64,000 nucleotides of DNA from Cyanobium sp. FGCU6 (lineage in GTDB: Bacteria; Cyanobacteriota; Cyanobacteriia; PCC-6307; Cyanobiaceae), in contig JANWUR010000005.1 of the NCBI GenBank assembly GCA_024958655.1, positions 113,489 to 177,488 on the forward strand. Direction: 5' to 3'. The notes below the pieces were generated by a model. The model made no database searches. It had not been told where the DNA came from and was given only the letters and a program-made list of their open reading frames with translations. The stretch's first letter is position 1, and each line of letters begins with the position of its first letter. Positions 1 to 64,000 of this stretch are shown here, in pieces. The position numbers and the translations under genes were made by a program.

Positions 1-2684
1 ACGACAGCCAGGGTGCCTACGCCAAGGCCGAACCTCTCTACCGCCGCGCCCTGGCGATCAGCGAGAAGACGCAGGGGCCCGATCACCCAGAGACCGCAAA
101 CATCCTCAACAACCTCGCACTCCTGTACGACAACCAGGGCGCCTATGCCAAGGCCGAGGTTCTCTACCGCCGCGCTCTGGCGATCAGGGAGGAGGCGCTG
201 GGGCCCGATCACCCCGCCACCGCCACCAGCCTCAACAATCTTGCAGCGCTGTATGACAACCAGGGTGCCTTTGCCAAAGCCGAGCCCCTCTATCTTCGCG
301 CCCTGGCGATCAATGAGAGGGCGCTGGGGCCCGATCACCCCGCAACCGCTACCAGCCTCAACAACCTCGCATTCCTGTACGACAGCCAGGGTGCCTACGA
401 CAAAGCCGAGCCCCTCTACCGCCGTGCTCTGGCGATCAGGGAGACGGCGCTGGGCCCCGAGCACCCCGATACCGCCAACAGCCTCAACAACCTTGCAGCC
501 CTCTACCGGAGCCAGGGTGCCTACGCCAAAGCCGAGCCCCTCTACCAACGCGCTCTGGCGATCAGGGAAAAGGCTCTGGGGCCCGACCACCCGATGACCG
601 CCACCAGCCTCAGCAACCTGGCGGAGCTCTACAACAACCAGGGCGCCTACGCCAAGGCCGAGCCCCTCATCCGCCGCGCCCTGGCGATCACGGAGAAGGC
701 GCTGGGGCCTGATCACCCTGCAACCGCCAACAGCCTCAGCATCCTTGCGGGGCTTCTTCTCAGCCAGGGTCTTGACGCCGAGGCCGAGCCTCTTTACCGC
801 CGCACCCTGGCGATCAGGGAGAGGACGCTGGGGCCCGATCACCCTGAGACCGCGCGCAGCCTCAACAGCCTCGCGGTGCTGTTCCAAGGCCGGGGCGCCT
901 ACACGAAGGCCGAGCCCCTCTATATCCGCGCCTTGGCGATCAGTGAGAAGACGCGAGGGGCCGATCACCCCGATTCCGCCACCATCCTCAGCAGCCTCGC
1001 GGTGTTATACGAAAGCCAGGGAATGAACGCCAAAGCCGAGCCCCTGCTGCGGCGTGGCATCGGGATCCAGAGCCGCTTCCTCCAGGGGCAGCTGCCATTT
1101 CTGCCTCAGGCCGCGCGCCAGTCCCAGGTCCACGCTGTCAATGCCGCCTGGGAAGTGGCCTTCTCCGGTGCGGAGCGATCCGGCAGCGCTGCCGATCTGG
1201 CCCTCTTCTCCCGGTTCAACCGCTATGGCTTGCAGCTCGAAATCGAACAGCGGCAGGCCCAGCTGGGGCGTGCCCCCGGCGCCCCCCAGAAACTCGTCGA
1301 GCAGATCACCGCCCTCACAGCCAGGCTCGCCAATGCGGCCGCCCCAGCAGCTCAGCACCAGGAGCTGGCAAGGCGCAAAGAAGAGCTGGAGCGTGAGCTC
1401 TACCGCCTTCTTCCTTCCCTGAAACCACGGCTGGTGGAGCCCGCCCAGGTGGCCCGCGTGCTGCCTGAAGGGGCGGTACTGGTGGAATTCCAACGCTATC
1501 GACCGTTCGATGGGCGAAGGAAGCCAGGCCAGCTGTGGGCTGCCCCGCGCTACATCGCCCTGGTACTCAACGCCGATGGTGCCACCCGTGCAGTGGATCT
1601 GGGCCCCACTGCGGCCATTGATCCCTTCATTGCTCATGCCCTGGCCGTTTCCCAGGCCAGCGGCGGAGATCCCACCGACCTCTGGCGTCAGTTGAACAGC
1701 AAGGTGTTTCCAGCTCCCCTGATGCAGCTGCTGGCCGGTTCCAACCAGTGGATCCTTGCCCCGGATGGGGAACTGAACCGAATTCCCTTTGCGGCCCTGC
1801 CCTCGCCACGGGATCCTCAGCGCCGTCTCACCGACAGCGTGGCCGTGCGCCTGATCAGCAGCGGTCGCACGCTGCTGCCCCAGAGCCCAGCCACCGCCAG
1901 CGCCTCCACCCGGCCGTTGGTGCTGGCCGATCCGGATTACGGAACCGCGCCTTCCAACACAAGGGGCTGGGAGCGCCTGCCCGCCACCGCCGAGGAAGGC
2001 CGGAGGATCAGCCAACTGCTGAAGGCAGACCTCTATGAGCAGGCCAGCGCCACCACAGCCGTTCTGACCAGGGCCAAGGGTCCCAGGCTCGTTCATGTCG
2101 CCAGTCATGGCTTCTACTCGGGCACCTCTGATCTTCCCGAGCAGACGGCCGAGCCAGCGGCAGGTGCAGAGTCCGGTCGAATGCGCAGCGCCATCGCAGG
2201 CCTGCCCTCGAGCAGCGAGGACGCCATGCTCAACAGCGGCATCGTGCTGGCCGGCGCCAACCGCAGACTGCGGCCTGATCGATCCTCGGCAGGCACCAAA
2301 GAATCCGCCGACGATGGCTATCTCACCGCCAGGGAAGCCGCCCAGCTCCAGTTGGAGGGAACTCAGCTGGTGGTTCTTTCCGCCTGTGACACCGCCACAG
2401 GCGAACAGCAGAGCGGCGAGGGCTTGTTCGGCCTGCAGCGCGCCCTGAGTGTGGCAGGTGCCCGAACCACCCTGCTTTCACTCTGGAAAGTGGATGACGG
2501 CGCCACTGCCTATTTCATGCAGCGCTTTTATACGCTCCTCCAACAGGGCAAGGGAAGAATGGAGGCCCTGCTTACCGTGCAGCAGGAGTTCCGCAGTGAT
2601 CCCCCCAGAACAGAGTGGGAAGATTACAAGTACTGGGCAGCGTGGCAGCTCGTTGGTGACCCGGGGCCGATCCCGGGAATCTGA
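1..2684 (+). CDS. TPR-CHAT protein (caspase-like peptidase), 5' end outside window
   Basis: The frame is open from the first bases of the window, so the ATG at 594 is internal and the gene is 5'-truncated by the window edge. The first ~1050 nt encode about eight near-identical 42-residue TPR repeats (126-nt period) with the recurring core AEPLYRRALAI...LGPDHP, a kinesin-light-chain-like TPR type. A charged linker follows. The C-terminal ~370 residues form a CHAT domain: catalytic His in VHVASHGF (nt ~2092-2115) and catalytic Cys in LSACDTATG (nt ~2377-2403), then the usual LWKVDD motif. CHAT domains are caspase-family Cys proteases; TPR-CHAT proteins are common in cyanobacteria and occur in conflict or cell-death roles. 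The substrate is unknown. It ends at TGA 2682-2684, and no partner is visible in the window. Confidence 0.9.
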   Translation, partial: DSQGAYAKAEPLYRRALAISEKTQGPDHPETANILNNLALLYDNQGAYAKAEVLYRRALAIREEALGPDHPATATSLNNLAALYDNQGAFAKAEPLYLRALAINERALGPDHPATATSLNNLAFLYDSQGAYDKAEPLYRRALAIRETALGPEHPDTANSLNNLAALYRSQGAYAKAEPLYQRALAIREKALGPDHPMTATSLSNLAELYNNQGAYAKAEPLIRRALAITEKALGPDHPATANSLSILAGLLLSQGLDAEAEPLYRRTLAIRERTLGPDHPETARSLNSLAVLFQGRGAYTKAEPLYIRALAISEKTRGADHPDSATILSSLAVLYESQGMNAKAEPLLRRGIGIQSRFLQGQLPFLPQAARQSQVHAVNAAWEVAFSGAERSGSAADLALFSRFNRYGLQLEIEQRQAQLGRAPGAPQKLVEQITALTARLANAAAPAAQHQELARRKEELERELYRLLPSLKPRLVEPAQVARVLPEGAVLVEFQRYRPFDGRRKPGQLWAAPRYIALVLNADGATRAVDLGPTAAIDPFIAHALAVSQASGGDPTDLWRQLNSKVFPAPLMQLLAGSNQWILAPDGELNRIPFAALPSPRDPQRRLTDSVAVRLISSGRTLLPQSPATASASTRPLVLADPDYGTAPSNTRGWERLPATAEEGRRISQLLKADLYEQASATTAVLTRAKGPRLVHVASHGFYSGTSDLPEQTAEPAAGAESGRMRSAIAGLPSSSEDAMLNSGIVLAGANRRLRPDRSSAGTKESADDGYLTAREAAQLQLEGTQLVVLSACDTATGEQQSGEGLFGLQRALSVAGARTTLLSLWKVDDGATAYFMQRFYTLLQQGKGRMEALLTVQQEFRSDPPRTEWEDYKYWAAWQLVGDPGPIPGI

Positions 2685-2870
2685 CAGCAGCAAAGAGGAT
2701 GGATAGCAACGCCTGACAGGCCTCTCAACAATGAGAAATAGTGGCATCCGCTTTGGCCTCGATGATCTGAAGATCAACAAGGCCTTCATCGGAGGCAGCC
2801 GCGCCGCTGACGCCGGCCGTGGGACTGTGGAACTCGTGGTGAGAAGAGCACGGCAATCGCCGCGATATCG

Positions 2871-3599
2871 ATGAGTCCCACCATGGCCTGCGCGATCGCC
2901 AGCCTCACCGTGCTGGCACTCCTGCTGACGCTGATCGTGCTGCTTCGCCCCAGCCTGCTGGTGCGTGTCCTGCTGGCGCCCCTGCTGCCCGCTGTGATCT
3001 TCCGCGGCAACAGCCGGCGCCACGAGCTGGCGCTCACGATCGACGACGGTCCCAGCCCCGGCAGCGCCGAACTGCTGGCCCTGCTGCAGGAGCTGCAGGT
3101 GCCGGCCACCCTGTTCGTGATCAGCGGCCACCTCGATCGCGGCGATCCGGCCTTTCTGAAGCGGGCCCTCGCCGCTGGTCACGCCATCGGCCACCACATG
3201 CACGAAGACAGCGTTTCCGCCCGCCTCAGCCCCACCTCCTTCCGCCAGGCCTTCGATCAGGCCGCCGCCGAGCTGCAGGACGCCGCGGCGCCTCACAGGC
3301 TGCCCTTGCGATGGTTCCGGCCCGGTGGGGGCTGGATTGACTCCTCGATGTTGCGCCTGGTGTCCGAGCGGGGCTACCGGCTGGTGCTGGGGTCGATCTT
3401 CCCCTGGGACACCTTCCACCCGCCGCTGGCCTGGATGGCTTGGTTCGTGCTCAGCAACGCCCATCCCGGCGCGATTCTGGTTTTGCACGACCGGCCCGAC
3501 ACCCTGCCGGCCACGATGGAACTGCTGCGTCGGGTGGTGCCCGCGTTGCGTCAACGCGGCTACCGCTTCGTGAGCATGGATCGCCTTCTCACCAGCTGA
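2871..3599 (+). CDS. Polysaccharide deacetylase (NodB-homology domain)
   Basis: A 242-residue protein with an N-terminal hydrophobic segment (residues ~8-30, signal anchor) followed by a NodB fold. Motif 1 is LTIDDGPSPG (catalytic base and metal Asp), motif 2 is GHAIGHHMHEDS (metal His), motif 3 is FRPGGGW, and a late LHDRPDT carries the conserved His. The family removes N- or O-acetyl groups from extracellular polysaccharide or peptidoglycan. The start at 2871 is chosen for the hydrophobic N-terminus; 2883 (MACAIAS) is an alternative. A decayed second copy lies at 27560-27995. Downstream are remnants of a vapBC pair, so this is one copy of a duplicated deacetylase-vapBC block. Confidence 0.85.
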   Translation: MSPTMACAIASLTVLALLLTLIVLLRPSLLVRVLLAPLLPAVIFRGNSRRHELALTIDDGPSPGSAELLALLQELQVPATLFVISGHLDRGDPAFLKRALAAGHAIGHHMHEDSVSARLSPTSFRQAFDQAAAELQDAAAPHRLPLRWFRPGGGWIDSSMLRLVSERGYRLVLGSIFPWDTFHPPLAWMAWFVLSNAHPGAILVLHDRPDTLPATMELLRRVVPALRQRGYRFVSMDRLLTS

Positions 3600-5254
3600 G
3601 CCCCCCAGCCTCCGTCGCCGGGGAAGGCCAGTGGGCCTGGAGCCAGGCGATCAGAACCCCGCAGCGGCGCAATCCTGGCCGGCATAGGCCAGGGGCAACT
3701 GCTCACGTTCGGCGAGGGCGCGGCAAAGGGCCGCGCCCGGCGAGCTGCCGCAGCTGGGCGAAGGCTGACGTGGAGGCTGGGTTGAGCTGGCGATATCGCT
3801 GCTGGCCCCATGGCGGGATCGCACCCAACGCGGCGAGTCGCCTGCGGCGTCTCAGCGCCAGGATCGATCCAGGGTCGTCCATCATTCGGCGCGCCAAAAC
3901 AGGTTGGATGCCAGTCATCGGCGCACCACTGCCACACATTGCCGTGCATGTCATGCAGGCCCCAGGCGTTAGCGGGAAACATCCCCACCGGCGTGGTCTG
4001 CTCCCGGTACTTACCCTTAGGACCATCGGCATAGGTGTCGTTAGCGACATAGTTGGCCAACTCCGGGCTGATCGTTTCACCGCAGGAGAATGGCGTGCTC
4101 TCCCCGGCTCGGCAGGCGTATTCCCATTGCGCCTCGCTCGGCAGGCTGCAACGCAGGCCACTACCAACGGGCAGCAAAGTCTCAACCCGCCGACAGAACT
4201 CCATGGCCTCGTGCCAGCTCACCTGCTCCACCGGCCGCTGCTCGGTTTTGCTCTCGCCCGGTAGCAGAGCGAAACGGCCGTGAGGACCCTTTTTCTCTCC
4301 CTGCGGTTGGAAATAGGAGGGATTCGCCGGCAGTTGCCGTTGCCAACGCTCCCCAAGCGGCGGCACCAGCCGCGCCACCGCCCGCCACTGGGCCTGGGTG
4401 ATCGGCGTTTGGCCCAGGCAGAACCCCGCCAACCGCACCCGGTGCTGGGGGCCTTCGCTGTCGCTGCGCTCCAGCTCATCCGGCGGCGAGCCCATCACAA
4501 ACTCGCCGCCAGGAATCCACAGCAGCGGGAGGCTGATCTCCTCGCCCAGCGGCAGCAACGCTCGCTCCAGCCGCAGCGATCGCCGCTCCACCCTCCAGCC
4601 CTCGCCCTGGCGGCGCAGCCGGGCTGTTTCCAGGTCGTGGGTTTCGGTGGGCAGGGCGTGGCTGGCGGCAGAGGCTTCTCGCTGAGGTGCACCGGCAGTG
4701 GTGGCAGCCGGCTTCTCGCGAACGGGTGGCTGGCGCACCGGCACGGTCGGCACGCTCGCCTCAGCCGGATCAGCCAGGAAGGAGGGCCGGCCCAGGGGCG
4801 GTTTGCGGAAGCGGGGCTGATCATGCAGCTCTCGCAGCAGTTCCTCCAGTCGCTCGCCGTAGAGCCTGTCGTCGCGGAAGTCGAGCCAAAGGCGAGGGCC
4901 GAGAAAATCCGGCAGCAGCGGGTCGTTGGGGTTGTCGCGCACCAGGGGGATGAACTTCACCGTGTCGATGGCGCGGGCCACCTGGCTGGTCACGATCAGT
5001 CCCTCGTAGCCGGCGCCGCCCTTGCGTTGCTCCGCCTTGCTCACATACGTGCTGGTGCACACCAGCAACACCCGATCCGCCCGGCGGATCCCGGCCGCCA
5101 TGAAGGCCACCACATCAGCGCCGGCCTTCAGATCCCACTGATCGAGCGTGGCGTCCACTCCGCCATGGCGCAGGTCTTCCGCCAGCTTGCGCACCCACGC
5201 CTTGTGGGCAACGGAGTCGTGGGAATAGGAGAGGAACACCGAGGGGTTCGTCAT
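3560..5254 (-). CDS. SEFIR-FGE fusion protein with amputated C-terminus
   Basis: 564 residues from ATG 5254 (the upstream in-frame ATG at 5281 precedes the conserved start). Residues ~5-145 are a SEFIR/TIR-like domain (VFLSYSHDS, TLDQWDLKAGAD, GAGYEG). Residues ~235-475 are an FGE-sulfatase (C-type-lectin-like) domain with GEFVMGSPPDE, QTPITQAQWRAV, SEAQWEYACRAGE and LHDMHGNVWQW. From about ETPQATRR onward the expected LLRGGSW...VGFRVVC ending (the DGR variable repeat in paralogues) is missing. The reading frame instead runs through a degenerate palindrome and vapC debris, antisense to the end of the deacetylase gene. The FGE half is almost the same protein as in the TIR-FGE gene at 11330-12844, so the N-terminal effector has been swapped. 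It may still be expressed but without its diversified ligand face. Confidence 0.75.
   Translation of the reverse strand: MTNPSVFLSYSHDSVAHKAWVRKLAEDLRHGGVDATLDQWDLKAGADVVAFMAAGIRRADRVLLVCTSTYVSKAEQRKGGAGYEGLIVTSQVARAIDTVKFIPLVRDNPNDPLLPDFLGPRLWLDFRDDRLYGERLEELLRELHDQPRFRKPPLGRPSFLADPAEASVPTVPVRQPPVREKPAATTAGAPQREASAASHALPTETHDLETARLRRQGEGWRVERRSLRLERALLPLGEEISLPLLWIPGGEFVMGSPPDELERSDSEGPQHRVRLAGFCLGQTPITQAQWRAVARLVPPLGERWQRQLPANPSYFQPQGEKKGPHGRFALLPGESKTEQRPVEQVSWHEAMEFCRRVETLLPVGSGLRCSLPSEAQWEYACRAGESTPFSCGETISPELANYVANDTYADGPKGKYREQTTPVGMFPANAWGLHDMHGNVWQWCADDWHPTCFGAPNDGRPWIDPGAETPQATRRVGCDPAMGPAAISPAQPSLHVSLRPAAAARRARPFAAPSPNVSSCPWPMPARIAPLRGSDRLAPGPLAFPGDGGWGAQLVRRRSMLTKR
3610..3790 (-). 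pseudogene. Remnant of vapB-vapC pair
   Basis: The stretch around 3655-3720 matches the 3' end of the intact vapC at 27962-28333 (on the minus strand it reads ...LPLAYAGQDF-like). It then jumps to pieces matching the vapB gene and its upstream region at about 28370, 28505 and 28685. The intact locus lies just after a decayed deacetylase; here an intact deacetylase is followed by decayed vapBC. Several internal deletions leave no functional toxin or antitoxin. Confidence 0.6.
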
Positions 5255-5289
5255 GCACGCTCCTGCCGCGCTGGCGCACACACCGGCAC

Positions 5290-5430
5290 CCGTTCAGGGC
5301 GCTCCCGCTGATGAACACAGGCCGGCGATCGGGGGCTGGCTGGGGCACGTTCCGCGCTGGCCGTCTTCGCGAGAACCATCGTGGAAGGCGTGAGGCGCGG
5401 GCGATGCCGAGCTGCCGGCGACACCCCCCG
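5290..5430 (-). pseudogene. Remnant 5' end of a TIR gene upstream of the SEFIR gene
   Basis: On the minus strand this reads VPQPAPDRRPVFIS before losing the frame. It matches the GTG start and first codons (VPQPAPERRHVFIS) of the TIR-FGE gene at 12844, and the DNA further upstream is also shared with 12845-12925. The SEFIR gene therefore sits exactly where a TIR domain used to start, marking the 5' breakpoint of an effector-domain exchange. Confidence 0.6.
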
Positions 5431-5578
5431 CCTTGAATGGCTCTCAAGCCGCTCAACCCCCCGGTGTTGATGGGCATAGAGCTCCACCCCCCCCCCTCTG
5501 TGGGCTCACAACGCCCAAAACCTCCCCCCTTGATGGGCTCCTCAAGGCCCAAACCCCCTACCTTGAAGCGCTGATCGA
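5430..5578. repeat. Tandem G-run/hairpin repeat block, copy 1
   Basis: Four to five degenerate units of roughly 30-36 bp. Each has a run of 5-9 G (minus strand) followed by a small stem of the type TTGA...TCAA or GGGC...GCCC, e.g. CTTGAatggctcTCAAG and TTGATGGGCTCCTCAAGG. The block lies between a minus-strand SEFIR/TIR-FGE gene and a plus-strand AAA/DUF4143 gene, and a near copy occupies the same position at 12915-13040. A single weaker unit lies at 28745-28785. It could be a divergent-promoter element or just repetitive sequence. Confidence 0.6.
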
Positions 5579-5586
5579 AATCACGG

Positions 5587-5865
5587 ATGCGCGACGACGA
5601 GCTGCGGCGCCTGCTGTCTGACGCCAATCCTGGTGGGCCGCGGCGGCGGCTGGATGAGCCAGGAGGATCTGCAGGCCCATCTGTTGGCGGGTCGCGCCGG
5701 CTGGGACGATCGAATCGAAATGGGTGGACCAGGGCTGGCGCCTCGAGACGCTGGTGCTCGAAGGCCGCTACGGCCGCGGCGTGATGGCCACCAAATCAAT
5801 CCTCGATCTCAGCCATCCCAGCTGGGCGATCCCGGTGCCGCTATTGGCCTGCCTGCTGGGGTAAG
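5587..5865 (+). pseudogene. Internally deleted remnant of AAA/DUF4143 ATPase
   Basis: It starts with MRDDELRRLLSDANP, identical to the intact ATPase at 13052. It then jumps to the SQEDLQAHLLAGRAGW segment (intact residues ~170) and again to the C-terminal IESKWVDQGWR...GRYGRG segment, ending ...ACLLG-stop at the same place. At least two internal deletions reduce 1473 nt to about 280 nt and break the frame. The 3' end abuts a half palindrome, which is fused to the end of the TIR-FGE gene below. Confidence 0.8.
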
Positions 5866-7491
5866 GCCCCAGGGCGGCGAGGCGCCGCGCAGCAGCCGAT
5901 TAGCTCCACTCATTTCACTTTCTGAATCAACCCAGGCTGTGCCATCTGAAGGAGCCCCTGCATAGCTGGCATGCCAATGATCCAGGCACCACTCCCACAC
6001 GTTGCCGTGCATGTCTTGCAGGCCCCAGGCGTTGGCGGCGAACATCCCCACCGGTGTGGTCTGCTCTCGGTAGACCCCTTTCGGACCATCACTATACGTG
6101 TAGTTACCAACATAATTGGCTAAATCCGTCGTGATGGTGGCACCAAAAGCAAAGGGCGTGGTGGATCCCGCCCGGCAGGCATATTCCCATTGGGCCTCGC
6201 TTGGCAGGGTGTAATAGCGGCCCGTGCGTTGGCTCAAGCGCTTGCAAAACTCCATCGCCTCACGCCAGCTCACCTGCTCCACCGGCCGCTGATCGCTGTC
6301 GGTCTTGTCGCGGAAGCGCGAGGGATTGGTCTGCATCACCGCCCGCCACTGGGCCTGGGTGATGGGTGCCTGGCTGATGCGGAAGGAAGCCAGCCGCACC
6401 TCATGTTGAGGGCCTTCATCTTCAGATCTCTCCGGCTCGCTGGCGGGGGATCCCATGCGAAAACGCCCCGCTGGAACCACGATCATCCGCAGGGTGCTGC
6501 CATTGCCCAGGGGTTGATCCACCGCCTGCACGGAAATGGTGCGGCTGCGCACCTGCCAGCCGCCCGCTTGCCGCTCCAGCCAACCCTGGTTGACATCAAT
6601 GGACGAGGGCGGCAGAGCTTTCGATCCCTGCCTCACCCTGCCGATGCCCACGGCCGCCAGCGGCACCGCAGCGGCGATGACCAACAGCTGGCGGCGGCTG
6701 AGGCGGGGGAGCTGGGGCGGCTCCGGCCGGGTGAACCAGCCGGGCAGATTGGGCTGCCAGGCCAGCCCTCCCCCCTCGCCCCCCGAGGCGCTGCGCACCT
6801 TGCGGGTCTGGGCGCGCTCAGTTGCGGCCCGCTGGCGTTGCTCGCTGAGCTGCTGCTGGCGCTGCCGTTCAGCCGCCTCGGCGGCCAGTCGCTCCTGTTG
6901 GCGCGTCCTGGCCGCTTCCTCAGCCCTCTGGCGTTCCGCCGCGGCGGCCGCTTGCCGCTCCTGCAGCTCCAGCCGTTGCCGGGCCTGTTGCTCCTCCAAC
7001 TCCCGCCGCCGCGCGCGCTCCTCCGCCTGCCGCAGAGCATCGTGAACCGCCTCGGCGATGCGCACCAAGGCGTGGCGTTGCTGATGTGGCTCCATTGCAT
7101 CGAGGGTGTGCTCTGGCGCCAGCACCGCCTGGTAGGCATGGATCGGCGTGTGCCGCACCAGACTGGCGCTCAGGGGCACCCAGAGGATCGTCACCCCCTC
7201 GGCATCCGCCGCCCGCAACAGCGCCGGCACCTCCTTCCCCATCACAAACTCCGAGGCCAGAAAATCGGCGCTCACCAACAGCAGCGCCACCCGGGCCCGA
7301 GCCAACGCGGTTTCGATTTCCGCCTGCCACTTGGCGCCGGGTTCGATCTGGCTGTCGTCCCAGAGCTGCAGGCTGTTGCCTTCCTGCCACAACAGGGGTG
7401 CCATCACCTGGCGGATCCGCTCCACCCAGGCCCGATCGACATGGCTGTAGCTGATGAACACATGCCGGCGCTCGGGGGCGGGTGGGGGCAC
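5809..7491 (-). CDS. TIR-coiled-coil-TM-FGE protein with amputated C-terminus
   Basis: 560 residues from GTG 7491, the same GTG start used by the paralogues. Residues ~8-145 are a TIR domain (HVFISYSHVDRAW, LWDDSQIEPGAKW, putative catalytic Glu in SEFVMGKEV). A long R/E/Q/A coiled coil follows (~155-240), then one hydrophobic span (LLVIAAAVPLAAVGIG, ~268-285), then an FGE domain (~315-545; FRMGSPASEPER, QWEYACRAGSTTPF, LQDMHGNVWEWCLDHW). TIR domains of this kind often cleave NAD+; the FGE fold is a ligand-binding module. The protein ends NRLLRGASPPWG: immediately after LLRG the VR is gone and the frame runs into a half palindrome and the antisense 3' end of the ATPase remnant. It appears to be a VR-less former DGR target. 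Confidence 0.8.
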   Translation of the reverse strand: MPPPAPERRHVFISYSHVDRAWVERIRQVMAPLLWQEGNSLQLWDDSQIEPGAKWQAEIETALARARVALLLVSADFLASEFVMGKEVPALLRAADAEGVTILWVPLSASLVRHTPIHAYQAVLAPEHTLDAMEPHQQRHALVRIAEAVHDALRQAEERARRRELEEQQARQRLELQERQAAAAAERQRAEEAARTRQQERLAAEAAERQRQQQLSEQRQRAATERAQTRKVRSASGGEGGGLAWQPNLPGWFTRPEPPQLPRLSRRQLLVIAAAVPLAAVGIGRVRQGSKALPPSSIDVNQGWLERQAGGWQVRSRTISVQAVDQPLGNGSTLRMIVVPAGRFRMGSPASEPERSEDEGPQHEVRLASFRISQAPITQAQWRAVMQTNPSRFRDKTDSDQRPVEQVSWREAMEFCKRLSQRTGRYYTLPSEAQWEYACRAGSTTPFAFGATITTDLANYVGNYTYSDGPKGVYREQTTPVGMFAANAWGLQDMHGNVWEWCLDHWHASYAGAPSDGTAWVDSESEMSGANRLLRGASPPWGLTPAGRPIAAPGSPSWDG

Positions 7492-7654
7492 GCGCGGCTG
7501 CGGCTGGGTTCGCTGGCGGCATTGTGGCAGGGATGCAATCAGACGCCGCCTAAGCCAACTGGCGCAATGGGTTGCACACGACGATGGAGCCGCGCGTTCT
7601 GTTGGCAGCGGCGGACCGGACGGGTGAGCAGGTCTCCAGGATCAGGCGCGTGAA

Positions 7655-7765
7655 CTTAACCGAAGTGGCGCAAATTCCCCTCGGCAGGTGTGGAAGTGAA
7701 GGGTCTGCGGGAGGAGCCGGAGGCCCTCGGAGTGCTGGTGTCGCTGGGGCCTGCAGGTGGCGTGA
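7655..7765 (+). pseudogene. Short vapC-like remnant
   Basis: Reads REEPEALGVLVS followed by a GGCGTGACAGCTGGTGG tail. It matches the better preserved vapC remnant at 30030-30170 and, more distantly, the RQELQALGLAVEPFS stretch of the intact vapC at 17794. The sequence TGACAG(C/G)TGGTGGCACT just after it is conserved upstream of all three TM-coil genes and may belong to their promoter region. Confidence 0.4.
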
Positions 7766-7830
7766 CAGCTGGTGGCACTTGGTTGTGGGGGGCTCGCTGT
7801 GCCCTCCCTCCAACCGCAACCCGCCGCGCC

Positions 7831-8430
7831 GTGCCAGCACCCCCCTCAGCCCCGGCCCCGCCTTCGAGCGGCAGCGTCATGCCGCAGCGTCCGCCAGAAT
7901 CACCAGCAACGCATCTCCGCTGGCTGGGCCTCGATCCGCCAGGGATCCTCCAGGCCCTGGGCGGCCTCATCCTCGGCCTGATCGCCCTCTTCACCTCCTA
8001 TGACCACCTCACCCTCGCCGGCCTCGATCTCCCCATCCCCCAGCAATGGGGCATTCCCCTCATCGCTGCCTCGGTGGCGACAGTTTTTGTCGATGCTGAA
8101 CTGGCGTCGCGATCCCGATTACGAGCAGCGGATCTGGCAGTACGAGCAGCGCAGGATTCATTACGAGCAGAGCGAGATCGAGCACGAGCAGCACAGGATG
8201 CTGCACGAGCAGCGGATGATGCTGCACGAGCAGCGGATGAAACAGCTCGAGAACGAAATTCAGCAGCTCGATCGCGAAAACGCCAGGCTCGAGAACTTGC
8301 TCTCTTGCGTCGATCGGCTCTGCTTTCCGCCCGAGTCCAGCTCGACCCCTCCGCCAGCAATCGAGAGCGATTGCGAACCTTCCTGCGGTTGATGGAGGGG
8401 CAGGTATGGGCGGAGGAGGAAGGAGCCTGA
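7831..8430 (+). CDS. Two-TM coiled-coil protein, copy 1
   Basis: 199 residues from GTG 7831, the position homologous to the GTG starts of copies 2 and 3 (27008, 30238); ATG 7879 is an alternative. The Pro/Ala-rich N-terminus leads to hydrophobic segments ILQALGGLILGLIALFTSY and GIPLIAASVATVFVDAEL, then a long Arg/Ala/Glu helix, then a conserved tail ARVQLDPSASNRERLRTFL. No known family is recognised. It is divergent to the TIR-coil-TM-FGE gene, and the other two copies lie next to the FGE operon and the TIR-FGE pseudogene. The +1 frame is also open through the helical part (8000-8392) and has the more GC3-rich codons there, so the true frame of the coil is uncertain. Confidence 0.6.
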   Translation: MPAPPSAPAPPSSGSVMPQRPPESPATHLRWLGLDPPGILQALGGLILGLIALFTSYDHLTLAGLDLPIPQQWGIPLIAASVATVFVDAELASRSRLRAADLAVRAAQDSLRAERDRARAAQDAARAADDAARAADETARERNSAARSRKRQARELALLRRSALLSARVQLDPSASNRERLRTFLRLMEGQVWAEEEGA

Positions 8431-8626
8431 TGCGCCGATGTCTGCGGCGGCCTTGCGATTTGCCAGCAGCTTTCTTGACGATCCAATCTTGCCTGCTGTC
8501 GCTTGATGCGCTGACAGGGGCTGATGCGCCACCTTCGCCCGCTCCCTCCCCCAGCGCGCCTGAGGCAACCGCGCTGGCCAGGGCTCGAACGAGAGGTTGA
8601 GAAACGGGACTGGAATCACTATTGGG

Positions 8627-8899
8627 ATGACTAGCAAGGTTTCTGTTAGTCCTTTGGCGAACCGTTCGATCAGCATTTCGCTGGAGGAGGGACTCCTCGC
8701 CCAGTTGGATGCCCAGGGGGCCAACCGTTCGGCCCTGGTGAGCGAAGCCCTTGTGCAGTGGTTGGCCCGCCGCCGCATCGACGCCCTGAACGCGGCCTAC
8801 GCCCACCTGGCCTCCTTGGTCAGCGGCGATCTGGCCGACGCTGGCGATGCCGCCGTGGCCATGGGCCTTTCGGCCCTCACGAGCGAAGGCGATGGCTGA
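8627..8899 (+). CDS. Ribbon-helix-helix antitoxin, MazE-like, copy 1
   Basis: 90 residues from ATG 8627, with NRSISISLEEGLLAQLDAQGANRSALVSEALVQWLARRR typical of RHH/CopG DNA-binding antitoxins. The stop overlaps the mazF-like start by 8 nt (ATG at 8892). Near-identical to copy 2 at 10515-10787. Its cognate toxin is broken, so this is probably an orphan antitoxin that might still bind the toxin of copy 2. Confidence 0.75.
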   Translation: MTSKVSVSPLANRSISISLEEGLLAQLDAQGANRSALVSEALVQWLARRRIDALNAAYAHLASLVSGDLADAGDAAVAMGLSALTSEGDG

Positions 8900-9220
8900 A
8901 CGGGGCCGGCTCTACCTCTGCCCCCGCAACCGCAGCTTCGGCGATGGCAAAGCGCGCCCGGTGGTGGTGATCTCGCCGGATGCCGCCACCCACCACGGTC
9001 CACGCCGATCAGCTGCAGGGCCCGCTTGGCCGGCTCACCTCTGCCGAGCTGACGGCGATCGCCGCCAGCGTGATCCAAGCCTTTGATCTGCAAGGCCTCG
9101 AGCCGTGGCAGCTTGACCCTGAAGCCTCAGGCGCCGCTGGCGGCACCGCAGCGCTGGGATGCCATCTCGGCTATCAGATCTGCAGCGCGGCTGCTTCCGT
9201 TGAAAGCACCAATGATTCGA
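8892..9220 (+). pseudogene. mazF-like toxin with 134-bp deletion, copy 1
   Basis: Starts MAERGRLYLCPRNRSF, like the intact copy at 10780. It loses the segment between two CCACGGTC direct repeats (equivalent to 10881-11015 in copy 2). The deletion is 134 bp and shifts the frame, so the toxin is truncated by a premature stop at 9086. The rest of the homologous sequence continues to the palindrome at 9221. Confidence 0.8.
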
Positions 9221-9335
9221 GGCGCCTATGGCGCCAGGGGAAAACAGCCAACAGCCGCGATCCAACAGCCAACAGACAGAGTCAAGAAACAGCCAGTGTT
9301 GAGGGATTGATGGATGAAGCGTTGAGGGAAGGATC
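9221..9335. repeat. VR 3'-flank repeat with GGCGCC palindrome, copy 1
   Basis: On the plus strand: palindrome GGCGCC-TAT-GGCGCC at 9221-9235, then about 100 bp with repeated CAACAGCC-type motifs and the conserved AGTGTTGAGGGATTGATGGA stretch, up to the end of the VR. The same block follows the three intact VRs (11243, 14540, 18207). In the orientation of the VR genes it lies immediately downstream of the VR. Confidence 0.85.
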
Positions 9336-9386
9336 CTGGGGGAGGCAGACCACACGAAAACCGACGTTGTTGTTCCAGGAGCCGCC
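9336..9386 (-). pseudogene. Collapsed VR remnant (DGR target)
   Basis: On the minus strand it reads GGSWNNNVGFRVVCLPQ then DPSLNA. The outer parts of the TR/VR are present, but everything between the two AAC-AAC-AAC runs is missing, as expected for deletion between those 9-bp direct repeats. Upstream FGE coding sequence is gone: 9387-9539 shows only short matches and no supported gene. The retained AAC triplet equals the TR, so this VR carried unmutated adenines there. Confidence 0.75.
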
Positions 9387-9539
9387 GTGGCAGGCAGTAC
9401 TGGAGCCGGAGGAATCAGAGGGCATGGGGCGGGGCGCACATCGGGGGGCACAGCCTGCCAACCGCCACCCCCGCCATCTTGACCGTGTTCTAATCAAACA
9501 TCATGATGCACGTCACACGATCAGGCGCGATCCTTAGCC

Positions 9540-9818
9540 ATGCGCACCACCCTCACCCTGGATGATGATCTGGCCGAAGCGCTCAACCGGGCGGCACGGC
9601 TGACGGGCCGCAGCTTCAAGGCGGTGGTGAACGACACGCTGCGCCGCGGCCTGGCCCAATCCGGCAGCGGCACTGCCGCACTGGAGCCGTTTGTGGTGGA
9701 GCCCCAATCCTGCGGCTGGATGCCGGGAATTGACCCGCTGCGACTCAACCAGCTGGTGGATGCTCTGGAAATCGAGGCCTGGCCGGCTCAGCAACTCCAA
9801 GGCGGAGACGCGGCATGA
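9540..9818 (+). CDS. vapB: VapB-type antitoxin
   Basis: 92 residues beginning MRTTLTLDDDLAEALNRAARLTGRSFKAVVND, an RHH-type VapB antitoxin N-terminus; the C-terminal part would wrap the toxin. The stop overlaps the vapC start in an ATGA motif (9815-9818), so the two are translationally coupled. It lies between two mazEF-like modules. Confidence 0.85.
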   Translation: MRTTLTLDDDLAEALNRAARLTGRSFKAVVNDTLRRGLAQSGSGTAALEPFVVEPQSCGWMPGIDPLRLNQLVDALEIEAWPAQQLQGGDAA

Positions 9819-10243
9819 TCCTGCCCGATGTGAACCTGCTGGTGTATGCCTACAACACGGATGCACCCTGGCATCAGCAGGCCAGGCGCTGGTGGGAGAC
9901 ATGCCTGGATGGCTCCCAGCCGGTGGCCATCGCCTGGGTGGTGGCCCTGGGCTTTGTGCGGCTGATGACCAGCCGCGCGGTGATGCAGCGGCCGATGGCC
10001 ATGGATGTCGCCCTGAGCCAGCTGGGCCGCTGGCTGGAGCGTCCTTCGGTGCTGATCCTGCAGCCCGGCCCGCGCCATTTCGCCATCCTGTCGAGCTTCC
10101 GCGAGGCCGGTGTGCTGCAGAGCGCCCTGCTCACGGATGCGCACATCGCCGCTCTGGCGATCGACAACCAGGCGGAAGTGCACTCCAATGACAGTGATTT
10201 CAGCCGCTTTGCGGGGCTGCGTTGGAACAACCCGTTGCGGTGA
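9815..10243 (+). CDS. vapC: VapC toxin, PIN-domain ribonuclease
   Basis: 142 residues with PIN features: LPDVNLLVYAYN (first acidic residue), a TDAHIAALAIDNQAEVHSND stretch and NDSDFSRF at the end giving the remaining acidic metal ligands. PIN toxins cleave RNA (often tRNA or rRNA) and are held by the upstream VapB. It appears intact. Confidence 0.87.
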   Translation: MILPDVNLLVYAYNTDAPWHQQARRWWETCLDGSQPVAIAWVVALGFVRLMTSRAVMQRPMAMDVALSQLGRWLERPSVLILQPGPRHFAILSSFREAGVLQSALLTDAHIAALAIDNQAEVHSNDSDFSRFAGLRWNNPLR

Positions 10244-10447
10244 GGCGGGTCGTGCTGGAATCGGCGCTGATCACCAGCGTGAACGGGGCCGATGTGCTGC
10301 AGGTCCTTGGCCTGGGTTGGAGCCGTTCTCAGCCGGAGATGCCGACACGGCCGCCCTGCGCTGGCCCCAGACGCGAAATCTCGACTTCTCGCAACAAATT
10401 GTGCCTCCTGAGCCTGCCGCTGCGGATTCAGCTGCTGGGCTGAAAGG
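10244..10447 (+). pseudogene. vapC remnant, second family
   Basis: The stretch reading SALITSVN.ADVLQ...PFSAGDADTAAL.WPQTR...LPLRIQLL follows the intact vapC at 17794-18174 in order, but with internal deletions and frame changes. The end (gctgaaaggggctga) is shared with 18170-18184. The N-terminus with the first catalytic Asp is missing. Confidence 0.7.
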
Positions 10448-10514
10448 GGCTGATGCGTCCCCTAGCCAGGCCACGAACGAGGGGCTGAGGAACGGGACTG
10501 GAGTCACTATTAGG

Positions 10515-10787
10515 ATGACTGGCAAGTTCTCTGTTAGTCTCTTGGCGAACCGTTCGATCAGCATTTCGCTGGAGGAGGGTCTCCTCGCCCAGTTGGATTC
10601 CCAGGGATCCAACCGGTCGGCCCTGGTGAGCGAAGCCCTTGTGCAGTGGTTGGCCCGCCGCCGCATCGACGCTCTGAACGCGGCCTATGCCCACCTGGCC
10701 TCTTTGGAGAGCGGCGATCTGGCCGAGGCTGGCGATGCCGCCGTGGCCATGGGCCTGGCGGCCCTCACAAGCGAAGGCGATGGCTGA
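10515..10787 (+). CDS. Ribbon-helix-helix antitoxin, MazE-like, copy 2
   Basis: 90 residues from ATG 10515 (MTGKFSVSLLANRSISISLEE...), nearly the same as copy 1. The stop overlaps the toxin start by 8 nt. It should neutralise the toxin encoded at 10780 and repress the operon. Confidence 0.8.
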   Translation: MTGKFSVSLLANRSISISLEEGLLAQLDSQGSNRSALVSEALVQWLARRRIDALNAAYAHLASLESGDLAEAGDAAVAMGLAALTSEGDG

Positions 10788-11325
10788 ACGGGGCCGGCTC
10801 TACCTCTGGCCCCGCAACCGCAGCTTCGGCGACAGCAAAGCCCGACCGGTGGTGGTGATCTCGCCGGATGCCGCCACCCGCCACGGTCGGCGCTGGGTGG
10901 TGCTTCCCCTCAGCACCGTGAGCGACCTGGCCAGCAACCCTCTGGCCTATCGCCTGGCACCAACGGCGACCAACGGGCTGCGCCAGGCCAGTTTTGTGAT
11001 GACCTGGCTGCCCACCACGGTCCACGCCGATCAGCTGCAGGGCCCGCTCGGCCGGCTCACCTCTGCCGAGCTGACGGCGATCGCTGCCAGCGTGATCCAA
11101 GCCCTTGATCTGCAAGGCCTCGAGCCGTGGCAGCTTGACCCTGAAGCCTCAGGCGCCGCTGGCGGCACCGCAGCGCTGAGATGCCATCTCGGCTATCAGA
11201 TCTGCAGCGCGGCTGCTTCCGGTGAAAGCGCCAATGATTCGAGGCGCCTGCGGCGCCAGGGGGCAACAGCCAATAGAAGCAATCCAACAGCCAGGGTTAA
11301 GCAACAGCCAGTGTTGAGGGATTGA
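10780..11325 (+). CDS. MazF/PemK-like mRNA interferase toxin, copy 2
   Basis: From ATG 10780: MAERGRLYLWPRNRSFGDSKARPVVVISPD, the MazF/PemK beta-barrel start with the conserved RP.VVIS strand. About 115 residues cover the MazF fold. The ORF then continues to residue 181 through the palindrome (RRLRRQG at 11243-11257) into the VR 3'-flank repeat. That tail is probably read-through of repeat DNA that replaced the native stop. It is convergent with the TIR-FGE-VR gene ending at 11330, only 4 nt away. Confidence 0.78.
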   Translation: MAERGRLYLWPRNRSFGDSKARPVVVISPDAATRHGRRWVVLPLSTVSDLASNPLAYRLAPTATNGLRQASFVMTWLPTTVHADQLQGPLGRLTSAELTAIAASVIQALDLQGLEPWQLDPEASGAAGGTAALRCHLGYQICSAAASGESANDSRRLRRQGATANRSNPTARVKQQPVLRD

Positions 11326-11350
11326 TGGATTAAGCGTTGAGGGAAGGGCC
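11243..11350. repeat. VR 3'-flank repeat with GGCGCC palindrome, copy 2
   Basis: Palindrome GGCGCC-TGC-GGCGCC at 11243-11257, then the CAACAGCC-rich flank leading to the VR of the TIR-FGE gene. Overlaps the end of the mazF-like ORF. Confidence 0.88.
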
Positions 11351-12844
11351 CTGGGGGACGCAGACCACACGGAACCCGACGAGGCTGTAGGCATAGCACG
11401 GCAGGAAGTGGCTGCGGCGAGCCGAGCGGCAGTCCCAGGGGAAGTCGCCCCAGGAGCCGCCGCGCAGCAGCCTGAACTGTTGATCCTCAACCTCAGAATC
11501 CTTGGCAGCGGGGTTGATCCAGGCGCGGCCATCAAAGGGAGCGTCGTCATAGGTCTCGTGCCAATGATCCAGGCACCATTCCCATACATTGCCGTGCATG
11601 TCGTGCAGGCCCCAGCCATTGGCAGGAAAGATCCACACCGGCATAGTCTGCTTTCGATACTCACCCTTTGGGCCATCGGCATAGGTGTGGTCTCCGTCAT
11701 AGTTGGCCAACTCCGGCGTGATCGTTTCACCGCAGGAGAATGGCGTGCTCTCGCCGGCTCGGCAGGCGTATTCCCACTGCGCCTCGCTCGGCAGGGTGCA
11801 ACGCAGACCACTGCCATCCGGCAGCAAGGTGTCGAGCCGCCGACAGAACTCCATGGCCTCGTGCCAGCTCACCTGCTCCACCGGCCGCTGGTCAGTGTTG
11901 CTTTCCGCCGGCAGCAGAGCGAAACAGCCGTAAGAAGCATTTTTCTCTCCCTGCGGTTGGAAAGTGGAGGGATTCGCCGGCAACTGCCGTTGCCAACGCT
12001 GCCCCAGCGGTGGCACCAGCCGCGCCACCGCCCGCCACTGGGCCTGGGTGATCGGCGTCTGGCCCAGCCAGAACCCCGCCAGCCGCACCCGGTGCTGGGG
12101 TCCTTCGCTGTCGTGGCGCTCCAGCTCATCCGGCGGCGAGCCCATCACAAACTCGCCGCCAGGAATCCACAGCAGCGGCAGGTTGATCCCCCCGCCCAGC
12201 TCCACCAGCGCCCGCTCCACCCGCAGCGGTTGGCTCTCCACCCGCCAGCCCTCGCCCTGGCGCCGCAGCCGGGCTGTTTCCAGCTCGTGGGTTTCGGTGG
12301 GTAAGCCGTTGCTGGCCAGCTGGGCGGGCCGCAGGGCTTGGGGCAGATCGAGGGGCTGGGGCGAAGCCGCGGCCAAAGGCTGCCGCAACGCCTTGCGGAT
12401 CGCCAGGCCGATCGTCCTGAGCGCCTCCTTCCACTCCACCTCCGCCATCGCCTCCAGGTGGCGGTGCGGCGGCAGCACCGCCTGGTAGCTGTGGATCTCG
12501 GTTTCGTCCACGAAGCTGGGGCTGAGGCTCACCCACAACACCGGCACCCCGTCGGCCTCCGCCGCCGCCAGCAGCTGTGGCACCTCCTGACCCATCACGA
12601 ATTCGGAGGCCAGGAAGGCGTCGCTCACCAGCAGCAGCGCCACCTTCGCCTCCGCCAGCGCCCTTTCAATCTCCTCGCGCCACTTCATCCCCGCCTCGAT
12701 GCGGCTGTCGTCCCACAGCCGCAATTCCTGGCCGCTGCCGCGCAACAGCGGCGCCATCATCCGCCTCAGCCGCTCCACCCAGGCCCGATCGGCATGGCTG
12801 TAGCTGATGAACACATGCCGGCGCTCGGGGGCTGGCTGGGGCAC
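11330..12844 (-). CDS. TIR-FGE protein, DGR variable-repeat target
   Basis: 504 residues from GTG 12844 (VPQPAPERRHVFISYSH), the start shared with the other TIR paralogues. TIR domain ~8-145 (HADRAWVERLRR, LWDDSRIEAGMKW, putative catalytic Glu in SEFVMGQEV), linker ~150-215, FGE-sulfatase/C-type-lectin fold ~220-504 (GEFVMGSPPDELER, SEAQWEYACRAGES, LHDMHGNVWEWCLDHW). Residues 459-498 are the VR, ending ..LVGFRVVCVPQ, followed by GPSLNA-stop. TIR enzymes of this type commonly hydrolyse NAD+; the VR-bearing FGE fold should provide the diversified binding surface, so a sensor-effector role is inferred. Divergent from the AAA/DUF4143 gene and convergent with mazEF copy 2. Confidence 0.9.
   Translation of the reverse strand: MPQPAPERRHVFISYSHADRAWVERLRRMMAPLLRGSGQELRLWDDSRIEAGMKWREEIERALAEAKVALLLVSDAFLASEFVMGQEVPQLLAAAEADGVPVLWVSLSPSFVDETEIHSYQAVLPPHRHLEAMAEVEWKEALRTIGLAIRKALRQPLAAASPQPLDLPQALRPAQLASNGLPTETHELETARLRRQGEGWRVESQPLRVERALVELGGGINLPLLWIPGGEFVMGSPPDELERHDSEGPQHRVRLAGFWLGQTPITQAQWRAVARLVPPLGQRWQRQLPANPSTFQPQGEKNASYGCFALLPAESNTDQRPVEQVSWHEAMEFCRRLDTLLPDGSGLRCTLPSEAQWEYACRAGESTPFSCGETITPELANYDGDHTYADGPKGEYRKQTMPVWIFPANGWGLHDMHGNVWEWCLDHWHETYDDAPFDGRAWINPAAKDSEVEDQQFRLLRGGSWGDFPWDCRSARRSHFLPCYAYSLVGFRVVCVPQGPSLNA
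11351..11470 (-). other. DGR variable repeat VR2
   Basis: 120-bp VR aligned codon by codon to the TR at 15856-15975. I count 20 differences, 18 of them at TR adenines (e.g. AAC to GGC, GAC, TTC; AGG to TGG; CAG to CTG). The two exceptions are GGC to TGC inside the VR and CTC to GTC near its end. The flanking LLRGGSW and VGFRVVC codons are unchanged. Confidence 0.95.
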
Positions 12845-12914
12845 GCGCGGCTGCCGCTGGGTTCGCTGCGGCGATGGTGGCAGGGGAGCAGCGAAGGCGA
12901 TGCCGAGCTGCCGG

Positions 12915-13040
12915 CGACACCCCCCGCCTTGAATGGCCCTCAAGCCGCTCAACCCCCCGGTGTTGATGGGCACAGATCTCCAGAACCTCCCCCCTTGATG
13001 GGCTCCTCAAGGCCAAAACCCCCTACCTTGAAGCGCTGAT
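12915..13040. repeat. Tandem G-run/hairpin repeat block, copy 2
   Basis: Near copy of 5430-5578, one unit shorter, in the same divergent position between the TIR-FGE gene and the AAA/DUF4143 gene. Contains CTTGAATGGCCCTCAAG and TTGATGGGCTCCTCAAGG stems separated by C-runs. Confidence 0.6.
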
Positions 13041-13051
13041 CGGAATCTCGG

Positions 13052-14524
13052 ATGCGCGACGACGAGCTGCGGCGTCTGCTGTCTGACGCCAATCCCTGGT
13101 GGGCCGCGGCGGCGGCTGGGCGCGATCCCACCGCCTGGCAGGAGGGCAACCGGACGCTGCTGGAGCGGGGCCGCCACGATCTGGGCCACCGCAGCGGCGT
13201 GCTGCGCGACATCGCCAGCGAGCCTCTGGATGGCTCCCTGGTGATCCTCACCGGCCCCCGCCGGGCGGGCAAAACCGTGGCCCTGCTCGAGGCGGCGGCA
13301 ACCCTCTGCGGCCGGGCCGACCTCGATCCCCGCCAGGTGATTCATGTGCCCTGCGATGGCCTGGCCGCCCGTGAACTGCGGCGGGTGTTCAGCCTGGCCC
13401 GCAGCCTCACCCGCTCGGTGGATCTGAGCGGTCCCCGGCCCCGGGTGTGGCTGTTTGATGAGGTGTCGGGCATCAGCGGCTGGACCGCGGCCTTCAAGGC
13501 GGCTCGGGATGGCACGTCCTTCGGGGACGACACGGTGGTGGCCACCGGCAGCCGCTGGGTGAGCCAGGAGGATCTGCAGGCCCATCTGTTGGCGGGTCGC
13601 GCCGGCTGGGGCGAACGGCGGCGGGTGCGGCAGCTGTTGCCGCTGACCTTCCGCGAGGTGCTGGCCTGCACCCATCCCGAGCTGACCCTGCCGCCACGGG
13701 TCCATCCGGCCCGACTGCAGGAGCCGGCGGTGGCCGCTGCCCTGGAAGCCCTGGCCTTCTCGGTGGATGCCTACGACCTGGCCTGGCAGGACTACCTCTG
13801 CAGCGGTGGCTTCCCCCGCGCCGTGGCCGAACACCACCGCACCGGTGCCGTGGGCCTGGCCTATCAGCGCGACCTGCTGGCCTGGTTGCGGGCCGATGTG
13901 GATGCCGAGGCGCCGCTGGAATCGGTGCCGCTTCTGCTCTCCACGTTGATGGAGCGGATGACGAGCCCCCTGGATGTGCGCAAGAGCGCCGCCATCGCCG
14001 GCTATGGCAGCCGCGAGGCCTTTGCCCTGCGCTTGCGCCGGCTGGTGAACAGCCAGGCGCTGCTGCGCTGCCCGCACCGGCTCGACAACGGCCAGGCCCT
14101 GGCCCGCGGCCAGGCCAAGCACTACCTGCTCGATCCCCTGCTGGCCTGGTTGCCGGGCACCCTGCGGGCGGGGCTGTCGGCGCCGGCGATGCCGGCCTTG
14201 AGCGAAATGGCCCTGGCGGTGGCCCTGGCCCGGGCGGTGGATCAGCTGGAGGAGGGCCGCTGGCTTGCCGACGACACCATCGGCTACAGCCGCACCGATT
14301 CAGGTCGCGAGATCGACTTCAGCCCGGTGCCCGTGCCCAGCCCAGCCGGTGCCGCCTTCACCACGCCGATCGAATCGAAATGGGTGGACCAGGGCTGGCG
14401 ACAGGAGGCGCTGGTGCTCGAAGGCCGCTACGGCCGCGGCGTGATGGCCACCAAATCAATCCTCGATCTCAGCCATCCCAGCTGGGCGATCCCGGTGCCG
14501 CTATTGGCCTGCCTGCTGGGGTAG
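13052..14524 (+). CDS. AAA ATPase, DUF4143 family
   Basis: 490 residues. The N-terminal P-loop domain has Walker A ILTGPRRAGKTV (~residue 70) and a Walker B-like RVWLFDEVS (~132). The C-terminal half resembles DUF4143: CSGGFPRAVAEHH, a winged-helix-like GYGSREAFALRLRRL, and a late restriction-endonuclease-like fold with ESKWVDQGW. Function is not established for the family. It is paired divergently with the TIR-FGE gene and convergently with the FGE-VR gene. A deleted copy at 5587 shows that the whole TIR-repeat-ATPase arrangement was duplicated. Confidence 0.8.
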   Translation: MRDDELRRLLSDANPWWAAAAAGRDPTAWQEGNRTLLERGRHDLGHRSGVLRDIASEPLDGSLVILTGPRRAGKTVALLEAAATLCGRADLDPRQVIHVPCDGLAARELRRVFSLARSLTRSVDLSGPRPRVWLFDEVSGISGWTAAFKAARDGTSFGDDTVVATGSRWVSQEDLQAHLLAGRAGWGERRRVRQLLPLTFREVLACTHPELTLPPRVHPARLQEPAVAAALEALAFSVDAYDLAWQDYLCSGGFPRAVAEHHRTGAVGLAYQRDLLAWLRADVDAEAPLESVPLLLSTLMERMTSPLDVRKSAAIAGYGSREAFALRLRRLVNSQALLRCPHRLDNGQALARGQAKHYLLDPLLAWLPGTLRAGLSAPAMPALSEMALAVALARAVDQLEEGRWLADDTIGYSRTDSGREIDFSPVPVPSPAGAAFTTPIESKWVDQGWRQEALVLEGRYGRGVMATKSILDLSHPSWAIPVPLLACLLG

Positions 14525-14539
14525 GACCCAGGGCGGCGA

Positions 14540-14662
14540 GGCGCCTGCGGCGCCGGGGGGGGAACGGCCGCAAACCAACAGCCAACAGCCGCAATCCAAC
14601 AGCCAGGGTTAAGAAACAGCCAGTGTTGAGGGATTGATGGATTAAGCGTTAAGGGAAGGGTC
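14540..14662. repeat. VR 3'-flank repeat with GGCGCC palindrome, copy 3
   Basis: Palindrome GGCGCC-TGC-GGCGCC at 14540-14554 just after the ATPase stop, followed by the CAACAGCC-rich flank and the shared GTGTTGAGGGATTGATGGA stretch up to the VR. Confidence 0.88.
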
Positions 14663-15679
14663 CTGGGGGAGGCAGACCACACGGAACCCGACGAGGTCGT
14701 CGGCATTGCCTGGCCGGCCGTGGAAGCGGTGAGCCGAGCGGCAGTGCCTGGGGCCGAAGTTCCAGGAGCCGCCGCGCAGCAGCCTGTCATCTTCATCACT
14801 CACATAGTCGTTCCGTTCCTTATTTGTGGCTGTCTTCTTCCGCTCAGGCGTGTTTTCCCAGGCGCTTCCATTCGATGGTGCTCCCTCGTAGCTGTCATGC
14901 CAGTGATCCTGGCACCATTCCCACACATTACCGTGCATATCGTGCAGGCCCCAGGCATTGGCTGGGAACATCCCAACCGGTGTGGTCTGCTCCCGGTAGG
15001 GCCCCTTAGGGCCATCGGCATAGGTGTAGCTACCGTTGTAGTTGGCCAGGCCTGGGGTGATCGTGGCCCCAAAGTGAAAGGGCGTGGAGGAGCCTGCACG
15101 GCAGGCGTATTCCCACTGGGCCTCGCTAGGGAGCGTGTAATGGCGACCTGTGCGTTGGCTCAGGCGGTTGCAGAACTCCCTGGCGTCGTGCCAGCTCACC
15201 TGCTCCACAGGGTAGAGATCGGTGTTGGGTATGCCATCGAGGACGACAGATTCATCTGACGCACTGTCTGAGGCTTTTCTCATTTTCTGCTTCTCACCAT
15301 CAAACCAGGCAGGATTGGCTTTCAGGTCGCGGTTCCACGTCTCGCCAGGCTGTTCCATCCATTCCGCCACCGCCCGCCACTGGGCCTGTGTGATCGGCGT
15401 CTGCCCCATGAAGAAGCCCTGCAGCTGCACCAGATGCTGCGGTCCTTCGCGATCCTGCCGATCCAGCTCCTTCTCCGGCGATCCAATCCAGAACCGGCCT
15501 GGTGGGATCCAGAGCATGGTGAGGTCGGTTTTTTTCTGCTCCTGCGCAAAAACATCCCCCTGATCAAACACACCCTCGCCGAACACCTGATCATCCGATC
15601 GCAGTTGCTCCCGAAACCCCTGCACCTGCCGCGGCTGGCGCAGCAGAAAGGTGGCGGTGCGGGTCGGGGTGGCGGTCAT
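14642..15679 (-). CDS. FGE-sulfatase (C-type-lectin fold) protein, DGR target next to the template
   Basis: 345 residues, with essentially only an FGE domain after a ~45-residue N-terminus: TMLWIPPGRFWIGSPEKE, MGQTPITQAQWRAV, SEAQWEYACRAGSST, LHDMHGNVWEWCQDHW. Residues 300-339 are the VR, then DPSLNA-stop. No effector domain is attached, so it may be the archetypal cis target or pair with separate effectors. The stretch before the VR (ERKKTATNKERNDYVSDEDD) is shared with the vWA-WD40-FGE target. It lies on the same strand downstream of Avd-RT-TR and may be co-transcribed. Confidence 0.88.
   Translation of the reverse strand: MTATPTRTATFLLRQPRQVQGFREQLRSDDQVFGEGVFDQGDVFAQEQKKTDLTMLWIPPGRFWIGSPEKELDRQDREGPQHLVQLQGFFMGQTPITQAQWRAVAEWMEQPGETWNRDLKANPAWFDGEKQKMRKASDSASDESVVLDGIPNTDLYPVEQVSWHDAREFCNRLSQRTGRHYTLPSEAQWEYACRAGSSTPFHFGATITPGLANYNGSYTYADGPKGPYREQTTPVGMFPANAWGLHDMHGNVWEWCQDHWHDSYEGAPSNGSAWENTPERKKTATNKERNDYVSDEDDRLLRGGSWNFGPRHCRSAHRFHGRPGNADDLVGFRVVCLPQDPSLNA
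14663..14782 (-). other. DGR variable repeat VR1
   Basis: 120 bp aligned to the TR: 14 differences, all at TR adenines (AAC to TTC, GGC, CAC, GAC, CTC; CAG to CGG), no other change. Product segment W-NFG-PRH-CRSAHR-FHG-RPGNA-DDL-VGFRVVC. This is the cleanest evidence in the window for adenine-directed retrohoming. Confidence 0.97.
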
Positions 15680-15855
15680 GGCTGCGGCGAAAAGAAGGGC
15701 ACGGATCCGGCGCCGATGGCGGTGCCATGGACGGTCGGGGCACCCTCCGGCGCTGTGCGGATCAGCAGGCGGAGCCGGCCGATCACGGGAGCGGGTCTGG
15801 ACCCTTCCGGTGCGCCCGCTGGAATCCCTTCCAACGGTTCAGACGGCGAAGGGTG

Positions 15856-15975
15856 CTGGGGGAGGCAGACCACACGGAACCCGACGTTGTTGTTGGCATT
15901 GCCTGGCTGGTTGTGGTTGCGGTGAGCCGAGCGGCAGTTCCTGGGGTTGTTGTTCCAGGAGCCGCCGCGCAGCAG
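15856..15975 (-). ncRNA. DGR template repeat (TR)
   Basis: On the minus strand the 120 bp would encode LLRGGSW-NNN-PRN-CRSAHR-NHN-QPGNA-NNN-VGFRVVCLPQ. Diversifiable positions are AAC/AAT/CAG codons, as in other DGR templates. It begins 19 nt after the RT stop. It is not itself at the end of an FGE gene: no FGE coding sequence precedes it. Past the repeat, TR and VR agree in ACCCTTC but differ on both sides (CAGCACCCTTCG in TR, CAGGACCCTTCC in VR), comparable to the IMH*/IMH difference that gives homing its direction. The exact ends of the template RNA cannot be seen. Confidence 0.95.
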
Positions 15976-15994
15976 CTGCGGGACCCGCCCGGCC

Positions 15995-17065
15995 TCAGGG
16001 TAGGTCGACCGCATAGGCCAGGCCCGCAAACAGGCGGCGCCGCAGGCGCCAGGTGTGGCCGTGGGCCAGGTGGGCGTTCCAGCTGAGCAGGCTGATGCGG
16101 GCGGCAGAGGCGGGTAGCACTCCCGCCAGCACCGCACGGTGCTGCAACCTCAGGCGGCGGCGCCCGCGGCGCAGGTTGTGGTTGCGCACCCGCAGCCGGC
16201 CGGGCCGCACCACGAAGCCCACAAAGCTGGCGCCCTCGCGGCAGCGGCGGATCTGGGTTTTCACCGGATGGGCACGCAGGCGCAGGGCGGCCAGCTCCTG
16301 CTCCATCAGGGCCCGGGCCCGGTGCAGCGGCCCCGGGTGATCGGCGAACAGGGCCAGGTCATCCACGTAGCGCAGATAGGCCCAAATCCCCGGCAGGGCG
16401 CTGAGGCTGTGGTCGAGGGCGTTGAGGTGGAGGTTGGCCAGGAACTGGCTGGTGAGGTTGCCGATCGGCAGGCCGCGGGGCCGCTGCAGGGGCGTGAGCA
16501 GGGTGTCGCCGGGGAAGGCATCAAGGGCCGGGCCGTGGCTGGCGCCGTTGGCCAGGATCTGATCGAGCAGCCAGAGGGTGCCGGGGCAGGCGATGGCGGC
16601 CGAGAGCTGGGCCCGCAGGATGGTGAGATCAATGCTGGGGAAATAGAGGCGGATGTCGGCCTGGAGAACCCAGCGATGGCGGGCCGCCGCGGCGGAGAAG
16701 CGGCGCAGGGCGCGGTGGCTGCCGTAGCCGATGCGGTTGGCATGGCTGCCGCGGTGGAAGCGGCGCTCGAGCGGCGGCACGATCGCGGCGCAGAGGGCGT
16801 GGTGCACCACCCGATCGCGGTAGGGGGCGGCGCTGATCAGGCGCGGCTTGGGATCGCGGATGCTGAACTGGCGGTAGGGGCCGGGGCGATAGGAGAAGCT
16901 GCGCAGCTCCTCCTGCAGGCCCAGCAGCTCGGCTTCGAGGTTGGCGTTGAAGGCCAGCACCGCCGGCCGGTAGCGCTTGCCCCGCTGGGCGCGGCGGGCG
17001 GCGGCCTGCAGGCTGGCGAAGCTGGTGAGGCGCGGGTAGAGGTGGCGCAGGGGCGGCACGCTCAT
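15995..17065 (-). CDS. DGR reverse transcriptase
   Basis: 356 residues, a typical length for DGR RTs. Motifs: KPRLISAAPYRDRVVHHAL (RT1-2), VLQADIRLYFPSID (RT3, catalytic Asp), RGLPIGNLTSQFLANLHL (RT4, ~residue 200; the IGNLTSQ form is characteristic of DGR RTs), YLRYVDDLALF (RT5, catalytic YVDD ~230) and FVGFVVRPGR. It copies the TR RNA with adenine misincorporation and delivers the cDNA to VRs. It starts 4 nt after the Avd stop and is followed at once by the TR, giving the order Avd-RT-TR. No intron-maturase or endonuclease domain, so it is not a group II intron RT. Confidence 0.96.
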   Translation of the reverse strand: MSVPPLRHLYPRLTSFASLQAAARRAQRGKRYRPAVLAFNANLEAELLGLQEELRSFSYRPGPYRQFSIRDPKPRLISAAPYRDRVVHHALCAAIVPPLERRFHRGSHANRIGYGSHRALRRFSAAAARHRWVLQADIRLYFPSIDLTILRAQLSAAIACPGTLWLLDQILANGASHGPALDAFPGDTLLTPLQRPRGLPIGNLTSQFLANLHLNALDHSLSALPGIWAYLRYVDDLALFADHPGPLHRARALMEQELAALRLRAHPVKTQIRRCREGASFVGFVVRPGRLRVRNHNLRRGRRRLRLQHRAVLAGVLPASAARISLLSWNAHLAHGHTWRLRRRLFAGLAYAVDLP

Positions 17066-17069
17066 CGGC

Positions 17070-17504
17070 TCAGGCGGGCCGGCGCTGCTGGGAGAGCCAG
17101 GCGCTGTGCTGGCGGCCGATGGCGGTGATCAGGCGGCTGGCGTGCTCGTAGCGGCGCAGGTCGATCAGCTGGAAATCATGGAGCAGGCGCGTTTGCAGCT
17201 GGATCAGCTGGATGCGGCCGCGCAGGGGTTCGAGGATCGCCAGCCGCTCGCGCTGGAAGCGGGCCAGGGCCAGCTGCTCCAGCAACTCATAGAGGTTGGC
17301 CACCAGCCGGTCGCCCAGGCCGTGGCGGTGCAGCCGCGGCAGGCGGTGCAGGATCGGAATGAACCAGCGGATCAGCTCCAGGGTGGCCTCCTGGATCGGC
17401 AGGTCGGCGGTGGAGGGGGCGGAGGAGCTGGAGCTGGGTGCATCAGAGGGCATGGGGCAGGGCGCAGAGCTGGCACAGCGAGGAGTCGGTGCCATGGTCA
17501 GCAA
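17070..17504 (-). CDS. avd: Accessory variability determinant (Avd-like four-helix protein)
   Basis: 144 residues (shorter starts at Met4 or Met18 are possible; the Ser/Pro-rich N-terminus looks disordered). The body is all-helical and basic, with ELIRWFIPILHRLPRLHRHGLGDRL, the Avd/23S-IVP-family pattern W-x3-L-x3-P-R-x6-LGDR. Avd forms a pentameric barrel that binds the RT and template RNA and is needed for retrohoming. Its position directly upstream of the RT supports the call. Confidence 0.88.
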   Translation of the reverse strand: MLTMAPTPRCASSAPCPMPSDAPSSSSSAPSTADLPIQEATLELIRWFIPILHRLPRLHRHGLGDRLVANLYELLEQLALARFQRERLAILEPLRGRIQLIQLQTRLLHDFQLIDLRRYEHASRLITAIGRQHSAWLSQQRRPA

Positions 17505-17530
17505 GACGTGGCACGCCTACTGTGACCAGC

Positions 17531-17794
17531 ATGGAACAGGCCGGTGCGGTGGTGGAGGTGAGCCTGGGGCGCCAGGGGCGCCTGGTGATCCCAGCCGCCC
17601 TGCGCCGATCGCTGGGCCTCAGCGAAGGCGACACCCTGGTGGCGCGGCAGGAGGAAGGCCGGCTGGTGCTGGAAAAGCCCGAGGCGATCAAACAGCGCCT
17701 GCGCGCGCGCTTCGCCAGGGTGCCGGCCGAACGGCAGCTGGTGGATGAACTGCTGGCGGAACGGCGCCAGGAGGCACTCCGGGAAGGGGCGTGA
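17531..17794 (+). CDS. AbrB/SpoVT-type antitoxin
   Basis: 87 residues from ATG 17531: VVEVSLGRQGRLVIPAALRRSLGLSEGDTLVARQEEGRLVLE, the swapped-hairpin AbrB fold used by many VapB/MazE antitoxins. The C-terminal helix would contact the toxin. Its stop overlaps the vapC start (TGATG at 17792-17796). It is divergent from Avd. Confidence 0.88.
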   Translation: MEQAGAVVEVSLGRQGRLVIPAALRRSLGLSEGDTLVARQEEGRLVLEKPEAIKQRLRARFARVPAERQLVDELLAERRQEALREGA

Positions 17795-18174
17795 TGCGGG
17801 TGGTGCTGGATGCCTCGGCCCTGCTGGCCTATCTGCGGGCGGAGCCCGGATCCGAGGCGGTGGATGGCGAGCTGGGATCGGCGCTGATCACCAGCGTGAA
17901 CTGGGCTGAGGTGCTGCAGAAATCCCTGTCTGCCGGCGTGGAGGTGGAGGGCTTGCGCCAGGAGCTGCAGGCCCTTGGCCTGGCAGTGGAGCCGTTCTCA
18001 GCCGGAGATGCCGACACGGCCGCCCTGCTCTGGCCCCAGACGCGACATCTCGGCTTGTCGCTGGGGGATCGCGCCTGCCTGAGCCTGGCGCTGCGCCTCA
18101 ACCTGCCGGTGCTCACCTGTGATCGCATCTGGGCCGAGCTGACCCTGCCGCTGCGGATTCAGCTGCTGCGCTGA
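17794..18174 (+). CDS. vapC: VapC toxin, PIN-domain ribonuclease
   Basis: 126 residues from ATG 17794 (GTG 17791 also possible): VVLDASALLAYLRAEPGSE (first Asp), SVNWAEVLQK (Glu), GDRACLSLALRLNLPVLTCDR (Asp pair). An intact PIN nuclease of the type whose remnants lie at 10244, 30030 and probably 7655. Convergent with the vWA-WD40-FGE-VR gene, separated only by the VR 3'-flank repeat. Confidence 0.88.
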   Translation: MRVVLDASALLAYLRAEPGSEAVDGELGSALITSVNWAEVLQKSLSAGVEVEGLRQELQALGLAVEPFSAGDADTAALLWPQTRHLGLSLGDRACLSLALRLNLPVLTCDRIWAELTLPLRIQLLR

Positions 18175-18206
18175 AAGGGGCTGACGTAGCGGCGTCCAGA
18201 AATCGA

Positions 18207-18340
18207 GGCGCCTGCGGCGCCAATGGAGGCAGCCAACAACCGCATGGCCAAGCAAGCAATCAACAGCCACAAGCCAACAACCAGGGTTAAGAAACAGCCA
18301 GTGTTGAGGGATTGATGGATTAAGAGTTAAGGGAAGGGCC
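18207..18340. repeat. VR 3'-flank repeat with GGCGCC palindrome, copy 4
   Basis: Palindrome GGCGCC-TGC-GGCGCC at 18207-18221, then the CAACAGCC-rich flank (slightly longer here, about 119 bp) up to the VR of the vWA-WD40-FGE gene. Confidence 0.88.
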
Positions 18341-21300
18341 CTGGGGGAGGCAGACCACACGGATCCCGACGTCGTTGCTGGCATAGCCTGGCCGGTTGCG
18401 GCTGCGGTGAGCCGAGCGGCAGTCACCGGGGTTGTAGCTCCAGGAGCCGCCGCGCAGCAGCCTGCGTTGTTCATCACTCACATTGTCGTTCTGTTCCTTG
18501 TTTGCGGCTGTATTTTTTCGCTCCGGCATGTTTTCCCAGGCGCTGCCATCCTTTGGTGCTCCCTCATAAGACTCATGCCAGTGATCCTGGCACCATTCCC
18601 GCACGTTGCCGTGCATGTCATGCAGACCCCAGGCGCTGGCGGGGAACATCCCCACAGGAGTGGTCTGTTGTCGATACTCTCCCTTCGGACCGTTCGCATA
18701 GGTGGAGCTGCCGTCGTAGTTGGCTAGCTCCGGTGTGATCGTGGCCCCAAAATGAAAGGACGTGGTCGTACCCGCTCGACAGGCGTATTCCCACTGCGCC
18801 TCGCTGGGGAGGGTGTAATAGCGGCCTGTGCGTTGGCTCAGACGGTTGCAAAATTCGCTTGCATCCAGCCAGCTCACATTGTCGACGGGGCGCTGATCAC
18901 TGGTGGTTTCTCCCTCCAGCAGGGAAAAACGGCCGTCGCCGCCGTAACCACTGGCCTTTTGATTACTGCGCGGCTGAAAGAACGACGGCTCCGGGTCCAA
19001 CTCCCGCCCCCAGCTCTCGCCAGGCCGCTGCTTCCAGAGGGCCACCTGCCGCCACTGGGCCTGGGTGATCGGCGTTTGACTCATGAAGAAGCTCTCCAGC
19101 GTCACCTCATGCTGGGGGCCTTCGTCATCAAATCTCTCGGGTTCATCGGGGGGGGAGCCCATCAGAAAGCTACCCGCCGGGATCTCCACGAGGGTGAGAG
19201 CCAGAGGATCGGGCCGTTCTACGACAGCACCCAAGGGGAGGTGGTCGCGCTGCAGCGGTTCGTGAAAACCCCAGGCCGTTGCTTCCTGCGAAGAAAAACC
19301 CACCACTGGATCGGGTCTTGGCAAGGGATCGGCGATCGCCTGCCACACCAGGATGCGCCCGTCTTCGGCTGAGGCGATGAGGCGGCCATCGGCAAGTAGC
19401 CCCAGAGCTTGCACAGGCTCACTGTTGCCCTCCAGGATCTGTTGGCAATCACCGTTGGCCAAATTCCAGATCCGGATCGTTCCATCACTGGAGGCGCTCG
19501 CCAGCAAACCATTCGCCAGCATCAGCAGAGCCCTGATCCCGTCCTGATGGCCCTGGAAATCGGCCAAACAGGCACCACTGGAAGGATCCCAGAGGCGGAT
19601 TGTGTGATCCTCGGAGCCCGAGGCGAGGCGGCCATCAGAAAGTACCGCCAATGTATTCACCGCCCCCTGATGCCCCTCAAGCATTGCCTCGGCGAGCCCT
19701 GTAGAGGAATCCCAGAAGCGGATCGTTCCATCGTCATTGCCGAAAGACAGGCGGCCATCAGGGAGCACCGCCAGGGCGTTCACGCCGCTGTCCCGCCCCA
19801 GCACGGCCGACGACCAGGAACCACCAGCCGTCTCCCTGACCTGGATGGTGGAATCACGGGAACCCGAAGCCAGGCGGCCATCAGGGAACACTGCCAGGGC
19901 CGTCACCCGGTCCTGATGCTCCTCGATCACCCCCAGGCAGGAGCCGCTGGCGAGATCCCAAAGCCGGATGGTGCGATCGCCAGAGCCCGAGGCCAGGCGC
20001 CCGTCTGGAAGCAGCGCAAGGGCGAACACCCCATCCCGATGCCCCCGCAACACTGGCGAGACGGAGCCACTGGCAGGGTCCCAGAGGCGGATGCCGCCAT
20101 CGGCCGATCCCGCAGCGAGGCGACCATCCGGTAAACCGATCAGTGCCGTCACAGCGGCAGCAGCGCTCGGCTCCCTCAACACCATCTGGGGCGTGAAGGA
20201 ACTTGCAACAGCACGGCCGGGGCTGAACTGCGAAGCCACGCGTGCCGTGAGGAAAGTGATCCGTTGCAGCTCCAGCTGCACCAACCAGGCTGCGGTGATG
20301 GAGACCAGCTCGGTCTGCGGCACATCCACAACGGCGGCTGTTTCGAAAGCCACAGGCTGGAACTTCATCGAGGCGGGCCAGAGCGGCGTGGGGCCCCTGC
20401 CCCCTGCCGCACGCAACTGCCGCGCAATCTCACGGAAGGGCTGGCCTGGCAGGCGATCAAGCCTGTCCGCCGCGAGATTGGCGAAATGCGCCAACCCGGA
20501 AGCGTCCACGCTTTCCGCTGCTCTCGGATCAGAGAGCAGGGTCTCAAAGGTGGGGCCTCTCCCCTGGCGTGCCAGGCGACGTTCCACCACATCGGTGATC
20601 GATTGAATCACCGCCACTCGTGCCCTGGGCTCCAACTGCGGCTCCAGTAGGGTCTGAACGGCAGGCAGGAGCTCAAACTGCACCGCATCAGGGCCTATGG
20701 CCGCCTGCCCCTCTCGTCGGCACACAAGTCCGCTGACCAGAACCTCTGCCAGTGGCAAGGGGTCGCTCAGGTCAGGTAGTTCCGCAGCCATCAAGAGCCG
20801 CAGCACCGGCAACGTAAGCAGAGGTGCTGCGGCCATCAGCAATATCAGACGCTGGGCCTCGGGGCTTGCCTGTTGGCGAAACGTCTGCCAGAGAGATTCC
20901 GCCTCAGCAGCAGGATCATCAGAAGAACGTGGAGACGTTACGGGAGAGATTGGAATCTGTTGGCGGTCGGCAACAGGCATCACAGTCCCGCCAGTGCGGG
21001 CTAAGCCATCACCCATCACCAGCGCACCCCAAGGTGCCAGATCGCGTGGATTCAGTGATAGCACCGGCAGCTTCAGCCCTGTGGGCATGGGTAGCTGTGA
21101 AGACCTCAGCCGCCGCCTTGGGTCAAGAGTGGAGACAGCAACCGCTTGGTAGCCACTGTTTGGCCCCAGACCCAGCCTGTTGCTCAGTGTGACTGCAATT
21201 CCACGTCGCAGGGCTGTACGCACGCGATAGCGGAGCGGCAAGGTATGCAGCACCGCCAGGGGTTGCCGCTCAGCAATCTGTTCAAGCCAGCGCGCCATTG

Positions 21301-22153
21301 AGCCATCCCACCAGTGACGCCCCGCCGTATCGCTTAGAACCAGGGTGAGGAGCGTGGGTTGCGACGTGCGCTGGCCGATAGCTCGTTGATGGGTGGTGGG
21401 ATCGAGGTGCTTCAGCTCGAACTGCAGCAACGACACACGCGCAAATGCCTGACTACTCGCCAATACGCGCTGGAATTCCTCTGCAAGCGGTTGCCATACC
21501 GCCATCGCCACGCCGGCATCGAGCCAGATCTCAACATCCACAGCGGCAGACATGCGTGGCCGCAGAACGGGCCATGGCCGCCCCAGTTCAGCACTGCGTT
21601 CAGCTGTTCGCGGCTCATCCAGCACACGCCAGTGAGGATGGGGCTGTTTCTGAAGCAGTGGGCGCAAAGCCGCAAGAAGCGTCAGCGGACGCGACAGCAT
21701 GGGCTCCTGCCGCAACAGCAGCGGTACAAATCCCTTGCGACGCCTCAGTCGTTCGCGTACATCGTCGTCATCGGGCAGCTGTGACTCGGCAAACAATCCA
21801 GCCGTGGGTTTCTCCTTCTCTCCGTCAGCCGATGGTGGCTCTGGGAAAGGCGTTGCTGCGAAAGGGTCCGGCGGTCGCTTGTCCAGACCATGCTCTGAAC
21901 TTCTGATACGTTCATCAGAGATGGTGCCTTCGGACTTCCCAATACCTTCAGGGTGATTCTCCTCACCGATAACCCTGTTTCCAGGATCAAGTTTGGCAGC
22001 AACAAACCGGTTCGGTATGGCACAGCCACTCATGCTGGCCTGTAGCCACAGCCAATCAGCGATGCCTCGTGCATCGCAGGGATCACCACCTTGATCTTCC
22101 CACCAGCCGAGCAGTGCTTCCAAATTTGCAGCGCACTGCTCAGCCACTGGCAC
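18320..22153 (-). CDS. vWA-like-WD40-FGE protein, DGR target of a MoxR/VMAP ternary system
   Basis: 1277 residues. After an N-terminal segment, ~145-375 resembles the vWA-like/SAV_2336 region of MoxR-vWA systems (LTLLAALRPLLQK, PVLRPRMSAAVDVEIWLDAG, VLSDTAGRHWWDG). A helical linker follows, then about seven WD40 blades at ~665-935 (LPDGRLASGSGDRTIRLWD type), then an FGE domain from ~985 (IPAGSFLMGSPPDEPER, SEAQWEYACRAGTTT, LHDMHGNVREWCQDHW). Residues 1232-1271 are the VR, then GPSLNS-stop. The start overlaps the moxR gene by 14 nt. Plausible role: scaffold and sensor in which the VR-bearing domain recognises a target and the MoxR ATPase remodels the complex with the TIR-VMAP partner. vWA assignment is by pattern; the MIDAS is not clearly complete. 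Confidence 0.85.
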   Translation of the reverse strand: MPVAEQCAANLEALLGWWEDQGGDPCDARGIADWLWLQASMSGCAIPNRFVAAKLDPGNRVIGEENHPEGIGKSEGTISDERIRSSEHGLDKRPPDPFAATPFPEPPSADGEKEKPTAGLFAESQLPDDDDVRERLRRRKGFVPLLLRQEPMLSRPLTLLAALRPLLQKQPHPHWRVLDEPRTAERSAELGRPWPVLRPRMSAAVDVEIWLDAGVAMAVWQPLAEEFQRVLASSQAFARVSLLQFELKHLDPTTHQRAIGQRTSQPTLLTLVLSDTAGRHWWDGSMARWLEQIAERQPLAVLHTLPLRYRVRTALRRGIAVTLSNRLGLGPNSGYQAVAVSTLDPRRRLRSSQLPMPTGLKLPVLSLNPRDLAPWGALVMGDGLARTGGTVMPVADRQQIPISPVTSPRSSDDPAAEAESLWQTFRQQASPEAQRLILLMAAAPLLTLPVLRLLMAAELPDLSDPLPLAEVLVSGLVCRREGQAAIGPDAVQFELLPAVQTLLEPQLEPRARVAVIQSITDVVERRLARQGRGPTFETLLSDPRAAESVDASGLAHFANLAADRLDRLPGQPFREIARQLRAAGGRGPTPLWPASMKFQPVAFETAAVVDVPQTELVSITAAWLVQLELQRITFLTARVASQFSPGRAVASSFTPQMVLREPSAAAAVTALIGLPDGRLAAGSADGGIRLWDPASGSVSPVLRGHRDGVFALALLPDGRLASGSGDRTIRLWDLASGSCLGVIEEHQDRVTALAVFPDGRLASGSRDSTIQVRETAGGSWSSAVLGRDSGVNALAVLPDGRLSFGNDDGTIRFWDSSTGLAEAMLEGHQGAVNTLAVLSDGRLASGSEDHTIRLWDPSSGACLADFQGHQDGIRALLMLANGLLASASSDGTIRIWNLANGDCQQILEGNSEPVQALGLLADGRLIASAEDGRILVWQAIADPLPRPDPVVGFSSQEATAWGFHEPLQRDHLPLGAVVERPDPLALTLVEIPAGSFLMGSPPDEPERFDDEGPQHEVTLESFFMSQTPITQAQWRQVALWKQRPGESWGRELDPEPSFFQPRSNQKASGYGGDGRFSLLEGETTSDQRPVDNVSWLDASEFCNRLSQRTGRYYTLPSEAQWEYACRAGTTTSFHFGATITPELANYDGSSTYANGPKGEYRQQTTPVGMFPASAWGLHDMHGNVREWCQDHWHESYEGAPKDGSAWENMPERKNTAANKEQNDNVSDEQRRLLRGGSWSYNPGDCRSAHRSRNRPGYASNDVGIRVVCLPQGPSLNS
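18341..18460 (-). other. DGR variable repeat VR3
   Basis: 120 bp aligned to the TR: 12 differences, 10 at TR adenines (AAC to AGC, TAC, GAC; CAC to CGC; CAG to CGG; AAT to TAT; AGG to GG-). Two are elsewhere: G to T in the AGG codon, and T to A giving VGI instead of VGF. Several AAC codons are unchanged. Confidence 0.95.
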
Positions 22154-23219
22154 TCAAGCGCTTGAAGAGAATCTCTGCCAACGCTTTCATCTGTTCCTGG
22201 CTGGGTCGTCTATCCTCTGGCCCGCTGAGCAGATGCAGTGCATTGAGGAGTTGATCAGTCGCGCGGTCGAGCTGACCATCCTCACCGAGGAAATCATCAA
22301 TTTGCTTTAAGGCAGTCTCCTCATCCAGCCCTTTCTTGGAGAGATCATCACCAAAGTGCTGACGTGCCACATCCAGCAAGGTTTCGCGGCGGGATGGGGT
22401 GGGCATCTCTACACGAATGCAGCGACGATGAAAGGCTGGTGGGAAGTCGCGCTCACGATTGGAGGTCATCACCACAATCGGAAAGGCTCGGCATTGCACG
22501 CGGCCCGCCTCAATCGAGGCGCGGCAGTCTGGATCGTCTGTATCCAGCTCGGCCTGATGACTGTTTGAAGCGCGTGCTTCACGGCGTAGCTGAGGAATTT
22601 CGAAAGACCCTTCCTCAAACAGATTCAAGAGTTCATTGGGCAATTGCAGATCCGACTTATCAATCTCGTCAATCAATAGCACTCGAGGCTCCTCAAAGGG
22701 CAAAAAAGCTGTTCCCAAAGGCCCAAGTGTGATGAACTCAGCCGTGCTTATCTCGCTACCGGGCTGAGATGCTCGCAGCCTGTCCAGCGCTTCGTAGCGA
22801 TACAAACCTTCCTGCACTTCGCTACGAGGTGTGATTGGCCAGCACAGCACGCGACCCAACCCCAGCTCATGGGCAATGGCATAAGCGAGGCTAGTCTTCC
22901 CGCAGCCTGGGGTTCCTGTCACAAGCAGCGGGCGACGCAGATGAATGGCGGCATTCACCGCAAGGCGCACATCTTCGGCTTCCTGCGTGAGTACCTCACC
23001 ATTGGCCCGTGGCAAGCGAAAAACCCTGCCACGGTCCTGCTGTTTCACAGGCATCGGTGGTGGTGTGTATGGCGACTCAGCCTTTACCTCAAAGCAACGC
23101 CATGGTGGCGGATCGGGCAGCTTCACCTTGGCAGGTTCAGCGTTCTTGATAGCCTTTGAATTGGTGAAAACACCCCAAGGCTGGAGAGAAGCATCACCGT
23201 GGTTTGACGTTGGTGACAT
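22140..23219 (-). CDS. MoxR-type AAA+ ATPase of the ternary system
   Basis: 359 residues. A Pro-rich N-terminus leads to Walker A LLVTGTPGCGKTSLA, Walker B VLLIDEIDKSDLQLPNELL, sensor 1 VVMTSNRERDFPPAF and an arginine-finger-like HRRCIRVEMP. MoxR ATPases act as chaperone-like remodellers with vWA partners. It begins 6 nt after the TIR-VMAP stop, and its 3' end overlaps the vWA-WD40-FGE start by 14 nt, so stoichiometric co-expression is likely. Confidence 0.88.
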   Translation of the reverse strand: MSPTSNHGDASLQPWGVFTNSKAIKNAEPAKVKLPDPPPWRCFEVKAESPYTPPPMPVKQQDRGRVFRLPRANGEVLTQEAEDVRLAVNAAIHLRRPLLVTGTPGCGKTSLAYAIAHELGLGRVLCWPITPRSEVQEGLYRYEALDRLRASQPGSEISTAEFITLGPLGTAFLPFEEPRVLLIDEIDKSDLQLPNELLNLFEEGSFEIPQLRREARASNSHQAELDTDDPDCRASIEAGRVQCRAFPIVVMTSNRERDFPPAFHRRCIRVEMPTPSRRETLLDVARQHFGDDLSKKGLDEETALKQIDDFLGEDGQLDRATDQLLNALHLLSGPEDRRPSQEQMKALAEILFKRLSASG

Positions 23220-23225
23220 AAGGAT

Positions 23226-24878
23226 TTAGGGGCTGACGAGGTCGCTGGCGGTTGCGGCAGAAGCAGGGGCGCGGCTGGGGTGATCCATCAGAAAAACCAG
23301 GTCGTGAATGAGAGGATGGTTGGCAAGACTTCTGCGCCGGATCGCAATTTCCTCAAACCGCGCGCATTCGCATGCTACACCGTCTCCATGCTGATGTCCG
23401 TTTAATGCTGACCCGTAAAGTGCCAAATAATCATGAATCTCCTGTTCCGTTCTCGCCGGTAGGCCATGATGGCACCAGATCGCTACAGGAACCATAGAGA
23501 GCTGCATAGCATCGAGCCAGTCAAGTCTGAGATTCTCATCCTCATCCAGGGGATGAAGCCGCTTGATAGCAACACACATTTCGCTTGTTTCGACGGCATA
23601 CACATTGTCTACTGAGTCAGCGGCACTACCGGAAAGCCATACACCTTCTCCTGTGGCCAAAAGGCGATGCTTCTGCTCGAGTAGAGCCAAGGAGGAACAG
23701 AATGCAGGATCTGAGAAGCGATCCCAGCAGCGCATAACAAAAGAGATCATTGCCGGCAAAGCCCTCGCTTGGCCGACTCGGCTTCGTCGGTCTTTAATTC
23801 TTAGAGTACTCCAGGAAAAGGCGAGTAGCTCAAGGGGAAGAAAGAGTTCCACGACACAAGAGCCCCCAAAGCGCCTGGCTTGAACCCAATCAACCGTGAT
23901 CTGCATCAAGTCGGCGAGGGAAATAAATCCCAGCCCAGGGAGTACATCGGAAGGGACTGAGGCTTCTGCCGTTGCTTTAACAATCTCTCCAATCGGAGCA
24001 GGACTCTTTTTGTCTCCAATAGAACAAGGCTCATAATGTTCTCGATCAGGGCTCTTAAGATAAGGCTGCCAATTGTAGAGAGGCTCGATGGATTCTCCAC
24101 TGGAACCATGGGCCCGTTCCAGAACAATGGCTAAATAATGGATTTGGTTGTTTATGTTTTGTGAGTCAATATCCTGTCCGTTATTACCACTCTGCAACAA
24201 CAACGGATCCATCGCCGCGGCAAAACCTTGTTTTTCCTGCAAGCGTTCCTTCACAAGCGTTCGGATCTTGCTGAAATCGGACTCGCTGATTGCTTCTGCA
24301 CCCCTAGGCATTGCCCGAATGCGTAGAGCCCTGATGAGATCCGGGAGCTTGGCAACAAGTTCTTCAAACCTGTCTACATCTTGCCAGGAATCAGGATTGT
24401 GTTTGCGATCTGGATCCCGCCTGACAAGCCTCTCTCGCTTCTTCTTCGCACGCAAACTCCAGTACTCGTCCAAATCCTCGTCGTCATCCAAGTCAGGCAA
24501 TGCATCATCAAGAATCAGCGCTAGAACATCTTGGCCAAATTCTTCTGCACTGCAATCGCGTCGTCGAAAAGCCTGTAAGAGCTCATCTTTCATGCACCAA
24601 TCCGAGCGCAGAGACTTCTTGCTGATCACAGCGATGATGAGCTGGCTCTTTGCGATATCGGCGGCAAAGGCTTCGATTGAATCGCCGGTTTTCACCAGCT
24701 GCTTATCTCGACCAACACTAATCCCATCCTCTTCGGCAAGCTTGGCGCACAGGGCATTGACAATCTGCTCTCGGTCAGGATGTTCAATTGTCTGCTCACC
24801 AGTCTGATCGGCTGGCACTCGATTGTTCCATGCATAGGAGACATAGACCAGAGGCTTCACAGTCGGAGGGATTGGCAT
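23226..24878 (-). CDS. TIR-VMAP-like protein (effector/adaptor of the ternary system)
   Basis: 550 residues. TIR domain ~10-150: KPLVYVSYAWNN, VGRDKQLVKTGDSIEAF, IIAVISKKSLRSDWCMKDEL with the putative catalytic Glu in KDEL. A spacer follows (~150-235). The C-terminal region has IHYLAIVLERAHG and CVVELFLPLELLAFSW...RSRVGQARALPAMISFVMR, the pattern of the VMAP-C domain (vWA-MoxR-associated protein). The VMAP match is from memory of the family pattern and should be profile-checked. It couples a putative NADase to the MoxR/vWA partners encoded next to it. Lower GC and different codon use than its neighbours suggest transfer. Confidence 0.75.
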   Translation of the reverse strand: MPIPPTVKPLVYVSYAWNNRVPADQTGEQTIEHPDREQIVNALCAKLAEEDGISVGRDKQLVKTGDSIEAFAADIAKSQLIIAVISKKSLRSDWCMKDELLQAFRRRDCSAEEFGQDVLALILDDALPDLDDDEDLDEYWSLRAKKKRERLVRRDPDRKHNPDSWQDVDRFEELVAKLPDLIRALRIRAMPRGAEAISESDFSKIRTLVKERLQEKQGFAAAMDPLLLQSGNNGQDIDSQNINNQIHYLAIVLERAHGSSGESIEPLYNWQPYLKSPDREHYEPCSIGDKKSPAPIGEIVKATAEASVPSDVLPGLGFISLADLMQITVDWVQARRFGGSCVVELFLPLELLAFSWSTLRIKDRRSRVGQARALPAMISFVMRCWDRFSDPAFCSSLALLEQKHRLLATGEGVWLSGSAADSVDNVYAVETSEMCVAIKRLHPLDEDENLRLDWLDAMQLSMVPVAIWCHHGLPARTEQEIHDYLALYGSALNGHQHGDGVACECARFEEIAIRRRSLANHPLIHDLVFLMDHPSRAPASAATASDLVSP

Positions 24879-24961
24879 CAGACGTTTTCCTCCCGCTCCT
24901 TGCCCAAAGGGGAGGTGTCATCGCCACAGGCATAGGAGATGTAGGCGGCAGGCATTGTCAT
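24878..24961 (-). CDS. 27-codon TIR-like mini-ORF between coupled genes
   Basis: The ORF MTMPAAYISYACGDDT...ENV fills the gap between the FGE-receiver and TIR-VMAP genes. Its ATG overlaps the upstream stop (TGATG at 24963-24959) and its stop overlaps the downstream ATG (TGATG at 24880-24876). AAYISYA resembles the first beta strand of a TIR domain (compare LVYVSYAWNN next door). It is either the stub of a deleted second TIR gene or a coupling leader; it has no room for a fold. Confidence 0.45.
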   Translation of the reverse strand: MTMPAAYISYACGDDTSPLGKEREENV

Positions 24962-26253
24962 CAGGCTGGCTTCTCCGTCGCCCGGGACGCCAACTGCCTT
25001 TGCACGGCTTCGAGAAGCTGGTCGCGCCGATTGATCACGGCCAGCGCTCCCGCTTCCAGGGCTTGGCGGGTGCGTTCATCACTCAGCACACCCACATAAA
25101 AGATCACGGGGATGACGATCCCCTTGGCCCGCAGCAGCGGCAACAACCGCAGGCCGGCCTCTGGATCATCGCCCTGGCGCAGGTCGGAGAGCAGCAGATC
25201 CACAGGTGCGGAAGCCGCCAGCAGCTCGATCGCCTCCTCTGGGCTGGAGGCCAGCAGCACCGTCACACCCTCGACCGCCAAGGCGGCCCTTTCGCCGCGA
25301 TTGTTGTCGGGATGGTCATCGATCCAGAGCACCAGGGCCTGGCGAGCTGAACGATCACGATCGGGTGGCGCCAGCGACGGGCTCGCCAGCACGGGCGGAG
25401 GGGAACCCGGCAGACACACCACCCGAAAGCCCACAATCGCCGGCTCGCGGGACTGCGCGGGCAGGCGGTAGCGGCAGGCGGAGCGGGCATCGCTGGGTGG
25501 ATCGCTCCAGGCGCCGCCGCGCACCACCCGATCGGCCGTCGCAGGGGCGTTGGCCTCAATCCAGGCGGAGCCATCCGTGGGTGCGCCGCGATAGATCTCA
25601 TGCCAATGATCCAGGCACCACTCCCACACATTGCCGTGCATGTCGTGCAGGCCCCAGGGATTAGCAGGGTGGTGCTGCACGGGGGTGGTCTGCTGCCTCT
25701 GCGCACGGGGATCCTCAACTGACTCACTGGGGTAGCGCAGGGTGGCGAGCTCAGCCAGCAGCTCCGACCCGAACGCATAGGGCGTGCTGCTGCCCGCACG
25801 GCAGGCGTATTCCCATTGCGCCTCGCTGGGCAGGGTGTAGTGGCGACCCGTGCGCTGGCTGAGCCGCCTACAGAACTCCGTCGCCTCATCCCAGCTGATC
25901 TGCTCCACCGGTCGCTGGCATGGGTTGGACTCTCCTTTGCCCAGCTGCGCTTGCTCCCCCTGAAATAGAGCCGGGTTCTCAGGCAATGGGAGTGACCAAT
26001 CCTCCCCTGACCGCGGCTCCCACCTGGCCACCACCTGCCATTGCGCTTGGGTGATTGGTGTGCTGGCCATCAGGAACTCCTGGATCTGCACCTCATGCAC
26101 GGGGCCCTCATCGTCATCCCGGCCGCGCTCGTGGTCGGGTGAGCCCATCTCAAAGCGACCTGCTGGAATGCGCAGCATCGTGAGCGCCTGTCCAGAGCCC
26201 AGAGGTTCGATGAACGCCTGGGTGGTGCTCTGCCAGCGCAACAGCTGGGGCAT
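24961..26253 (-). CDS. FGE-sulfatase fold fused to response-regulator receiver domain
   Basis: 430 residues. FGE domain ~1-295: LRIPAGRFEMGSPDHERG, SEAQWEYACRAGSST, LHDMHGNVWEWCLDHW, RGGAWSDPPSDARSACRY, IVGFRVVCLPG. A receiver-like domain follows (~310-420) with acidic pair LVLWIDDHPDNN, phospho-acceptor-like LLLSDLRQG and an INRRDQL end where a Lys is usual. The VR-equivalent segment differs from the TR at many non-adenine and synonymous sites, so it is not a current target of this DGR. It starts 3 nt after the upstream stop with a good AAGGA spacer, in the operon with TIR-VMAP and MoxR. Confidence 0.85.
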   Translation of the reverse strand: MPQLLRWQSTTQAFIEPLGSGQALTMLRIPAGRFEMGSPDHERGRDDDEGPVHEVQIQEFLMASTPITQAQWQVVARWEPRSGEDWSLPLPENPALFQGEQAQLGKGESNPCQRPVEQISWDEATEFCRRLSQRTGRHYTLPSEAQWEYACRAGSSTPYAFGSELLAELATLRYPSESVEDPRAQRQQTTPVQHHPANPWGLHDMHGNVWEWCLDHWHEIYRGAPTDGSAWIEANAPATADRVVRGGAWSDPPSDARSACRYRLPAQSREPAIVGFRVVCLPGSPPPVLASPSLAPPDRDRSARQALVLWIDDHPDNNRGERAALAVEGVTVLLASSPEEAIELLAASAPVDLLLSDLRQGDDPEAGLRLLPLLRAKGIVIPVIFYVGVLSDERTRQALEAGALAVINRRDQLLEAVQRQLASRATEKPA

Positions 26254-26256
26254 CCT

Positions 26257-26817
26257 TCAGCTCCCCCCAGCCACCGGCCCCTGCCCGCCGAGCAACACAG
26301 CCAGCAACAGCAGCAAATAAAGCAGCCCAAACAGGCGTGGCACCCAGTTTTCCACGTGGGTGAGCGGCAGATAACGTCTGGGGTCCTTGCCTTCGCCCAA
26401 GGCCTTCCATTCGGCGGCGTAGGGCGCTGCGGGCAGCAGGGTTTCCAGGTCCAGAATCACCGCATACTTGCCGCTGTTGAGCTGGCGATAGCTGCGCACG
26501 ATGCGCCACCAGACAAAACAGAGCACCAGCAGGGCAATGATCGGCAACGCCCCGGTGAAGCCGCTGATGATCCTGTCTTTCGCCAGATTGGCGAACACGG
26601 TCAGCAGACCGGTGTTCACCGCCAGAAAAAACGTATTGGCCTGCATGCGCCGCGCACTCACCCGATCGGCCATCTCCACAGCCAGCTTGTATTGATCAAA
26701 CAGGTGTTGGCGATAGCAATCGCCATAGTCAGCTTCCGAGGCCTGCAGCAGGCTCGGCTGCAGAGGATCAGGCCCAGCGGATAGGGGATCAGCGGACACG
26801 GCGGCAGGCCAGCGCAT
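26257..26817 (-). CDS. Small integral membrane protein leading the ternary operon
   Basis: 186 residues from ATG 26817 (the upstream ATG at 26958 adds an unlikely Pro/Arg-rich stretch). A soluble N-terminus with YRQHLFDQYKLAVEMADRVSARRMQ leads to TM1 TFFLAVNTGLLTVFANLA, TM2 PIIALLVLCFVWWRIVRSY, a loop with LPLTHVENWVP and a C-terminal hydrophobic segment LFGLLYLLLLLAVLLG. The pattern resembles RipA-like small membrane proteins; I am not certain of the family. Directly upstream of the FGE-receiver gene, it could anchor the system at the membrane. Confidence 0.7.
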   Translation of the reverse strand: MRWPAAVSADPLSAGPDPLQPSLLQASEADYGDCYRQHLFDQYKLAVEMADRVSARRMQANTFFLAVNTGLLTVFANLAKDRIISGFTGALPIIALLVLCFVWWRIVRSYRQLNSGKYAVILDLETLLPAAPYAAEWKALGEGKDPRRYLPLTHVENWVPRLFGLLYLLLLLAVLLGGQGPVAGGS

Positions 26818-27007
26818 GGGTGATCGCAGCACAGGGTAAGCCGTTCCAGCGACCCGGCCAGCCAGCCAGTCTGCCGTGCCACGGCCTGCACCCGGCCTGG
26901 CGCGCGAATCGCACTGGGATGGAGCCGCCCCCGCTGGGGTTGAGACAGCTGGTGGCACTCACTCATGGGAGCCATCCGACCAGCTCCCATCCGTACCCTG
27001 CTGCGCC

Positions 27008-27553
27008 GTGCCTGCACCATCCTCAGCCCCGGCATCACCGGCCGAGACCAGCGAGCTGCCGCCGCTTCCGCCAGACTCAACTCTGGCGCAACCACCCTGG
27101 CCGAGCCTTGATCGGCTTGGGCTGCTTCAGGCCTTCGGCGGCCTGATCCTCGGCCTGATCGCCCTGCTCACCTCCTATGGCCACATCACCCTCGGAGGCC
27201 GCACCCTCCCACTCCCCCAGCCATGGGGAATCCCTTGCATCGCTGCCTCGGTGGCGACAGTTTTTGTCGATGCTCAACTGGCGACGCGATCCCGGCTACG
27301 AGCAGCGGGTGATGCAGCACAAGCTGCGGATGCAACAGCTCGAGAGCGAAATCTTGCAAGTGAGGAAAGACAGCGAGCAGATCGAGAAAGAAATCGAGCA
27401 GCTGAGGCGCGAGAACGCCAGAGAGAAAGCCTTGAGCGCCTTGATCAGGCAGCGCTGCTTTCCGGCCGAGTCCAGCTCGATCCCTCCGCCGGCAACCGTG
27501 AGCGATTGCGGATCTTCCTTGAGCTGATGGGGCGGCGGGCCTGGGGAAGCTGA
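27008..27553 (+). CDS. Two-TM coiled-coil protein, copy 2
   Basis: 181 residues from GTG 27008. Same build as copies 1 and 3: ELPPLPPDSTLAQPP, LLQAFGGLILGLIALLTSY, GIPCIAASVATVFVDAQL, an R/E/A helix and a GRVQLDPSAGNRERLRIFLELM tail. It is divergent from the ternary operon. The +1 frame is open at 27177-27527 with heptad-like QLESEILQVRKDSEQIEKEI, again the more GC3-rich reading of the coil. Confidence 0.6.
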   Translation: MPAPSSAPASPAETSELPPLPPDSTLAQPPWPSLDRLGLLQAFGGLILGLIALLTSYGHITLGGRTLPLPQPWGIPCIAASVATVFVDAQLATRSRLRAAGDAAQAADATARERNLASEERQRADRERNRAAEARERQRESLERLDQAALLSGRVQLDPSAGNRERLRIFLELMGRRAWGS

Positions 27554-27555
27554 GG

Positions 27556-27998
27556 ATGGCTGAGCACGGCGATCGCCTTTCTCTCGGCCTCACCGTGCTG
27601 GCCCTGCTGCGGGAGCTGCAGGTGCCGGCCACGTTGTTTGTGATCAGCGGCCACCTCGATCGCGGCGATCCGGCCTATCTGGCCCAGGCCCTCGCCGATG
27701 GCCACGCCATCGGCCACCACATCCACGCAGACAGCGTGTCCGCCCGCCTCAGTCCCGCCGCATCGCGGGCTTCCCCTGGGACACCTTCCACCCGCCGCTT
27801 GCCTGGATGGCCTGGTTCGTGTTCCGCAACGCCCATCCCGGCGCGATTCTTGTGCTGCACGATCAACCCGACACCTTGCCGGCCACGATCGAGCTACTGC
27901 GGCGCGTGGTGCCCGCCTTGCGTCAATGCGGCTACCGGTTCGTGAGCCTGGAGCCAGGCGGTCAGAACCCTGCAGCGGCGAAATCCTGGCCGGCATAG
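27556..27998 (+). pseudogene. Polysaccharide deacetylase pseudogene
   Basis: LLRELQVPATLFVISGHLDRGDPA...GHAIGHHIHADSVSARLSP matches the intact gene at 2871. The N-terminus with the TIDDGP motif and a stretch including RPGGGW are then deleted, and the frame changes before AWFVFRNAHPGAILVLHDQPDTLP...YRFVS. Both catalytic Asp and motif 3 are lost. It directly precedes an intact vapBC pair on the opposite strand. Confidence 0.85.
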
Positions 27999-28333
27999 GC
28001 CAGGGGCAGCTGCTCACGTTCGGCGAGGGCGGCCGCGAAACAATCGCCGAAATTGAGCTGGGCGGCATGGCCCAGCCCCTTGCCGAAGCGCTGGTACACC
28101 GCGAGAGCGCGGTGGGCCAGCTCGGCATCCACCGGCACCACATCGGGATCGAGCAGCCCCAACAGGGCCTCCACCGGCTCCAGCACGGCGCGGCAATGGG
28201 CCACCACAAGCAGTTCCTGCAGCGTGCCGGCGGAGATGCGCAGCAGCGCTGCCTCCTCCAGTCGCCGCTGATGGTGCTCCCAGCCGGGCTCCCGCTGGAT
28301 GATTGCGATCAACACCGAAGTGTCGAGGATCAT
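27962..28333 (-). CDS. vapC: VapC toxin, PIN domain
   Basis: 123 residues: MILDTSVLIAIIQREPGWE (Asp), SAGTLQELLVV (Glu), LNFGDCFAAALAEREQLPLAYAGQDF (Asp pair). Coupled to vapB by an ATGA overlap at 28330-28333. It overlaps the decayed deacetylase end. The same gene is a remnant at 3610-3790. Confidence 0.9.
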   Translation of the reverse strand: MILDTSVLIAIIQREPGWEHHQRRLEEAALLRISAGTLQELLVVAHCRAVLEPVEALLGLLDPDVVPVDAELAHRALAVYQRFGKGLGHAAQLNFGDCFAAALAEREQLPLAYAGQDFAAAGF

Positions 28334-28572
28334 CCCGGCAGGCCATCGCTGTCGTAGAGGCTGTCGGCAGCAAAGGGCCGCGCCCGCGCACAGGCCTGCT
28401 GCTGCAGGGCGGGCAGCTCCTGGCGCAGCCGTTCGATGCGCTGCAACCGGCGCTGCCGCTGCAGCTCCGCCTCAAGAGCTTCCCTCACAATCTCCGTGGC
28501 GCCGCGCCCGGTGAGCTGCCGCAGCTGGGCAATCAGCTCGTCAACCCGAGGGCTCTTGATGTTGACCGCCAT
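28330..28572 (-). CDS. vapB: VapB antitoxin
   Basis: 80 residues: MAVNIKSPRVDELIAQLRQLTGRGATEIVREALEAELQR, the Rv0623-like VapB pattern (short N-terminal strand then helix-helix). Toxin-binding C-terminus with PFAADSLYDSDGLPG. First gene of the vapBC pair. Confidence 0.9.
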   Translation of the reverse strand: MAVNIKSPRVDELIAQLRQLTGRGATEIVREALEAELQRQRRLQRIERLRQELPALQQQACARARPFAADSLYDSDGLPG

Positions 28573-28871
28573 TCCACCCCATGGGTATGGAAGCTGATTC
28601 TACCGGGGCTTGCCGCCCTGATCAGAGGCCATTGGGGCACCCGGAATCGGGGCAGCCGGAACGGAACATGGCTGGATCCGCAGGGAGAAGGCTGACGTGG
28701 CGGCTGGATTGAGCCCACAGCGGCAAGGCGCCTGCGGCCCCGCCGCCCTCGTTGGGCTCCCGAAGCCCAAAACCCCTACCTTGGAACTCTGATCTGATTC
28801 TGAGACCTCAGACTGAGAACTGTACCTCCTCCTCCCGTGCCCACGGCCCGAACAACTACATCGCCCTCACA
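28573..28871. other. Intergenic stretch with palindrome and hairpin remnants
   Basis: No supported gene. 28726-28740 is a degenerate half of the VR 3'-flank palindrome (AGGCGCCTGCGGCCCC). 28745-28785 has GGGCTCCCGAAGCCC and a CCCTACCTTGGAACTCTGA stretch like the end of the hairpin repeat blocks before the AAA/DUF4143 genes. It looks like debris of the same cassette arrangement. Confidence 0.5.
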
Positions 28872-29956
28872 TCAGCTGGGTGCATAGCCGACCCAGCGCA
28901 TGAATGGCAGCCAGCAGTTGGGATTGGCGCAAGTGAGCCAATGGTCAAGGCACCATTCCCACACATTTTCATGGGAATCATGCATACCCCAGGCATTGGC
29001 AGGAAACATTTTCACGGGGGTCGTCTGTTGGACATACTCTCCCGAGAAATCTGATCGTGGTGCTGACGAGCTGCGATAGTTCGCTAGACCTGCATTGATG
29101 GATTCTCCGACTGCATAGGGCTTGGCAGTTCCGGCCAGGCAGGCATACTCCCACTGGGCTTCACCTGGCAAGGTATAACCTCGTCCGGTGAGACGTCCAA
29201 GCCCTTGGCAGAACTCAAGCGCTGCATGCCAAGACACACATTCAACTGGTCGATCATCCGTCGTTGTTTCTCCAGCCAGTAATCAGCCACGGCAGGCGGC
29301 TGCCCCCTCCCAGCTTCACCAGCGCCCGTTCCAACCGCAGCGATCGCCGCTCCAGCCGCCAGCCACGCCATGGCGCCGCAGGCGGGCTGTTTCCAGCTCG
29401 AAGGTTTCGGTGGGCAGGGCGTTGCCGGCCAGATGGGCGGGCCGCTGGGCTTGGGGCAGATTGAGGGGCTGGGCGAAACCGCGGCCAAAGGCTGCTGCAA
29501 CGCCTTGCGGATCGCCAGGCCGACCGTCCTGAGCGCCTCCTTCCACTCCACCTCCGCCATCGCCTCCAGGTGGCGGTGGGGCGGCAGCACCGCCTGGTAG
29601 CTGTGGATCTCGGTTTCGTCCACGAAGCTGGGGCTGAGGCTCACCCACAGCACCGGCACCCCGTCGGCCTCCGCCGCCGCCAGCAGCTTGGGCACCTCCT
29701 GCCCCATCACGAACTCCGAGGCCAGGAAGGCGTCGCTCACCAGCAGCAGCGCCACCTTCGCCTCGGCCAGCGCCGTTTCAATCTCCTCGCGCCACTTCAT
29801 CCCCGCCTCGATGCGGCTGTCGTCCCAGAGCCGCAATTCCTGGCCGCTGCCGCGCAACAGCGGCGCCATCATCCGCTTCAGCCGTTCCACCCAGGCCCGA
29901 TCGGCATGGCTGTAGCTGATGAACACATGCCGGCGCTCGGAGGCAGGTTGGGGCAC
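28872..29956 (-). pseudogene. TIR-FGE pseudogene, frameshifted and VR-less
   Basis: From GTG 29956 a complete TIR domain (VPQPASERRHVFISYSHADRAW, LWDDSRIEAGMKW, SEFVMGQEV), nearly the same as the TIR at 12844. A frameshift near 29470 breaks the linker. The front of the FGE domain is deleted around 29290. The FGE resumes in another frame (CVSWHAALEFCQGLGRLTGRGYTLP, ENVWEWCLDHW) and stops at 28872 before the VR position. The FGE part is more diverged than in the other copies. The TIR domain alone could still be translated. Confidence 0.8.
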
Positions 29957-30024
29957 GCGCGGCTGCCGCTGGGTTCGCTGCGGCGATGGTGGCAGGTGTG
30001 CAGGTCTTCACGATCCGTGCCACT

Positions 30025-30170
30025 CCCAACGTGTCGTTCTCGATGCCTCCCCCCTGCTCGCCGATCTCAGGCAGGAGCCGGAGGCCATCGGACTGCTGGT
30101 GGCGCCGTTCACTGCCCTGAACGCCGACACAACCGCGGCAGCTTGTCGCTTGGGCCTGCACGTGGCGTGA
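30025..30170 (+). pseudogene. vapC remnant
   Basis: VVLDASPLLADLRQEPEAIGLLVAPFTALNADT follows the first and middle parts of the vapC at 17794 with the centre deleted. It lies between the TIR-FGE pseudogene and TM-coil copy 3, the same relative place as the 7655 remnant. Confidence 0.65.
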
Positions 30171-30237
30171 CAGGTGGTGGCACTCAAAGGAAGGAAGGGC
30201 AACCAATGCGCCCCTCAGCCCGATTCAGCCCTTCACC

Positions 30238-30828
30238 GTGCCTCCACCGCCCCCAGCTTCAACCTCTGCTGCGCTTACCGATGACAGCAAAACGCCGCCG
30301 CTTCCGCCAGACTCAACTCTGGCGCAACCACCCTCGCCGAGCCTTGATCGGCTTGGGCTGTTTCAGGCCTTCGGCGGCCTGTTCCTAGGCCTGATCGCCC
30401 TGCTCACCTCCTATGACCACGTCTTCTTCGCCGGGCGCAGTTTCCCGCTCCCCCAGCAATGGGGCATCCCTTGCATCGCTGCCTCGGTGGCGACTGTTTT
30501 TATCGATGCTCAACTGGCGACGCGATCCAGGGTACGAGCAGCGGCTGCAGAAGCTGAGGCTCGAGACCGAGCAGAGCAGAGAGAGAACGAAGCTGATCGA
30601 GAGCGAAATCTTGCGCGTGAGGAGCGAAAGCGAGCAGATCGAGAAAGAAATCGAGCAGCTCGATCGCGAAAACGCCAGAGAGAAAGCCTTGAGCGCCTTG
30701 ATCAGGCAGCGCTGCTTTCCGCCCGAGTCCAGCTCGATCCCTCCGCAGCCACTCGAGAGCGATTGCGGATCTTCCTGGAGCTGATGGGGCAGCGGCTGCT
30801 CGGGGAAGCCGGAGCCGGCTCACCCTGA
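30238..30828 (+). CDS. Two-TM coiled-coil protein, copy 3
   Basis: 196 residues from GTG 30238: TPPLPPDSTLAQPPSPSLD, LFQAFGGLFLGLIALLTSY, GIPCIAASVATVFIDAQL, a charged helix and the ARVQLDPSAATRERLRIFLELM tail. Divergent to the TIR-FGE pseudogene. The +1 frame is open at 30413-30784 with IEKEIEQLDRENAREK. A conserved T5 tract lies at the frame boundary, as in the other copies. Confidence 0.6.
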   Translation: MPPPPPASTSAALTDDSKTPPLPPDSTLAQPPSPSLDRLGLFQAFGGLFLGLIALLTSYDHVFFAGRSFPLPQQWGIPCIAASVATVFIDAQLATRSRVRAAAAEAEARDRAEQRENEADRERNLAREERKRADRERNRAARSRKRQRESLERLDQAALLSARVQLDPSAATRERLRIFLELMGQRLLGEAGAGSP

Positions 30829-30859
30829 ACGCGTGGCCCCGGCAGCGTGAATCAACAGC

Positions 30860-31420
30860 TCACTCCTGCTCAGCCTGCCCCTCCCCCTCCAGCAGCTGCC
30901 GGTACAACCCCGCCAGCCGCCGCTCCAGTTCCTCGGCGTCCATCCCCGGCAGCTCCAGCGGGCCCGCAGGCCCACGGGCCACCAGGGGGGCAGGCCCTCG
31001 GCGTTGGCCGGTTCGGGGGCATCGCGGCGCAGGTTGGCCAGCAGCTGCTCGCGGTCGCGGCATTCCAGGCCAGCAGCAGCCAGGGGTCCTCATCCAGCCG
31101 CTGGGCGAACTTATACAGCACCGCGGCGAAGTGCTTGCAGGGCACGGCGTCGTCCGGGCAGCCACAGCGCACCTGCAGATCGGCCCAGCGGCGCGGAAAC
31201 AACGGCACCCCCACCGCGTCGAACGGCTCCTCCAGATCGCGGGGCACCTCGCCGTTGAGCAGCTGGGCGGTCCAGCCCAGGCGGGCGGCCATCGCCTGCT
31301 CCAGCGCCTTCCAAGCGCCTCCAGCCATGGGCGATCCTCAGGCGCCGGCAGCGGCCACCAGCGGGCCACCAGCGGGCCACCAGGCCGCCGGCGCCGTCGG
31401 TGTCCAGCGCCGGAACCACC
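30860..31420 (-). pseudogene. SWIM zinc-finger protein, frameshifted remnant
   Basis: The middle reads DLQVRCGCPDDAVPCKHFAAVLYKFAQRLDEDPWLLL, a SWIM C-x-C-x(n)-C-x-H zinc motif. After LLLAW the sense continues in another frame (ECRDREQLLANLRRD) and then in a third (GMDAEELERRLAGLYRQLLEGEG). The 5' end is also not in one frame. Two or more indels break the gene, unless the assembly has errors in its C- and G-runs. The intact family is found next to SNF2 helicases in cyanobacteria. Confidence 0.65.
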
Positions 31421-31426
31421 GGCGCG

Positions 31427-33034
31427 TTAGGCCCTGCCGCGCGGCAGCCCCCGCAACGCCGGCACGTAGGGAATCAACCCCTTGGCGGCGGCCTGCAGCT
31501 GGACCTCGATCGGCAGGCCGCGGATGTCGCGCAGGAAGCCATCCACCTCCAGGATCCAGGGGATCTCGGAGGATTCGAGCAGGCTGGGCAGGCACCAGCG
31601 CGGGCTGAAGGGGGTGATCTTCAGCAGGTCGCGCACCTTTTTGGCATGGTTGTGGGAGGTGCTGGTGGCCACGCCGAAGTGATCGGCGATCGTGGCGGCG
31701 CTGCAGTGGGGGCTCTGGGTGGGATCAAAGAGGAAGTTGGCGGCACCGATGGCGTGCACCACGCCGGCGCACCAGGAGGGCTCCCGACCCGTGAGCAGCG
31801 GCGACGGCCGCTTGCGGGCCAGGGCGGCCACCGCCTCGTGGATCAGGGCGCGGTAGTCGTCGTCGAGATGGCGGGCGCAGAAGGGATCGATGCGCGCCAG
31901 CAGCCTGTCCACCGTCTCGCGGAGAGCGGCGGGCACCTTGGGAGGCGCCGCAGGCGTGAGGGGCGCATCTGTCGCCGGCCGCGGTTCGGCTGGCTCCTCG
32001 GCTGCGGCCACCACACCGATCGTGACCGGCACCCGCTCGCCGGCCACCTCCACCAGAAAGCGACGCCGTTTCGGCGAAGGCTGCTGCCAGAGGCGAGCGA
32101 TCTGGGGTTCGGCCTCGATCCAGGCCACCAGCGCCAGGGCCACCGCCTCCAGCTGGTGAAGATCGGTGCGGCGGGGTGGTTTCAGCTCCTGCGGCGGCTC
32201 GATCAGCATCACGGTGGGGTAGGCATCGCCGGGGGCCACCGGCCAGCCATAGCGCCTGATCTCCTTGAGCAGCGGCGGAGGCATGGCGGCTTTCGCCTCG
32301 AAGTTGATGGCGCGGTGGGGCGGCGCCGCGTCCATGGCCTGGTGATCCCCCGCCTCAAAGCGATGGCCCAGCTCCACATAGCGCTCATGCTCCTCGAGCG
32401 ACTGAAACAGAACCACGCCGTAGTGCTCGCGCTGCTGGCCGATCACGCATCCCACCCAACCCCGGATCGCCAGGGCACGGCAACTCACCTGGAAGAGGTG
32501 GCCATCGCCAGGGATGCGCTCCCAGGGGCGGCGCTGATACAGGGCTGCGGCCGCCTCAAAGAAGCGCGCCACAGCCTCCGGGCCGATGTCGCCGGTGAGG
32601 TAGGTGGAGAGGGCCTGCGTGCCGAGCAGGTCCTCGCCGCTGGCGAGCTGCTCGCGCATCAGCCTGACGGCCCGGTCGAGCTGGGGGGTGGCCCCCTGGC
32701 TGATCACCACCTCCGGCAGCAGCGGCGGCAGCAGCTCGAGCAGCTCCGCCCGGTTCACCACCACCCGCCGCGGTGGGCCGGGCCGGCAGGGGGCCTGGGG
32801 GTCGTGGAGGGCGTTGGCGATCGCCGGCTCCAGCACCGCCAGCGGCTGATCGGCAGGCCCCACGGCCGAGCTGCGGATGGCGCCGCCGGCCTCCATCACC
32901 AGGGCGATCAGGGGGCGAGCGCTGCTGCCATCCTCCTGGGCCACGACGGCCGGCATCGCCACCAACCCCACCTCCCACACCGTGCCACTGGCATCAGCGC
33001 CGAACCCACGACCGGATCGGGTGGCGGCAGCCAT
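31427..33034 (-). CDS. Hypothetical protein with DUF6398-like C-terminal domain
   Basis: About 535 residues from ATG 33034 (MAAATRSGRGFGAD); an upstream in-frame ATG at 33235 would add 67 unlikely residues. The middle is a soluble mixed alpha/beta region (HLFQVSCRALAIRGWVGCVIGQQ, WPVAPGDAYPTVMLIE). The C-terminus (SWCAGVVHAIGAANFLFDPTQ, AATIADHFGVATSTSHNHAK, VRDLLKI) resembles DUF6398, where a helix-turn-helix-like element is predicted. Function unknown. Transcribed away from cax. Confidence 0.7.
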   Translation of the reverse strand: MAAATRSGRGFGADASGTVWEVGLVAMPAVVAQEDGSSARPLIALVMEAGGAIRSSAVGPADQPLAVLEPAIANALHDPQAPCRPGPPRRVVVNRAELLELLPPLLPEVVISQGATPQLDRAVRLMREQLASGEDLLGTQALSTYLTGDIGPEAVARFFEAAAALYQRRPWERIPGDGHLFQVSCRALAIRGWVGCVIGQQREHYGVVLFQSLEEHERYVELGHRFEAGDHQAMDAAPPHRAINFEAKAAMPPPLLKEIRRYGWPVAPGDAYPTVMLIEPPQELKPPRRTDLHQLEAVALALVAWIEAEPQIARLWQQPSPKRRRFLVEVAGERVPVTIGVVAAAEEPAEPRPATDAPLTPAAPPKVPAALRETVDRLLARIDPFCARHLDDDYRALIHEAVAALARKRPSPLLTGREPSWCAGVVHAIGAANFLFDPTQSPHCSAATIADHFGVATSTSHNHAKKVRDLLKITPFSPRWCLPSLLESSEIPWILEVDGFLRDIRGLPIEVQLQAAAKGLIPYVPALRGLPRGRA

Positions 33035-33259
33035 GGAGTCCAGGCGGCGGAAACTCCCTGCATGGTGCCCCAGGCCAGCAGTCTGTGGTCGTGGTTGTGA
33101 CGCCATGACACCGCAGCGAGGAGCCATCCGCATGCGCAGTCCTTTCTCGCCTATGGAGCTGGATCGGACGGCGAACGACGGCCTGACCCGGATCTGCACG
33201 GTCGTCCACGGCTCAGGAGCATCCCTTGCCTCCACAATGGGTTAGATCAGCCCCGGCCC

Positions 33260-34366
33260 ATGAGTCTGCGCACCAAGATCGCCCTGGGCCTGCTGGTGTT
33301 CCTGCCCCTGTCGATGGCGGCCGAGGCCCTGGCCTGGGGCGAGGGCGCGGTGTTTCTCACCTCGATGCTGGCGATCATCCCGCTGGCGATCTGGCTGAGC
33401 ACCGCCACCGAGGAGCTCTCGATCACCCTCGGCCCCTCGATCGGCGCCCTGCTCAACGCGGTTTTCGGCAACGCCACCGAGCTGATCATCGCCCTGGTGG
33501 CGCTCCGGGCCGGGCTGGTGGAGATCGTGAAGGCCAGCATCACCGGCACCCTGATGGCCAACCTGCTGCTGGCCCTCGGCCTTTCGATGCTGGCGGGCGG
33601 CATCGGCCGCAGGGAGCAGACCTTTCAGCCCGTCGTGGCGCGGGTGAACGGCTCGGCCATGACCCTGGCGGTGCTGGCGATCCTGCTGCCCAGCCTCGCC
33701 GCCCTCGGCGACGGCGGCGCCGGTGGCGATGCGGTGATCGGCAGCGCCCGCGAGTCGTTCTCGGTGTTCGTGGCCTGGATCCTGCTGCTCGTGTACGGCC
33801 TCACCCTGCTGTTCTCGCTGCGCACCCACCGCACCCTCTATGAGGTGGCCGAGGTGGATCTGGAGGGCGAGCTGCACGGCGGTGACGCCCACAGCCCGCC
33901 GCTGCTGCCCTGGATGGCGGTGCTGATCGGGGCCACGGCGGGGATCGCCTACGCCTCCGAGCTGTTCGTGGGCGTGGTGGAGCACGTCACCGAAGGGGTG
34001 GGCCTCTCGCCCCTGTTCACCGGGGTGGTGCTGCTGCCGCTGCTGGGTGGTGCGGCCGAATACCTCACGGCCGTGACGATGGCCCGCAAGAACAAGATGG
34101 ACCTCTCGGTGTCGGTGGCCCTGGGCTCCACCCTGCTGGTGGCGCTGCTGGTGGTGCCGATCCTGGTGCTGGTGGGCCCGCTGCTCGGCCATCCGCTCGA
34201 TCTGAGCTTCGAGATCTATGAACTCGTGGCCGTGGTCACGGCGGTGGTGGTGAGCAACCTGGTCACCCTCGATGGCCGCTCCGACTGGCTGGAGGGGGTG
34301 CTGCTGCTGGCCGCCTATCTGATCCTGGCGGCAGGCTTCTTCTTCCAGAGCGCCCCGATCGGATGA
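33260..34366 (+). CDS. cax: Calcium/proton antiporter, CaCA family
   Basis: 368 residues and about 11 hydrophobic segments. The two signature alpha repeats are present: GALLNAVFGNATELIIALVAL and LLPLLGGAAEYLTAVTMA. Catalyses H+-driven Ca2+ extrusion or sequestration in the membrane. The loop with HGGDAH between the halves is short and acidic. Its stop overlaps the next start (ATGATGA at 34363). Confidence 0.9.
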   Translation: MSLRTKIALGLLVFLPLSMAAEALAWGEGAVFLTSMLAIIPLAIWLSTATEELSITLGPSIGALLNAVFGNATELIIALVALRAGLVEIVKASITGTLMANLLLALGLSMLAGGIGRREQTFQPVVARVNGSAMTLAVLAILLPSLAALGDGGAGGDAVIGSARESFSVFVAWILLLVYGLTLLFSLRTHRTLYEVAEVDLEGELHGGDAHSPPLLPWMAVLIGATAGIAYASELFVGVVEHVTEGVGLSPLFTGVVLLPLLGGAAEYLTAVTMARKNKMDLSVSVALGSTLLVALLVVPILVLVGPLLGHPLDLSFEIYELVAVVTAVVVSNLVTLDGRSDWLEGVLLLAAYLILAAGFFFQSAPIG

Positions 34367-35649
34367 TGCGCAGCGACCGCCCAGCCGGGGGCTTCGGCCC
34401 CGACGACCCGCCACCGCCGGAGGTGGATCTGGTGGACCCCGATCCCATGGGCGGCGCCCTCAGCGGCGCGAGCGACCCTGGCCCGCCGCCCTTCCGTTCC
34501 ACCAGCACGTTGAGCCGCATCAACCGCTCGGTGTCGCTGCAGCTGGTGGTGGGCCTGCTGCTGATCGGCATCGGCCTGGCGGCGCGGATCGCCTGGCTCA
34601 CGGTGCCGGCCGCCGCCGTCACGCTCGCCCTGGCGCTGCGCCAGCTGCTGCCTCCTCTATGGCGCCAGCTCACCCAGCGCATCGACGACGTGCCCACCAC
34701 CCGCCTGCTGGCGTTGCTGGGGCTGGTGCTGGCCGCCGTGGCGATCCCGGTGTCGCTGGGCTGGTGGGATCCGTTCCTGGATCTCTACCGCAACGCCAAC
34801 TGGGAGGCGATCGGCGCGCTGGGCGAAGGGGTGATCGGCGCTGTGGGTCAGATCATGGTGGCCCTGGTTGCCCTGGCGATCGCCTGGCGTCAGGTGATGG
34901 TGGATCAGCGGCTCACCGGCCAGCAGAACCGCATCACCCAGGCCCAGACGATCGACAGCTTCATCCACGGCATCTCCGAGATGATCATCGATGAGGAGGG
35001 CCTGCTGGAGGACTGGCCGCTGGAGCGGATGCTGGCCGAAGGACGGCTCGCCGCCGTGCTCAGCAGCATCGATCGGGAGGGCAAGGCGCGGGTGCTGCGC
35101 TTCCTCTCCCACGCCCGCCTGCTCACGCCGATCCAGCGCGACCGGCGCCTCGGCCGGGCGATCCTCGACGGCCGCGGCAACTACGAGATCGATCGCTTCC
35201 ACGGCGTGCCGGTGATCCGGTTGCAGCGGATCCTGCGCGGGGTGGACCTCTCCGGCACCGACCTGCGCGGCATCGACTTCAACGGCGCCGACCTCTACGG
35301 CAGCGATCTGTCGCGCTGCGACCTGAGCGACGCCAACCTGGCCGGCGCCAACCTCTCCGGCGCCAATCTCGAGGGCGCCGACCTTGAAGGGGCCCGCTTC
35401 TTCTTCGGCCGCTCCAACACCGCCAGCCCTGCGGGCACGGCACCGCCGGATCCAATCACCGGCGCCGGCACCGGCGCCCTCGTGGAGAACGTGAACCTCA
35501 GCGGCGTCCGCCGCCTCGACGCCCAGTCGCACCACTACCTGGCGGCCTGGAGCGGCCCCCGCTCCCGCCAGACCCTGCCCGACGGCCCGCGCGGTGTGCC
35601 GAGCCAGCTGGAACGCCGCGCCGGCAGCGGTGGTCCCGGCCCCGGCTGA
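34363..35649 (+). CDS. Membrane-anchored pentapeptide-repeat protein
   Basis: 428 residues. Two or three hydrophobic segments (SLQLVVGLLLIGIGLAARIA, LLALLGLVLAAVAIPVSL, GQIMVALVALAIAWRQV), a helical cytosolic part, then pentapeptide repeats around residues 280-345 (LSGTDLRGIDFNGADLYGSD, LAGANLSGANLEGADLEGA). Start 34363 overlaps the cax stop; the two are probably co-transcribed. Role unknown. Confidence 0.82.
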   Translation: MMRSDRPAGGFGPDDPPPPEVDLVDPDPMGGALSGASDPGPPPFRSTSTLSRINRSVSLQLVVGLLLIGIGLAARIAWLTVPAAAVTLALALRQLLPPLWRQLTQRIDDVPTTRLLALLGLVLAAVAIPVSLGWWDPFLDLYRNANWEAIGALGEGVIGAVGQIMVALVALAIAWRQVMVDQRLTGQQNRITQAQTIDSFIHGISEMIIDEEGLLEDWPLERMLAEGRLAAVLSSIDREGKARVLRFLSHARLLTPIQRDRRLGRAILDGRGNYEIDRFHGVPVIRLQRILRGVDLSGTDLRGIDFNGADLYGSDLSRCDLSDANLAGANLSGANLEGADLEGARFFFGRSNTASPAGTAPPDPITGAGTGALVENVNLSGVRRLDAQSHHYLAAWSGPRSRQTLPDGPRGVPSQLERRAGSGGPGPG

Positions 35650-35693
35650 GCCGTGAGATCATGGGAAGGCTCCGACATGCCGGGGTGATCACT

Positions 35694-35778
35694 GGAGAGG
35701 TGGTCGAGTGGTTGATGGCTCCGGTCTTGAAAACCGGCGACCCGCAAGGGTCCGTGGGTTCGAATCCCACCCTCTCCG
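35694..35778 (+). tRNA. tRNA-Ser (UGA)
   Basis: 85 nt. Acceptor stem GGAGAGG pairs with CCTCTCC, discriminator G. Anticodon loop CTTGAAA with anticodon TGA flanked by CCGGT/ACCGG. Long class II variable arm CGACCCGCAAGGGTCCG, and T arm GTGGG-TTCGAAT-CCCAC. CCA is not encoded. Confidence 0.95.
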
Positions 35779-35949
35779 TTTTGACAGGATCCGAAAGGAT
35801 CCGAGGAAATCCCAGAACTGTTCCAGCGCAGCCGATCTGCCCTATTGGCTCGTCCGGGTAGTTCCGGGAAAAACCGGCTACTGCCGCTGCGGATGACGGT
35901 ATTGCTGACGGTATAGCCAGCCGCTGCAACGACGTCACCCGTCGTGGGA

Positions 35950-36122
35950 TCGAGCACGCCGTTGATCTCGAACTTCAGCAGGACAATGCCGCCGTCAACG
36001 CCCGCAAGGTCATCGCCGCCACCCGCGTCACCCACTACCAGCGCATCAGCTGGGTGGAGCTGCCCGAGCTCCTGGAGGCGATCGATCGCTTTGAGCGTCA
36101 ACGCCTGGCCGAGCGTGGATAC
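35950..36122 (+). pseudogene. Tyrosine integrase remnant next to tRNA-Ser
   Basis: The open stretch EHAVDLELQQDNAAVNARKVIAATRVTHYQRISWVELPELLEAIDRFERQRLAERGY resembles the middle of a P4-type phage integrase (N-terminal part ending before the catalytic domain). No start and no catalytic R-H-R-Y residues remain. Its position 170 nt after a tRNA gene fits the debris of an element integrated at tRNA-Ser. Confidence 0.55.
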
Positions 36123-36146
36123 CGAGGGTCGTCAGTGGATCATTTC

Positions 36147-37205
36147 TCAGCGCAGCACCGTGATCAGCGTGGTGCCGACCATAAAGGCGATCCCGAGTGC
36201 GATCGCCACCTTGCGATCTATAGTTTGCATCTCCTGCACTTCGTCGTCGCTGGCGTTGCGGGTTTTAGAGAAGGCGACGATTGCCCGGATCAAGACGATA
36301 AGGATAAGTGGATAGGCAAGCAAATAGATTTTATCCATGAATACCAGATAGCCCAGGTCTGGCAATGTGTCGGAGTAGCCTCTCTGGAGAAAGATGGCAG
36401 ACAGCAGTGCGCCCATCGGTAGTGCCAGGCGAGCATCAATAGAGCGTGGGTTCACCATCAGCCCCACCAGGGCAGCCATCACAACTATCGCAAGGGGCAG
36501 CATCTGCTTCCATAAGAAAAAGCTTACGGGACGCTCAATTACCATCTCGAAGTTGGCTACTGAGTAGTTGGAGGGCTGCTCCACTTCGCCAAAGTTTGAA
36601 CCATAGGCATGCTCAAGAGTGGTGCCCCTCCAGCCTTTGAGTTTCCAGCCTGGAATCTCTAGCTTTTGATCGACTCCTGAGGAGGCTTTGTCGACTACAA
36701 AAGAAAGCTTTTGTGCGCCGTTAGTGGTGTCCTCAACTCGGATACTCAGGCTGTGGCGATCAAGGGGATAATCGGCCAGGCTGAAGGGTTGTACGAAGCG
36801 TCCTTCCACGCGAAACTGCTGATACTTGCTTCCGTCTGGGAGCTCCTTTGGCTCCTCCATAAGCGGTTCTTGCAATTTGCCCCACTCCTCCACCATATTG
36901 GTAAACTCGATCGTTGAAGATGGATCCAGCTCACCCTTCCAGCGAAGCCAGACATAGAGATCTGCATAAAAGGTATTGCTGGCCTGATCGAGGTCGTAGA
37001 TTGCCACTGGATAAAAGCCGATCTTGACCTGCTGAGCCCCTGGTGGTGGCGAGTTGATCGGGATGTAGCTGCCCTGACGGTTGGTCTGCAGCGGAGCTTC
37101 CGGCCGGGTCGCTGTACCTCTGCCAATCGTGAGCAGCATGATCATCGCTGCACTCAGGGCAACCATCCAGATCGAAGCTCGATTCCGTTTCATCAGCAAC
37201 AGCAT
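36147..37205 (-). CDS. Pentameric ligand-gated ion channel homologue
   Basis: 352 residues. Signal peptide ~10-30. The extracellular beta domain (~45-225) has VKIGFYPVAIYDLDQ, FYADLYVWLRWKGE, RFVQPFSLADYPLDRHSLSI. Four TM helices follow: FFLWKQMLPLAIVVMAALV, RLALPMGALLSAIFLQ (pore-lining position), MDKIYLLAYPLILIVLIRAI and KVAIALGIAFMVGTTLITVL. Prokaryotic channels of this family are proton- or ligand-gated cation channels. GC and codon use are lower than in the neighbours, and it sits beside tRNA-Ser and an integrase remnant, suggesting it arrived by transfer. Confidence 0.82.
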   Translation of the reverse strand: MLLLMKRNRASIWMVALSAAMIMLLTIGRGTATRPEAPLQTNRQGSYIPINSPPPGAQQVKIGFYPVAIYDLDQASNTFYADLYVWLRWKGELDPSSTIEFTNMVEEWGKLQEPLMEEPKELPDGSKYQQFRVEGRFVQPFSLADYPLDRHSLSIRVEDTTNGAQKLSFVVDKASSGVDQKLEIPGWKLKGWRGTTLEHAYGSNFGEVEQPSNYSVANFEMVIERPVSFFLWKQMLPLAIVVMAALVGLMVNPRSIDARLALPMGALLSAIFLQRGYSDTLPDLGYLVFMDKIYLLAYPLILIVLIRAIVAFSKTRNASDDEVQEMQTIDRKVAIALGIAFMVGTTLITVLR

Positions 37206-37454
37206 CTGTGCCTGTTCAGAATTGCAGCCCCTGCGTACGTAGGCAACGTTCTCATTTCATTTCGTCGCAAATCATGTGAGCACTGCCTGACACCATTCGC
37301 GCCCAGCCAATTCGTGTTATCCCCCTCTTCTCTCCCCGGCAGACCGGTTGTTCCTAGCGTTGCTCGAACTTGGAGTGCCTGCGATGCTCAGGCGCTGCGT
37401 TTGCAACCGCGAGAGGCGCTTGCCGTTGCACCCTTCTGTGTCTACTCACCACCC

Positions 37455-37974
37455 ACCCCGATCTCTGCGGGGCTGATCCCGCCAATCAGCCTGAGTCGGA
37501 GCGGGGACGGCACCACCCTTCACATTCGCCCGGGCATCGGCAACACCGAGCCCCACGTGGGGGCCGACACCGAACAGGGCTGGGCGCTGGCGCCGGGGGG
37601 CGAAGACTTCGTCTTTGCCTACAGCCAGCACCGCTACACCAACCGCCAGGCGGTGCCGCTGCTGATCGCCGCGACGAGGTGTCCGGCCACTGGATCCTGG
37701 CGGACTCGCCTCCCTCCACCACCTTTGATGCGCTGCGGGCGGTGAGCTGGTGATCGCCACCACGGACTGGAGCTACTGCGAGGTGGCCAATGAACCGGCC
37801 CAGTTCTGGGAGCCGCTGATCCTTCCCCCCGACTTCGCGGCGCTGAACATCAGCAGTGCGGCGATGAGCTACTTCAAGCCACCTGATGGCAGCGAGTGGC
37901 TGGCGATCGGCGGCCACGGCCTGCTGCTGCGCGCCAAGGACGCGCCCGCCCCACAGGGAGGAGCAGGTCCATGA
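37455..37974 (+). pseudogene. Frameshifted phage-like structural gene
   Basis: Three consecutive frames give one protein-like sequence: SAGLIPPISLSRSGDGTTLH...FVFAYSQHRYTNRQAVPLLIA, then DEVSGHWILADSPPSTTF, then LVIATTDWSYCEVANEPAQFWEPLIL...LAIGGHGLLLRAK. The last part ends at TGA 37972-37974, overlapping the next start. Resembles virion or tail-associated proteins only in general character. Confidence 0.5.
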
Positions 37975-39032
37975 CCTGGCAGGTGTTCTGCCAGAGCTTT
38001 GCCCCCGGCAGCTGGAAGTGGACCAGCAAGGATCCGGCCTCAATCGGCATGCAGCTCGACGGTGCCTTCCGGGCCTTCGCCGCGGTGGTGAACGCCCTGC
38101 CCGGCAACGCCAGCACGCCCCTCTCGGTGATCCGCTCCCATGCCGATTCAACCGCCAACCGCTGGGGCTACACCTGGCAGCTGGGCCATCCCGTGGAACC
38201 CGCCCACCTCTGGTTCCTCGCCGACAGCAGCACGGCCCAGGGGGAGACCCAATCCAGCAGCAGTGCGGTCTTTGGGAACGCGCTGGCCAGCACCTTCACC
38301 AACAACACCAGCAACGGCGGCTACGGCACCTACAACAATTCCACCATCAGCAGCACCGCGCTGGCCTACGTCGACAGCACCCTCAGCGGTGCCACGTCGA
38401 TCGGCGCGATCCTGCTGATCGCCCAGGACACCACCCCCGGCAAGGAGTTCTTCTGCTGGGCCCTCAAGACCCACGGCGGCAACGACGAGCTGCATCGCGA
38501 CTGCTGCCATGCCCTCTACAAGAGCCCGGGCACGACGGGCTGGTGCTCGATCGCCATCTTCCCCCCCACCAGCAAGCAGTTCTACGGGCAGGTGGTGTTG
38601 CACGGCTATTCGGGCAGCCGCTTTGGCGGGCTGCCCTCGGCGATCGGCGCGAGCATCACATCCAACGGCCACCAGCTGCGCAGCGGCATCGCCCTGGGCC
38701 ACTACGACTTCACTCTCCAGGCCCAAGGGCTCTTTGATTCACCGCCACCGCTGATCCAGCTGCCGGCGCCGCTGTTCATCGGCTCCACCTCGATCCGAAG
38801 CGCCAGCACCCACTTCGGCAAGGTGACGCGGCCCGATGGGGTGATGCTGCAGCTGGGCCAGCGCTCCAGCGAGCGGGACGCCGCTCCCGCAGCCGTTCGC
38901 CCTTGCCGAGGCCGTAGTCGGCCTCCTTCTGCATCGGAGCCTGCTGCCCTTGAGCTCGATCGCCTGGAAGCTGACGGTGGCGGTGGTGCGGGCCATGGAC
39001 GGGGACGGAAGGGGGCAGAGATGACGAAGTGA
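37971..39032 (+). CDS. Putative phage-like structural protein
   Basis: 353 residues from ATG 37971 (MTWQVFCQSFAPGSWKWTSK), coupled to the preceding gene by an ATGA overlap. Rich in Ser/Thr/Gly beta segments (SNGGYGTYNNSTISSTALAY), as in tail or baseplate proteins. The last ~60 residues turn Arg/Ala-rich and low-complexity, so a frameshift near 38870 is likely. No family recognised. Confidence 0.5.
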   Translation: MTWQVFCQSFAPGSWKWTSKDPASIGMQLDGAFRAFAAVVNALPGNASTPLSVIRSHADSTANRWGYTWQLGHPVEPAHLWFLADSSTAQGETQSSSSAVFGNALASTFTNNTSNGGYGTYNNSTISSTALAYVDSTLSGATSIGAILLIAQDTTPGKEFFCWALKTHGGNDELHRDCCHALYKSPGTTGWCSIAIFPPTSKQFYGQVVLHGYSGSRFGGLPSAIGASITSNGHQLRSGIALGHYDFTLQAQGLFDSPPPLIQLPAPLFIGSTSIRSASTHFGKVTRPDGVMLQLGQRSSERDAAPAAVRPCRGRSRPPSASEPAALELDRLEADGGGGAGHGRGRKGAEMTK

Positions 39033-39081
39033 TGTCAGAATGCAATCAACCTGATGTCCACCAATTCAGAGGCCGGAACCG

Positions 39082-39516
39082 ATGGCCACGCTCACGCTGC
39101 GCAACGTGCCCGACGACCTGGTGGCACGCCTGAAGGCCCGTGCCAAGCGGCACCGGCGCAGCCTCAACAACGAAACGATCGCCGCCCTGGAGCTGGCGGA
39201 TGCGGCGGCCAGTGGAGCGACGCCCCAACCGGCTGCCGAGCCTGTGGACATCGAGCCCACATTGCGCCGCATGCAGGAGATCAGCGCCGGGCTGCGGGCC
39301 CAGGCGGCCGCTGAGGGGCGCGAGATTCGGCAGGTGCCGCCGCTGCCGCCGATGACGGAGGTGGAGAAGGCGGCCGAGCGCGAGGTTTTCGCGCACCTGC
39401 GCAGCCAGTTCAAGGGGCCGCCACTGACCAGCGAGGAGATCATCGCGGCGATCGAGCGGGACAGCCATCCCCCGGAACTGGATCGCTTCGGGTACCGCAT
39501 CAACTCGGACTCCTGA
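39082..39516 (+). CDS. FitA-like RHH antitoxin
   Basis: 144 residues starting MATLTLRNVPDDLVARLKARAKRHRRSLNNE, the Arc/FitA ribbon-helix-helix. It is longer than usual (FitA ~80), with a second half containing EVEKAAEREVFAHLRSQFKGPPLTSEE. The stop overlaps the toxin start (TGATG at 39514-39518). Confidence 0.82.
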   Translation: MATLTLRNVPDDLVARLKARAKRHRRSLNNETIAALELADAAASGATPQPAAEPVDIEPTLRRMQEISAGLRAQAAAEGREIRQVPPLPPMTEVEKAAEREVFAHLRSQFKGPPLTSEEIIAAIERDSHPPELDRFGYRINSDS

Positions 39517-39908
39517 TGCTGGTCGCTGATACCAATGTGCTGATCGAGCTCTTTGTACCCAGCTCCGTCTCCCAGGTCGTTCTGGATTGCAGAGACGCCG
39601 ACAACGATTGGTGGCTGCCCAGCCTGTGGGTCCCAGAATTTCGCCATGTTCTTCTGAAATTCCTGCGGATCGGGCGGCTCGATCTGTCCACAGCCCAGAA
39701 CCATATGGCTGTGGGTGAGCAGAGGTTCCTGCCACGAACCATGACGGTCTCCAGTGCCGAGGGCCTGCAGCTGGCCCTCCGCCACGGGTGCTCCAGCTAC
39801 GACGCCGAATTTGTGGTTCTCGCCCAACAGCTGCAATGCCCACTGCTGACGTTTGACCGCAAGCTGTTGCAGCTGTTTCCAGAGGTGACGCTGAAACCGG
39901 GCTCGTAG
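39516..39908 (+). CDS. PIN-domain toxin (VapC/FitB-like)
   Basis: 130 residues: MLVADTNVLIELFVPSS (Asp), LWVPEFRHVLLK (Glu), SSYDAEFVVLAQQLQCPLLTFDRKL (Asp pair). Cognate to the antitoxin just upstream. The 3' end abuts a helicase fragment on the other strand. Confidence 0.88.
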   Translation: MLVADTNVLIELFVPSSVSQVVLDCRDADNDWWLPSLWVPEFRHVLLKFLRIGRLDLSTAQNHMAVGEQRFLPRTMTVSSAEGLQLALRHGCSSYDAEFVVLAQQLQCPLLTFDRKLLQLFPEVTLKPGS

Positions 39909-39911
39909 CAC

Positions 39912-40643
39912 TGGCGCCGGCAACAGCACAATCAGGCCGATCACATCCACCGGCAGGCTGGGTTCACAGCGGAAGCTCATCCGCAGCGATTCGCCGGAGC
40001 GCAGCGAAGCCTCGCGCACACGGCGGTGAGGCAATCCTCCCTCCACCAGCAGATCGGGCAGGGCCTCGTACTGACTGGCCGTCCAGCGTGACTGGTGCAG
40101 CTGGTGACGCAGCCGCAGTACCAGCACCTGGGTGCGCTTGGCCACAGCCTTGGTGCGGATCACGGAGGCCCGGGCTGCCAGGTCCGGCTCCAGGCCGCTG
40201 AGGGCACGCTCGGCCACAAAATCGGCCAACTCCACCACCAGGGGATGCGAGCGAGTGATCAGCTGACAGCCGTGCAGCTGGCTGCCCTCGCGGGCCGGTG
40301 AGCGAAAACTCCGTCGCAGCTTGCCGCCGAGGCCGTGGTTGCGCAGGCGCTCGTGCAGGGCCTGGCGGTTGTCCTCCAGGCGGGTGAGATCGAGCTCCCA
40401 ACCGATGCCCGATGGCAGGGGGCCGATCGGCAGGTAGAGGCGGCGGCAGGCGTTGCGCACCAGCCGCTCCACCGCGTCGGCGCTGCCGAGGGACTCGCGG
40501 GTGCGGTCCCATTCGCGCAGCGCTTCTTCCGGCTTGAGGCTGCGCTGGGCAAAGATCGTGCGCGTGGCCTTGGCGTTTTCCTTGGCGCTCTGCCATTCGG
40601 CCTGCGGCACCGACCTCACAACGCAGCCGATCGCCCGCGGCAC
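39912..40643 (-). pseudogene. C-terminal fragment of a large SNF2-type helicase
   Basis: NACRRLYLPIGPLPSGIGWELDLTRLEDNRQALHERLR, SPAREGSQLHGCQLITRSHPLVVELADFVAERAL and RTQVLVLRLRHQLHQ resemble the C-terminal extension of long SNF2-family helicases found in phage-defence loci (DISARM/BREX type). No ATPase motifs and no upstream remainder are present. The reading frame runs on antisense to the toxin gene. Possibly left from the same defence island as the BREX genes. Confidence 0.5.
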
Positions 40644-40764
40644 AGCTGCGCTGGTGCGTTGGATGGTCTGGGGTGTGCCATTGGTTGCCCGGCCCTGTCA
40701 CCTTCCGCGCTGGTGGAGCGGGGCGGCCCGATCAGGCTGGTGGGTAGCACTTTCAGCCAACGCC

Positions 40765-40902
40765 ATGCTCCGCATTCACGGCGACCGCGTCAGCCTGCTG
40801 GCGGCCCTGGCGGCCCACTGGGCCGACCAGCAGCTGCAGATCCCGACGGCGCTCAAGCCGGTGGTGCAACCGATCCGCCGGCGGCCTCGGCCGCTGCGCT
40901 GA
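40765..40902 (+). CDS. Small hypothetical ORF
   Basis: 45 residues: MLRIHGDRVSLLAALAAHWADQQLQIPTALKP..., ending ...RPLR. Codon use is GC3-rich and the ORF fits the gap between the helicase fragment and the endolysin pseudogene. No family recognised. Confidence 0.35.
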   Translation: MLRIHGDRVSLLAALAAHWADQQLQIPTALKPVVQPIRRRPRPLR

Positions 40903-40911
40903 ACGCTCCGC

Positions 40912-42297
40912 TCAGCGGATGGCGTCCACCACCACCGCCCACCCCTTGCCCGGCGCATAGCGGTAGGCACCGCCGCCAATGGGCTCCACCATCCAGCGCT
41001 TGCCGTAGCCGCAGGCCCGCGTAGCGGTAGTTCAGCCGGCTGAAACTCAGCCCCATCCCCTTGGGGTTGAGGGTGGTGCCATGGATCAGATCCGGCTCCC
41101 CCCAGGGGTCGTTCACCACCACCTGGGTGGGGGTGTGTCCGTAGACAATCAGCCAGTGGCACGAGCCGGTGGGTCGATCCACAGGGCCCCGGAGGATGTA
41201 GCCGCAGGGGATGGGGACGCCGCGGTTGATCTGCCGCTCGATCAGCTGGAAATCCGCGTTCTGCACCAACCGGGCCCTGACGCCGAAATGGGCGAGTGCA
41301 CGGAGCTGGGCGCTGGCGTCGGTGGTGTCGCCACTGGTTCTCTGCTCGCCGTCTGCGACGCCGAGGTGCTGCACCACCGTCAGGACCTGGTCGTCGCCAT
41401 TGGCGCCCTTGAGCGTGCCGGGCTTGATGCCCTCCAGGAGCATGGCGCAGCTGGAGGAGAAGCAGGTGCGGTCGCGCTGGGCCAGCTGGGCGGAATCGCG
41501 CTGATTGAACCGGGGCACACCCACCAGCGGGTTGGGGTACCGAATCACGCCTGCCCGGCCCGGGGGCTTGCTGTTCACCCGAATGGGGGATGCGCTCCAG
41601 AGCGCGGCTTCTGCTTTACGGCGCCGCCGCAGGCCGGCCTCGCTGGGACCGCCGGGATTGACGTAGAGCATCAGCGCCGCGGGAAGCTTCTCCAGCTCAC
41701 CGGACTGCAGCACCTTGGTGATGGTGGTGAACCCCTGGCTGCCGAACCAGGCCGGGCCGCAGTTGTAGGTGAACGACAGCAGTGCTGCCTGCTGGTTGGT
41801 GCCCAGCTCCGCCCAGTCAGGGATGCGCTGGGTCAGCAGGTGATGATCCCGCTCCAGCTGGACGGCTAGCAGGGCATCGGCCAGCTCCTGGCTGATCCGA
41901 TCGCCCTGCTTCACCGCTGCACCGTCGTTGTAGGTGGTGCTGCCCAGCCGATGGTCCAGGGACAAGCGCCGGTCTCGGGATCGGGGTAGGCGGTGAGCCG
42001 GCAGCCCTCGAACTCCTTGACCAGGGGCAGAGCCACCGCGACGGCCGCGGGGATCTCAGTGGTCGTGGCCGGTTTGTCCGGCCACGCATGCGGCGCCTTG
42101 GTCTCCCCTGCGGCCTTCCACAGGTCCCGCAGCTCACTGCCCTCAGCCAGCGCGGCTGGATCCAGTGCCGTCAGCCGATCAAGCACCGCCTGCAGCCAGG
42201 CGCGGTGATGGCTCTTGGCCGGGTCGTAGTGGCTGACGTAGTTGCTGGTGGGGACTGGAGGCTTCCCCTGCTGAAGCGACCTGCTCCTGGCTGCCAC
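40912..42297 (-). pseudogene. Endolysin (GH24 lysozyme) fused to C39-like peptidase domain, two frameshifts
   Basis: N-terminus MAARSRSLQQGKPP..., then LVKEFEGCRLTAYPDPETGACPWTIGW with the catalytic Glu of GH24 phage lysozymes. The frame breaks near 41945 and continues as STTYNDGAAVKQGD...FNQ..ALLSFTYNCGP. A C39-like Cys peptidase/NlpC-type half follows: FNQRDSAQLAQRDRTCFSSSCAM (Cys), GSCHWLIVYGH (His), VVVNDPWG (Asp). A second frameshift near 41022 precedes the end YRYAPGKGWAVVVDAIR-stop at 40912. Two single indels suggest decay, or assembly error. Confidence 0.75.
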
Positions 42298-42671
42298 CGC
42301 TCCAGGTCTTCCGGCGACGCCCCCTCCAGCCAGGCCGAGAAGGCCTCATCGCCCATCTGACCGAGGGCGTGATCCGCTGCAGCCCGCGGGTCGAACAGAG
42401 CAAACAGCGGACCCAGGTCGTCTGTGGCCCAGCTCTCGCCGGTGAGGGCCTCCAGCTTCTGGCGCACCACCTGCTCGAGCTCGGCTCCGGAGCAGCGCTG
42501 CAGCAGCCCCGGCAGCAGGGGATCGAGCTGGCGGAACAGCACCGGCGCGACCGTCAGGATGCGGCGCTGCACAAACCACCGCGCCAATGGTTTCACGACA
42601 GCCTCCACGGCGCCCAGGGCCAGGAAGGCAATGGCCAGATCAAGCAGCCAGCGCATCGTCCCCGTCCTCAT
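42171..42671 (-). CDS. Phage-module protein with one TM segment
   Basis: 166 residues from ATG 42671 (or 42656, MRWLLDLAIAF). One hydrophobic helix LLDLAIAFLALGAVEAVVKPL, then a soluble helical region LFRQLDPLLPGLLQRCSGAELEQVVRQKLEALTGE and DHALGQMGDEAFSAWLEG. It overlaps the endolysin start by about 127 nt in another frame, typical of packed phage lysis genes. No family recognised. Confidence 0.55.
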   Translation of the reverse strand: MRTGTMRWLLDLAIAFLALGAVEAVVKPLARWFVQRRILTVAPVLFRQLDPLLPGLLQRCSGAELEQVVRQKLEALTGESWATDDLGPLFALFDPRAAADHALGQMGDEAFSAWLEGASPEDLERWQPGAGRFSRGSLQSPPATTSATTTRPRAITAPGCRRCLIG

Positions 42672-43008
42672 CGCTTGTGCTGGAGCGGAACTGCCCCAAT
42701 CGGTTCCTGGGCGGCAGGTGCCGCACCACGGCAGCCGGGATGCCGCCATCGGGGCCGCCGCCACCTGGACCGCGACCACCGGTTCCGGGGCCATGCCCCC
42801 GGCCGGAGTCCATGAAGTAGGTGGCGGCCGACTGACCCGCCAGGGCGATCGCTGGCAGGGCCAGTGCCCAACGGCTCTCGCACAGGGCGATGTCCTTGGC
42901 GCGGACTTCGCAGACCCCCACAAAGGCCATCAGCGAGAGGATCTCAGCGCCGACCAGGGCCAGGATCGGGGCGGTGTTGCTGCTCAGTTGCGGTGGTGCC
43001 ATCGGCAT
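42640..43008 (-). CDS. Holin-like small membrane protein
   Basis: 122 residues with two hydrophobic segments (PILALVGAEILSLMAFVGV and LALPAIALAGQSAATYFMD), then a Gly/Pro-rich charged tail (GHGPGTGGRGPGGGGPDGG). Size, topology and position between sigma factor and endolysin fit a holin or spanin-like role, by inference only. Confidence 0.5.
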   Translation of the reverse strand: MPMAPPQLSSNTAPILALVGAEILSLMAFVGVCEVRAKDIALCESRWALALPAIALAGQSAATYFMDSGRGHGPGTGGRGPGGGGPDGGIPAAVVRHLPPRNRLGQFRSSTSDEDGDDALAA

Positions 43009-43092
43009 CAGTGGGGCCGCCGCAGGCGAACCGGCCAGCCCTCCATGGGCCTTTGCCAGGCAGGCCCTTAGACCCAGCTGCAGGAAGGGGCC

Positions 43093-43627
43093 TCAGCCCC
43101 CACCTGCAAGCTGCTGGCGCAGGGCGGCGATGGCCTTCTTCTGGGCCCGCTGCACCGACATGGCGCTGATCTCGAGCCGCTCGGCTGCAGCGCGGAGTGA
43201 CAGGCCCTCCAGGAGCGTGAGCCGCAGCGCCGTGGCCTGGGCGGCAGGCAGCTGATCCACCAGCTGCTCCAGCGCCAGCTGCTGCTCTGCGCCGCTGGAA
43301 GCCGGCTCGGGCTCAGGGGAAGCCAGCTGATCGAGCAGGCACGGCTCGCCATCAGCGCTGGCATCGAGGCTGAAGTGCCCCAGCGGGCTCGCCGGCCCTG
43401 CAGCGGGGGGCGGAGCGAACCAGGGCCTCACGGGCCACCTGGATCAGATCCTCCCGCTCCACCAGCGGGAACAGGCGCCGGGCAGCGGCGGAAGCAATGG
43501 CATCAGCCAGGGGCAGGTGCTCCAGCACCAGGGCATCGCGGGCCTTGAGGGCAGCACGGCTGAGAGCCGGGGACTGCCGGGCAGCAACCGGCTGCTGGCG
43601 GCGGGAGGGGGAAGCGAGGGAAGCCAT
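43093..43627 (-). pseudogene. Sigma-70-like factor with internal deletion
   Basis: MASLASPSRRQQPVAARQS..., LEHLPLADAIASAAARRLFPLVEREDLIQVAREALVRSA (region 2). A deletion and frame change then removes the segment equivalent to SYLRRCITGALQHHLRDRV of the intact copy at 54022. Region 4 (LEQLVDQLPAAQATALRLTLLEGLSLRAAAERLEI) is intact in another frame. Second copy of the module at 53-54.7 kb. Confidence 0.75.
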
Positions 43628-43928
43628 CGGGGAGACAGCGGAGAGCCCCACCCCCACCGGCCGGCCGCAGCGCCGTGGCAAGGACGCCCCCTTGGGGGCG
43701 CATGGCCCGATCCTTGACGCGGCGTGAGGACTGGCCGAGGGATGCGGTGGGTGCGCGCCGGCCCAGTGGCCAACCCCTAACCCACTGCTGGTGTTGCGGG
43801 GCATCAGCCCAGTGACCGCTCAGTCGAACCGAACCGTCAGGTCGATGCTGTGCGCCCCCCTCACTGAGGACCGCCCTGCCTCATTCACCACGCTCAGCAG
43901 AAAAGAGAGAGGGGATGCCGAATGTGCA

Positions 43929-44475
43929 TCAGTTCAGATCAAGTCCTTTAAACGTCGCCGTCTTCACATCGTTAAAGAAGATCGGATCGATCTTGTCGAT
44001 CACATCAGTGTCGACCTCCAGGAATGCACGCTTATTCTCGCCGGGGATCAAGGCGCAGCGGGCGCCATTGTCCATAGCCACTTGCAGGGGTTCCACCAGG
44101 GAACGGGCAGCCTTGATATTGCCCTGGATGCTCATGTCACCCATGACGAGCATGCCTGCCCTGGCGGGTGCGCGGCGGATGGCGGAAAATGCAGCGAGGA
44201 AAAATGCCACGCCAACCTCGGCTTCAACCTTGTTGCCCAAAAGGTCGATGGCTTCAACGTTGTAGTCGGCGCCTCACCACCGTGAGGCCCAGCTCAATGG
44301 CTGCTGCGTCGGAGGAGGCGCAGTACTTGCCGAGCAGGTACTCGAGCACGAACACCGGCACGTTGGCGCCCACCTTCACGGCCCGTACCAGGTCCTTGCG
44401 GACGCACTTGCCCGCAAAGACCTGGTTAACCTTGTCGTCGAGGGCGTCGCGGCTGATGGTGGCGGTAGCGGTCAT
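43929..44475 (-). pseudogene. brxL: BrxL (BREX Lon-like protein) with most of the gene deleted
   Basis: The N-terminal stub LDDKVNQVFAGKCVRKDLVRAVKVGANVPVFVLEYLLGKYCAS matches the BrxL start. A second piece in another frame, LVMGDMSIQGNIKAARSLVEPLQVAMDNGA...LIPGENKRAFLEVDTDVIDKIDPIFF, is the Lon-like C-terminus. Roughly 165 codons remain of an expected ~680, and the AAA+ core is gone. Downstream of higBA and pglZ on the same strand, the expected order for a type 1-like BREX tail. Confidence 0.85.
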
Positions 44476-44807
44476 CGAGCTGGGGTGGCGGGCTTGCCGG
44501 CGCGGGGCACAAGGGTGATTTCCACGTCACAGCCGAGGACATCGGCATAGCGACGCAGGGTGGTGAGTGCTGGCAGATGCTTGCGGGAGCCCTCCAGCCG
44601 ACAAATGGCACTGCGCGTGGTGCCCATCCTTGTCGCCACTTCCTCCTGGGTGAGGCCAGCCCGCTTGCGGGCATCGAGCAGTTGCCTGAGCAGACGGAAC
44701 TCGACAGCAGCTTCCTCCCTGGCTGCGCTGTAGCCGGGGAGCTGCTCGGCCCTTGCCCGCTCCGCCTCTCGATCGCGTGCGACGGGTTGGTAGGGGATGT
44801 CAGCCAT
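44472..44807 (-). CDS. higA: HigA-like XRE antitoxin
   Basis: 111 residues from ATG 44807. Helix-turn-helix LDARKRAGLTQEEVATRMGTTRSAICRLEGSRKHLPALTTLRRYADVLG. Start overlaps the toxin stop by 8 nt. Order toxin-antitoxin is typical of higBA. Confidence 0.85.
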   Translation of the reverse strand: MADIPYQPVARDREAERARAEQLPGYSAAREEAAVEFRLLRQLLDARKRAGLTQEEVATRMGTTRSAICRLEGSRKHLPALTTLRRYADVLGCDVEITLVPRAGKPATPAR

Positions 44808-45135
44808 GACGTTTGACCTCCTTGAGTCGTTGACGTGCGATTGCAAGTTCGCGCTTGGGCGTTTTCTGGGTCTTCTTCACGAAGGCGTGGAGGATCGTGA
44901 TCACCCGTCCACTGCAATAGCAGTAAAAGGCCCTGCCAATGCCGGAGCGGCTTTTGGGCCTGAGCTCGAACAGGCCGTCGCCCATGGCCTCCGAGTGGGG
45001 CGCTCTGAGCTGGGGCCCGTGGTCTTCCAGAAGGTCCAGCAGCTCATCACAGCGGGCCAAGAGGTCGACAGGCCAGGCTTCGATCTCCTCGCGGACGCGT
45101 GGGTTGTAGTAGTCGACCCGAAAGGACGGTTCCAT
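44800..45135 (-). CDS. higB: HigB/RelE-like toxin (Gp49/DUF891 family)
   Basis: 111 residues: MEPSFRVDYYNPRVREEIEAWP...LDLLEDHGPQL, LRAPHSEAMGDGLFELRPKSRSGIGRAFYCYCSGRVITILHAFVKKTQKTP, the RelE-fold ribosome-dependent mRNase pattern. Inserted between pglZ and the brxL remnant. Confidence 0.87.
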   Translation of the reverse strand: MEPSFRVDYYNPRVREEIEAWPVDLLARCDELLDLLEDHGPQLRAPHSEAMGDGLFELRPKSRSGIGRAFYCYCSGRVITILHAFVKKTQKTPKRELAIARQRLKEVKRHG

Positions 45136-45170
45136 GTTAGCGCTCGTGCTACGTACGCTCTAGCTTTCCG

Positions 45171-47858
45171 TCACCCGATCAGATCCACCGGCAGCTCCGG
45201 GCTCTTATGCAGCACCAGGTCGGTGGCGGCGTCACGCAGCTCCAGGTAGAGCTTCTTGGCGCTCACCTCGGCGGGGAGCATCAGGCCGATGGTGGCGGCC
45301 TGGCCGGGGGTGAGGGTGAGGCGGTTGGTGCCGGTATCGAGCGCGGCGCCGATGGCCTGGATGGGGGTGGCGACCAGCTCGTCGCTCTTGCTGTCGTAGG
45401 CGGCCAGCACCACCTGGCGGCTCTCGCCCTGGTTGAGCAGGGTGACGGGCAGCTCGATCGGCAGCATCAGGATGCGGTTGGTGATCTTCTCGGGCAGGGC
45501 TCCAGGCCATGCCGGCTGCTTGGTGCGTTTGCCCTTGGCAGCGGTGGCGTCGGTTTCCGGAGTTGCGCCAGCGGGGTTGCAGCGGAAGCTGAGCAGCGGG
45601 ATCAGCACCTCCTGAGGGCTGGTGCCGCCGTGGTGATAGCAGAGGCTGCCGCCGGCCTTGAACACACCGGCGGAGCGGGGCACCACCACCGACAGGCCAT
45701 TGCTGCCGTAGCCGAGCTCTGCCGGTGGGATCTCGATGCAGGGCTCCTGAACGGCTGAGGGGTGGCCCAACCAGCAGCGACGCTCCAGCTTGAAGGTCTT
45801 GCCGGCAGGGGCTGGGATTCGCATCGCCGGCTCGCGGCCTAGGGGCAGATGCAGGAAGCCGTGATCGGCGGTGATCACGAAGCGCTCCAGCCGATGGTCC
45901 AGCGGCAGGGCAGCCAGGCGGCGCACGGCTTCTTCGATGGTGTCGAGCTCGCGCTGCATGTCGGCGCGCACATTGGCGAGGCGTTCGTCGCTGTCGCGCT
46001 CGCCGGCCTCATCGATGCCGATGCTGGTGATCACCACCGGGCCGGTGCCGGCGAGTTTCTCCAGCAGCACTGCTTCCTTGCTGCGGATCAACTCCACCAG
46101 GTTGAGCACCACCGCTGAGGGCACGCGTTGCTGCAGGTGGGCGAGGCGTTTGGACTTGTCGTTGCTCCAGCCCACGGGCACGCCATCGACCACCGAGCAA
46201 GGATCGCCATCGCCTTCGGTGACCGCAAAGCCGCGTTCGGCGCCGGGCAGCAGGGCTGCCATGCCCACTGGGGTGATCGAGGGCAGCGCCGCCTGGGCGA
46301 TCTCGAGCCTGAGGTCGCTGAGCTGCTCGCGGCTCCAGCCACTGAAGCGCTCATGCAGGGAGGCGCCCATCTCGTAGCGCAGGGCATCGACCCAGAACAC
46401 CACGGCCCGGCCAGCTCCTGGCTGCACGCGCTCGGCCCAGATGCGGGTCTGGGGCATGGAACCGGGGATCAAGCAGCCGGCCTGCTTCAGGGCATCGGTG
46501 AAACGCCGGGTCTGTTTCTCGAGCAGCTGCTCGTAGCGGTTGCGCAGCTGCTCCAGGCCCTGAGCTACTTCAACGGCGGCGGCGCTCAGGTCTGCCACCT
46601 GCTGCTCCATCCGCCGCTGCAGACCATCCACGTGGTGGGCCGCATCCGCCTGGTAGACCAACCAATCTTCAACCGGAGCCGTTGGCTTGGGCAGCTGGGC
46701 TTCTGCCTGATCGAGAGCCAGGCCGAGGGCAGCAGCCGTTCGCGCCAGATCCCACTGCAGCCGCCGCTGCGACTGGGTGGGATCGGTGGGCTGCCCTACC
46801 AACCAGAAGCTGCCCTGACGGGCCTGCACCAACTCCTGTGCTTTGGCAGCTTCCCCCTTGGCCAGGAAGGCATCGACGCTGCGCAGCAGGAACTGCTCCT
46901 CGCAGGGGAAGGTGTCGATCGCGCCGAGCACGCCGGGGCGTTCGTGGCTGATCAGCTCACGCAAGCCCAGCTCCTCTTCCACCCGGGCGGCGATGGCGAT
47001 GTAGGCACTGGCGTGGTTGCGGCGCAGCGCCTTCACATCGGTGAGGGCGTTCTCTTCTGCGGCCTTGCCCACCGGCAGGGATTGCTTGGCGAAGGCGGTG
47101 AGCTCATCGCCGTGCCAGTCATGGAGGAACTCATGCAGCAGCAGGGCCCGCTGGGCCCGCTGGCGCCAGTCGGCCAGGCTGGCGTCCGCTGGAAAGCCGA
47201 GCCCCCAGCGGCTGTGCAGCAGATCCTGCAGTTCGCTCTGCAGGCCCTTGGCGCTGATGCCGGCATCGAACTGCTCGGACGCCAGCCACAGCCGAGCCAG
47301 CTCAGCATTCTCGGGTGGGCTGCCCATGCCGCCGAGCTGCTGGCGGAACAGGGCCTTGAGCTGGCTGAATCCCCCCTCGCCGGATTGCTCCAGGGCAATG
47401 GCGATGTCGCGATAGGTGAGATCGGGCCGCTTGAGCAGCTGCTCCACCTTGCCTGGCTCCATCACCTCGCGCAGATACACGCGGGCCCGGTTCACCAGCT
47501 GCGCCTCAAACACCGTGCCGGCACGGATCAGCTCCAACAGGGTGGCCCGGCCATCGGCCTCCTGCCGCTGGGGCAGGTAGACGAGCAGGGGCTCCGGCAG
47601 ATCAGCGCAAACCAGGGGCTCGAGCTGGTGGCGCAGCGCAAACAGGCTGGAGCCAGCCACAACCCACTGAGCCTGCAGCTCACCCAGGTTCAGGCCACCG
47701 GGTGCTCCATCGCTGGGCTGGCTGGTGGCCAGGGCATCAAGCAGCGAGCGCAGCTGCTCGGCTGGGTCGAACAGCAACACCACCCTGTGCAGGCCGAGAT
47801 GGCGGGAGAGCTCCTGGCAGAAGCGGGCCTGGAGTTTGTTGGGGGCGGTGGTGGTCAT
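45171..47858 (-). CDS. pglZ: BREX phosphatase-like protein PglZ
   Basis: 895 residues, close to the usual 830-880 of BREX PglZ. The long helical N-terminal half (KLQARFCQELSRHLG, LVYLPQR, TYRDIAIALEQ) is followed by the alkaline-phosphatase-superfamily domain: VFWVDALRYEMGASLHERF (metal Asp), TPVGMAALLPG, FVITADHGFLHLPLG (metal Asp/His) and VFKAGGSLCYHHGGTSPQEVLIP. Required for BREX phage exclusion and methylation; its activity is still debated. Upstream of higBA and brxL, about 9 kb from and opposite to the brxEABC-pglX operon, so the BREX locus is split or rearranged. Confidence 0.9.
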   Translation of the reverse strand: MTTTAPNKLQARFCQELSRHLGLHRVVLLFDPAEQLRSLLDALATSQPSDGAPGGLNLGELQAQWVVAGSSLFALRHQLEPLVCADLPEPLLVYLPQRQEADGRATLLELIRAGTVFEAQLVNRARVYLREVMEPGKVEQLLKRPDLTYRDIAIALEQSGEGGFSQLKALFRQQLGGMGSPPENAELARLWLASEQFDAGISAKGLQSELQDLLHSRWGLGFPADASLADWRQRAQRALLLHEFLHDWHGDELTAFAKQSLPVGKAAEENALTDVKALRRNHASAYIAIAARVEEELGLRELISHERPGVLGAIDTFPCEEQFLLRSVDAFLAKGEAAKAQELVQARQGSFWLVGQPTDPTQSQRRLQWDLARTAAALGLALDQAEAQLPKPTAPVEDWLVYQADAAHHVDGLQRRMEQQVADLSAAAVEVAQGLEQLRNRYEQLLEKQTRRFTDALKQAGCLIPGSMPQTRIWAERVQPGAGRAVVFWVDALRYEMGASLHERFSGWSREQLSDLRLEIAQAALPSITPVGMAALLPGAERGFAVTEGDGDPCSVVDGVPVGWSNDKSKRLAHLQQRVPSAVVLNLVELIRSKEAVLLEKLAGTGPVVITSIGIDEAGERDSDERLANVRADMQRELDTIEEAVRRLAALPLDHRLERFVITADHGFLHLPLGREPAMRIPAPAGKTFKLERRCWLGHPSAVQEPCIEIPPAELGYGSNGLSVVVPRSAGVFKAGGSLCYHHGGTSPQEVLIPLLSFRCNPAGATPETDATAAKGKRTKQPAWPGALPEKITNRILMLPIELPVTLLNQGESRQVVLAAYDSKSDELVATPIQAIGAALDTGTNRLTLTPGQAATIGLMLPAEVSAKKLYLELRDAATDLVLHKSPELPVDLIG

Positions 47859-47890
47859 GGCGAGAGGCGGCGCACCCGATACACGCAGAT

Positions 47891-47926
47891 TACGCGCGTG
47901 CTCATATTTATACGCGCGTGCTCGTA
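47891..47926. promoter_or_regulatory. Two 20-bp-spaced direct repeats upstream of pglZ
   Basis: TACGCGCGTGCTCATA at 47891 and TACGCGCGTGCTCGTA at 47911, two helical turns apart, in the 73-bp gap between the AlbA_2 gene and pglZ. The spacing and location 33-68 nt before the pglZ start suggest an operator, perhaps for the wHTH-containing neighbour. Confidence 0.5.
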
Positions 47927-47931
47927 AATAC

Positions 47932-49599
47932 TCATACGGCTGGCGGGAGGCGGTAGGTGCGGCCCTTGCCCACCCCTTCTGGGATCAGGGCGCCGCGCTT
48001 GCAAAGGCGCTGCAGGGCATGGGTGGCTTGGTTTCCCTCCAATCCGAGCGCCTGGATCAGGTCCCGCCGCCGCAAAACCTCTCGCTGGCGGGCCAGTTCA
48101 AGAATGCGTTGGTCGATCTCTTCAGGGGTGAGAGCCGTCTGGCGCTGGTAACCGGCTTCCTGATCAAAGGCTTGGTAGACCTGCTTTGAAAGGGTGTAGC
48201 TGCGTCCGCGCCCCTGGCCCTGAGCGGCCACCAGGTCGGCCTCCACCAGCTGCTCCAGGTGCCGCCTGATTGTGGATTCATCCCGGTGCAGGCTTTCCGC
48301 CAGCTGAGCGTTGGTGAGGCGGCGCTGCTCATGCAGGGTGTGGAGCAGCAACAAGCTGAGCAGCCCCAGCGGTTCCCCACTCAACCGCTGCTGCCGTTGC
48401 CAAAGGGCCACTAACTTCAGATTGGCTGGCTGGGTGCTCAGCTGCAGCACCACGTCATCCAGGCTGGATTGGCCGTAGTTGGGTGCTGCTCGCCCCGCTT
48501 CCAGAAGCTCTTGGTAGATGCGGTCAACTCCTCGGCCGGTGCGCTCTGCGAGCCCGATCCGCTTGAGAGCATCGGCCAGCGCAAGGTTGCGGGAACGGGG
48601 TGGCGTCGTGAGCAGAGTGTCGATGCTGACCCCGCGCACAAAACCGCCGGGGTTGCTGATCACCAGCTGCTCCCCGAGCTGCCAGGTGACATGCACGGCG
48701 GCAAGGCGGGTGTAATCGCGGTGGGCGAGGGCATTGATAAAGGCTTCGCGGAAGGCCCGTTTGCTGAGATTCGGCACCGGCACCCGGAACAGGCCCACAT
48801 CCAGCTCCTGTTCTGTGAGCAAGGGATCAATTCGCTGCTCGATCTGCTCCACCAGGGCAAGCAGTGGCGATCGCCAGAAGTGATTGATTCGCACGTCCGT
48901 TCCCTGCAGCACCTGGAATCCGCATTCATGGCCTGGAATACAGCGGCGGATGGCCGCTTCATGACCAAGCAGCAACAGGCCGGCCGCTGTGGGGCGTTGC
49001 GTTCCCTGGCCATCGCTTCCCACCAGGCCCAGCGCCCCATCGAGCTCGCTATCACTGAGCTCCAGCAGGGTGGGATCCCCTTTGTAGGTGCGCACCATCG
49101 TGCGCAGCCGCTGGCGTTCGGCTGGATTGAGATCATCCAGGGTGGCCGTGAGCAGGGGTTCGGCAGACCAATCCAGCTCCAGCTGCTGGTGGGAGCGCCG
49201 CATCACATCCACAGCGCTGGCGGGCCGGCAGAACGGCTTGCCCTGCTGGTCGAGGCTGCGGATCTGGCAACGGCCGTCGCGGCTGAAGACCGTGCCCTGG
49301 GCCACCGGAACATCGATCTGCAGCACCGCAAGATCGTTCAGTTCCAGACACTCCACCGAGACGGCAAGCGGAGGGGTGGTGCCTTCTGCGATCACGGCGG
49401 CGAGGTTCTTGCGGCGATCACGGGTGGGATGCAACCCCGTGACGGCGCCGTTGTCTTCGATGCCCAGGTAGAGGGTGCCGCCCTGGGCATTGGCCAGGCA
49501 GAGAGCCGCCATGGCAAGATCTCGATCTTTTAGAGGCTCCTTATGGTCGGCCTTGAACTCCACCCTGAGGGTCACGGCCGTGGGCAGGCTGTCGATCAC
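47932..49599 (-). CDS. AlbA_2-domain ATP-binding transcriptional regulator
   Basis: 555 residues. N-terminal AlbA_2/Schlafen-like domain (~10-115): VEFKADHKEPLKDRDLAMAALCLANAQGGTLYLGIEDNG. The middle has the ATP-binding-like C-terminal domain of the COG2865 type (AFREAFINALAHRDYT, LVISNPGGFVRG, RNLALADALKRIGLAERTGRGVDRIY). Two winged-helix segments close it (LTNAQLAESLHRDESTIRRHLEQL, and REVLRRRDLIQALGLEGNQATHALQRL). Commonly associated with defence islands; here just upstream of pglZ and probably its regulator. Confidence 0.87.
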   Translation of the reverse strand: MIDSLPTAVTLRVEFKADHKEPLKDRDLAMAALCLANAQGGTLYLGIEDNGAVTGLHPTRDRRKNLAAVIAEGTTPPLAVSVECLELNDLAVLQIDVPVAQGTVFSRDGRCQIRSLDQQGKPFCRPASAVDVMRRSHQQLELDWSAEPLLTATLDDLNPAERQRLRTMVRTYKGDPTLLELSDSELDGALGLVGSDGQGTQRPTAAGLLLLGHEAAIRRCIPGHECGFQVLQGTDVRINHFWRSPLLALVEQIEQRIDPLLTEQELDVGLFRVPVPNLSKRAFREAFINALAHRDYTRLAAVHVTWQLGEQLVISNPGGFVRGVSIDTLLTTPPRSRNLALADALKRIGLAERTGRGVDRIYQELLEAGRAAPNYGQSSLDDVVLQLSTQPANLKLVALWQRQQRLSGEPLGLLSLLLLHTLHEQRRLTNAQLAESLHRDESTIRRHLEQLVEADLVAAQGQGRGRSYTLSKQVYQAFDQEAGYQRQTALTPEEIDQRILELARQREVLRRRDLIQALGLEGNQATHALQRLCKRGALIPEGVGKGRTYRLPPAV

Positions 49600-49685
49600 C
49601 GGTTCACCTCCTGGTTCGTGATGGGACAGAGGTGGTCATCCTTCACCAGAGCAGGCGGCAAGGGAAGCTGGCCAGGTTCTGCTGC

Positions 49686-51044
49686 TCATTTGTCCACCGA
49701 CGTAAGCGCATCTGGTGCGCCTGGAAGATTCTGAAGATGATTCCAAACCACCATCTCGCTCACTTCATATTGAGAAGCCACATCTTCAATGATCTCGTCT
49801 GGCAGTGCGGAGGCTGGTGACTCGAACCTTTCCTGAACGATGTCAGGCGGGCACAGAATCTCGGCCGCAAACGCCCTCTGGAATGCTTGTCGCCAAGTAT
49901 GAGATTCCGTGCAGGCGAGCCATCCCTGATCACTCGCTGACCGAATCAGCTCATCGCCAATCAAGCGAGCGAGCTGAAACCGTATGCTCTTTTGCATTAT
50001 GGAATGATCGGCTCGCCTGATCGACCTTAAGTAATATCTAGTATGGCCATCAGGACGACGTATCCCAATGCTTACGGGACTATCTCCGAATGGGCTCTCG
50101 GATGAAATCAGCGCATCCAGATTAACTCCCAGGAGTTCGCACAGCGTGTTAGTGGTGAGCTTCTCAATACCTATAGACAGTGTCTTGCGTAGTTCTGAAG
50201 CTGCTCTACGTGCCTGCTCCCAAGGAGCTAATAATGCAGAGACGTTAGGAATTTCAGTCAGTCTTGGCAGATTTGGTCTACCAAATACGCCAGGAGTCGT
50301 GAAAGCAGAGGAAACGAGATCCTGGATGCTTAAAGGCTGATGTGCAGGATTTCCGAACAGCGTGGGCGCGAATTCAATAATTGTATCGAATCCTGCCTGC
50401 TCCCTGATGCCCAGAAGTTGTTCCACCAAAAAGGAAGGCGCTTCATCAGGATCGTATCCGAGGCAGGCCTCAATGATTCGGTAGGATTCCTCGACTGGAT
50501 TGCGTGCTTCGTCCTGCACTTCAGCCCAAAGTCGTGAAAGATCAGTTTCGCCAATATTCATTGCCTCCAGACGAGACAGGGTTTCATTGATAAAGTCGCA
50601 AAGACTCTTCTTGAGCTGACTGCGCCATACGTAGAAGGGCTTCTTATGGGTATTAAGATAGCGTAATGAATCATTTCTGGCCCCCGCCAGGGTGGGTACC
50701 GTCAAGGCGATAGAGGGTCCTTCGCTCTGGAACACGAAAACTGGCCAGATGTAGCCTTCATTGGCTGATGGCATCTCATGGGAAATGCGCCAGTCGATAG
50801 GTACATTGCCAACTGTTGGCCTGGTTTCATAAAGGAGGCGCCACCAGTTTGTCGCAAACCACATCGCCAAGGGATAGGCTGACAACAGCACGTCTTCGCG
50901 GACGGTATGCGAAAAGTTGTCTTCATGTTCAGTGATACAGATGCCGTCCAGCGTCAGCCGAATCCGCGTGCAGGTGACCGCCTGCTCAATGGGTAGGGGC
51001 TCAATGCGTTCCCACGCTCCAATCTGAATCAAGCTCTGGTTCAT
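49686..51044 (-). CDS. ImmA/IrrE-like protein lacking the HExxH motif
   Basis: 452 residues from ATG 51044 (ATGA overlap with the upstream gene; ATG 51059 also in frame). The C-terminal layout follows ImmA/IrrE metallopeptidases (KSIRFQLARLIGDELIR, AFQRAFAAEILCPPDIVQERFE, IIEDVASQYEVSEMVVWNHLQN). Where the family has H-E-x-x-H this protein has RFQLARLIGDE with no His. The N-terminal ~250 residues are a separate conserved-looking region (WFATNWWRLLYE, DWRISHEMP). Probably a non-catalytic sensor of the family. Lower GC than neighbours. Confidence 0.7.
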   Translation of the reverse strand: MNQSLIQIGAWERIEPLPIEQAVTCTRIRLTLDGICITEHEDNFSHTVREDVLLSAYPLAMWFATNWWRLLYETRPTVGNVPIDWRISHEMPSANEGYIWPVFVFQSEGPSIALTVPTLAGARNDSLRYLNTHKKPFYVWRSQLKKSLCDFINETLSRLEAMNIGETDLSRLWAEVQDEARNPVEESYRIIEACLGYDPDEAPSFLVEQLLGIREQAGFDTIIEFAPTLFGNPAHQPLSIQDLVSSAFTTPGVFGRPNLPRLTEIPNVSALLAPWEQARRAASELRKTLSIGIEKLTTNTLCELLGVNLDALISSESPFGDSPVSIGIRRPDGHTRYYLRSIRRADHSIMQKSIRFQLARLIGDELIRSASDQGWLACTESHTWRQAFQRAFAAEILCPPDIVQERFESPASALPDEIIEDVASQYEVSEMVVWNHLQNLPGAPDALTSVDK

Positions 51045-51469
51045 AACCGCCCATTCCACCGATTTAAGACATACCTCTTGAAGTTATCGTCGGCCTGCAA
51101 TGGATAGCCATGGTAGGAGCCTGAAGGGCTTTTGTCGTGCTGCGCCTCAAGAACCACTCCTTGATGAACTGCCCAAATCCTTTTCGGCCAGCCATCTTCA
51201 AGATTGCGGTCAATAAGGCCCTTACGGCATCCTTCACGAAGCAGATCCAGAGCTTCTGCTCTTATGAAGACTTTTCCCGAGTCGCAGAGGGTCTTGCCAG
51301 GTCTACCACCCGCACATGGTGGAGTCAGGTTGTAATCTCCCGGATTCAGCTTGTGCAGTGGATTGCCGCTGTAGTTCAGCTTCAGGGCCAATGAATTCAG
51401 TTGCTGTGGTGGCCAATCGCTTAGGTCGGCAAGTTTTTTCTTGGAGCCATGGTTTTGTCGAGGTCTCAT
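51041..51469 (-). CDS. Small partner protein of the ImmA-like gene
   Basis: 142 residues from ATG 51469 (MRPRQNHGSKKKLADLSDWP); longer in-frame starts overlap the next gene. Distinctive NYSGNPLHKLNPGDYNLTPPCAGGRPGKTLCD and a C-terminal LPRRIWAV-type strand (PKRIWAVHQGVVLEAQHD). I recognise no named family, but the ATGA overlap with the ImmA-like gene indicates a two-gene cassette, possibly toxin-antitoxin-like. Confidence 0.65.
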   Translation of the reverse strand: MRPRQNHGSKKKLADLSDWPPQQLNSLALKLNYSGNPLHKLNPGDYNLTPPCAGGRPGKTLCDSGKVFIRAEALDLLREGCRKGLIDRNLEDGWPKRIWAVHQGVVLEAQHDKSPSGSYHGYPLQADDNFKRYVLNRWNGRL

Positions 51470-51612
51470 GCGCTTCCCCCTACTAGGTTGATTATCGCTC
51501 GCCAAGCGGCCGTTGGCCGGGGATGGCGGGAGCGTTCCTGGCTGCCAGCCGAGGGGCTGATCCACCTCGGAGGAGCCAGAAACAACCATCCTGAGATCGG
51601 CGCGGTCGCTGG

Positions 51613-52854
51613 TCATCCCAGCAGCCCCGATGCAAACAGCGTCACCAGGTCGATGGTGCTGCCCTGCCGGTCGCGAAGCAGCGGATGCTGATCGCCCTGG
51701 ATCACATCGGTTTCGCCCGCTGCCGTCTTGGCAAAGCAGAGCAGCTGGGCCGGGCTGGCAAGGCTGAGCAGAACTGGGGAATGGGTGGTCATGAAGATCT
51801 GGGCGTTGTGAACAGACGAAAGTGACTGAAACACCGATTCCAGCAGCTTGGGATGGATGCCATTTTCGGGTTCTTCAATCAGATACGAGCCGCTGCGATC
51901 CTCCCCATACGCCAGCAACGTGAGCGCCAGCAGGCGCAGCGTGCCATCGGAGAGCAACCAGGAGGGCAGAGCCACGTCGTCTGTGGTGTGGGCGGTGAGA
52001 TAACGATGGTCGTTCTCCTCGTTGAACACGGTAGAGAAGCTGCGGACTTCGGGCAGCGCTTCCTGGATGTGGGCCAGCCACTGGCCAAAGCGCGCAGGAT
52101 TTTGCTGCAGGCGATGCAGCACCCAGGGCAGGTTGGAGCCATCCGCCCGAAAGCCCCACTGGCGCGCAAACGAGCATGGCAGGCGCATGTGCTCAGCGGA
52201 GAGCACCAGCCGATGCAGCAGGCCGATCAGCCGGTCCCTGAACCAGCAGCCCAGGGGAAAGCGCTTGGGGTCGTCCGGGAGGCTGGCCAGGGCTGTGCGA
52301 CCGGCCTGGATCCTGCGAGTGGTCTGCCAGTTGGCGGCTTCGGCAGAGAACGTTGCCCTGGCTGGCTGGTGGCGACCGATGACCTGCTTCCAGCCTGTGG
52401 GCAGGGAGCCATGGGAATTCACCAGGATTGTTGCGGGGATCGTGCGGGGTGAAGGGAACACCTCCAACGGAGGCCGGGGCTTGTGATCGCCATGGGGGAC
52501 CACCAGCAGATGTTCGGCAACAATGCTGCTGGCGAGAGCATCAATCGCCAGTTCATAGCGACAGACCTGTTGCGTCGCCGGAATGGGACACTCGACAGCG
52601 AGTTCAAACAGCTGCCCCTGCTGCTTCCAGAGCAACTGACGTGCGTCTGTGGCGAGCAGGGGAATCGGGAGTCGATCATCACCACCCATGGCAAGCTTCA
52701 AGCCCAGCTCAATGAGCTGGGACAGAAAGCCGGGGATCTCGAGCAGGGCGGTTTTGCCGCTGCCATTGGGCCCGATCAGGATCTGAAACGGGCTGAGCGG
52801 CTGACGCACGTAGCGCAGCGACCGGTAGTTGAGGGCTTCGATCAGGGAGATCAT
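51613..52854 (-). CDS. AAA family ATPase (OLD/AAA_21-like)
   Basis: 413 residues from ATG 52854 (MISLIEALNYRSLRYVRQPL). Walker A QILIGPNGSGKTALLEI near residue 30. ABC-type signature-like LPSWLLSDGTLRLLALTLL, Walker B YLIEEPENGIHPKLLESVF and H-loop IFMTTHSPVLLSLA near the end. This is the SMC/ABC-like ATPase type found in OLD and Retron-Eco78/PARIS-like defence systems; no nuclease domain is fused. The start follows 3 nt after a broken gene for a wHTH protein. Confidence 0.85.
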   Translation of the reverse strand: MISLIEALNYRSLRYVRQPLSPFQILIGPNGSGKTALLEIPGFLSQLIELGLKLAMGGDDRLPIPLLATDARQLLWKQQGQLFELAVECPIPATQQVCRYELAIDALASSIVAEHLLVVPHGDHKPRPPLEVFPSPRTIPATILVNSHGSLPTGWKQVIGRHQPARATFSAEAANWQTTRRIQAGRTALASLPDDPKRFPLGCWFRDRLIGLLHRLVLSAEHMRLPCSFARQWGFRADGSNLPWVLHRLQQNPARFGQWLAHIQEALPEVRSFSTVFNEENDHRYLTAHTTDDVALPSWLLSDGTLRLLALTLLAYGEDRSGSYLIEEPENGIHPKLLESVFQSLSSVHNAQIFMTTHSPVLLSLASPAQLLCFAKTAAGETDVIQGDQHPLLRDRQGSTIDLVTLFASGLLG

Positions 52855-53151
52855 GCGTTGTCCTCCTGCTCCAGGCTGGCGCCAACCGCAGAGGCAGGTG
52901 ATGGCATGGAGCGGTAGGCCTGCTCGGGGTGGCTGGGAATGTCTGGGAACCGCCGTTCCAGCAGGCCGTCTTTCAGCATGGGGGTCAGATGCCGATCCGA
53001 GAGATTCCGGGGCTCGAACCTGAGCAGTGCAGCCAGCCAGGCTACAGATCGCCACTGGTCTGCGCAGAGCTGGAGGATCGCCTGGCGCAGCTTCTCCTTG
53101 CGGGGTCGAGACCCAAGAGAAGCGATGACATGCTGGAGATCAGGATCCAGC
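52855..53151 (-). pseudogene. C-terminal wHTH fragment of a larger protein
   Basis: On the minus strand an open frame without start reads LDPDLQHVIASLGSRPRKEKLRQAILQLCADQWRSVAWLAALLRFEPRNLSDRHLTPMLKDGLLERRFPDIP, ending ASLEQEDNA-stop directly before the AAA ATPase ATG. It looks like the C-terminal winged-helix of an AlbA_2/ATP-binding regulator. Everything upstream has been replaced by the tandem repeat and endolysin sequence. Confidence 0.65.
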
Positions 53152-53719
53152 AGCCCCCCTCGATCCAGCTCCAGCCCCCCTCGATCGGGGCCGAGCCCCC
53201 CTCGATCCGCTGGCAGCCCCCCTCGATCGAGGACAAGTTTTCCTTGATCGGGCCGATCACCAGCCAGGAGGCCTGGCGCGAGCCGCCTATGTAGTTGACA
53301 CCGAGCAGCCAGTCGTCCTCCATCCGGTTGCGCAGCAGACCATCGGCCTGCTCCTGGCTGATGGGATCCCCCTCCTTGAACGGCCGCCCCTGCAGATCAC
53401 GGGTGCTGCCCCAGCCGATCGTCCAGGGCTCGCCGCCGCTCTCAGGATCGGGGTAGGCGCTGAGCCGGCAGCCCTCGAACTCCTTCACCAGGGGGAGGGC
53501 CACCGCGACGGCGGCGGGGCTCTCGGCCACCGGAGCCGGCGCCGCTCCGGCGGCAGCCTGATGGGCAGTCCACAGACGCCGCAGGGTGCCGCCCTCCTCC
53601 AGGGCCTGGGGCGCATGGGCCACCAGCTGCTCCAGCACCGCCTGCAACCAGGCCCGGTGGTGGGGGAGGTCTGGATTGAAGTGCTCGACGTAGTCGCCAG
53701 CTGGGATGGAGCGGCTCAT
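53042..53719 (-). pseudogene. Truncated endolysin, second copy
   Basis: MSRSIPAGDYVEHFNPDLPHHRAWLQAVLEQL... and LVKEFEGCRLSAYPDPESGGEPWTIGWGSTRDLQGRPF match the 41-42 kb endolysin, here without the frameshift. After QASWLVIGPIKENLS the lysozyme fold and the C39 domain are missing. The frame continues through four IEGG heptapeptide repeats and then out of frame over the wHTH fragment. Probably inactive. Confidence 0.75.
53152..53235. repeat. 21-bp tandem repeat, four copies
   Basis: AGCCCCCCTCGATC cores start at 53152, 53173, 53194 and 53215, an exact 21-bp period with a variable 7-bp spacer. On the minus strand this gives IEGG every seven residues. The G-run plus GATC(A/G)AG theme resembles the units of the 5430 and 12915 repeat blocks. 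Confidence 0.85.
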
Positions 53720-53961
53720 CGGAACACCCCCCGCCGGCCGGGGGCCAGCGCCGGCTGGTTGTTTGCCGCTGCGGTCTGCATGCCGGAGGGGAAGAACAGG
53801 GCGAGAGCCGTGCTCCGCGACCGGCAGGCGTTCCCCTGGCGGGGCGCCTGGATCCAGTTCGGCAGTTCACAGGCGCCGACGAAGGCCGACGAGAAGACGA
53901 TCTGGCCGGTGAGCAGACCGTGGGAGGCGGCCGCTCCAAGCAGCCGCAACAAGGGGTTCAT
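53716..53961 (-). CDS. Small membrane/holin-like protein, second module
   Basis: 81 residues with a hydrophobic N-terminal segment (LLRLLGAAASHGLLTGQIVFSSAFVGA), overlapping the endolysin start (ATGA-type overlap at 53716-53719). Same place as the holin-like gene in the 42-kb module, but the sequence is not clearly related. Confidence 0.45.
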   Translation of the reverse strand: MNPLLRLLGAAASHGLLTGQIVFSSAFVGACELPNWIQAPRQGNACRSRSTALALFFPSGMQTAAANNQPALAPGRRGVFR

Positions 53962-54021
53962 GAAGCCAGAAGGCGGGTCTTCTGGCTTTTGCCACGGGTT
54001 GTCAGCAACCCCGTGGGGGCC

Positions 54022-54678
54022 TCAGCCCGCCCCCACCAGCTGCTGGCGCAGGGCGGCAATGGCCTTCTTCTGGGCCTGAAGAGTCGCCAGGCGCACCTCT
54101 CGGTGCGACACCGCCATCGGGCTGATCTGCAGCTGCACTGCGGCGGCTCGCAGCGAGAGCCCCTCGAGAACGGTGAGCCGCAGGGCCGTGGCCTGGGCCG
54201 CCGGCAGCTGCTCCACCAGTTGCTCCAGCGCCGGCCCGGTGCGGGAGGCCTCCAGCGCGGGCTCAGCGACGGGTGCCGCCAGTTGCTCCAGCAGGGAGGA
54301 CTCACCGGCGGCGGGAGCATCAAGGCTGGTGTGGCCGAGCGGCCAGGTGCCCTTCTCATGCTCCCGGCGGGATACCCGCACCAGGCGGACGCGATCGCGC
54401 AGGTGATGCTGCAGGGCGCCGGTGATGCAGCGGCGCAGATAGGACCCAGCGGGCTCACCGGCTCTGCAGCGGAGAGCGGATCGAACCAGGGCCTCTCGGG
54501 CTACCTGGATCAGATCCTCCCGCTCCACCAGCGGGAACAGACGCCGGGCAGTGGCTGAGGCGATGGCATCGGCCAGGGGCAGGTGCTCCAGCACCAAGGC
54601 ATCACGGGCCTTGAGGGCAGAACGGCTGAAAGCCGGCGACTGCTGCTGGCGGCGGGAGATGGATGAGAGGGAAGCCAT
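54022..54678 (-). CDS. Sigma-70-family RNA polymerase sigma factor
   Basis: 218 residues from ATG 54678 (MASLSSISRRQQQ). Region 2: LVLEHLPLADAIASATARRLFPLVEREDLIQVAREALVRSALRCRAG...YLRRCITGALQHHLRDRVRLVRVSR. Region 4: LEQLPAAQATALRLTVLEGLSLRAAAVQLQISPMAVSHREVRLATLQAQKKAIAAL. Small alternative or phage-like sigma factor. The upstream ~200 nt is shared with the decayed copy at 43.1-43.8 kb, so the promoter was duplicated too. Confidence 0.85.
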   Translation of the reverse strand: MASLSSISRRQQQSPAFSRSALKARDALVLEHLPLADAIASATARRLFPLVEREDLIQVAREALVRSALRCRAGEPAGSYLRRCITGALQHHLRDRVRLVRVSRREHEKGTWPLGHTSLDAPAAGESSLLEQLAAPVAEPALEASRTGPALEQLVEQLPAAQATALRLTVLEGLSLRAAAVQLQISPMAVSHREVRLATLQAQKKAIAALRQQLVGAG

Positions 54679-55316
54679 CTGGGAGACGGCGGAGAACCCC
54701 ACCCCCACCGGCCGGCCGCAGTGCCACGGCAAGGACGCCCCCCTGGGGCGCATGGCCCGATCCTTGACGCGGCGCGAGGACCGGCCGAGGGATCCGGTGG
54801 GTGTGCGCCGGTCCGGGGGCAATTCCCTCCCCCACTGCCGGTGCTGCAGGGTGCCCAGCCCAGGGACCGCCCAGTCGGAACCGTCAGGCCGTTGCGGTCA
54901 GCCGCCTCGCTGAGGAACCTGCGGTGTCCGCCCCCCGCTGGAGAGGGAGGTGTCCATTGCTCCAGGAAGCCCAAGCCCACGGGCGATGCAGCGACATCCG
55001 AGAGCCGGAGGCGGAGGGCCTCCGGCCCCGGGAGGCTCAGAGCACCCGCAGCAGCTGGCCGGCGGCATCAAGCAGATGCACCGAGATGATGCGGATCGGG
55101 CAACTGCGGCTGAGGGGAGTGGCGGCCATGGCTGGGCTGGCGAACGACACCGCCGTTCAGCCCCTGCGCCGCCTGCGCCGCGCAAGGGGCGCTGAGCGCA
55201 GCGCAGCGACTCGCGTCAGCCCTTGCGCGGTGCGCAAGCCGGGGCAGGCCGGCTGGCGTGATCGCCAGCCCCCAGGGCCGTCTCACTGACCTGCCAAGCC
55301 CTGTCTGCGAAAGGCA
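54679..55316. other. Intergenic region with a large inverted repeat
   Basis: No convincing gene in 638 nt. 54680-54930 is shared with the upstream region of the other sigma-factor copy (43630-43880). 55178-55188 (CCGCGCAAGGG) is the inverted complement of 55220-55230 (CCCTTGCGCGG), with an inner CTGA/TCAG step. This hairpin could act as terminator or REP-like element between convergent or divergent units. Confidence 0.55.
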
Positions 55317-55898
55317 TCAACCAGCTGGGTCCTGGCGGAGGACCCCCGAGAAGCCCATCACCACAGGTGGCTGATAGGGCCTGAGCTGCTGAGCCGTGGC
55401 CTCCAGGAAGGCCACCAGGATCGTGATCAGCGGGATGTAGTCCCGCAGCGCGGGCTTCACGGGAGGCTCACCAGCAGCACCGGCTTTGGAGAGCACCGAC
55501 TTCAGGGGTGCCCAGAGCGGATTGTCGCGGGCGTTCCGGTAGGCCTGGGCCAGCCGCTCCGCATAGGCGGGATCGTCGAGAGAAGCGGACTCGCTGGAAT
55601 GGGCGAAGGCATTGCGGACCCGCCGCAGGGTGTGGAGGGCCCTCTCGACTGGGCTTTCGATCAGTCCCAGGCGGTGGGCCAGGCTGATGCGCGCCCCGAA
55701 GGACCCGAGGGGGCGATCCGGCTGGAACAGAGCATCACTCCGGCCTGGGCTCGGCAGCAGAACGGACAGCAGCAGACGCTCCAGAGCGGCGTCCACCCTG
55801 GCAACCCCCACCAGAACTGCTCCGCGGCCACGCTCCTCGAGCATCTGCAGAGCAATGGTGCGGACGGCCGAGGCAGCTCCTTGCAGGGACTGATCCAT
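55317..55898 (-). CDS. MltR-like protein
   Basis: 193 residues from ATG 55898 (MDQSLQGAASAVRTIALQML). Pattern ARVDAALERLLLSVLLP, PLGSFGARISLAHRLGLI, ALHTLRRVRNAFAHS is that of the MltR/mannitol-repressor-like all-helical family, whose members outside mannitol operons are uncharacterised. Divergent from the nuclease-like gene at 56091. Confidence 0.65.
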   Translation of the reverse strand: MDQSLQGAASAVRTIALQMLEERGRGAVLVGVARVDAALERLLLSVLLPSPGRSDALFQPDRPLGSFGARISLAHRLGLIESPVERALHTLRRVRNAFAHSSESASLDDPAYAERLAQAYRNARDNPLWAPLKSVLSKAGAAGEPPVKPALRDYIPLITILVAFLEATAQQLRPYQPPVVMGFSGVLRQDPAG

Positions 55899-56090
55899 CG
55901 CGACGCAGGGACAGAGTCCGATCCTGGCCGGACGGTGCGTGCCTCGCCACCAAGTTCGCGATGGGGCCGACTTACGCCGCGAAAGCAGGGAGTAGGTCGA
56001 CCTGTAATCGAGCTTCCACCCCGTGCCGCTCACTTGCAGGCTGACGCTGGGGACCAGGCGCTGCACCCTGAGGGGGTTGGCGCAGAGTTG

Positions 56091-56612
56091 ATGGCAGTGG
56101 GCAGCAGGGATTGGCTCAGGTTGCCAGTGGTGACGGCCGGTTCCGAGCACCTGGTGATGGGGCACCTGATGCGGCGCAACATCCTCACCTACAAGGCCCC
56201 ACCGGGGAATGAAGGGTATGACTTGATCTGCATTCATCCCGATCCCCGTCACCAACCGGGGCCTGGGGAGAAAGCGCAGATTCGCGTCCAGGTCAAGAGG
56301 CGCTATGCCACCGATTGCGATCGGGGCTTCCCCGTGAAGGAGAAAAGCCTGGATGCCTTCGATTACTTGATTGTTGTCTTTCTGAACATTGGCAACTTCT
56401 ATGGACGCAATGATGGCAGTACAGGGGCGCGAGGACCTGAGTATTTCACCCTCTCACAGGCCTTCATTCGAGAGCATCACGAGCCGATCTCAACCTGGGA
56501 GAAAGTGCGATTGAAGAAACTGGAAAACGAGATCCAGCCCTTCAAAAACGAAGAGGGATTTGAGCAGATCGCCACCGCTCTCGGTGTTTCCAGGCCGCAG
56601 AAGATCCGCTGA
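56091..56612 (+). CDS. PD-(D/E)XK nuclease-like protein
   Basis: 173 residues from ATG 56091 (MAVGSRDWLRLPVVTAGSEH). Pattern GSEHLVMGHLMRRNILTYK (helix with Glu), GNEGYDLICIH (Asp), RVQVKRRYA (Q-x-K), as in small PD-(D/E)XK proteins. The rest (FDYLIVVFLNIGNFYGRN) continues the fold. Role unknown: restriction-like, repair or antitoxin. The GC is lower than in the BREX genes that follow. Confidence 0.55.
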   Translation: MAVGSRDWLRLPVVTAGSEHLVMGHLMRRNILTYKAPPGNEGYDLICIHPDPRHQPGPGEKAQIRVQVKRRYATDCDRGFPVKEKSLDAFDYLIVVFLNIGNFYGRNDGSTGARGPEYFTLSQAFIREHHEPISTWEKVRLKKLENEIQPFKNEEGFEQIATALGVSRPQKIR

Positions 56613-56785
56613 GAACGCGGGCTCCGAGGCCGCCCGCGGCCAAAACTATGCGCTACGTGCATCATTTCGCGTTGCCACCCGGAACGCCCGGCCCCTTGCT
56701 ACCAAACCGTTGCGGATCGCCGCAGCCAGGTAGGCGAAGCAGCAGAATCGCGGCAGCCCTTCACCCCTCCAGCCTCCCTCCACCT

Positions 56786-57439
56786 GTGAGCCTCCTTGAG
56801 CTGGATCCCTCTGCTGAAGGAAGCGGGCTGAACGCCCCCCTCGCCGGCCCCGGCTCTGGAGCTGCCATCGCCAGCTCGGATCTGGATCAGGCCCTCACCG
56901 CCCAGTTCGTTGTGGCCTGGGCTGGTGAGGGCGGAGAGGATCCCCGGCTGGGCTGGTGGCAGACGGATTTGGTCTCGGAGTACGGCGGAGAAGACCTGCT
57001 CAAACGGCTCCTGCCACGGACGTGGCCTTGGGCCGTGCTCCAGGCAGTGCGGGAGGCCGCTCGCCGCAAGGACGAGGAGCTGCGGGGCAAGGCCAGCGAC
57101 CCTGATCAGCTCGTGACCTTGTACCGCTTCGGGTTCGAGCTGGATGAGCAGATCGAGGAACGGCTGCAGTTCCACAAGCGCAGCGGCCTCCCTCCTGTGG
57201 AAGCCCTGCCGGGTCTGGCAGAGGTGCTCGGGAGCACGCTCCACCAGGGCTGGGACAAGGATCAGTTCCAGGGATGGCTGGAGGCCCATGGACCCGTGCA
57301 GGCCGAGGCAGTGCCCACCGGTCGCCTGCTGAAGGGGGCCATGCCCACCGGACTGGACCGCCGCGTGGCGCAGCTGGTGGCAGCGCTGGCGCCTCTGGCC
57401 GGCAGCTATCCCCTGCCGCACTTCCGGGTGAAGCCATGA
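56786..57439 (+). CDS. brxE: BrxE
   Basis: 217 residues from GTG 56786 (a start at ATG 56648 would add 46 unconvincing residues). FVVAWAGEGGEDPRLGWWQTDLVSEYGGEDLLKRLLPRT and LVTLYRFGFELDEQIEERLQFHK match the BrxE pattern; RVAQLVAALAPLAGSYPLPHFR closes it. BrxE marks type 6 BREX loci. First gene of the forward operon, coupled to brxA by ATGA at 57436. Confidence 0.78.
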   Translation: MSLLELDPSAEGSGLNAPLAGPGSGAAIASSDLDQALTAQFVVAWAGEGGEDPRLGWWQTDLVSEYGGEDLLKRLLPRTWPWAVLQAVREAARRKDEELRGKASDPDQLVTLYRFGFELDEQIEERLQFHKRSGLPPVEALPGLAEVLGSTLHQGWDKDQFQGWLEAHGPVQAEAVPTGRLLKGAMPTGLDRRVAQLVAALAPLAGSYPLPHFRVKP

Positions 57440-58347
57440 GCAAGGCGGCCACCAGCAAGAAGATCGCCAGCAAGACGAGCCTGGCGGCAGCGAGCCAGGC
57501 AGCTGCGACGGGCCAGCCGGCGCCGCGGAAGGCAAGGGCCCGCCGCACTCCAGCTGCCAAGCCACCAGCACGACCCATGGAAGAAGGCCGGCTCCATACC
57601 CGCGTGCTCAAGTGCACGCTGGAGCTCGCCAACTCGCGCATCTTCTGGGCGGAGAGCATCGCTGCGGAGCCCATGCAGGCCGAGGCCGCCTTTGAGGCGG
57701 GGTGGTTCGGCCATCGCAGCCTGTCGCGGATGCGGGAGCTGCTCACCAATCTGCGGGCGCGCTACGGCGCGTTTCCAGCGGCCCTGCAGGTGCTGCACCG
57801 CTGGCAACGGATGGGCGGCGACACCCAGAAGCTGATCTGCCATTGGCATCTCCAGCTCAGCGACCCGCTTTACCGCCAGTTCAGTGGCACCTTCCTGCCG
57901 GAGCGGCTGCTGCAGGGACAGCCCACGGTGAGCAAGCAGCAGGTGGTGACCTGGCTGGGGGAGGCCGGCGGTGGGCGCTGGTCGGGGAGCACCCGCCTGC
58001 AGCTGGCCAGCAAGCTCCTGTCCACGGCGCACAGCGCAGGCCTGATCCAGGGCAAGCGCGATCCACGGCCGATCGTGTTCCCCCTGGTGCCCGATGACGC
58101 GCTGACCTATCTGCTGCACCTGCTGCGGGAGGTGGACTTCGAGGGGACAGTGCTGGCGAACCCCTATCTCCGCTCCGTGGGCCTGGAGGGGAACCTGCTG
58201 AACGATCGGCTCAAGCGCCTGCCGGACCTGAGCTATGGCCGCCAGGGCGATCTGGTGGACATGGGCTGGAAGCACCCCGACCTGTCCGCGTGGGCCACCC
58301 ACGCCGGGGTTGGCGGGGCTGAACAGCGGGAGCTGGCGGTGGCATGA
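57436..58347 (+). CDS. brxA: BrxA (DUF1819)
   Basis: 303 residues; the DUF1819 part (~55-270) is preceded by a Lys/Ala-rich tail (KAATSKKIASKTSLAAASQ) that lengthens it beyond the usual ~200. Typical strings: LKCTLELANSRIFW, LLTNLRARYGAFPAALQVLHRW, ICHWHLQLSDPLYRQFSGTFLP. BrxA is a small DNA-binding protein needed for BREX function. Overlaps brxB by ATGA at 58344. Confidence 0.87.
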   Translation: MSKAATSKKIASKTSLAAASQAAATGQPAPRKARARRTPAAKPPARPMEEGRLHTRVLKCTLELANSRIFWAESIAAEPMQAEAAFEAGWFGHRSLSRMRELLTNLRARYGAFPAALQVLHRWQRMGGDTQKLICHWHLQLSDPLYRQFSGTFLPERLLQGQPTVSKQQVVTWLGEAGGGRWSGSTRLQLASKLLSTAHSAGLIQGKRDPRPIVFPLVPDDALTYLLHLLREVDFEGTVLANPYLRSVGLEGNLLNDRLKRLPDLSYGRQGDLVDMGWKHPDLSAWATHAGVGGAEQRELAVA

Positions 58348-58985
58348 CGGGCACGCTCCCCCTATTCAGCCAGGCGCATGAGGCCGTCACGGCCCTGCGG
58401 CGCGATCTCATCGATCCGGAGGATGGCCCACGCATCAGCACGATGCGCAACTACCGCTTCGCGATCGTTCAGTACAGCCCGGAACACGAGTACGCGATGC
58501 GCGCGGAGGTGCAGCGGCTGGTGTCTGAACTGGAGGCCAAGGGCTGGTTTGTGCTCACCATCGACCTGCTGAAGCTGCTGCTGGATCGCATCCGCTCCCA
58601 GCCGGATGACTGGACCGAGAAGGTGATCGCCATGGAGACACGGATGGCCGAGCGGCAGCTGGATCGGGGCCTGAACTACCTCAAGAGCAAGCTGCTGCCC
58701 CTGGTGGAGGGGCCGGAGGGATTGGCCGGCGACTGCCGACGCCTGATTCAGGACTTCGTCCATAAGCATCCCGATAAAGCCGATCAGACCCTGGTGCTGA
58801 TCGGTCGGGCAGGCGGCCTCTATCCCTTCTTCCGCTCTTCAGCGTTGCTGCGGCACCTCGACGGGCAGACAGGGAACGTGCCTGTGGTGCTGCTCTACCC
58901 GGGCACGAAGCAGGGACCGACGTCCCTGTCGTTCATGGGCGTGCTCAACCCCGACAGCGACTACCGCCCCCGCATCTACCCCTGA
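58344..58985 (+). CDS. brxB: BrxB (DUF1788)
   Basis: 213 residues. FAIVQYSPEHEYAMRAEVQRL, GWFVLTIDLLKLLLDRI, TLVLIGRAGGLYPFFRSSALL and VPVVLLYPGTKQGPTSLSFM are the DUF1788 hallmarks. A core BREX component of unknown activity. brxC follows after 9 nt. Confidence 0.9.
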   Translation: MTGTLPLFSQAHEAVTALRRDLIDPEDGPRISTMRNYRFAIVQYSPEHEYAMRAEVQRLVSELEAKGWFVLTIDLLKLLLDRIRSQPDDWTEKVIAMETRMAERQLDRGLNYLKSKLLPLVEGPEGLAGDCRRLIQDFVHKHPDKADQTLVLIGRAGGLYPFFRSSALLRHLDGQTGNVPVVLLYPGTKQGPTSLSFMGVLNPDSDYRPRIYP

Positions 58986-58994
58986 GGAGCGCCC

Positions 58995-61900
58995 ATGACA
59001 TCCAAACCACTCCACACCCTGTTCAAATCGGATGTCACCCGCGATATCTCGCCGGTGGTGTATTTCCATGAGCAGACCCCGGCAAAGATTCAGACGGAGG
59101 TCAGCGAATACATCATCACGGGCGGCTGGCCGGAGGGGCACCCCAATCGCCAGCGCGTGCCGGATGGCATCCATGAGCAGTACGTGCGACTGCTGCGAGG
59201 AATCAGCCGCGAGCTGGACAAACCAGGGGGCCCGGAGCTGCCGACCGCCTGGATTTCTGGTTTCTTTGGATCCGGTAAGTCGATCTTCGCCAAACTGCTC
59301 GGCCTCGCCCTCGATGGCATGACGCTGCCGGATGGCACGTCGCTGTCTGAGGCCTGGCTGAATCGCGACAGCTCACCCCTTGCGGCTGAATTCAAGGAGG
59401 CCTGGGCGGCGCTGCGCCAGAAGATCGACCCGATGGCCGTGGTCTTCGACATCGGCAGCGTGGCCCGCGACAACGAGCACGTGCATGCCGTCGCCCTCGG
59501 CCAGGTGCAGAAGCGCCTGGGCTACTGCTCCACCGAGCCCCTGGTGGCCGACTTCGAGCTCAAGCTGGAGCGTGACGGTCACTGGCCGCAGTTCCTCGAG
59601 AAGGCTGAGCAGACCCTCGGGGAACCCTGGAGTGCGGTGAAGGATCAGCAGCTTGCCGAGGAGCAGTTCTCGCTGGTGCTCTCCGAGCTGTTTCCGGATC
59701 TCTACCGGGATCCGATGTCCTGGTTCGAGAGCCGGGCGGGCACCCACCAGCGGCGCGATTCACCGGAAGAGGTGGTGAAGGCGATCCGCGACATGCTCAA
59801 GCACCGCCAGCCGAACGCCACCTTGTTCCTGGTGATCGATGAGGTGTCGCAGTATGTGCTGAACAACCGCGATCGCACCGACCGACTGCGGGCCTTCGCC
59901 TCGGCGCTGGGGTCCACGCTGCGGGGCAAGGCGTGGCTGCTGGCGCTGGGGCAACAGAAGCTCGATGAGGCTGCAGGCGACACCTTCCTGTCATGGGCGA
60001 AGGACCGTTTCCCGCCCCAGCTGCAGGTGCATCTGGCGCCCACCAACATCCGCGATGTGGTGCACCAGCGCATCCTCGCCAAGACCGCCGAGGGCACGGC
60101 CGAGCTGCGGGAGCTGTTCGATCGCCACCGGGCCGATCTCAAGCTCTACGCCTATGGCTGCGAGGACACCACGGCCGATGAGTTCGTGGATGTGTACCCC
60201 CTGCTGCCGGGGCAGATCGAGCTGATCCTGCGGATCACGTCGGTGCTGCGCACCCGCTCCAGCCGCGCCCAGGGGGATGACCAGGCGATCCGCGGTCTGT
60301 TGCAACTGCTGGGTGAGCTGTTCCGACGGCAGCAACTGGCGGAGCAACCGATCGGCACGCTCGTGAGCCTCGATCGGGTCTATGAGGTGCAGTACACCGC
60401 CCTCGATGCCGACACCCAGTCCTCGATGGCCCGGATCCAGGCCCAGTGCACTGGCGAGGCCAGTGAGCTGATGCTGCGGGCCGCCAAGGCGGTGGCGTTG
60501 CTGGAGCTGATTCAGGACACGGACCCGACCACCGAGGAGCTGGTGGCTCGCTGCCTGGCGGAGCGGATGGATGGGGGCAACCAGCAGGCGGCGGTACGCC
60601 AGGCCCTGGAGGAGCTGCGCCGCCGCAACCTGCTGGGCTATTCGGAGAAAACGGGTTTCAAGATTCAATCCTCCGCCGGGGAGGAGTGGGAGCGGGAGCG
60701 AGCTGATTTCCCCTTCAGCCGGCAGGAGCTGAGCAAGCAGCTGCAGGAGAGCCTCAAGGGGCTGATGGGCGATGTCTCCGGGACGGAACGGCCCAAGTTG
60801 GAGGGGCGTCCTTTCCCCTGGGAGGTGCGCTACTCGGATGGCCGTTTTGCCAACGACGCCCAGCTGCTGGATCCTCGCGACGACGCCTGCCTGACGCTCG
60901 ATCTGCGGTGCCTGCCCCTCGATGAGCGGGTGGAGAGCAGCTGGGTGCGTCGCTCGGCGGAGGATCCCCAGCTGAAGAAACGGCTGCTGTGGATCGCCGG
61001 CAACAGCGATGCAGTGGAAGACCTGGCCCGGGAGCTGCATCGCTCTGCGGCGATCATCCAGCGCTATCAGCCGCGTCGAGAGTCGCTGGCGCCTGCGAGG
61101 CAGAGGTTGCTGCTCGATGAGCAGACCCGCCGCGATGCGCTGATCCCCCAGCTGAAGCAGGCGATCGCGCAGAACTGGATGGAGGGGACGCTCTACTTCC
61201 AGGGTCGCAGCCTCAATCCCAAGGACTGCGGCCAGAGCTTCGGGGCGGCACTGCTGGCGGCCGGCACCCAGGCCCTGCCGCTGCTCTACCCCTACTTCCG
61301 GGCGATACAGATCCTTCCCACAGAGTTGAACCAGCTGCTGCAGCCGGAGCTCACCGGCGCCTCCACCAAGTTCCTCCCCGAGGGACTGGGCATCCTGGAG
61401 CTGGACACCGGTCGTTATGTGCCCGCCTGCAGTGGCGAGATTCCGCGGCGGGTGCTGCAGACGATCGAAGACGACCCAGGCCTGGAAGGCGGCGAACTGC
61501 TCAAGCAGTTGGGAGCCGCTCCCTACGGCTATGCGCCGGGTGTGGTGAAGGCCTGTGTGGCGGGCTTGTTGCGCGACGGCAAGATCGCGATCCAACCGGA
61601 AACCGGCCCTGAGATCACCGCCCGCCGCGATGCCGGGGTGCAGGACCTGTTCGACAAGGACCGCAGTTTCCGCAAGGCCCGCTTCAGCAAAGGCGGTGAT
61701 GGCGGCACCAGCCGACAGGACCGGGCGCGGATCTGCAAGCTGTTCGACGAACTGCTGAAACGGGACCTCGACCGGGAAGAAGGCCCGATTGCCGATGCGG
61801 TGTCGGAGCTGTTCCCCGATCTGGCCAAGCGCCTGCGGGAGGTCCAGACCCGGCTGAATCGCCTCCCTGGCGATTTCGAGGAACCTGCCGCCCTGGCCAA

Positions 61901-62642
61901 GTTGCAGACCGCACTGGAGCAGTGCCTGCGCAACCCCAGGCTCACGCGCCCAACAGTGCAGGCGGTGCTGCGCCATCTCGACGCCCTGCGCGATGGCCTC
62001 ACCACCCTGCAGGTGCTGGAAGCCGAAGTGAATGACGCCACCGTGGAGGCCCTGCGGGACGCCCACACGGTGGTGACGCGCATGGCTAACCAGCTGGAAG
62101 GCTTCGGCATCCAGGTCACCAACGTGGAAGCCGCTGCCACCCGGGTGCGCAACAAGCTCGAGAGCTCGGAACCTTGGCGGGGCCTGGCCGATCTGGACGG
62201 CGATCTGGAGGAGATCCGCGTTGCCTACCGCAGTGAACGCAGGCAACTGCTGCTGGAGCAGGAGCAGCGGCTTGAGGCCAGCCGCCAGAAGGTGCGCGGT
62301 TGCAGTGGCTTCAGCACCCTGGGCGCCGACCAGAGCCATGCGGTGCTCAAACCCTTCGCTGCCTGTGTGGTCGGTACCGATGAACAAGCGATCGCCCCCA
62401 GCCTGGAGGAGTTGAAGGATCCGTTTGTGGCGCGGCTGCAACGGGCGGAAAGGGAGGCGGTCGAGACGCTGGATCGGCTGCTGGTGGATAAAGGCGAGGT
62501 CACCCAGCTGACGCAACAGGTGGACCTGGGCCTGCACAACCGCGAGCTGAACAGCGAGGAGGATGTGCGGGCGCTGGCGCGCGAGATCGAAAGCCGCCTG
62601 TTGCCGCTGGTGCAGCAGGGAACCCGCGTGCGGATTCAGTGA
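58995..62642 (+). CDS. brxC: BrxC ATPase of the BREX system
   Basis: 1215 residues, full length for BrxC. Walker A ISGFFGSGKSIFAKLLG (~residue 85), Walker B LFLVIDEVSQYVLNNRDRTD (~275), then LAPTNIRDVVHQRILAKT. A long helical C-terminal half includes coiled coils (LAREIESRLLPLVQQG end). A large P-loop ATPase forming the core of the BREX complex. In operon with brxA/B and pglX. Confidence 0.93.
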   Translation: MTSKPLHTLFKSDVTRDISPVVYFHEQTPAKIQTEVSEYIITGGWPEGHPNRQRVPDGIHEQYVRLLRGISRELDKPGGPELPTAWISGFFGSGKSIFAKLLGLALDGMTLPDGTSLSEAWLNRDSSPLAAEFKEAWAALRQKIDPMAVVFDIGSVARDNEHVHAVALGQVQKRLGYCSTEPLVADFELKLERDGHWPQFLEKAEQTLGEPWSAVKDQQLAEEQFSLVLSELFPDLYRDPMSWFESRAGTHQRRDSPEEVVKAIRDMLKHRQPNATLFLVIDEVSQYVLNNRDRTDRLRAFASALGSTLRGKAWLLALGQQKLDEAAGDTFLSWAKDRFPPQLQVHLAPTNIRDVVHQRILAKTAEGTAELRELFDRHRADLKLYAYGCEDTTADEFVDVYPLLPGQIELILRITSVLRTRSSRAQGDDQAIRGLLQLLGELFRRQQLAEQPIGTLVSLDRVYEVQYTALDADTQSSMARIQAQCTGEASELMLRAAKAVALLELIQDTDPTTEELVARCLAERMDGGNQQAAVRQALEELRRRNLLGYSEKTGFKIQSSAGEEWERERADFPFSRQELSKQLQESLKGLMGDVSGTERPKLEGRPFPWEVRYSDGRFANDAQLLDPRDDACLTLDLRCLPLDERVESSWVRRSAEDPQLKKRLLWIAGNSDAVEDLARELHRSAAIIQRYQPRRESLAPARQRLLLDEQTRRDALIPQLKQAIAQNWMEGTLYFQGRSLNPKDCGQSFGAALLAAGTQALPLLYPYFRAIQILPTELNQLLQPELTGASTKFLPEGLGILELDTGRYVPACSGEIPRRVLQTIEDDPGLEGGELLKQLGAAPYGYAPGVVKACVAGLLRDGKIAIQPETGPEITARRDAGVQDLFDKDRSFRKARFSKGGDGGTSRQDRARICKLFDELLKRDLDREEGPIADAVSELFPDLAKRLREVQTRLNRLPGDFEEPAALAKLQTALEQCLRNPRLTRPTVQAVLRHLDALRDGLTTLQVLEAEVNDATVEALRDAHTVVTRMANQLEGFGIQVTNVEAAATRVRNKLESSEPWRGLADLDGDLEEIRVAYRSERRQLLLEQEQRLEASRQKVRGCSGFSTLGADQSHAVLKPFAACVVGTDEQAIAPSLEELKDPFVARLQRAEREAVETLDRLLVDKGEVTQLTQQVDLGLHNRELNSEEDVRALAREIESRLLPLVQQGTRVRIQ

Positions 62643-62653
62643 GGACAGCGGCG

Positions 62654-64000
62654 ATGGCGATGACCCCCGAAGCCAAAAGGGCGCTCTCCAGCACGATCCG
62701 CGGGCTGCGGCAGCGTTTGCTGGAGGATCTGCGGCTTGCGACGGAGTCGGCCTATCGCCTCTCGGTGCGGGCGCAGGACGCCGGCCTCGATGAAGCCGCC
62801 AGGACCAAGCGCCAGCGCCTGGACAGCTGGCTGGATGAACAGCTCAGGGCCCAGGCGGCCGGGGGGCGGAGCCGGCAGCGGGACGACTTCCTGCGTGAGG
62901 CCGAACAGCAGGCGGCCTACACGCTGCTGAACCGGCTGGTGATCCTGCGCCTGATGGAGGAACCTGGCCCTTCCGGCCAACCGCTGCGCAAGCCAGCCCT
63001 GATCAAGGGTGGCTGGGGCAGCACGGCTTATCAGGACTTCCGGGATCTGGCACGGGGTGTCGTGCGCGATGACCACACCGAGGGCTATGGCTTCCTGCTG
63101 CAGTTCGTGTTTGAGGAGCTGGCGGAAGACCTGCCGGGCCTGTTTGGCTCAGCCGGGATAGGTGATCTGATCCCGATTCCTCCGGCGACGCTTCGCCATG
63201 CGGTGGAAGAACTGAACAAGGAGGAGCTGGACACCTGCTGGATCGACGACATGACGCTCGGTTGGGTGTACCAATACTGGAACGATCCAGAGCGAGAACG
63301 GCTCGACACCAAGATCAACGACGGCGGCAAGATCGAGCCGCACGAGATCGCCAGCAAAACCCAGATGTTCACCGAGCGCTACATGGTGGACTGGATGCTG
63401 CAGAACAGCCTGGGCCTGATGTGGTTCACCCTCTGCAAGAAGAACGGCTGGACACCAGAGGTGCAGACGAATGGCACGTTGCAGCGGCTTGAGGAGCGAC
63501 GCGTTGCGTGGCGTGCCAAGCGGGCTGCGGGTGAGGTGAGCCTCACAGAACTGATGCCGCTGGAGACGGAAGATGAACGGCGTTGGGCCTACTTCCTGCC
63601 AGGGCAGGAGATCCCCGATGAAGCGGTGGAGCTTGCCCCTGATTCCGTGCGTGAGTGGAAGATTCTCGATCCAGCTGTGGGCTCAGGCCACTTCTTGGTG
63701 GTTGCGCTGGGACTGCTGTTGGCTCTGTTCCAGGAGGAAGCCAGGCATCGCGGGTTGCAAGACACCGCTGAATGGAGCGACCGGGCGATCGTGGAGCACC
63801 TACTGGCTCACACGCTGAATGGAATCGACATTGATCCACGTGCTGTTCAGATCGCCGCGGCATCGCTCTGGCTGAAAGGCAAGGCGCTCTGCCCAGAGAT
63901 TGAGCCAGAACAGCTGAATCTGGTGGCTCCCAATCTGAGGCTTGCCGACCTTCCTGATGACGATCCCGCCCTGGTTGAACTTCGATCGGATATTGAAGCT
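62654..64000 (+). CDS. pglX: PglX, BREX adenine-specific DNA methyltransferase, 3' end outside window
   Basis: The frame is open from ATG 62654 (or 62660) to the last base, 449 codons of an expected ~1200. N-terminal helical region (LLNRLVILRLMEEP, FLLQFVFEELAEDLPGLFG), then SAM-binding motif I KILDPAVGSGHFLVVAL, followed by LNGIDIDPRAVQIAAASLWL. The catalytic NPPF/NPPY motif would lie beyond the window. PglX methylates the BREX recognition site for self/non-self discrimination. Confidence 0.93.
   Translation, partial: MAMTPEAKRALSSTIRGLRQRLLEDLRLATESAYRLSVRAQDAGLDEAARTKRQRLDSWLDEQLRAQAAGGRSRQRDDFLREAEQQAAYTLLNRLVILRLMEEPGPSGQPLRKPALIKGGWGSTAYQDFRDLARGVVRDDHTEGYGFLLQFVFEELAEDLPGLFGSAGIGDLIPIPPATLRHAVEELNKEELDTCWIDDMTLGWVYQYWNDPERERLDTKINDGGKIEPHEIASKTQMFTERYMVDWMLQNSLGLMWFTLCKKNGWTPEVQTNGTLQRLEERRVAWRAKRAAGEVSLTELMPLETEDERRWAYFLPGQEIPDEAVELAPDSVREWKILDPAVGSGHFLVVALGLLLALFQEEARHRGLQDTAEWSDRAIVEHLLAHTLNGIDIDPRAVQIAAASLWLKGKALCPEIEPEQLNLVAPNLRLADLPDDDPALVELRSDIEA

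Follow-up and report, generated by a model that had tools for sequence, protein, structure and literature searches.

One FGE-type gene in the 64,000-nucleotide stretch analysed here (the window), FGE-B, has in our judgement quite likely lost its variable region (VR) through a single 228-bp deletion running from a 3' hairpin to the start of the VR, with a second gene, FGE-A, probably shortened alike and a third, FGE-C, by another route.

The sister of FGE-B

The features at the truncated end of FGE-B are as follows.

5809-7491, minus strand: FGE-B, a TIR plus FGE-sulfatase-like gene, VR lost (translation; Pfam PF13676 and PF03781; VR-bearing sister)
5812-5883, minus strand: out-of-place tail of FGE-B, its last 24 codons (translation)
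5883-5886, no strand: deletion joint B, microhomology CGCC, 228 bp absent relative to G009:C185
5587-5863, plus strand: ATPase pseudogene copy, its 3' end abutting joint B, with internal deletions common to G009 and the window

We sought orthologs by a DNA search of 42 genomes of the genus (that of the window and 41 others), which returned a single close ortholog of FGE-B, G009:C185; the sister evidence is one allele, from a 6-kb MAG contig. The match falls into two blocks, query 320-941 at 97% on the gene side and 1-327 at 96% on the other side, which overlap by 8 query bases yet lie about 220 bases apart in G009:C185. Base-by-base alignment showed that G009:C185 keeps a full VR, the 3' region and the hairpin between the same flanks, and it carries the same ATPase pseudogene, in one block. 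The piece missing from the window measures 228 bp and extends from within the palindrome to 13 nt into the VR. It is flanked in G009:C185 by copies of CGCC at 4043 and 4271, and one copy is left at 5883-5886 in the window; a short direct repeat with one copy lost is the pattern of a microhomology deletion. The G009:C185 VR differs from the TR of the window at 16 of 26 adenines and at 1 of 94 other bases. Since these differences are adenine-specific, the sister gene is a real target of a diversity-generating retroelement (DGR), and since its VR and hairpin are intact, FGE-B once had a VR and then lost it. The counter-case raised by the first-pass annotation, relatives that never bore a VR, did not materialise, as the ortholog has a whole one.

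The FGE-B frame passes from ...RLLRG to the palindrome remnant and on, in frame, to the 3' end of the broken ATPase gene copy. Translation of 5809-7491 thereby bears out the earlier description of LLRG running directly into half a palindrome and the ATPase 3' end. That description erred in giving GCGGCG as the overlap at the joint: the shared bases are CGCC at 5883-5886 (GGCG on the gene strand). Comparison of the window with itself matched 5707-5886, comprising the ATPase 3' end and palindrome, to 14367-14545 at 96.7% identity. Only 13 nt of VR are left in FGE-B, which today does not have the VR at its 3' end that characterises a DGR target.

The PF03781 match in FGE-B covers positions 4-220 of 255. 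Lacking the end of the FGE domain, the product probably does not function, and because that end was removed along with the VR, we infer that the deletion disarms the receptor instead of freezing a variant. FGE-B is still a single open frame. Against G009, its dN/dS comes to 0.43 overall (first half 0.26, second half 0.76), on 49 differences that are too few to separate decay from constraint and too coarse for dating the loss of the VR. The rest of the gene may thus be without visible decay, though most of the divergence time may predate the deletion.

The DGR and its hairpin

The DGR of the window looks complete, with a reverse transcriptase (RT), Avd, a TR and several FGE-type targets.

15848-15976, minus strand: TR (template repeat), without a VR-type hairpin 3' (window self-comparison, VR/TR comparison)
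15995-17065, minus strand: DGR reverse transcriptase (PF00078, E 1.7e-14)
17070-17504, minus strand: Avd (NF033474 DivGenRetAVD, 84.3 bits, cut-off 80; PF22296)
14642-15679, minus strand: intact DGR target, FGE gene with VR (about 14655-14783)
14540-14554, minus strand: intact hairpin GGCGCC-GCA-GGCGCC, 3' of the VR of 14642-15679
11330-12973, minus strand: intact DGR target, TIR plus FGE with VR, the closest FGE-A paralog in the window (87%)
11243-11257, minus strand: intact hairpin 3' of the VR of 11330-12973
18320-22153, minus strand: intact DGR target, WD40 plus FGE with VR
18207-18221, minus strand: intact hairpin 3' of the VR of 18320-22153

The RT adjoins the TR, Avd is present and the VRs show adenine-specific differences: in six VRs (the three window targets, contigs C69 and C46, and the sister genome G009), 91 of 156 adenines differ from the TR, and 10 of 564 other bases do. 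An AlphaFold model of the FGE domain, built with 11 sequences, had a mean pLDDT of 56 and was poor over the VR. A search for RTs in the window's genome found them on C58 and C63 only. A TR-like copy lies about 300 bp after an FGE target at L142 (G000:C13, about 5400-5810), where a second, RT-less DGR may be present. At L085 (G009:C150, 7226-7600) one FGE gene seems to have two VR-like tips in tandem, in different frames.

All three VR-bearing window targets have the exact hairpin. More widely, a perfect GGCGCC-N3-GGCGCC hairpin lies 3' of 44 of 59 VR-like ends (found by protein pattern, with a few non-DGR FGE genes among them) versus 0 of 12 TRs, at a median distance of 116.5 nt after the GFRV codons (range 63-213). 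The 597 kb made up of the window and the fetched loci (52 sequences) contain 46 palindromes, 36 of which fall within 420 nt 3' of one of 53 VR-like motifs and 10 elsewhere; the Poisson chance of this linkage, taken from the density elsewhere, is negligible, although the loci were picked by FGE hits. Loops at the 36 linked palindromes read GCA (22), GTA (6), GAA (4) or otherwise (four). When VR modules were compared pairwise, 821 of the 1039 matches covering the VR end stopped before the hairpin and 218 reached it; 146 of the latter ended within 15 bases of the hairpin end, and 72 ran on.

The window's genome holds 8 GNA-loop copies, versus 0 for a backwards control: five after VRs, one in the RT 3' end and two (C41, C53) without a VR. 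For the C69 copy, GNA is read in the loop from the strand opposite that of the gene. The RT copy, at 16036-16050 and shortly ahead of the TR, matches the VR hairpin perfectly. We considered whether the palindrome might be a mere dispersed genome repeat and rejected this, as five of six exact GGCGCCTGCGGCGCC copies follow a VR. With up to 2 mismatches the palindrome is common, at 194+169 versus 66+61 for the reversed control. Of the 42 genus genomes, 34 contain the GNA pattern, some of them without an FGE match; one of these, G002, has six copies, five with the loop GGA, which is absent from the 36 VR loops. Another 21 GNA copies in the window's and other DGR-bearing genomes divide into 11 linked to a VR (8 by pattern, 3 by eye), 9 without a VR and 1 that is short upstream. 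The hairpin is not exclusive to VRs.

In a survey of 80 named loci, hairpins of at least 6 bp stood at 20 of 50 VR-like ends, some of which are TRs, versus 1.8 expected from simple shuffles; without 11 congener loci the figure was 9 of 35, with a GNA loop in 4 of the 9 and other stems such as TCGCGC. Energies of single-stranded DNA hairpins were not distinct from those of shuffles in 4 of 5 short pieces, one piece giving a z of -2.4. By eye, all 12 TRs are followed by a different hairpin of about 9 bp, its loop mostly GGGA (one mismatch in L087; about 15790-15830 in the window), with pairing-preserving stem changes in L131 and L089. We take it to resemble the structured spacer of DGR RNA.

For phage BPP-1, PMC3240598 describes a hairpin 3' of the VR that is required for efficient homing, with variable stem sequence and an invariant loop. 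The palindrome resembles that hairpin/cruciform in being a GC-rich inverted repeat 3' of the VR, and not of the TR, with a loop more conserved than the stem. It departs from the phage set in its stem (6 bp here, 7-10 bp there), its loop (3 nt GNA against 4 nt GRNA) and its spacing (63-213 nt after the VR GFRV codons against 4-34 bp after the VR). That the palindrome would be the DGR target hairpin of this family in this genus is strongly supported but not proven; the deletion in FGE-B thus broke a probable target hairpin as well.

Two further VR-less genes and the frequency of loss

Two other FGE genes in the window end without a VR.

3560-5281, minus strand: FGE-A, TIR plus FGE gene without VR, joint 3848/3849 (translation, paralog alignment, Pfam)
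3837-3851, minus strand: decayed hairpin of the DGR type, located at joint A, with one stem pair mismatched; GTCGCCTGCGGCGTC
28872-29237, minus strand: FGE-C, a VR-less, truncated piece of a chimeric FGE pseudogene
28727-28741, minus strand: hairpin copy near FGE-C, one mismatch; GGCGCCTGCGGCCCC

Over 3866-4666 FGE-A shares 87% identity with the VR-bearing gene 11330-12973, and down to window position 3849 it shares 85% with the C69 target. On the gene strand joint A reads GGCGCTGAGAC then GCCGCAGGCG, where the C69 paralog has GGCGCTGAGACTATGTCAAGG and then its VR; the jump leaves GGCGCTGAGAC at a point 10 nt short of where the C69 VR starts and enters the arm of the decayed hairpin. A close FGE-A ortholog was not found in G009 (best match 76%), so the loss of the VR in FGE-A is read from paralogs alone. 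The dN/dS of FGE-A against its paralog is 0.31. Sequence at the joint suggests that FGE-A probably underwent a separate deletion similar to that of FGE-B.

The FGE-C frame stops at 28872, about 130 bp from its hairpin copy, and a copy of the ATPase upstream region (28740-28801, 79% to 12986-13048) lies between the two. Its TIR half, 29275-30003, is out of the FGE-C frame and matches 12158-12891 at 93%. The break falls in the DHW codons, upstream of the VR start, and joins unrelated sequence. A joint of the type seen in A and B was ruled out for FGE-C by this upstream break and by the scrambled neighbours. FGE-C appears to have decayed by another route, in several steps, and it speaks against one common route for all three genes. 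Of the degenerate palindromes proposed at the VR-less ends of two other genes, that of FGE-A (3837-3851) is at the joint, while that of FGE-C is some way off the frame end. Repeated deletion between VR start and palindrome, the broader claim, is upheld for FGE-B by G009:C185, is likely for FGE-A from its paralogs and fails for FGE-C. The first-pass annotation also missed that the palindrome belongs regularly to the intact targets.

We counted by hand 72 FGE clusters in loci from the window's genome and 13 of the 41 searched congeners. Seven are at contig ends. A C-terminal tip is present in 61 of the remaining 65 and absent from 4, namely A, B and C, all in the window, and a G018:C63 fragment that is cut further upstream. 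With contig-end cases set aside, the same hand count found no further FGE gene in the fetched congener loci that ends at VR start plus hairpin, and among 300 sampled genomes of the family (a sample without G009) joint B was covered by the window's own genome only. VR loss is real but rare and is concentrated in the window's genome. The idea of tip loss as a recurring event therefore survives at most inside this genome, the fetched congener loci having no like ending.

An apparent fourth VR-less FGE gene at C69:32-580 was rejected, since the contig ends there at an IS-like insertion and the VR and hairpin half starts contig C46. The two ends, L140 (G000:C69) 1-60 and L141 (G000:C46) 1-60, look like two sides of one insertion-sequence hit in an FGE target, with an inverted shared end, TGATCAGCAACAAA, and a duplicated TGGACCAT. 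The window also holds a DGR relic at 9217-9470, in which a perfect-stem hairpin and 3' region accompany a TR/VR-like piece fused to avd-like sequence. The adenines of this piece are unmutated and it has an internal deletion between two AACAACAAC blocks; at 9320-9385 the TR-like piece is joined to the avd-like sequence near the 5' edge of a VR or TR. At L263 (G009:C246, 1016-2138), a likely ortholog of the 18320-22153 target, a VR and hairpin are fused to a piece of avd, apparently through a duplication or deletion with its joint at the VR 5' edge. L263 was by eye the one true VR-like tip lacking an FGE body; the remaining such candidates were dismissed as non-DGR FGE genes, contig ends, cases where the pattern missed the core motif, or chance matches.

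Mechanism, rival readings and meaning

The simplest account of these observations is a hairpin-promoted microhomology deletion. FGE-B was a DGR target, and the 228-bp deletion came after the split from the G009 lineage. Alignment with the sister shows the span of this deletion, from inside GGCGCC-GCA-GGCGCC, 3' of the VR, to 13 nt in the VR, with the 4-bp direct repeat CGCC as the joint. It took the VR with its 3' end, the presumed start of homing, and half of a hairpin whose role as the genus's DGR target-site hairpin is strongly supported but not proven, so that FGE-B would no longer be able to serve as a target. Slippage or end joining probably made the break, with the hairpin and the short repeats of the GC-rich VR start as favouring factors. 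We applied a uniform deletion model to the intact G009 locus, a post hoc test that takes no account of the preference for short deletions. Of 3214 possible junctions with 4 bp or more of microhomology, 6 join the hairpin to a point within 15 nt of the VR start; without the microhomology condition the figure is 339 of 551077. The result hints at hot spots and does not prove them.

The main rival on the role of the hairpin holds that the palindrome is an ordinary intrinsic terminator, unrelated to homing, and that the deletion fell there by chance. In 25 of 44 cases the hairpin has TTTT after it within 18 nt, so a terminator role is possible, and many copies read TCGATTTT after the hairpin. The wide occurrence of GNA copies in the genus, also in genomes without an FGE match such as G002, the 9 of 21 further copies without a VR, and the presence of a hairpin at just 9 of 35 VR-like ends outside the genus, 4 of them with a GNA loop, fit this reading too. 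However, 19 of the 44 have no such T run, the B-type flank among them; 5 of the 8 GNA copies in the window's genome follow VRs and none of 12 TRs has the hairpin; VR loops are GCA, GTA or GAA in 32 of 36 while those of G002 are GGA in 5 of 6; and outside the genus the 9 hairpins occupy a similar position with different stems. We therefore consider the terminator reading unlikely, though worth keeping in view. An assembly artefact, in which repeats of VR loci collapsed to a false joint, is hardly credible: FGE clusters do reach contig ends in 7 of 72 cases, but joint B shares 4 bp only and lies inside a 196-kb contig, and repeats usually end contigs and seldom give 4-bp joints.

The DGR might have made the deletions itself, an abortive retrohoming break at the hairpin and an unresolved VR 5' end being joined by repair. 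At joint A and at joint B alike, one side falls within 15 nt of the VR 5' edge and the other inside the 15-bp hairpin, the presumed limits of the homing unit, and two more rearrangements, the relic at 9320-9385 and the VR-to-avd fusion of G009:C246, break near a VR or TR 5' edge. The same break positions are explained by a GC-rich VR start with short repeats, 61 of the 65 FGE genes in the fetched loci that are not cut by a contig end retain the tip, and a literature search by title and abstract found no paper treating loss of a whole VR. PMC12875486 (2026) describes DGR-linked small insertions and deletions by RT slippage in AAC repeats. On balance we find a DGR origin of the deletions improbable. 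The general form of the idea, that DGR homing has a built-in failure in which breaks at the hairpin and VR 5' edge are sometimes joined and the whole homing unit excised, is a shade more doubtful still; if true, a DGR would gradually destroy its targets, and VR-less paralogs with a hairpin scar would remain. Selection for VR-less forms, with an optimal receptor frozen, or an unwanted one disarmed, by the loss of its diversifying parts, seems very improbable. Open frames are retained, with dN/dS of 0.31 and 0.43 for A and B as given above, and removal of diversification parts after selection is the subject of speculation in PMC7517822; but the VR was deleted together with the FGE domain end, where the Pfam match stops at 220 of 255, so that no variant was preserved.

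A hairpin-promoted microhomology deletion can be set against what is described for other DGRs. The cyanobacterial DGRs with C-type-lectin/FGE targets in PMC7517822 likewise have several remote targets with a VR-like part at the gene 3' end; here, unlike there, a target has been caught after VR loss with an intact sister allele at hand. In Thiohalocapsa PB-PSB1 (PMC10907252, 2024) DGR loci also lose functional parts in repeat-rich surroundings, but there MITE-like arrays replace the RT or TR, whereas here a target has lost its VR by deletion at a 15-bp hairpin.

Among the multi-VR genomes studied in PMC3521204, at least one VR-less paralog was found in every case but three. Such paralogs have hitherto been taken as stable, conserved 'ancestor' genes (PMC3521204), whereas here at least one is now shown to be a descendant that lost its VR. 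In this genus the GNA-loop hairpin is a simple marker for live or dead DGR targets, and it offers a concrete site for asking whether homing and target loss are linked.
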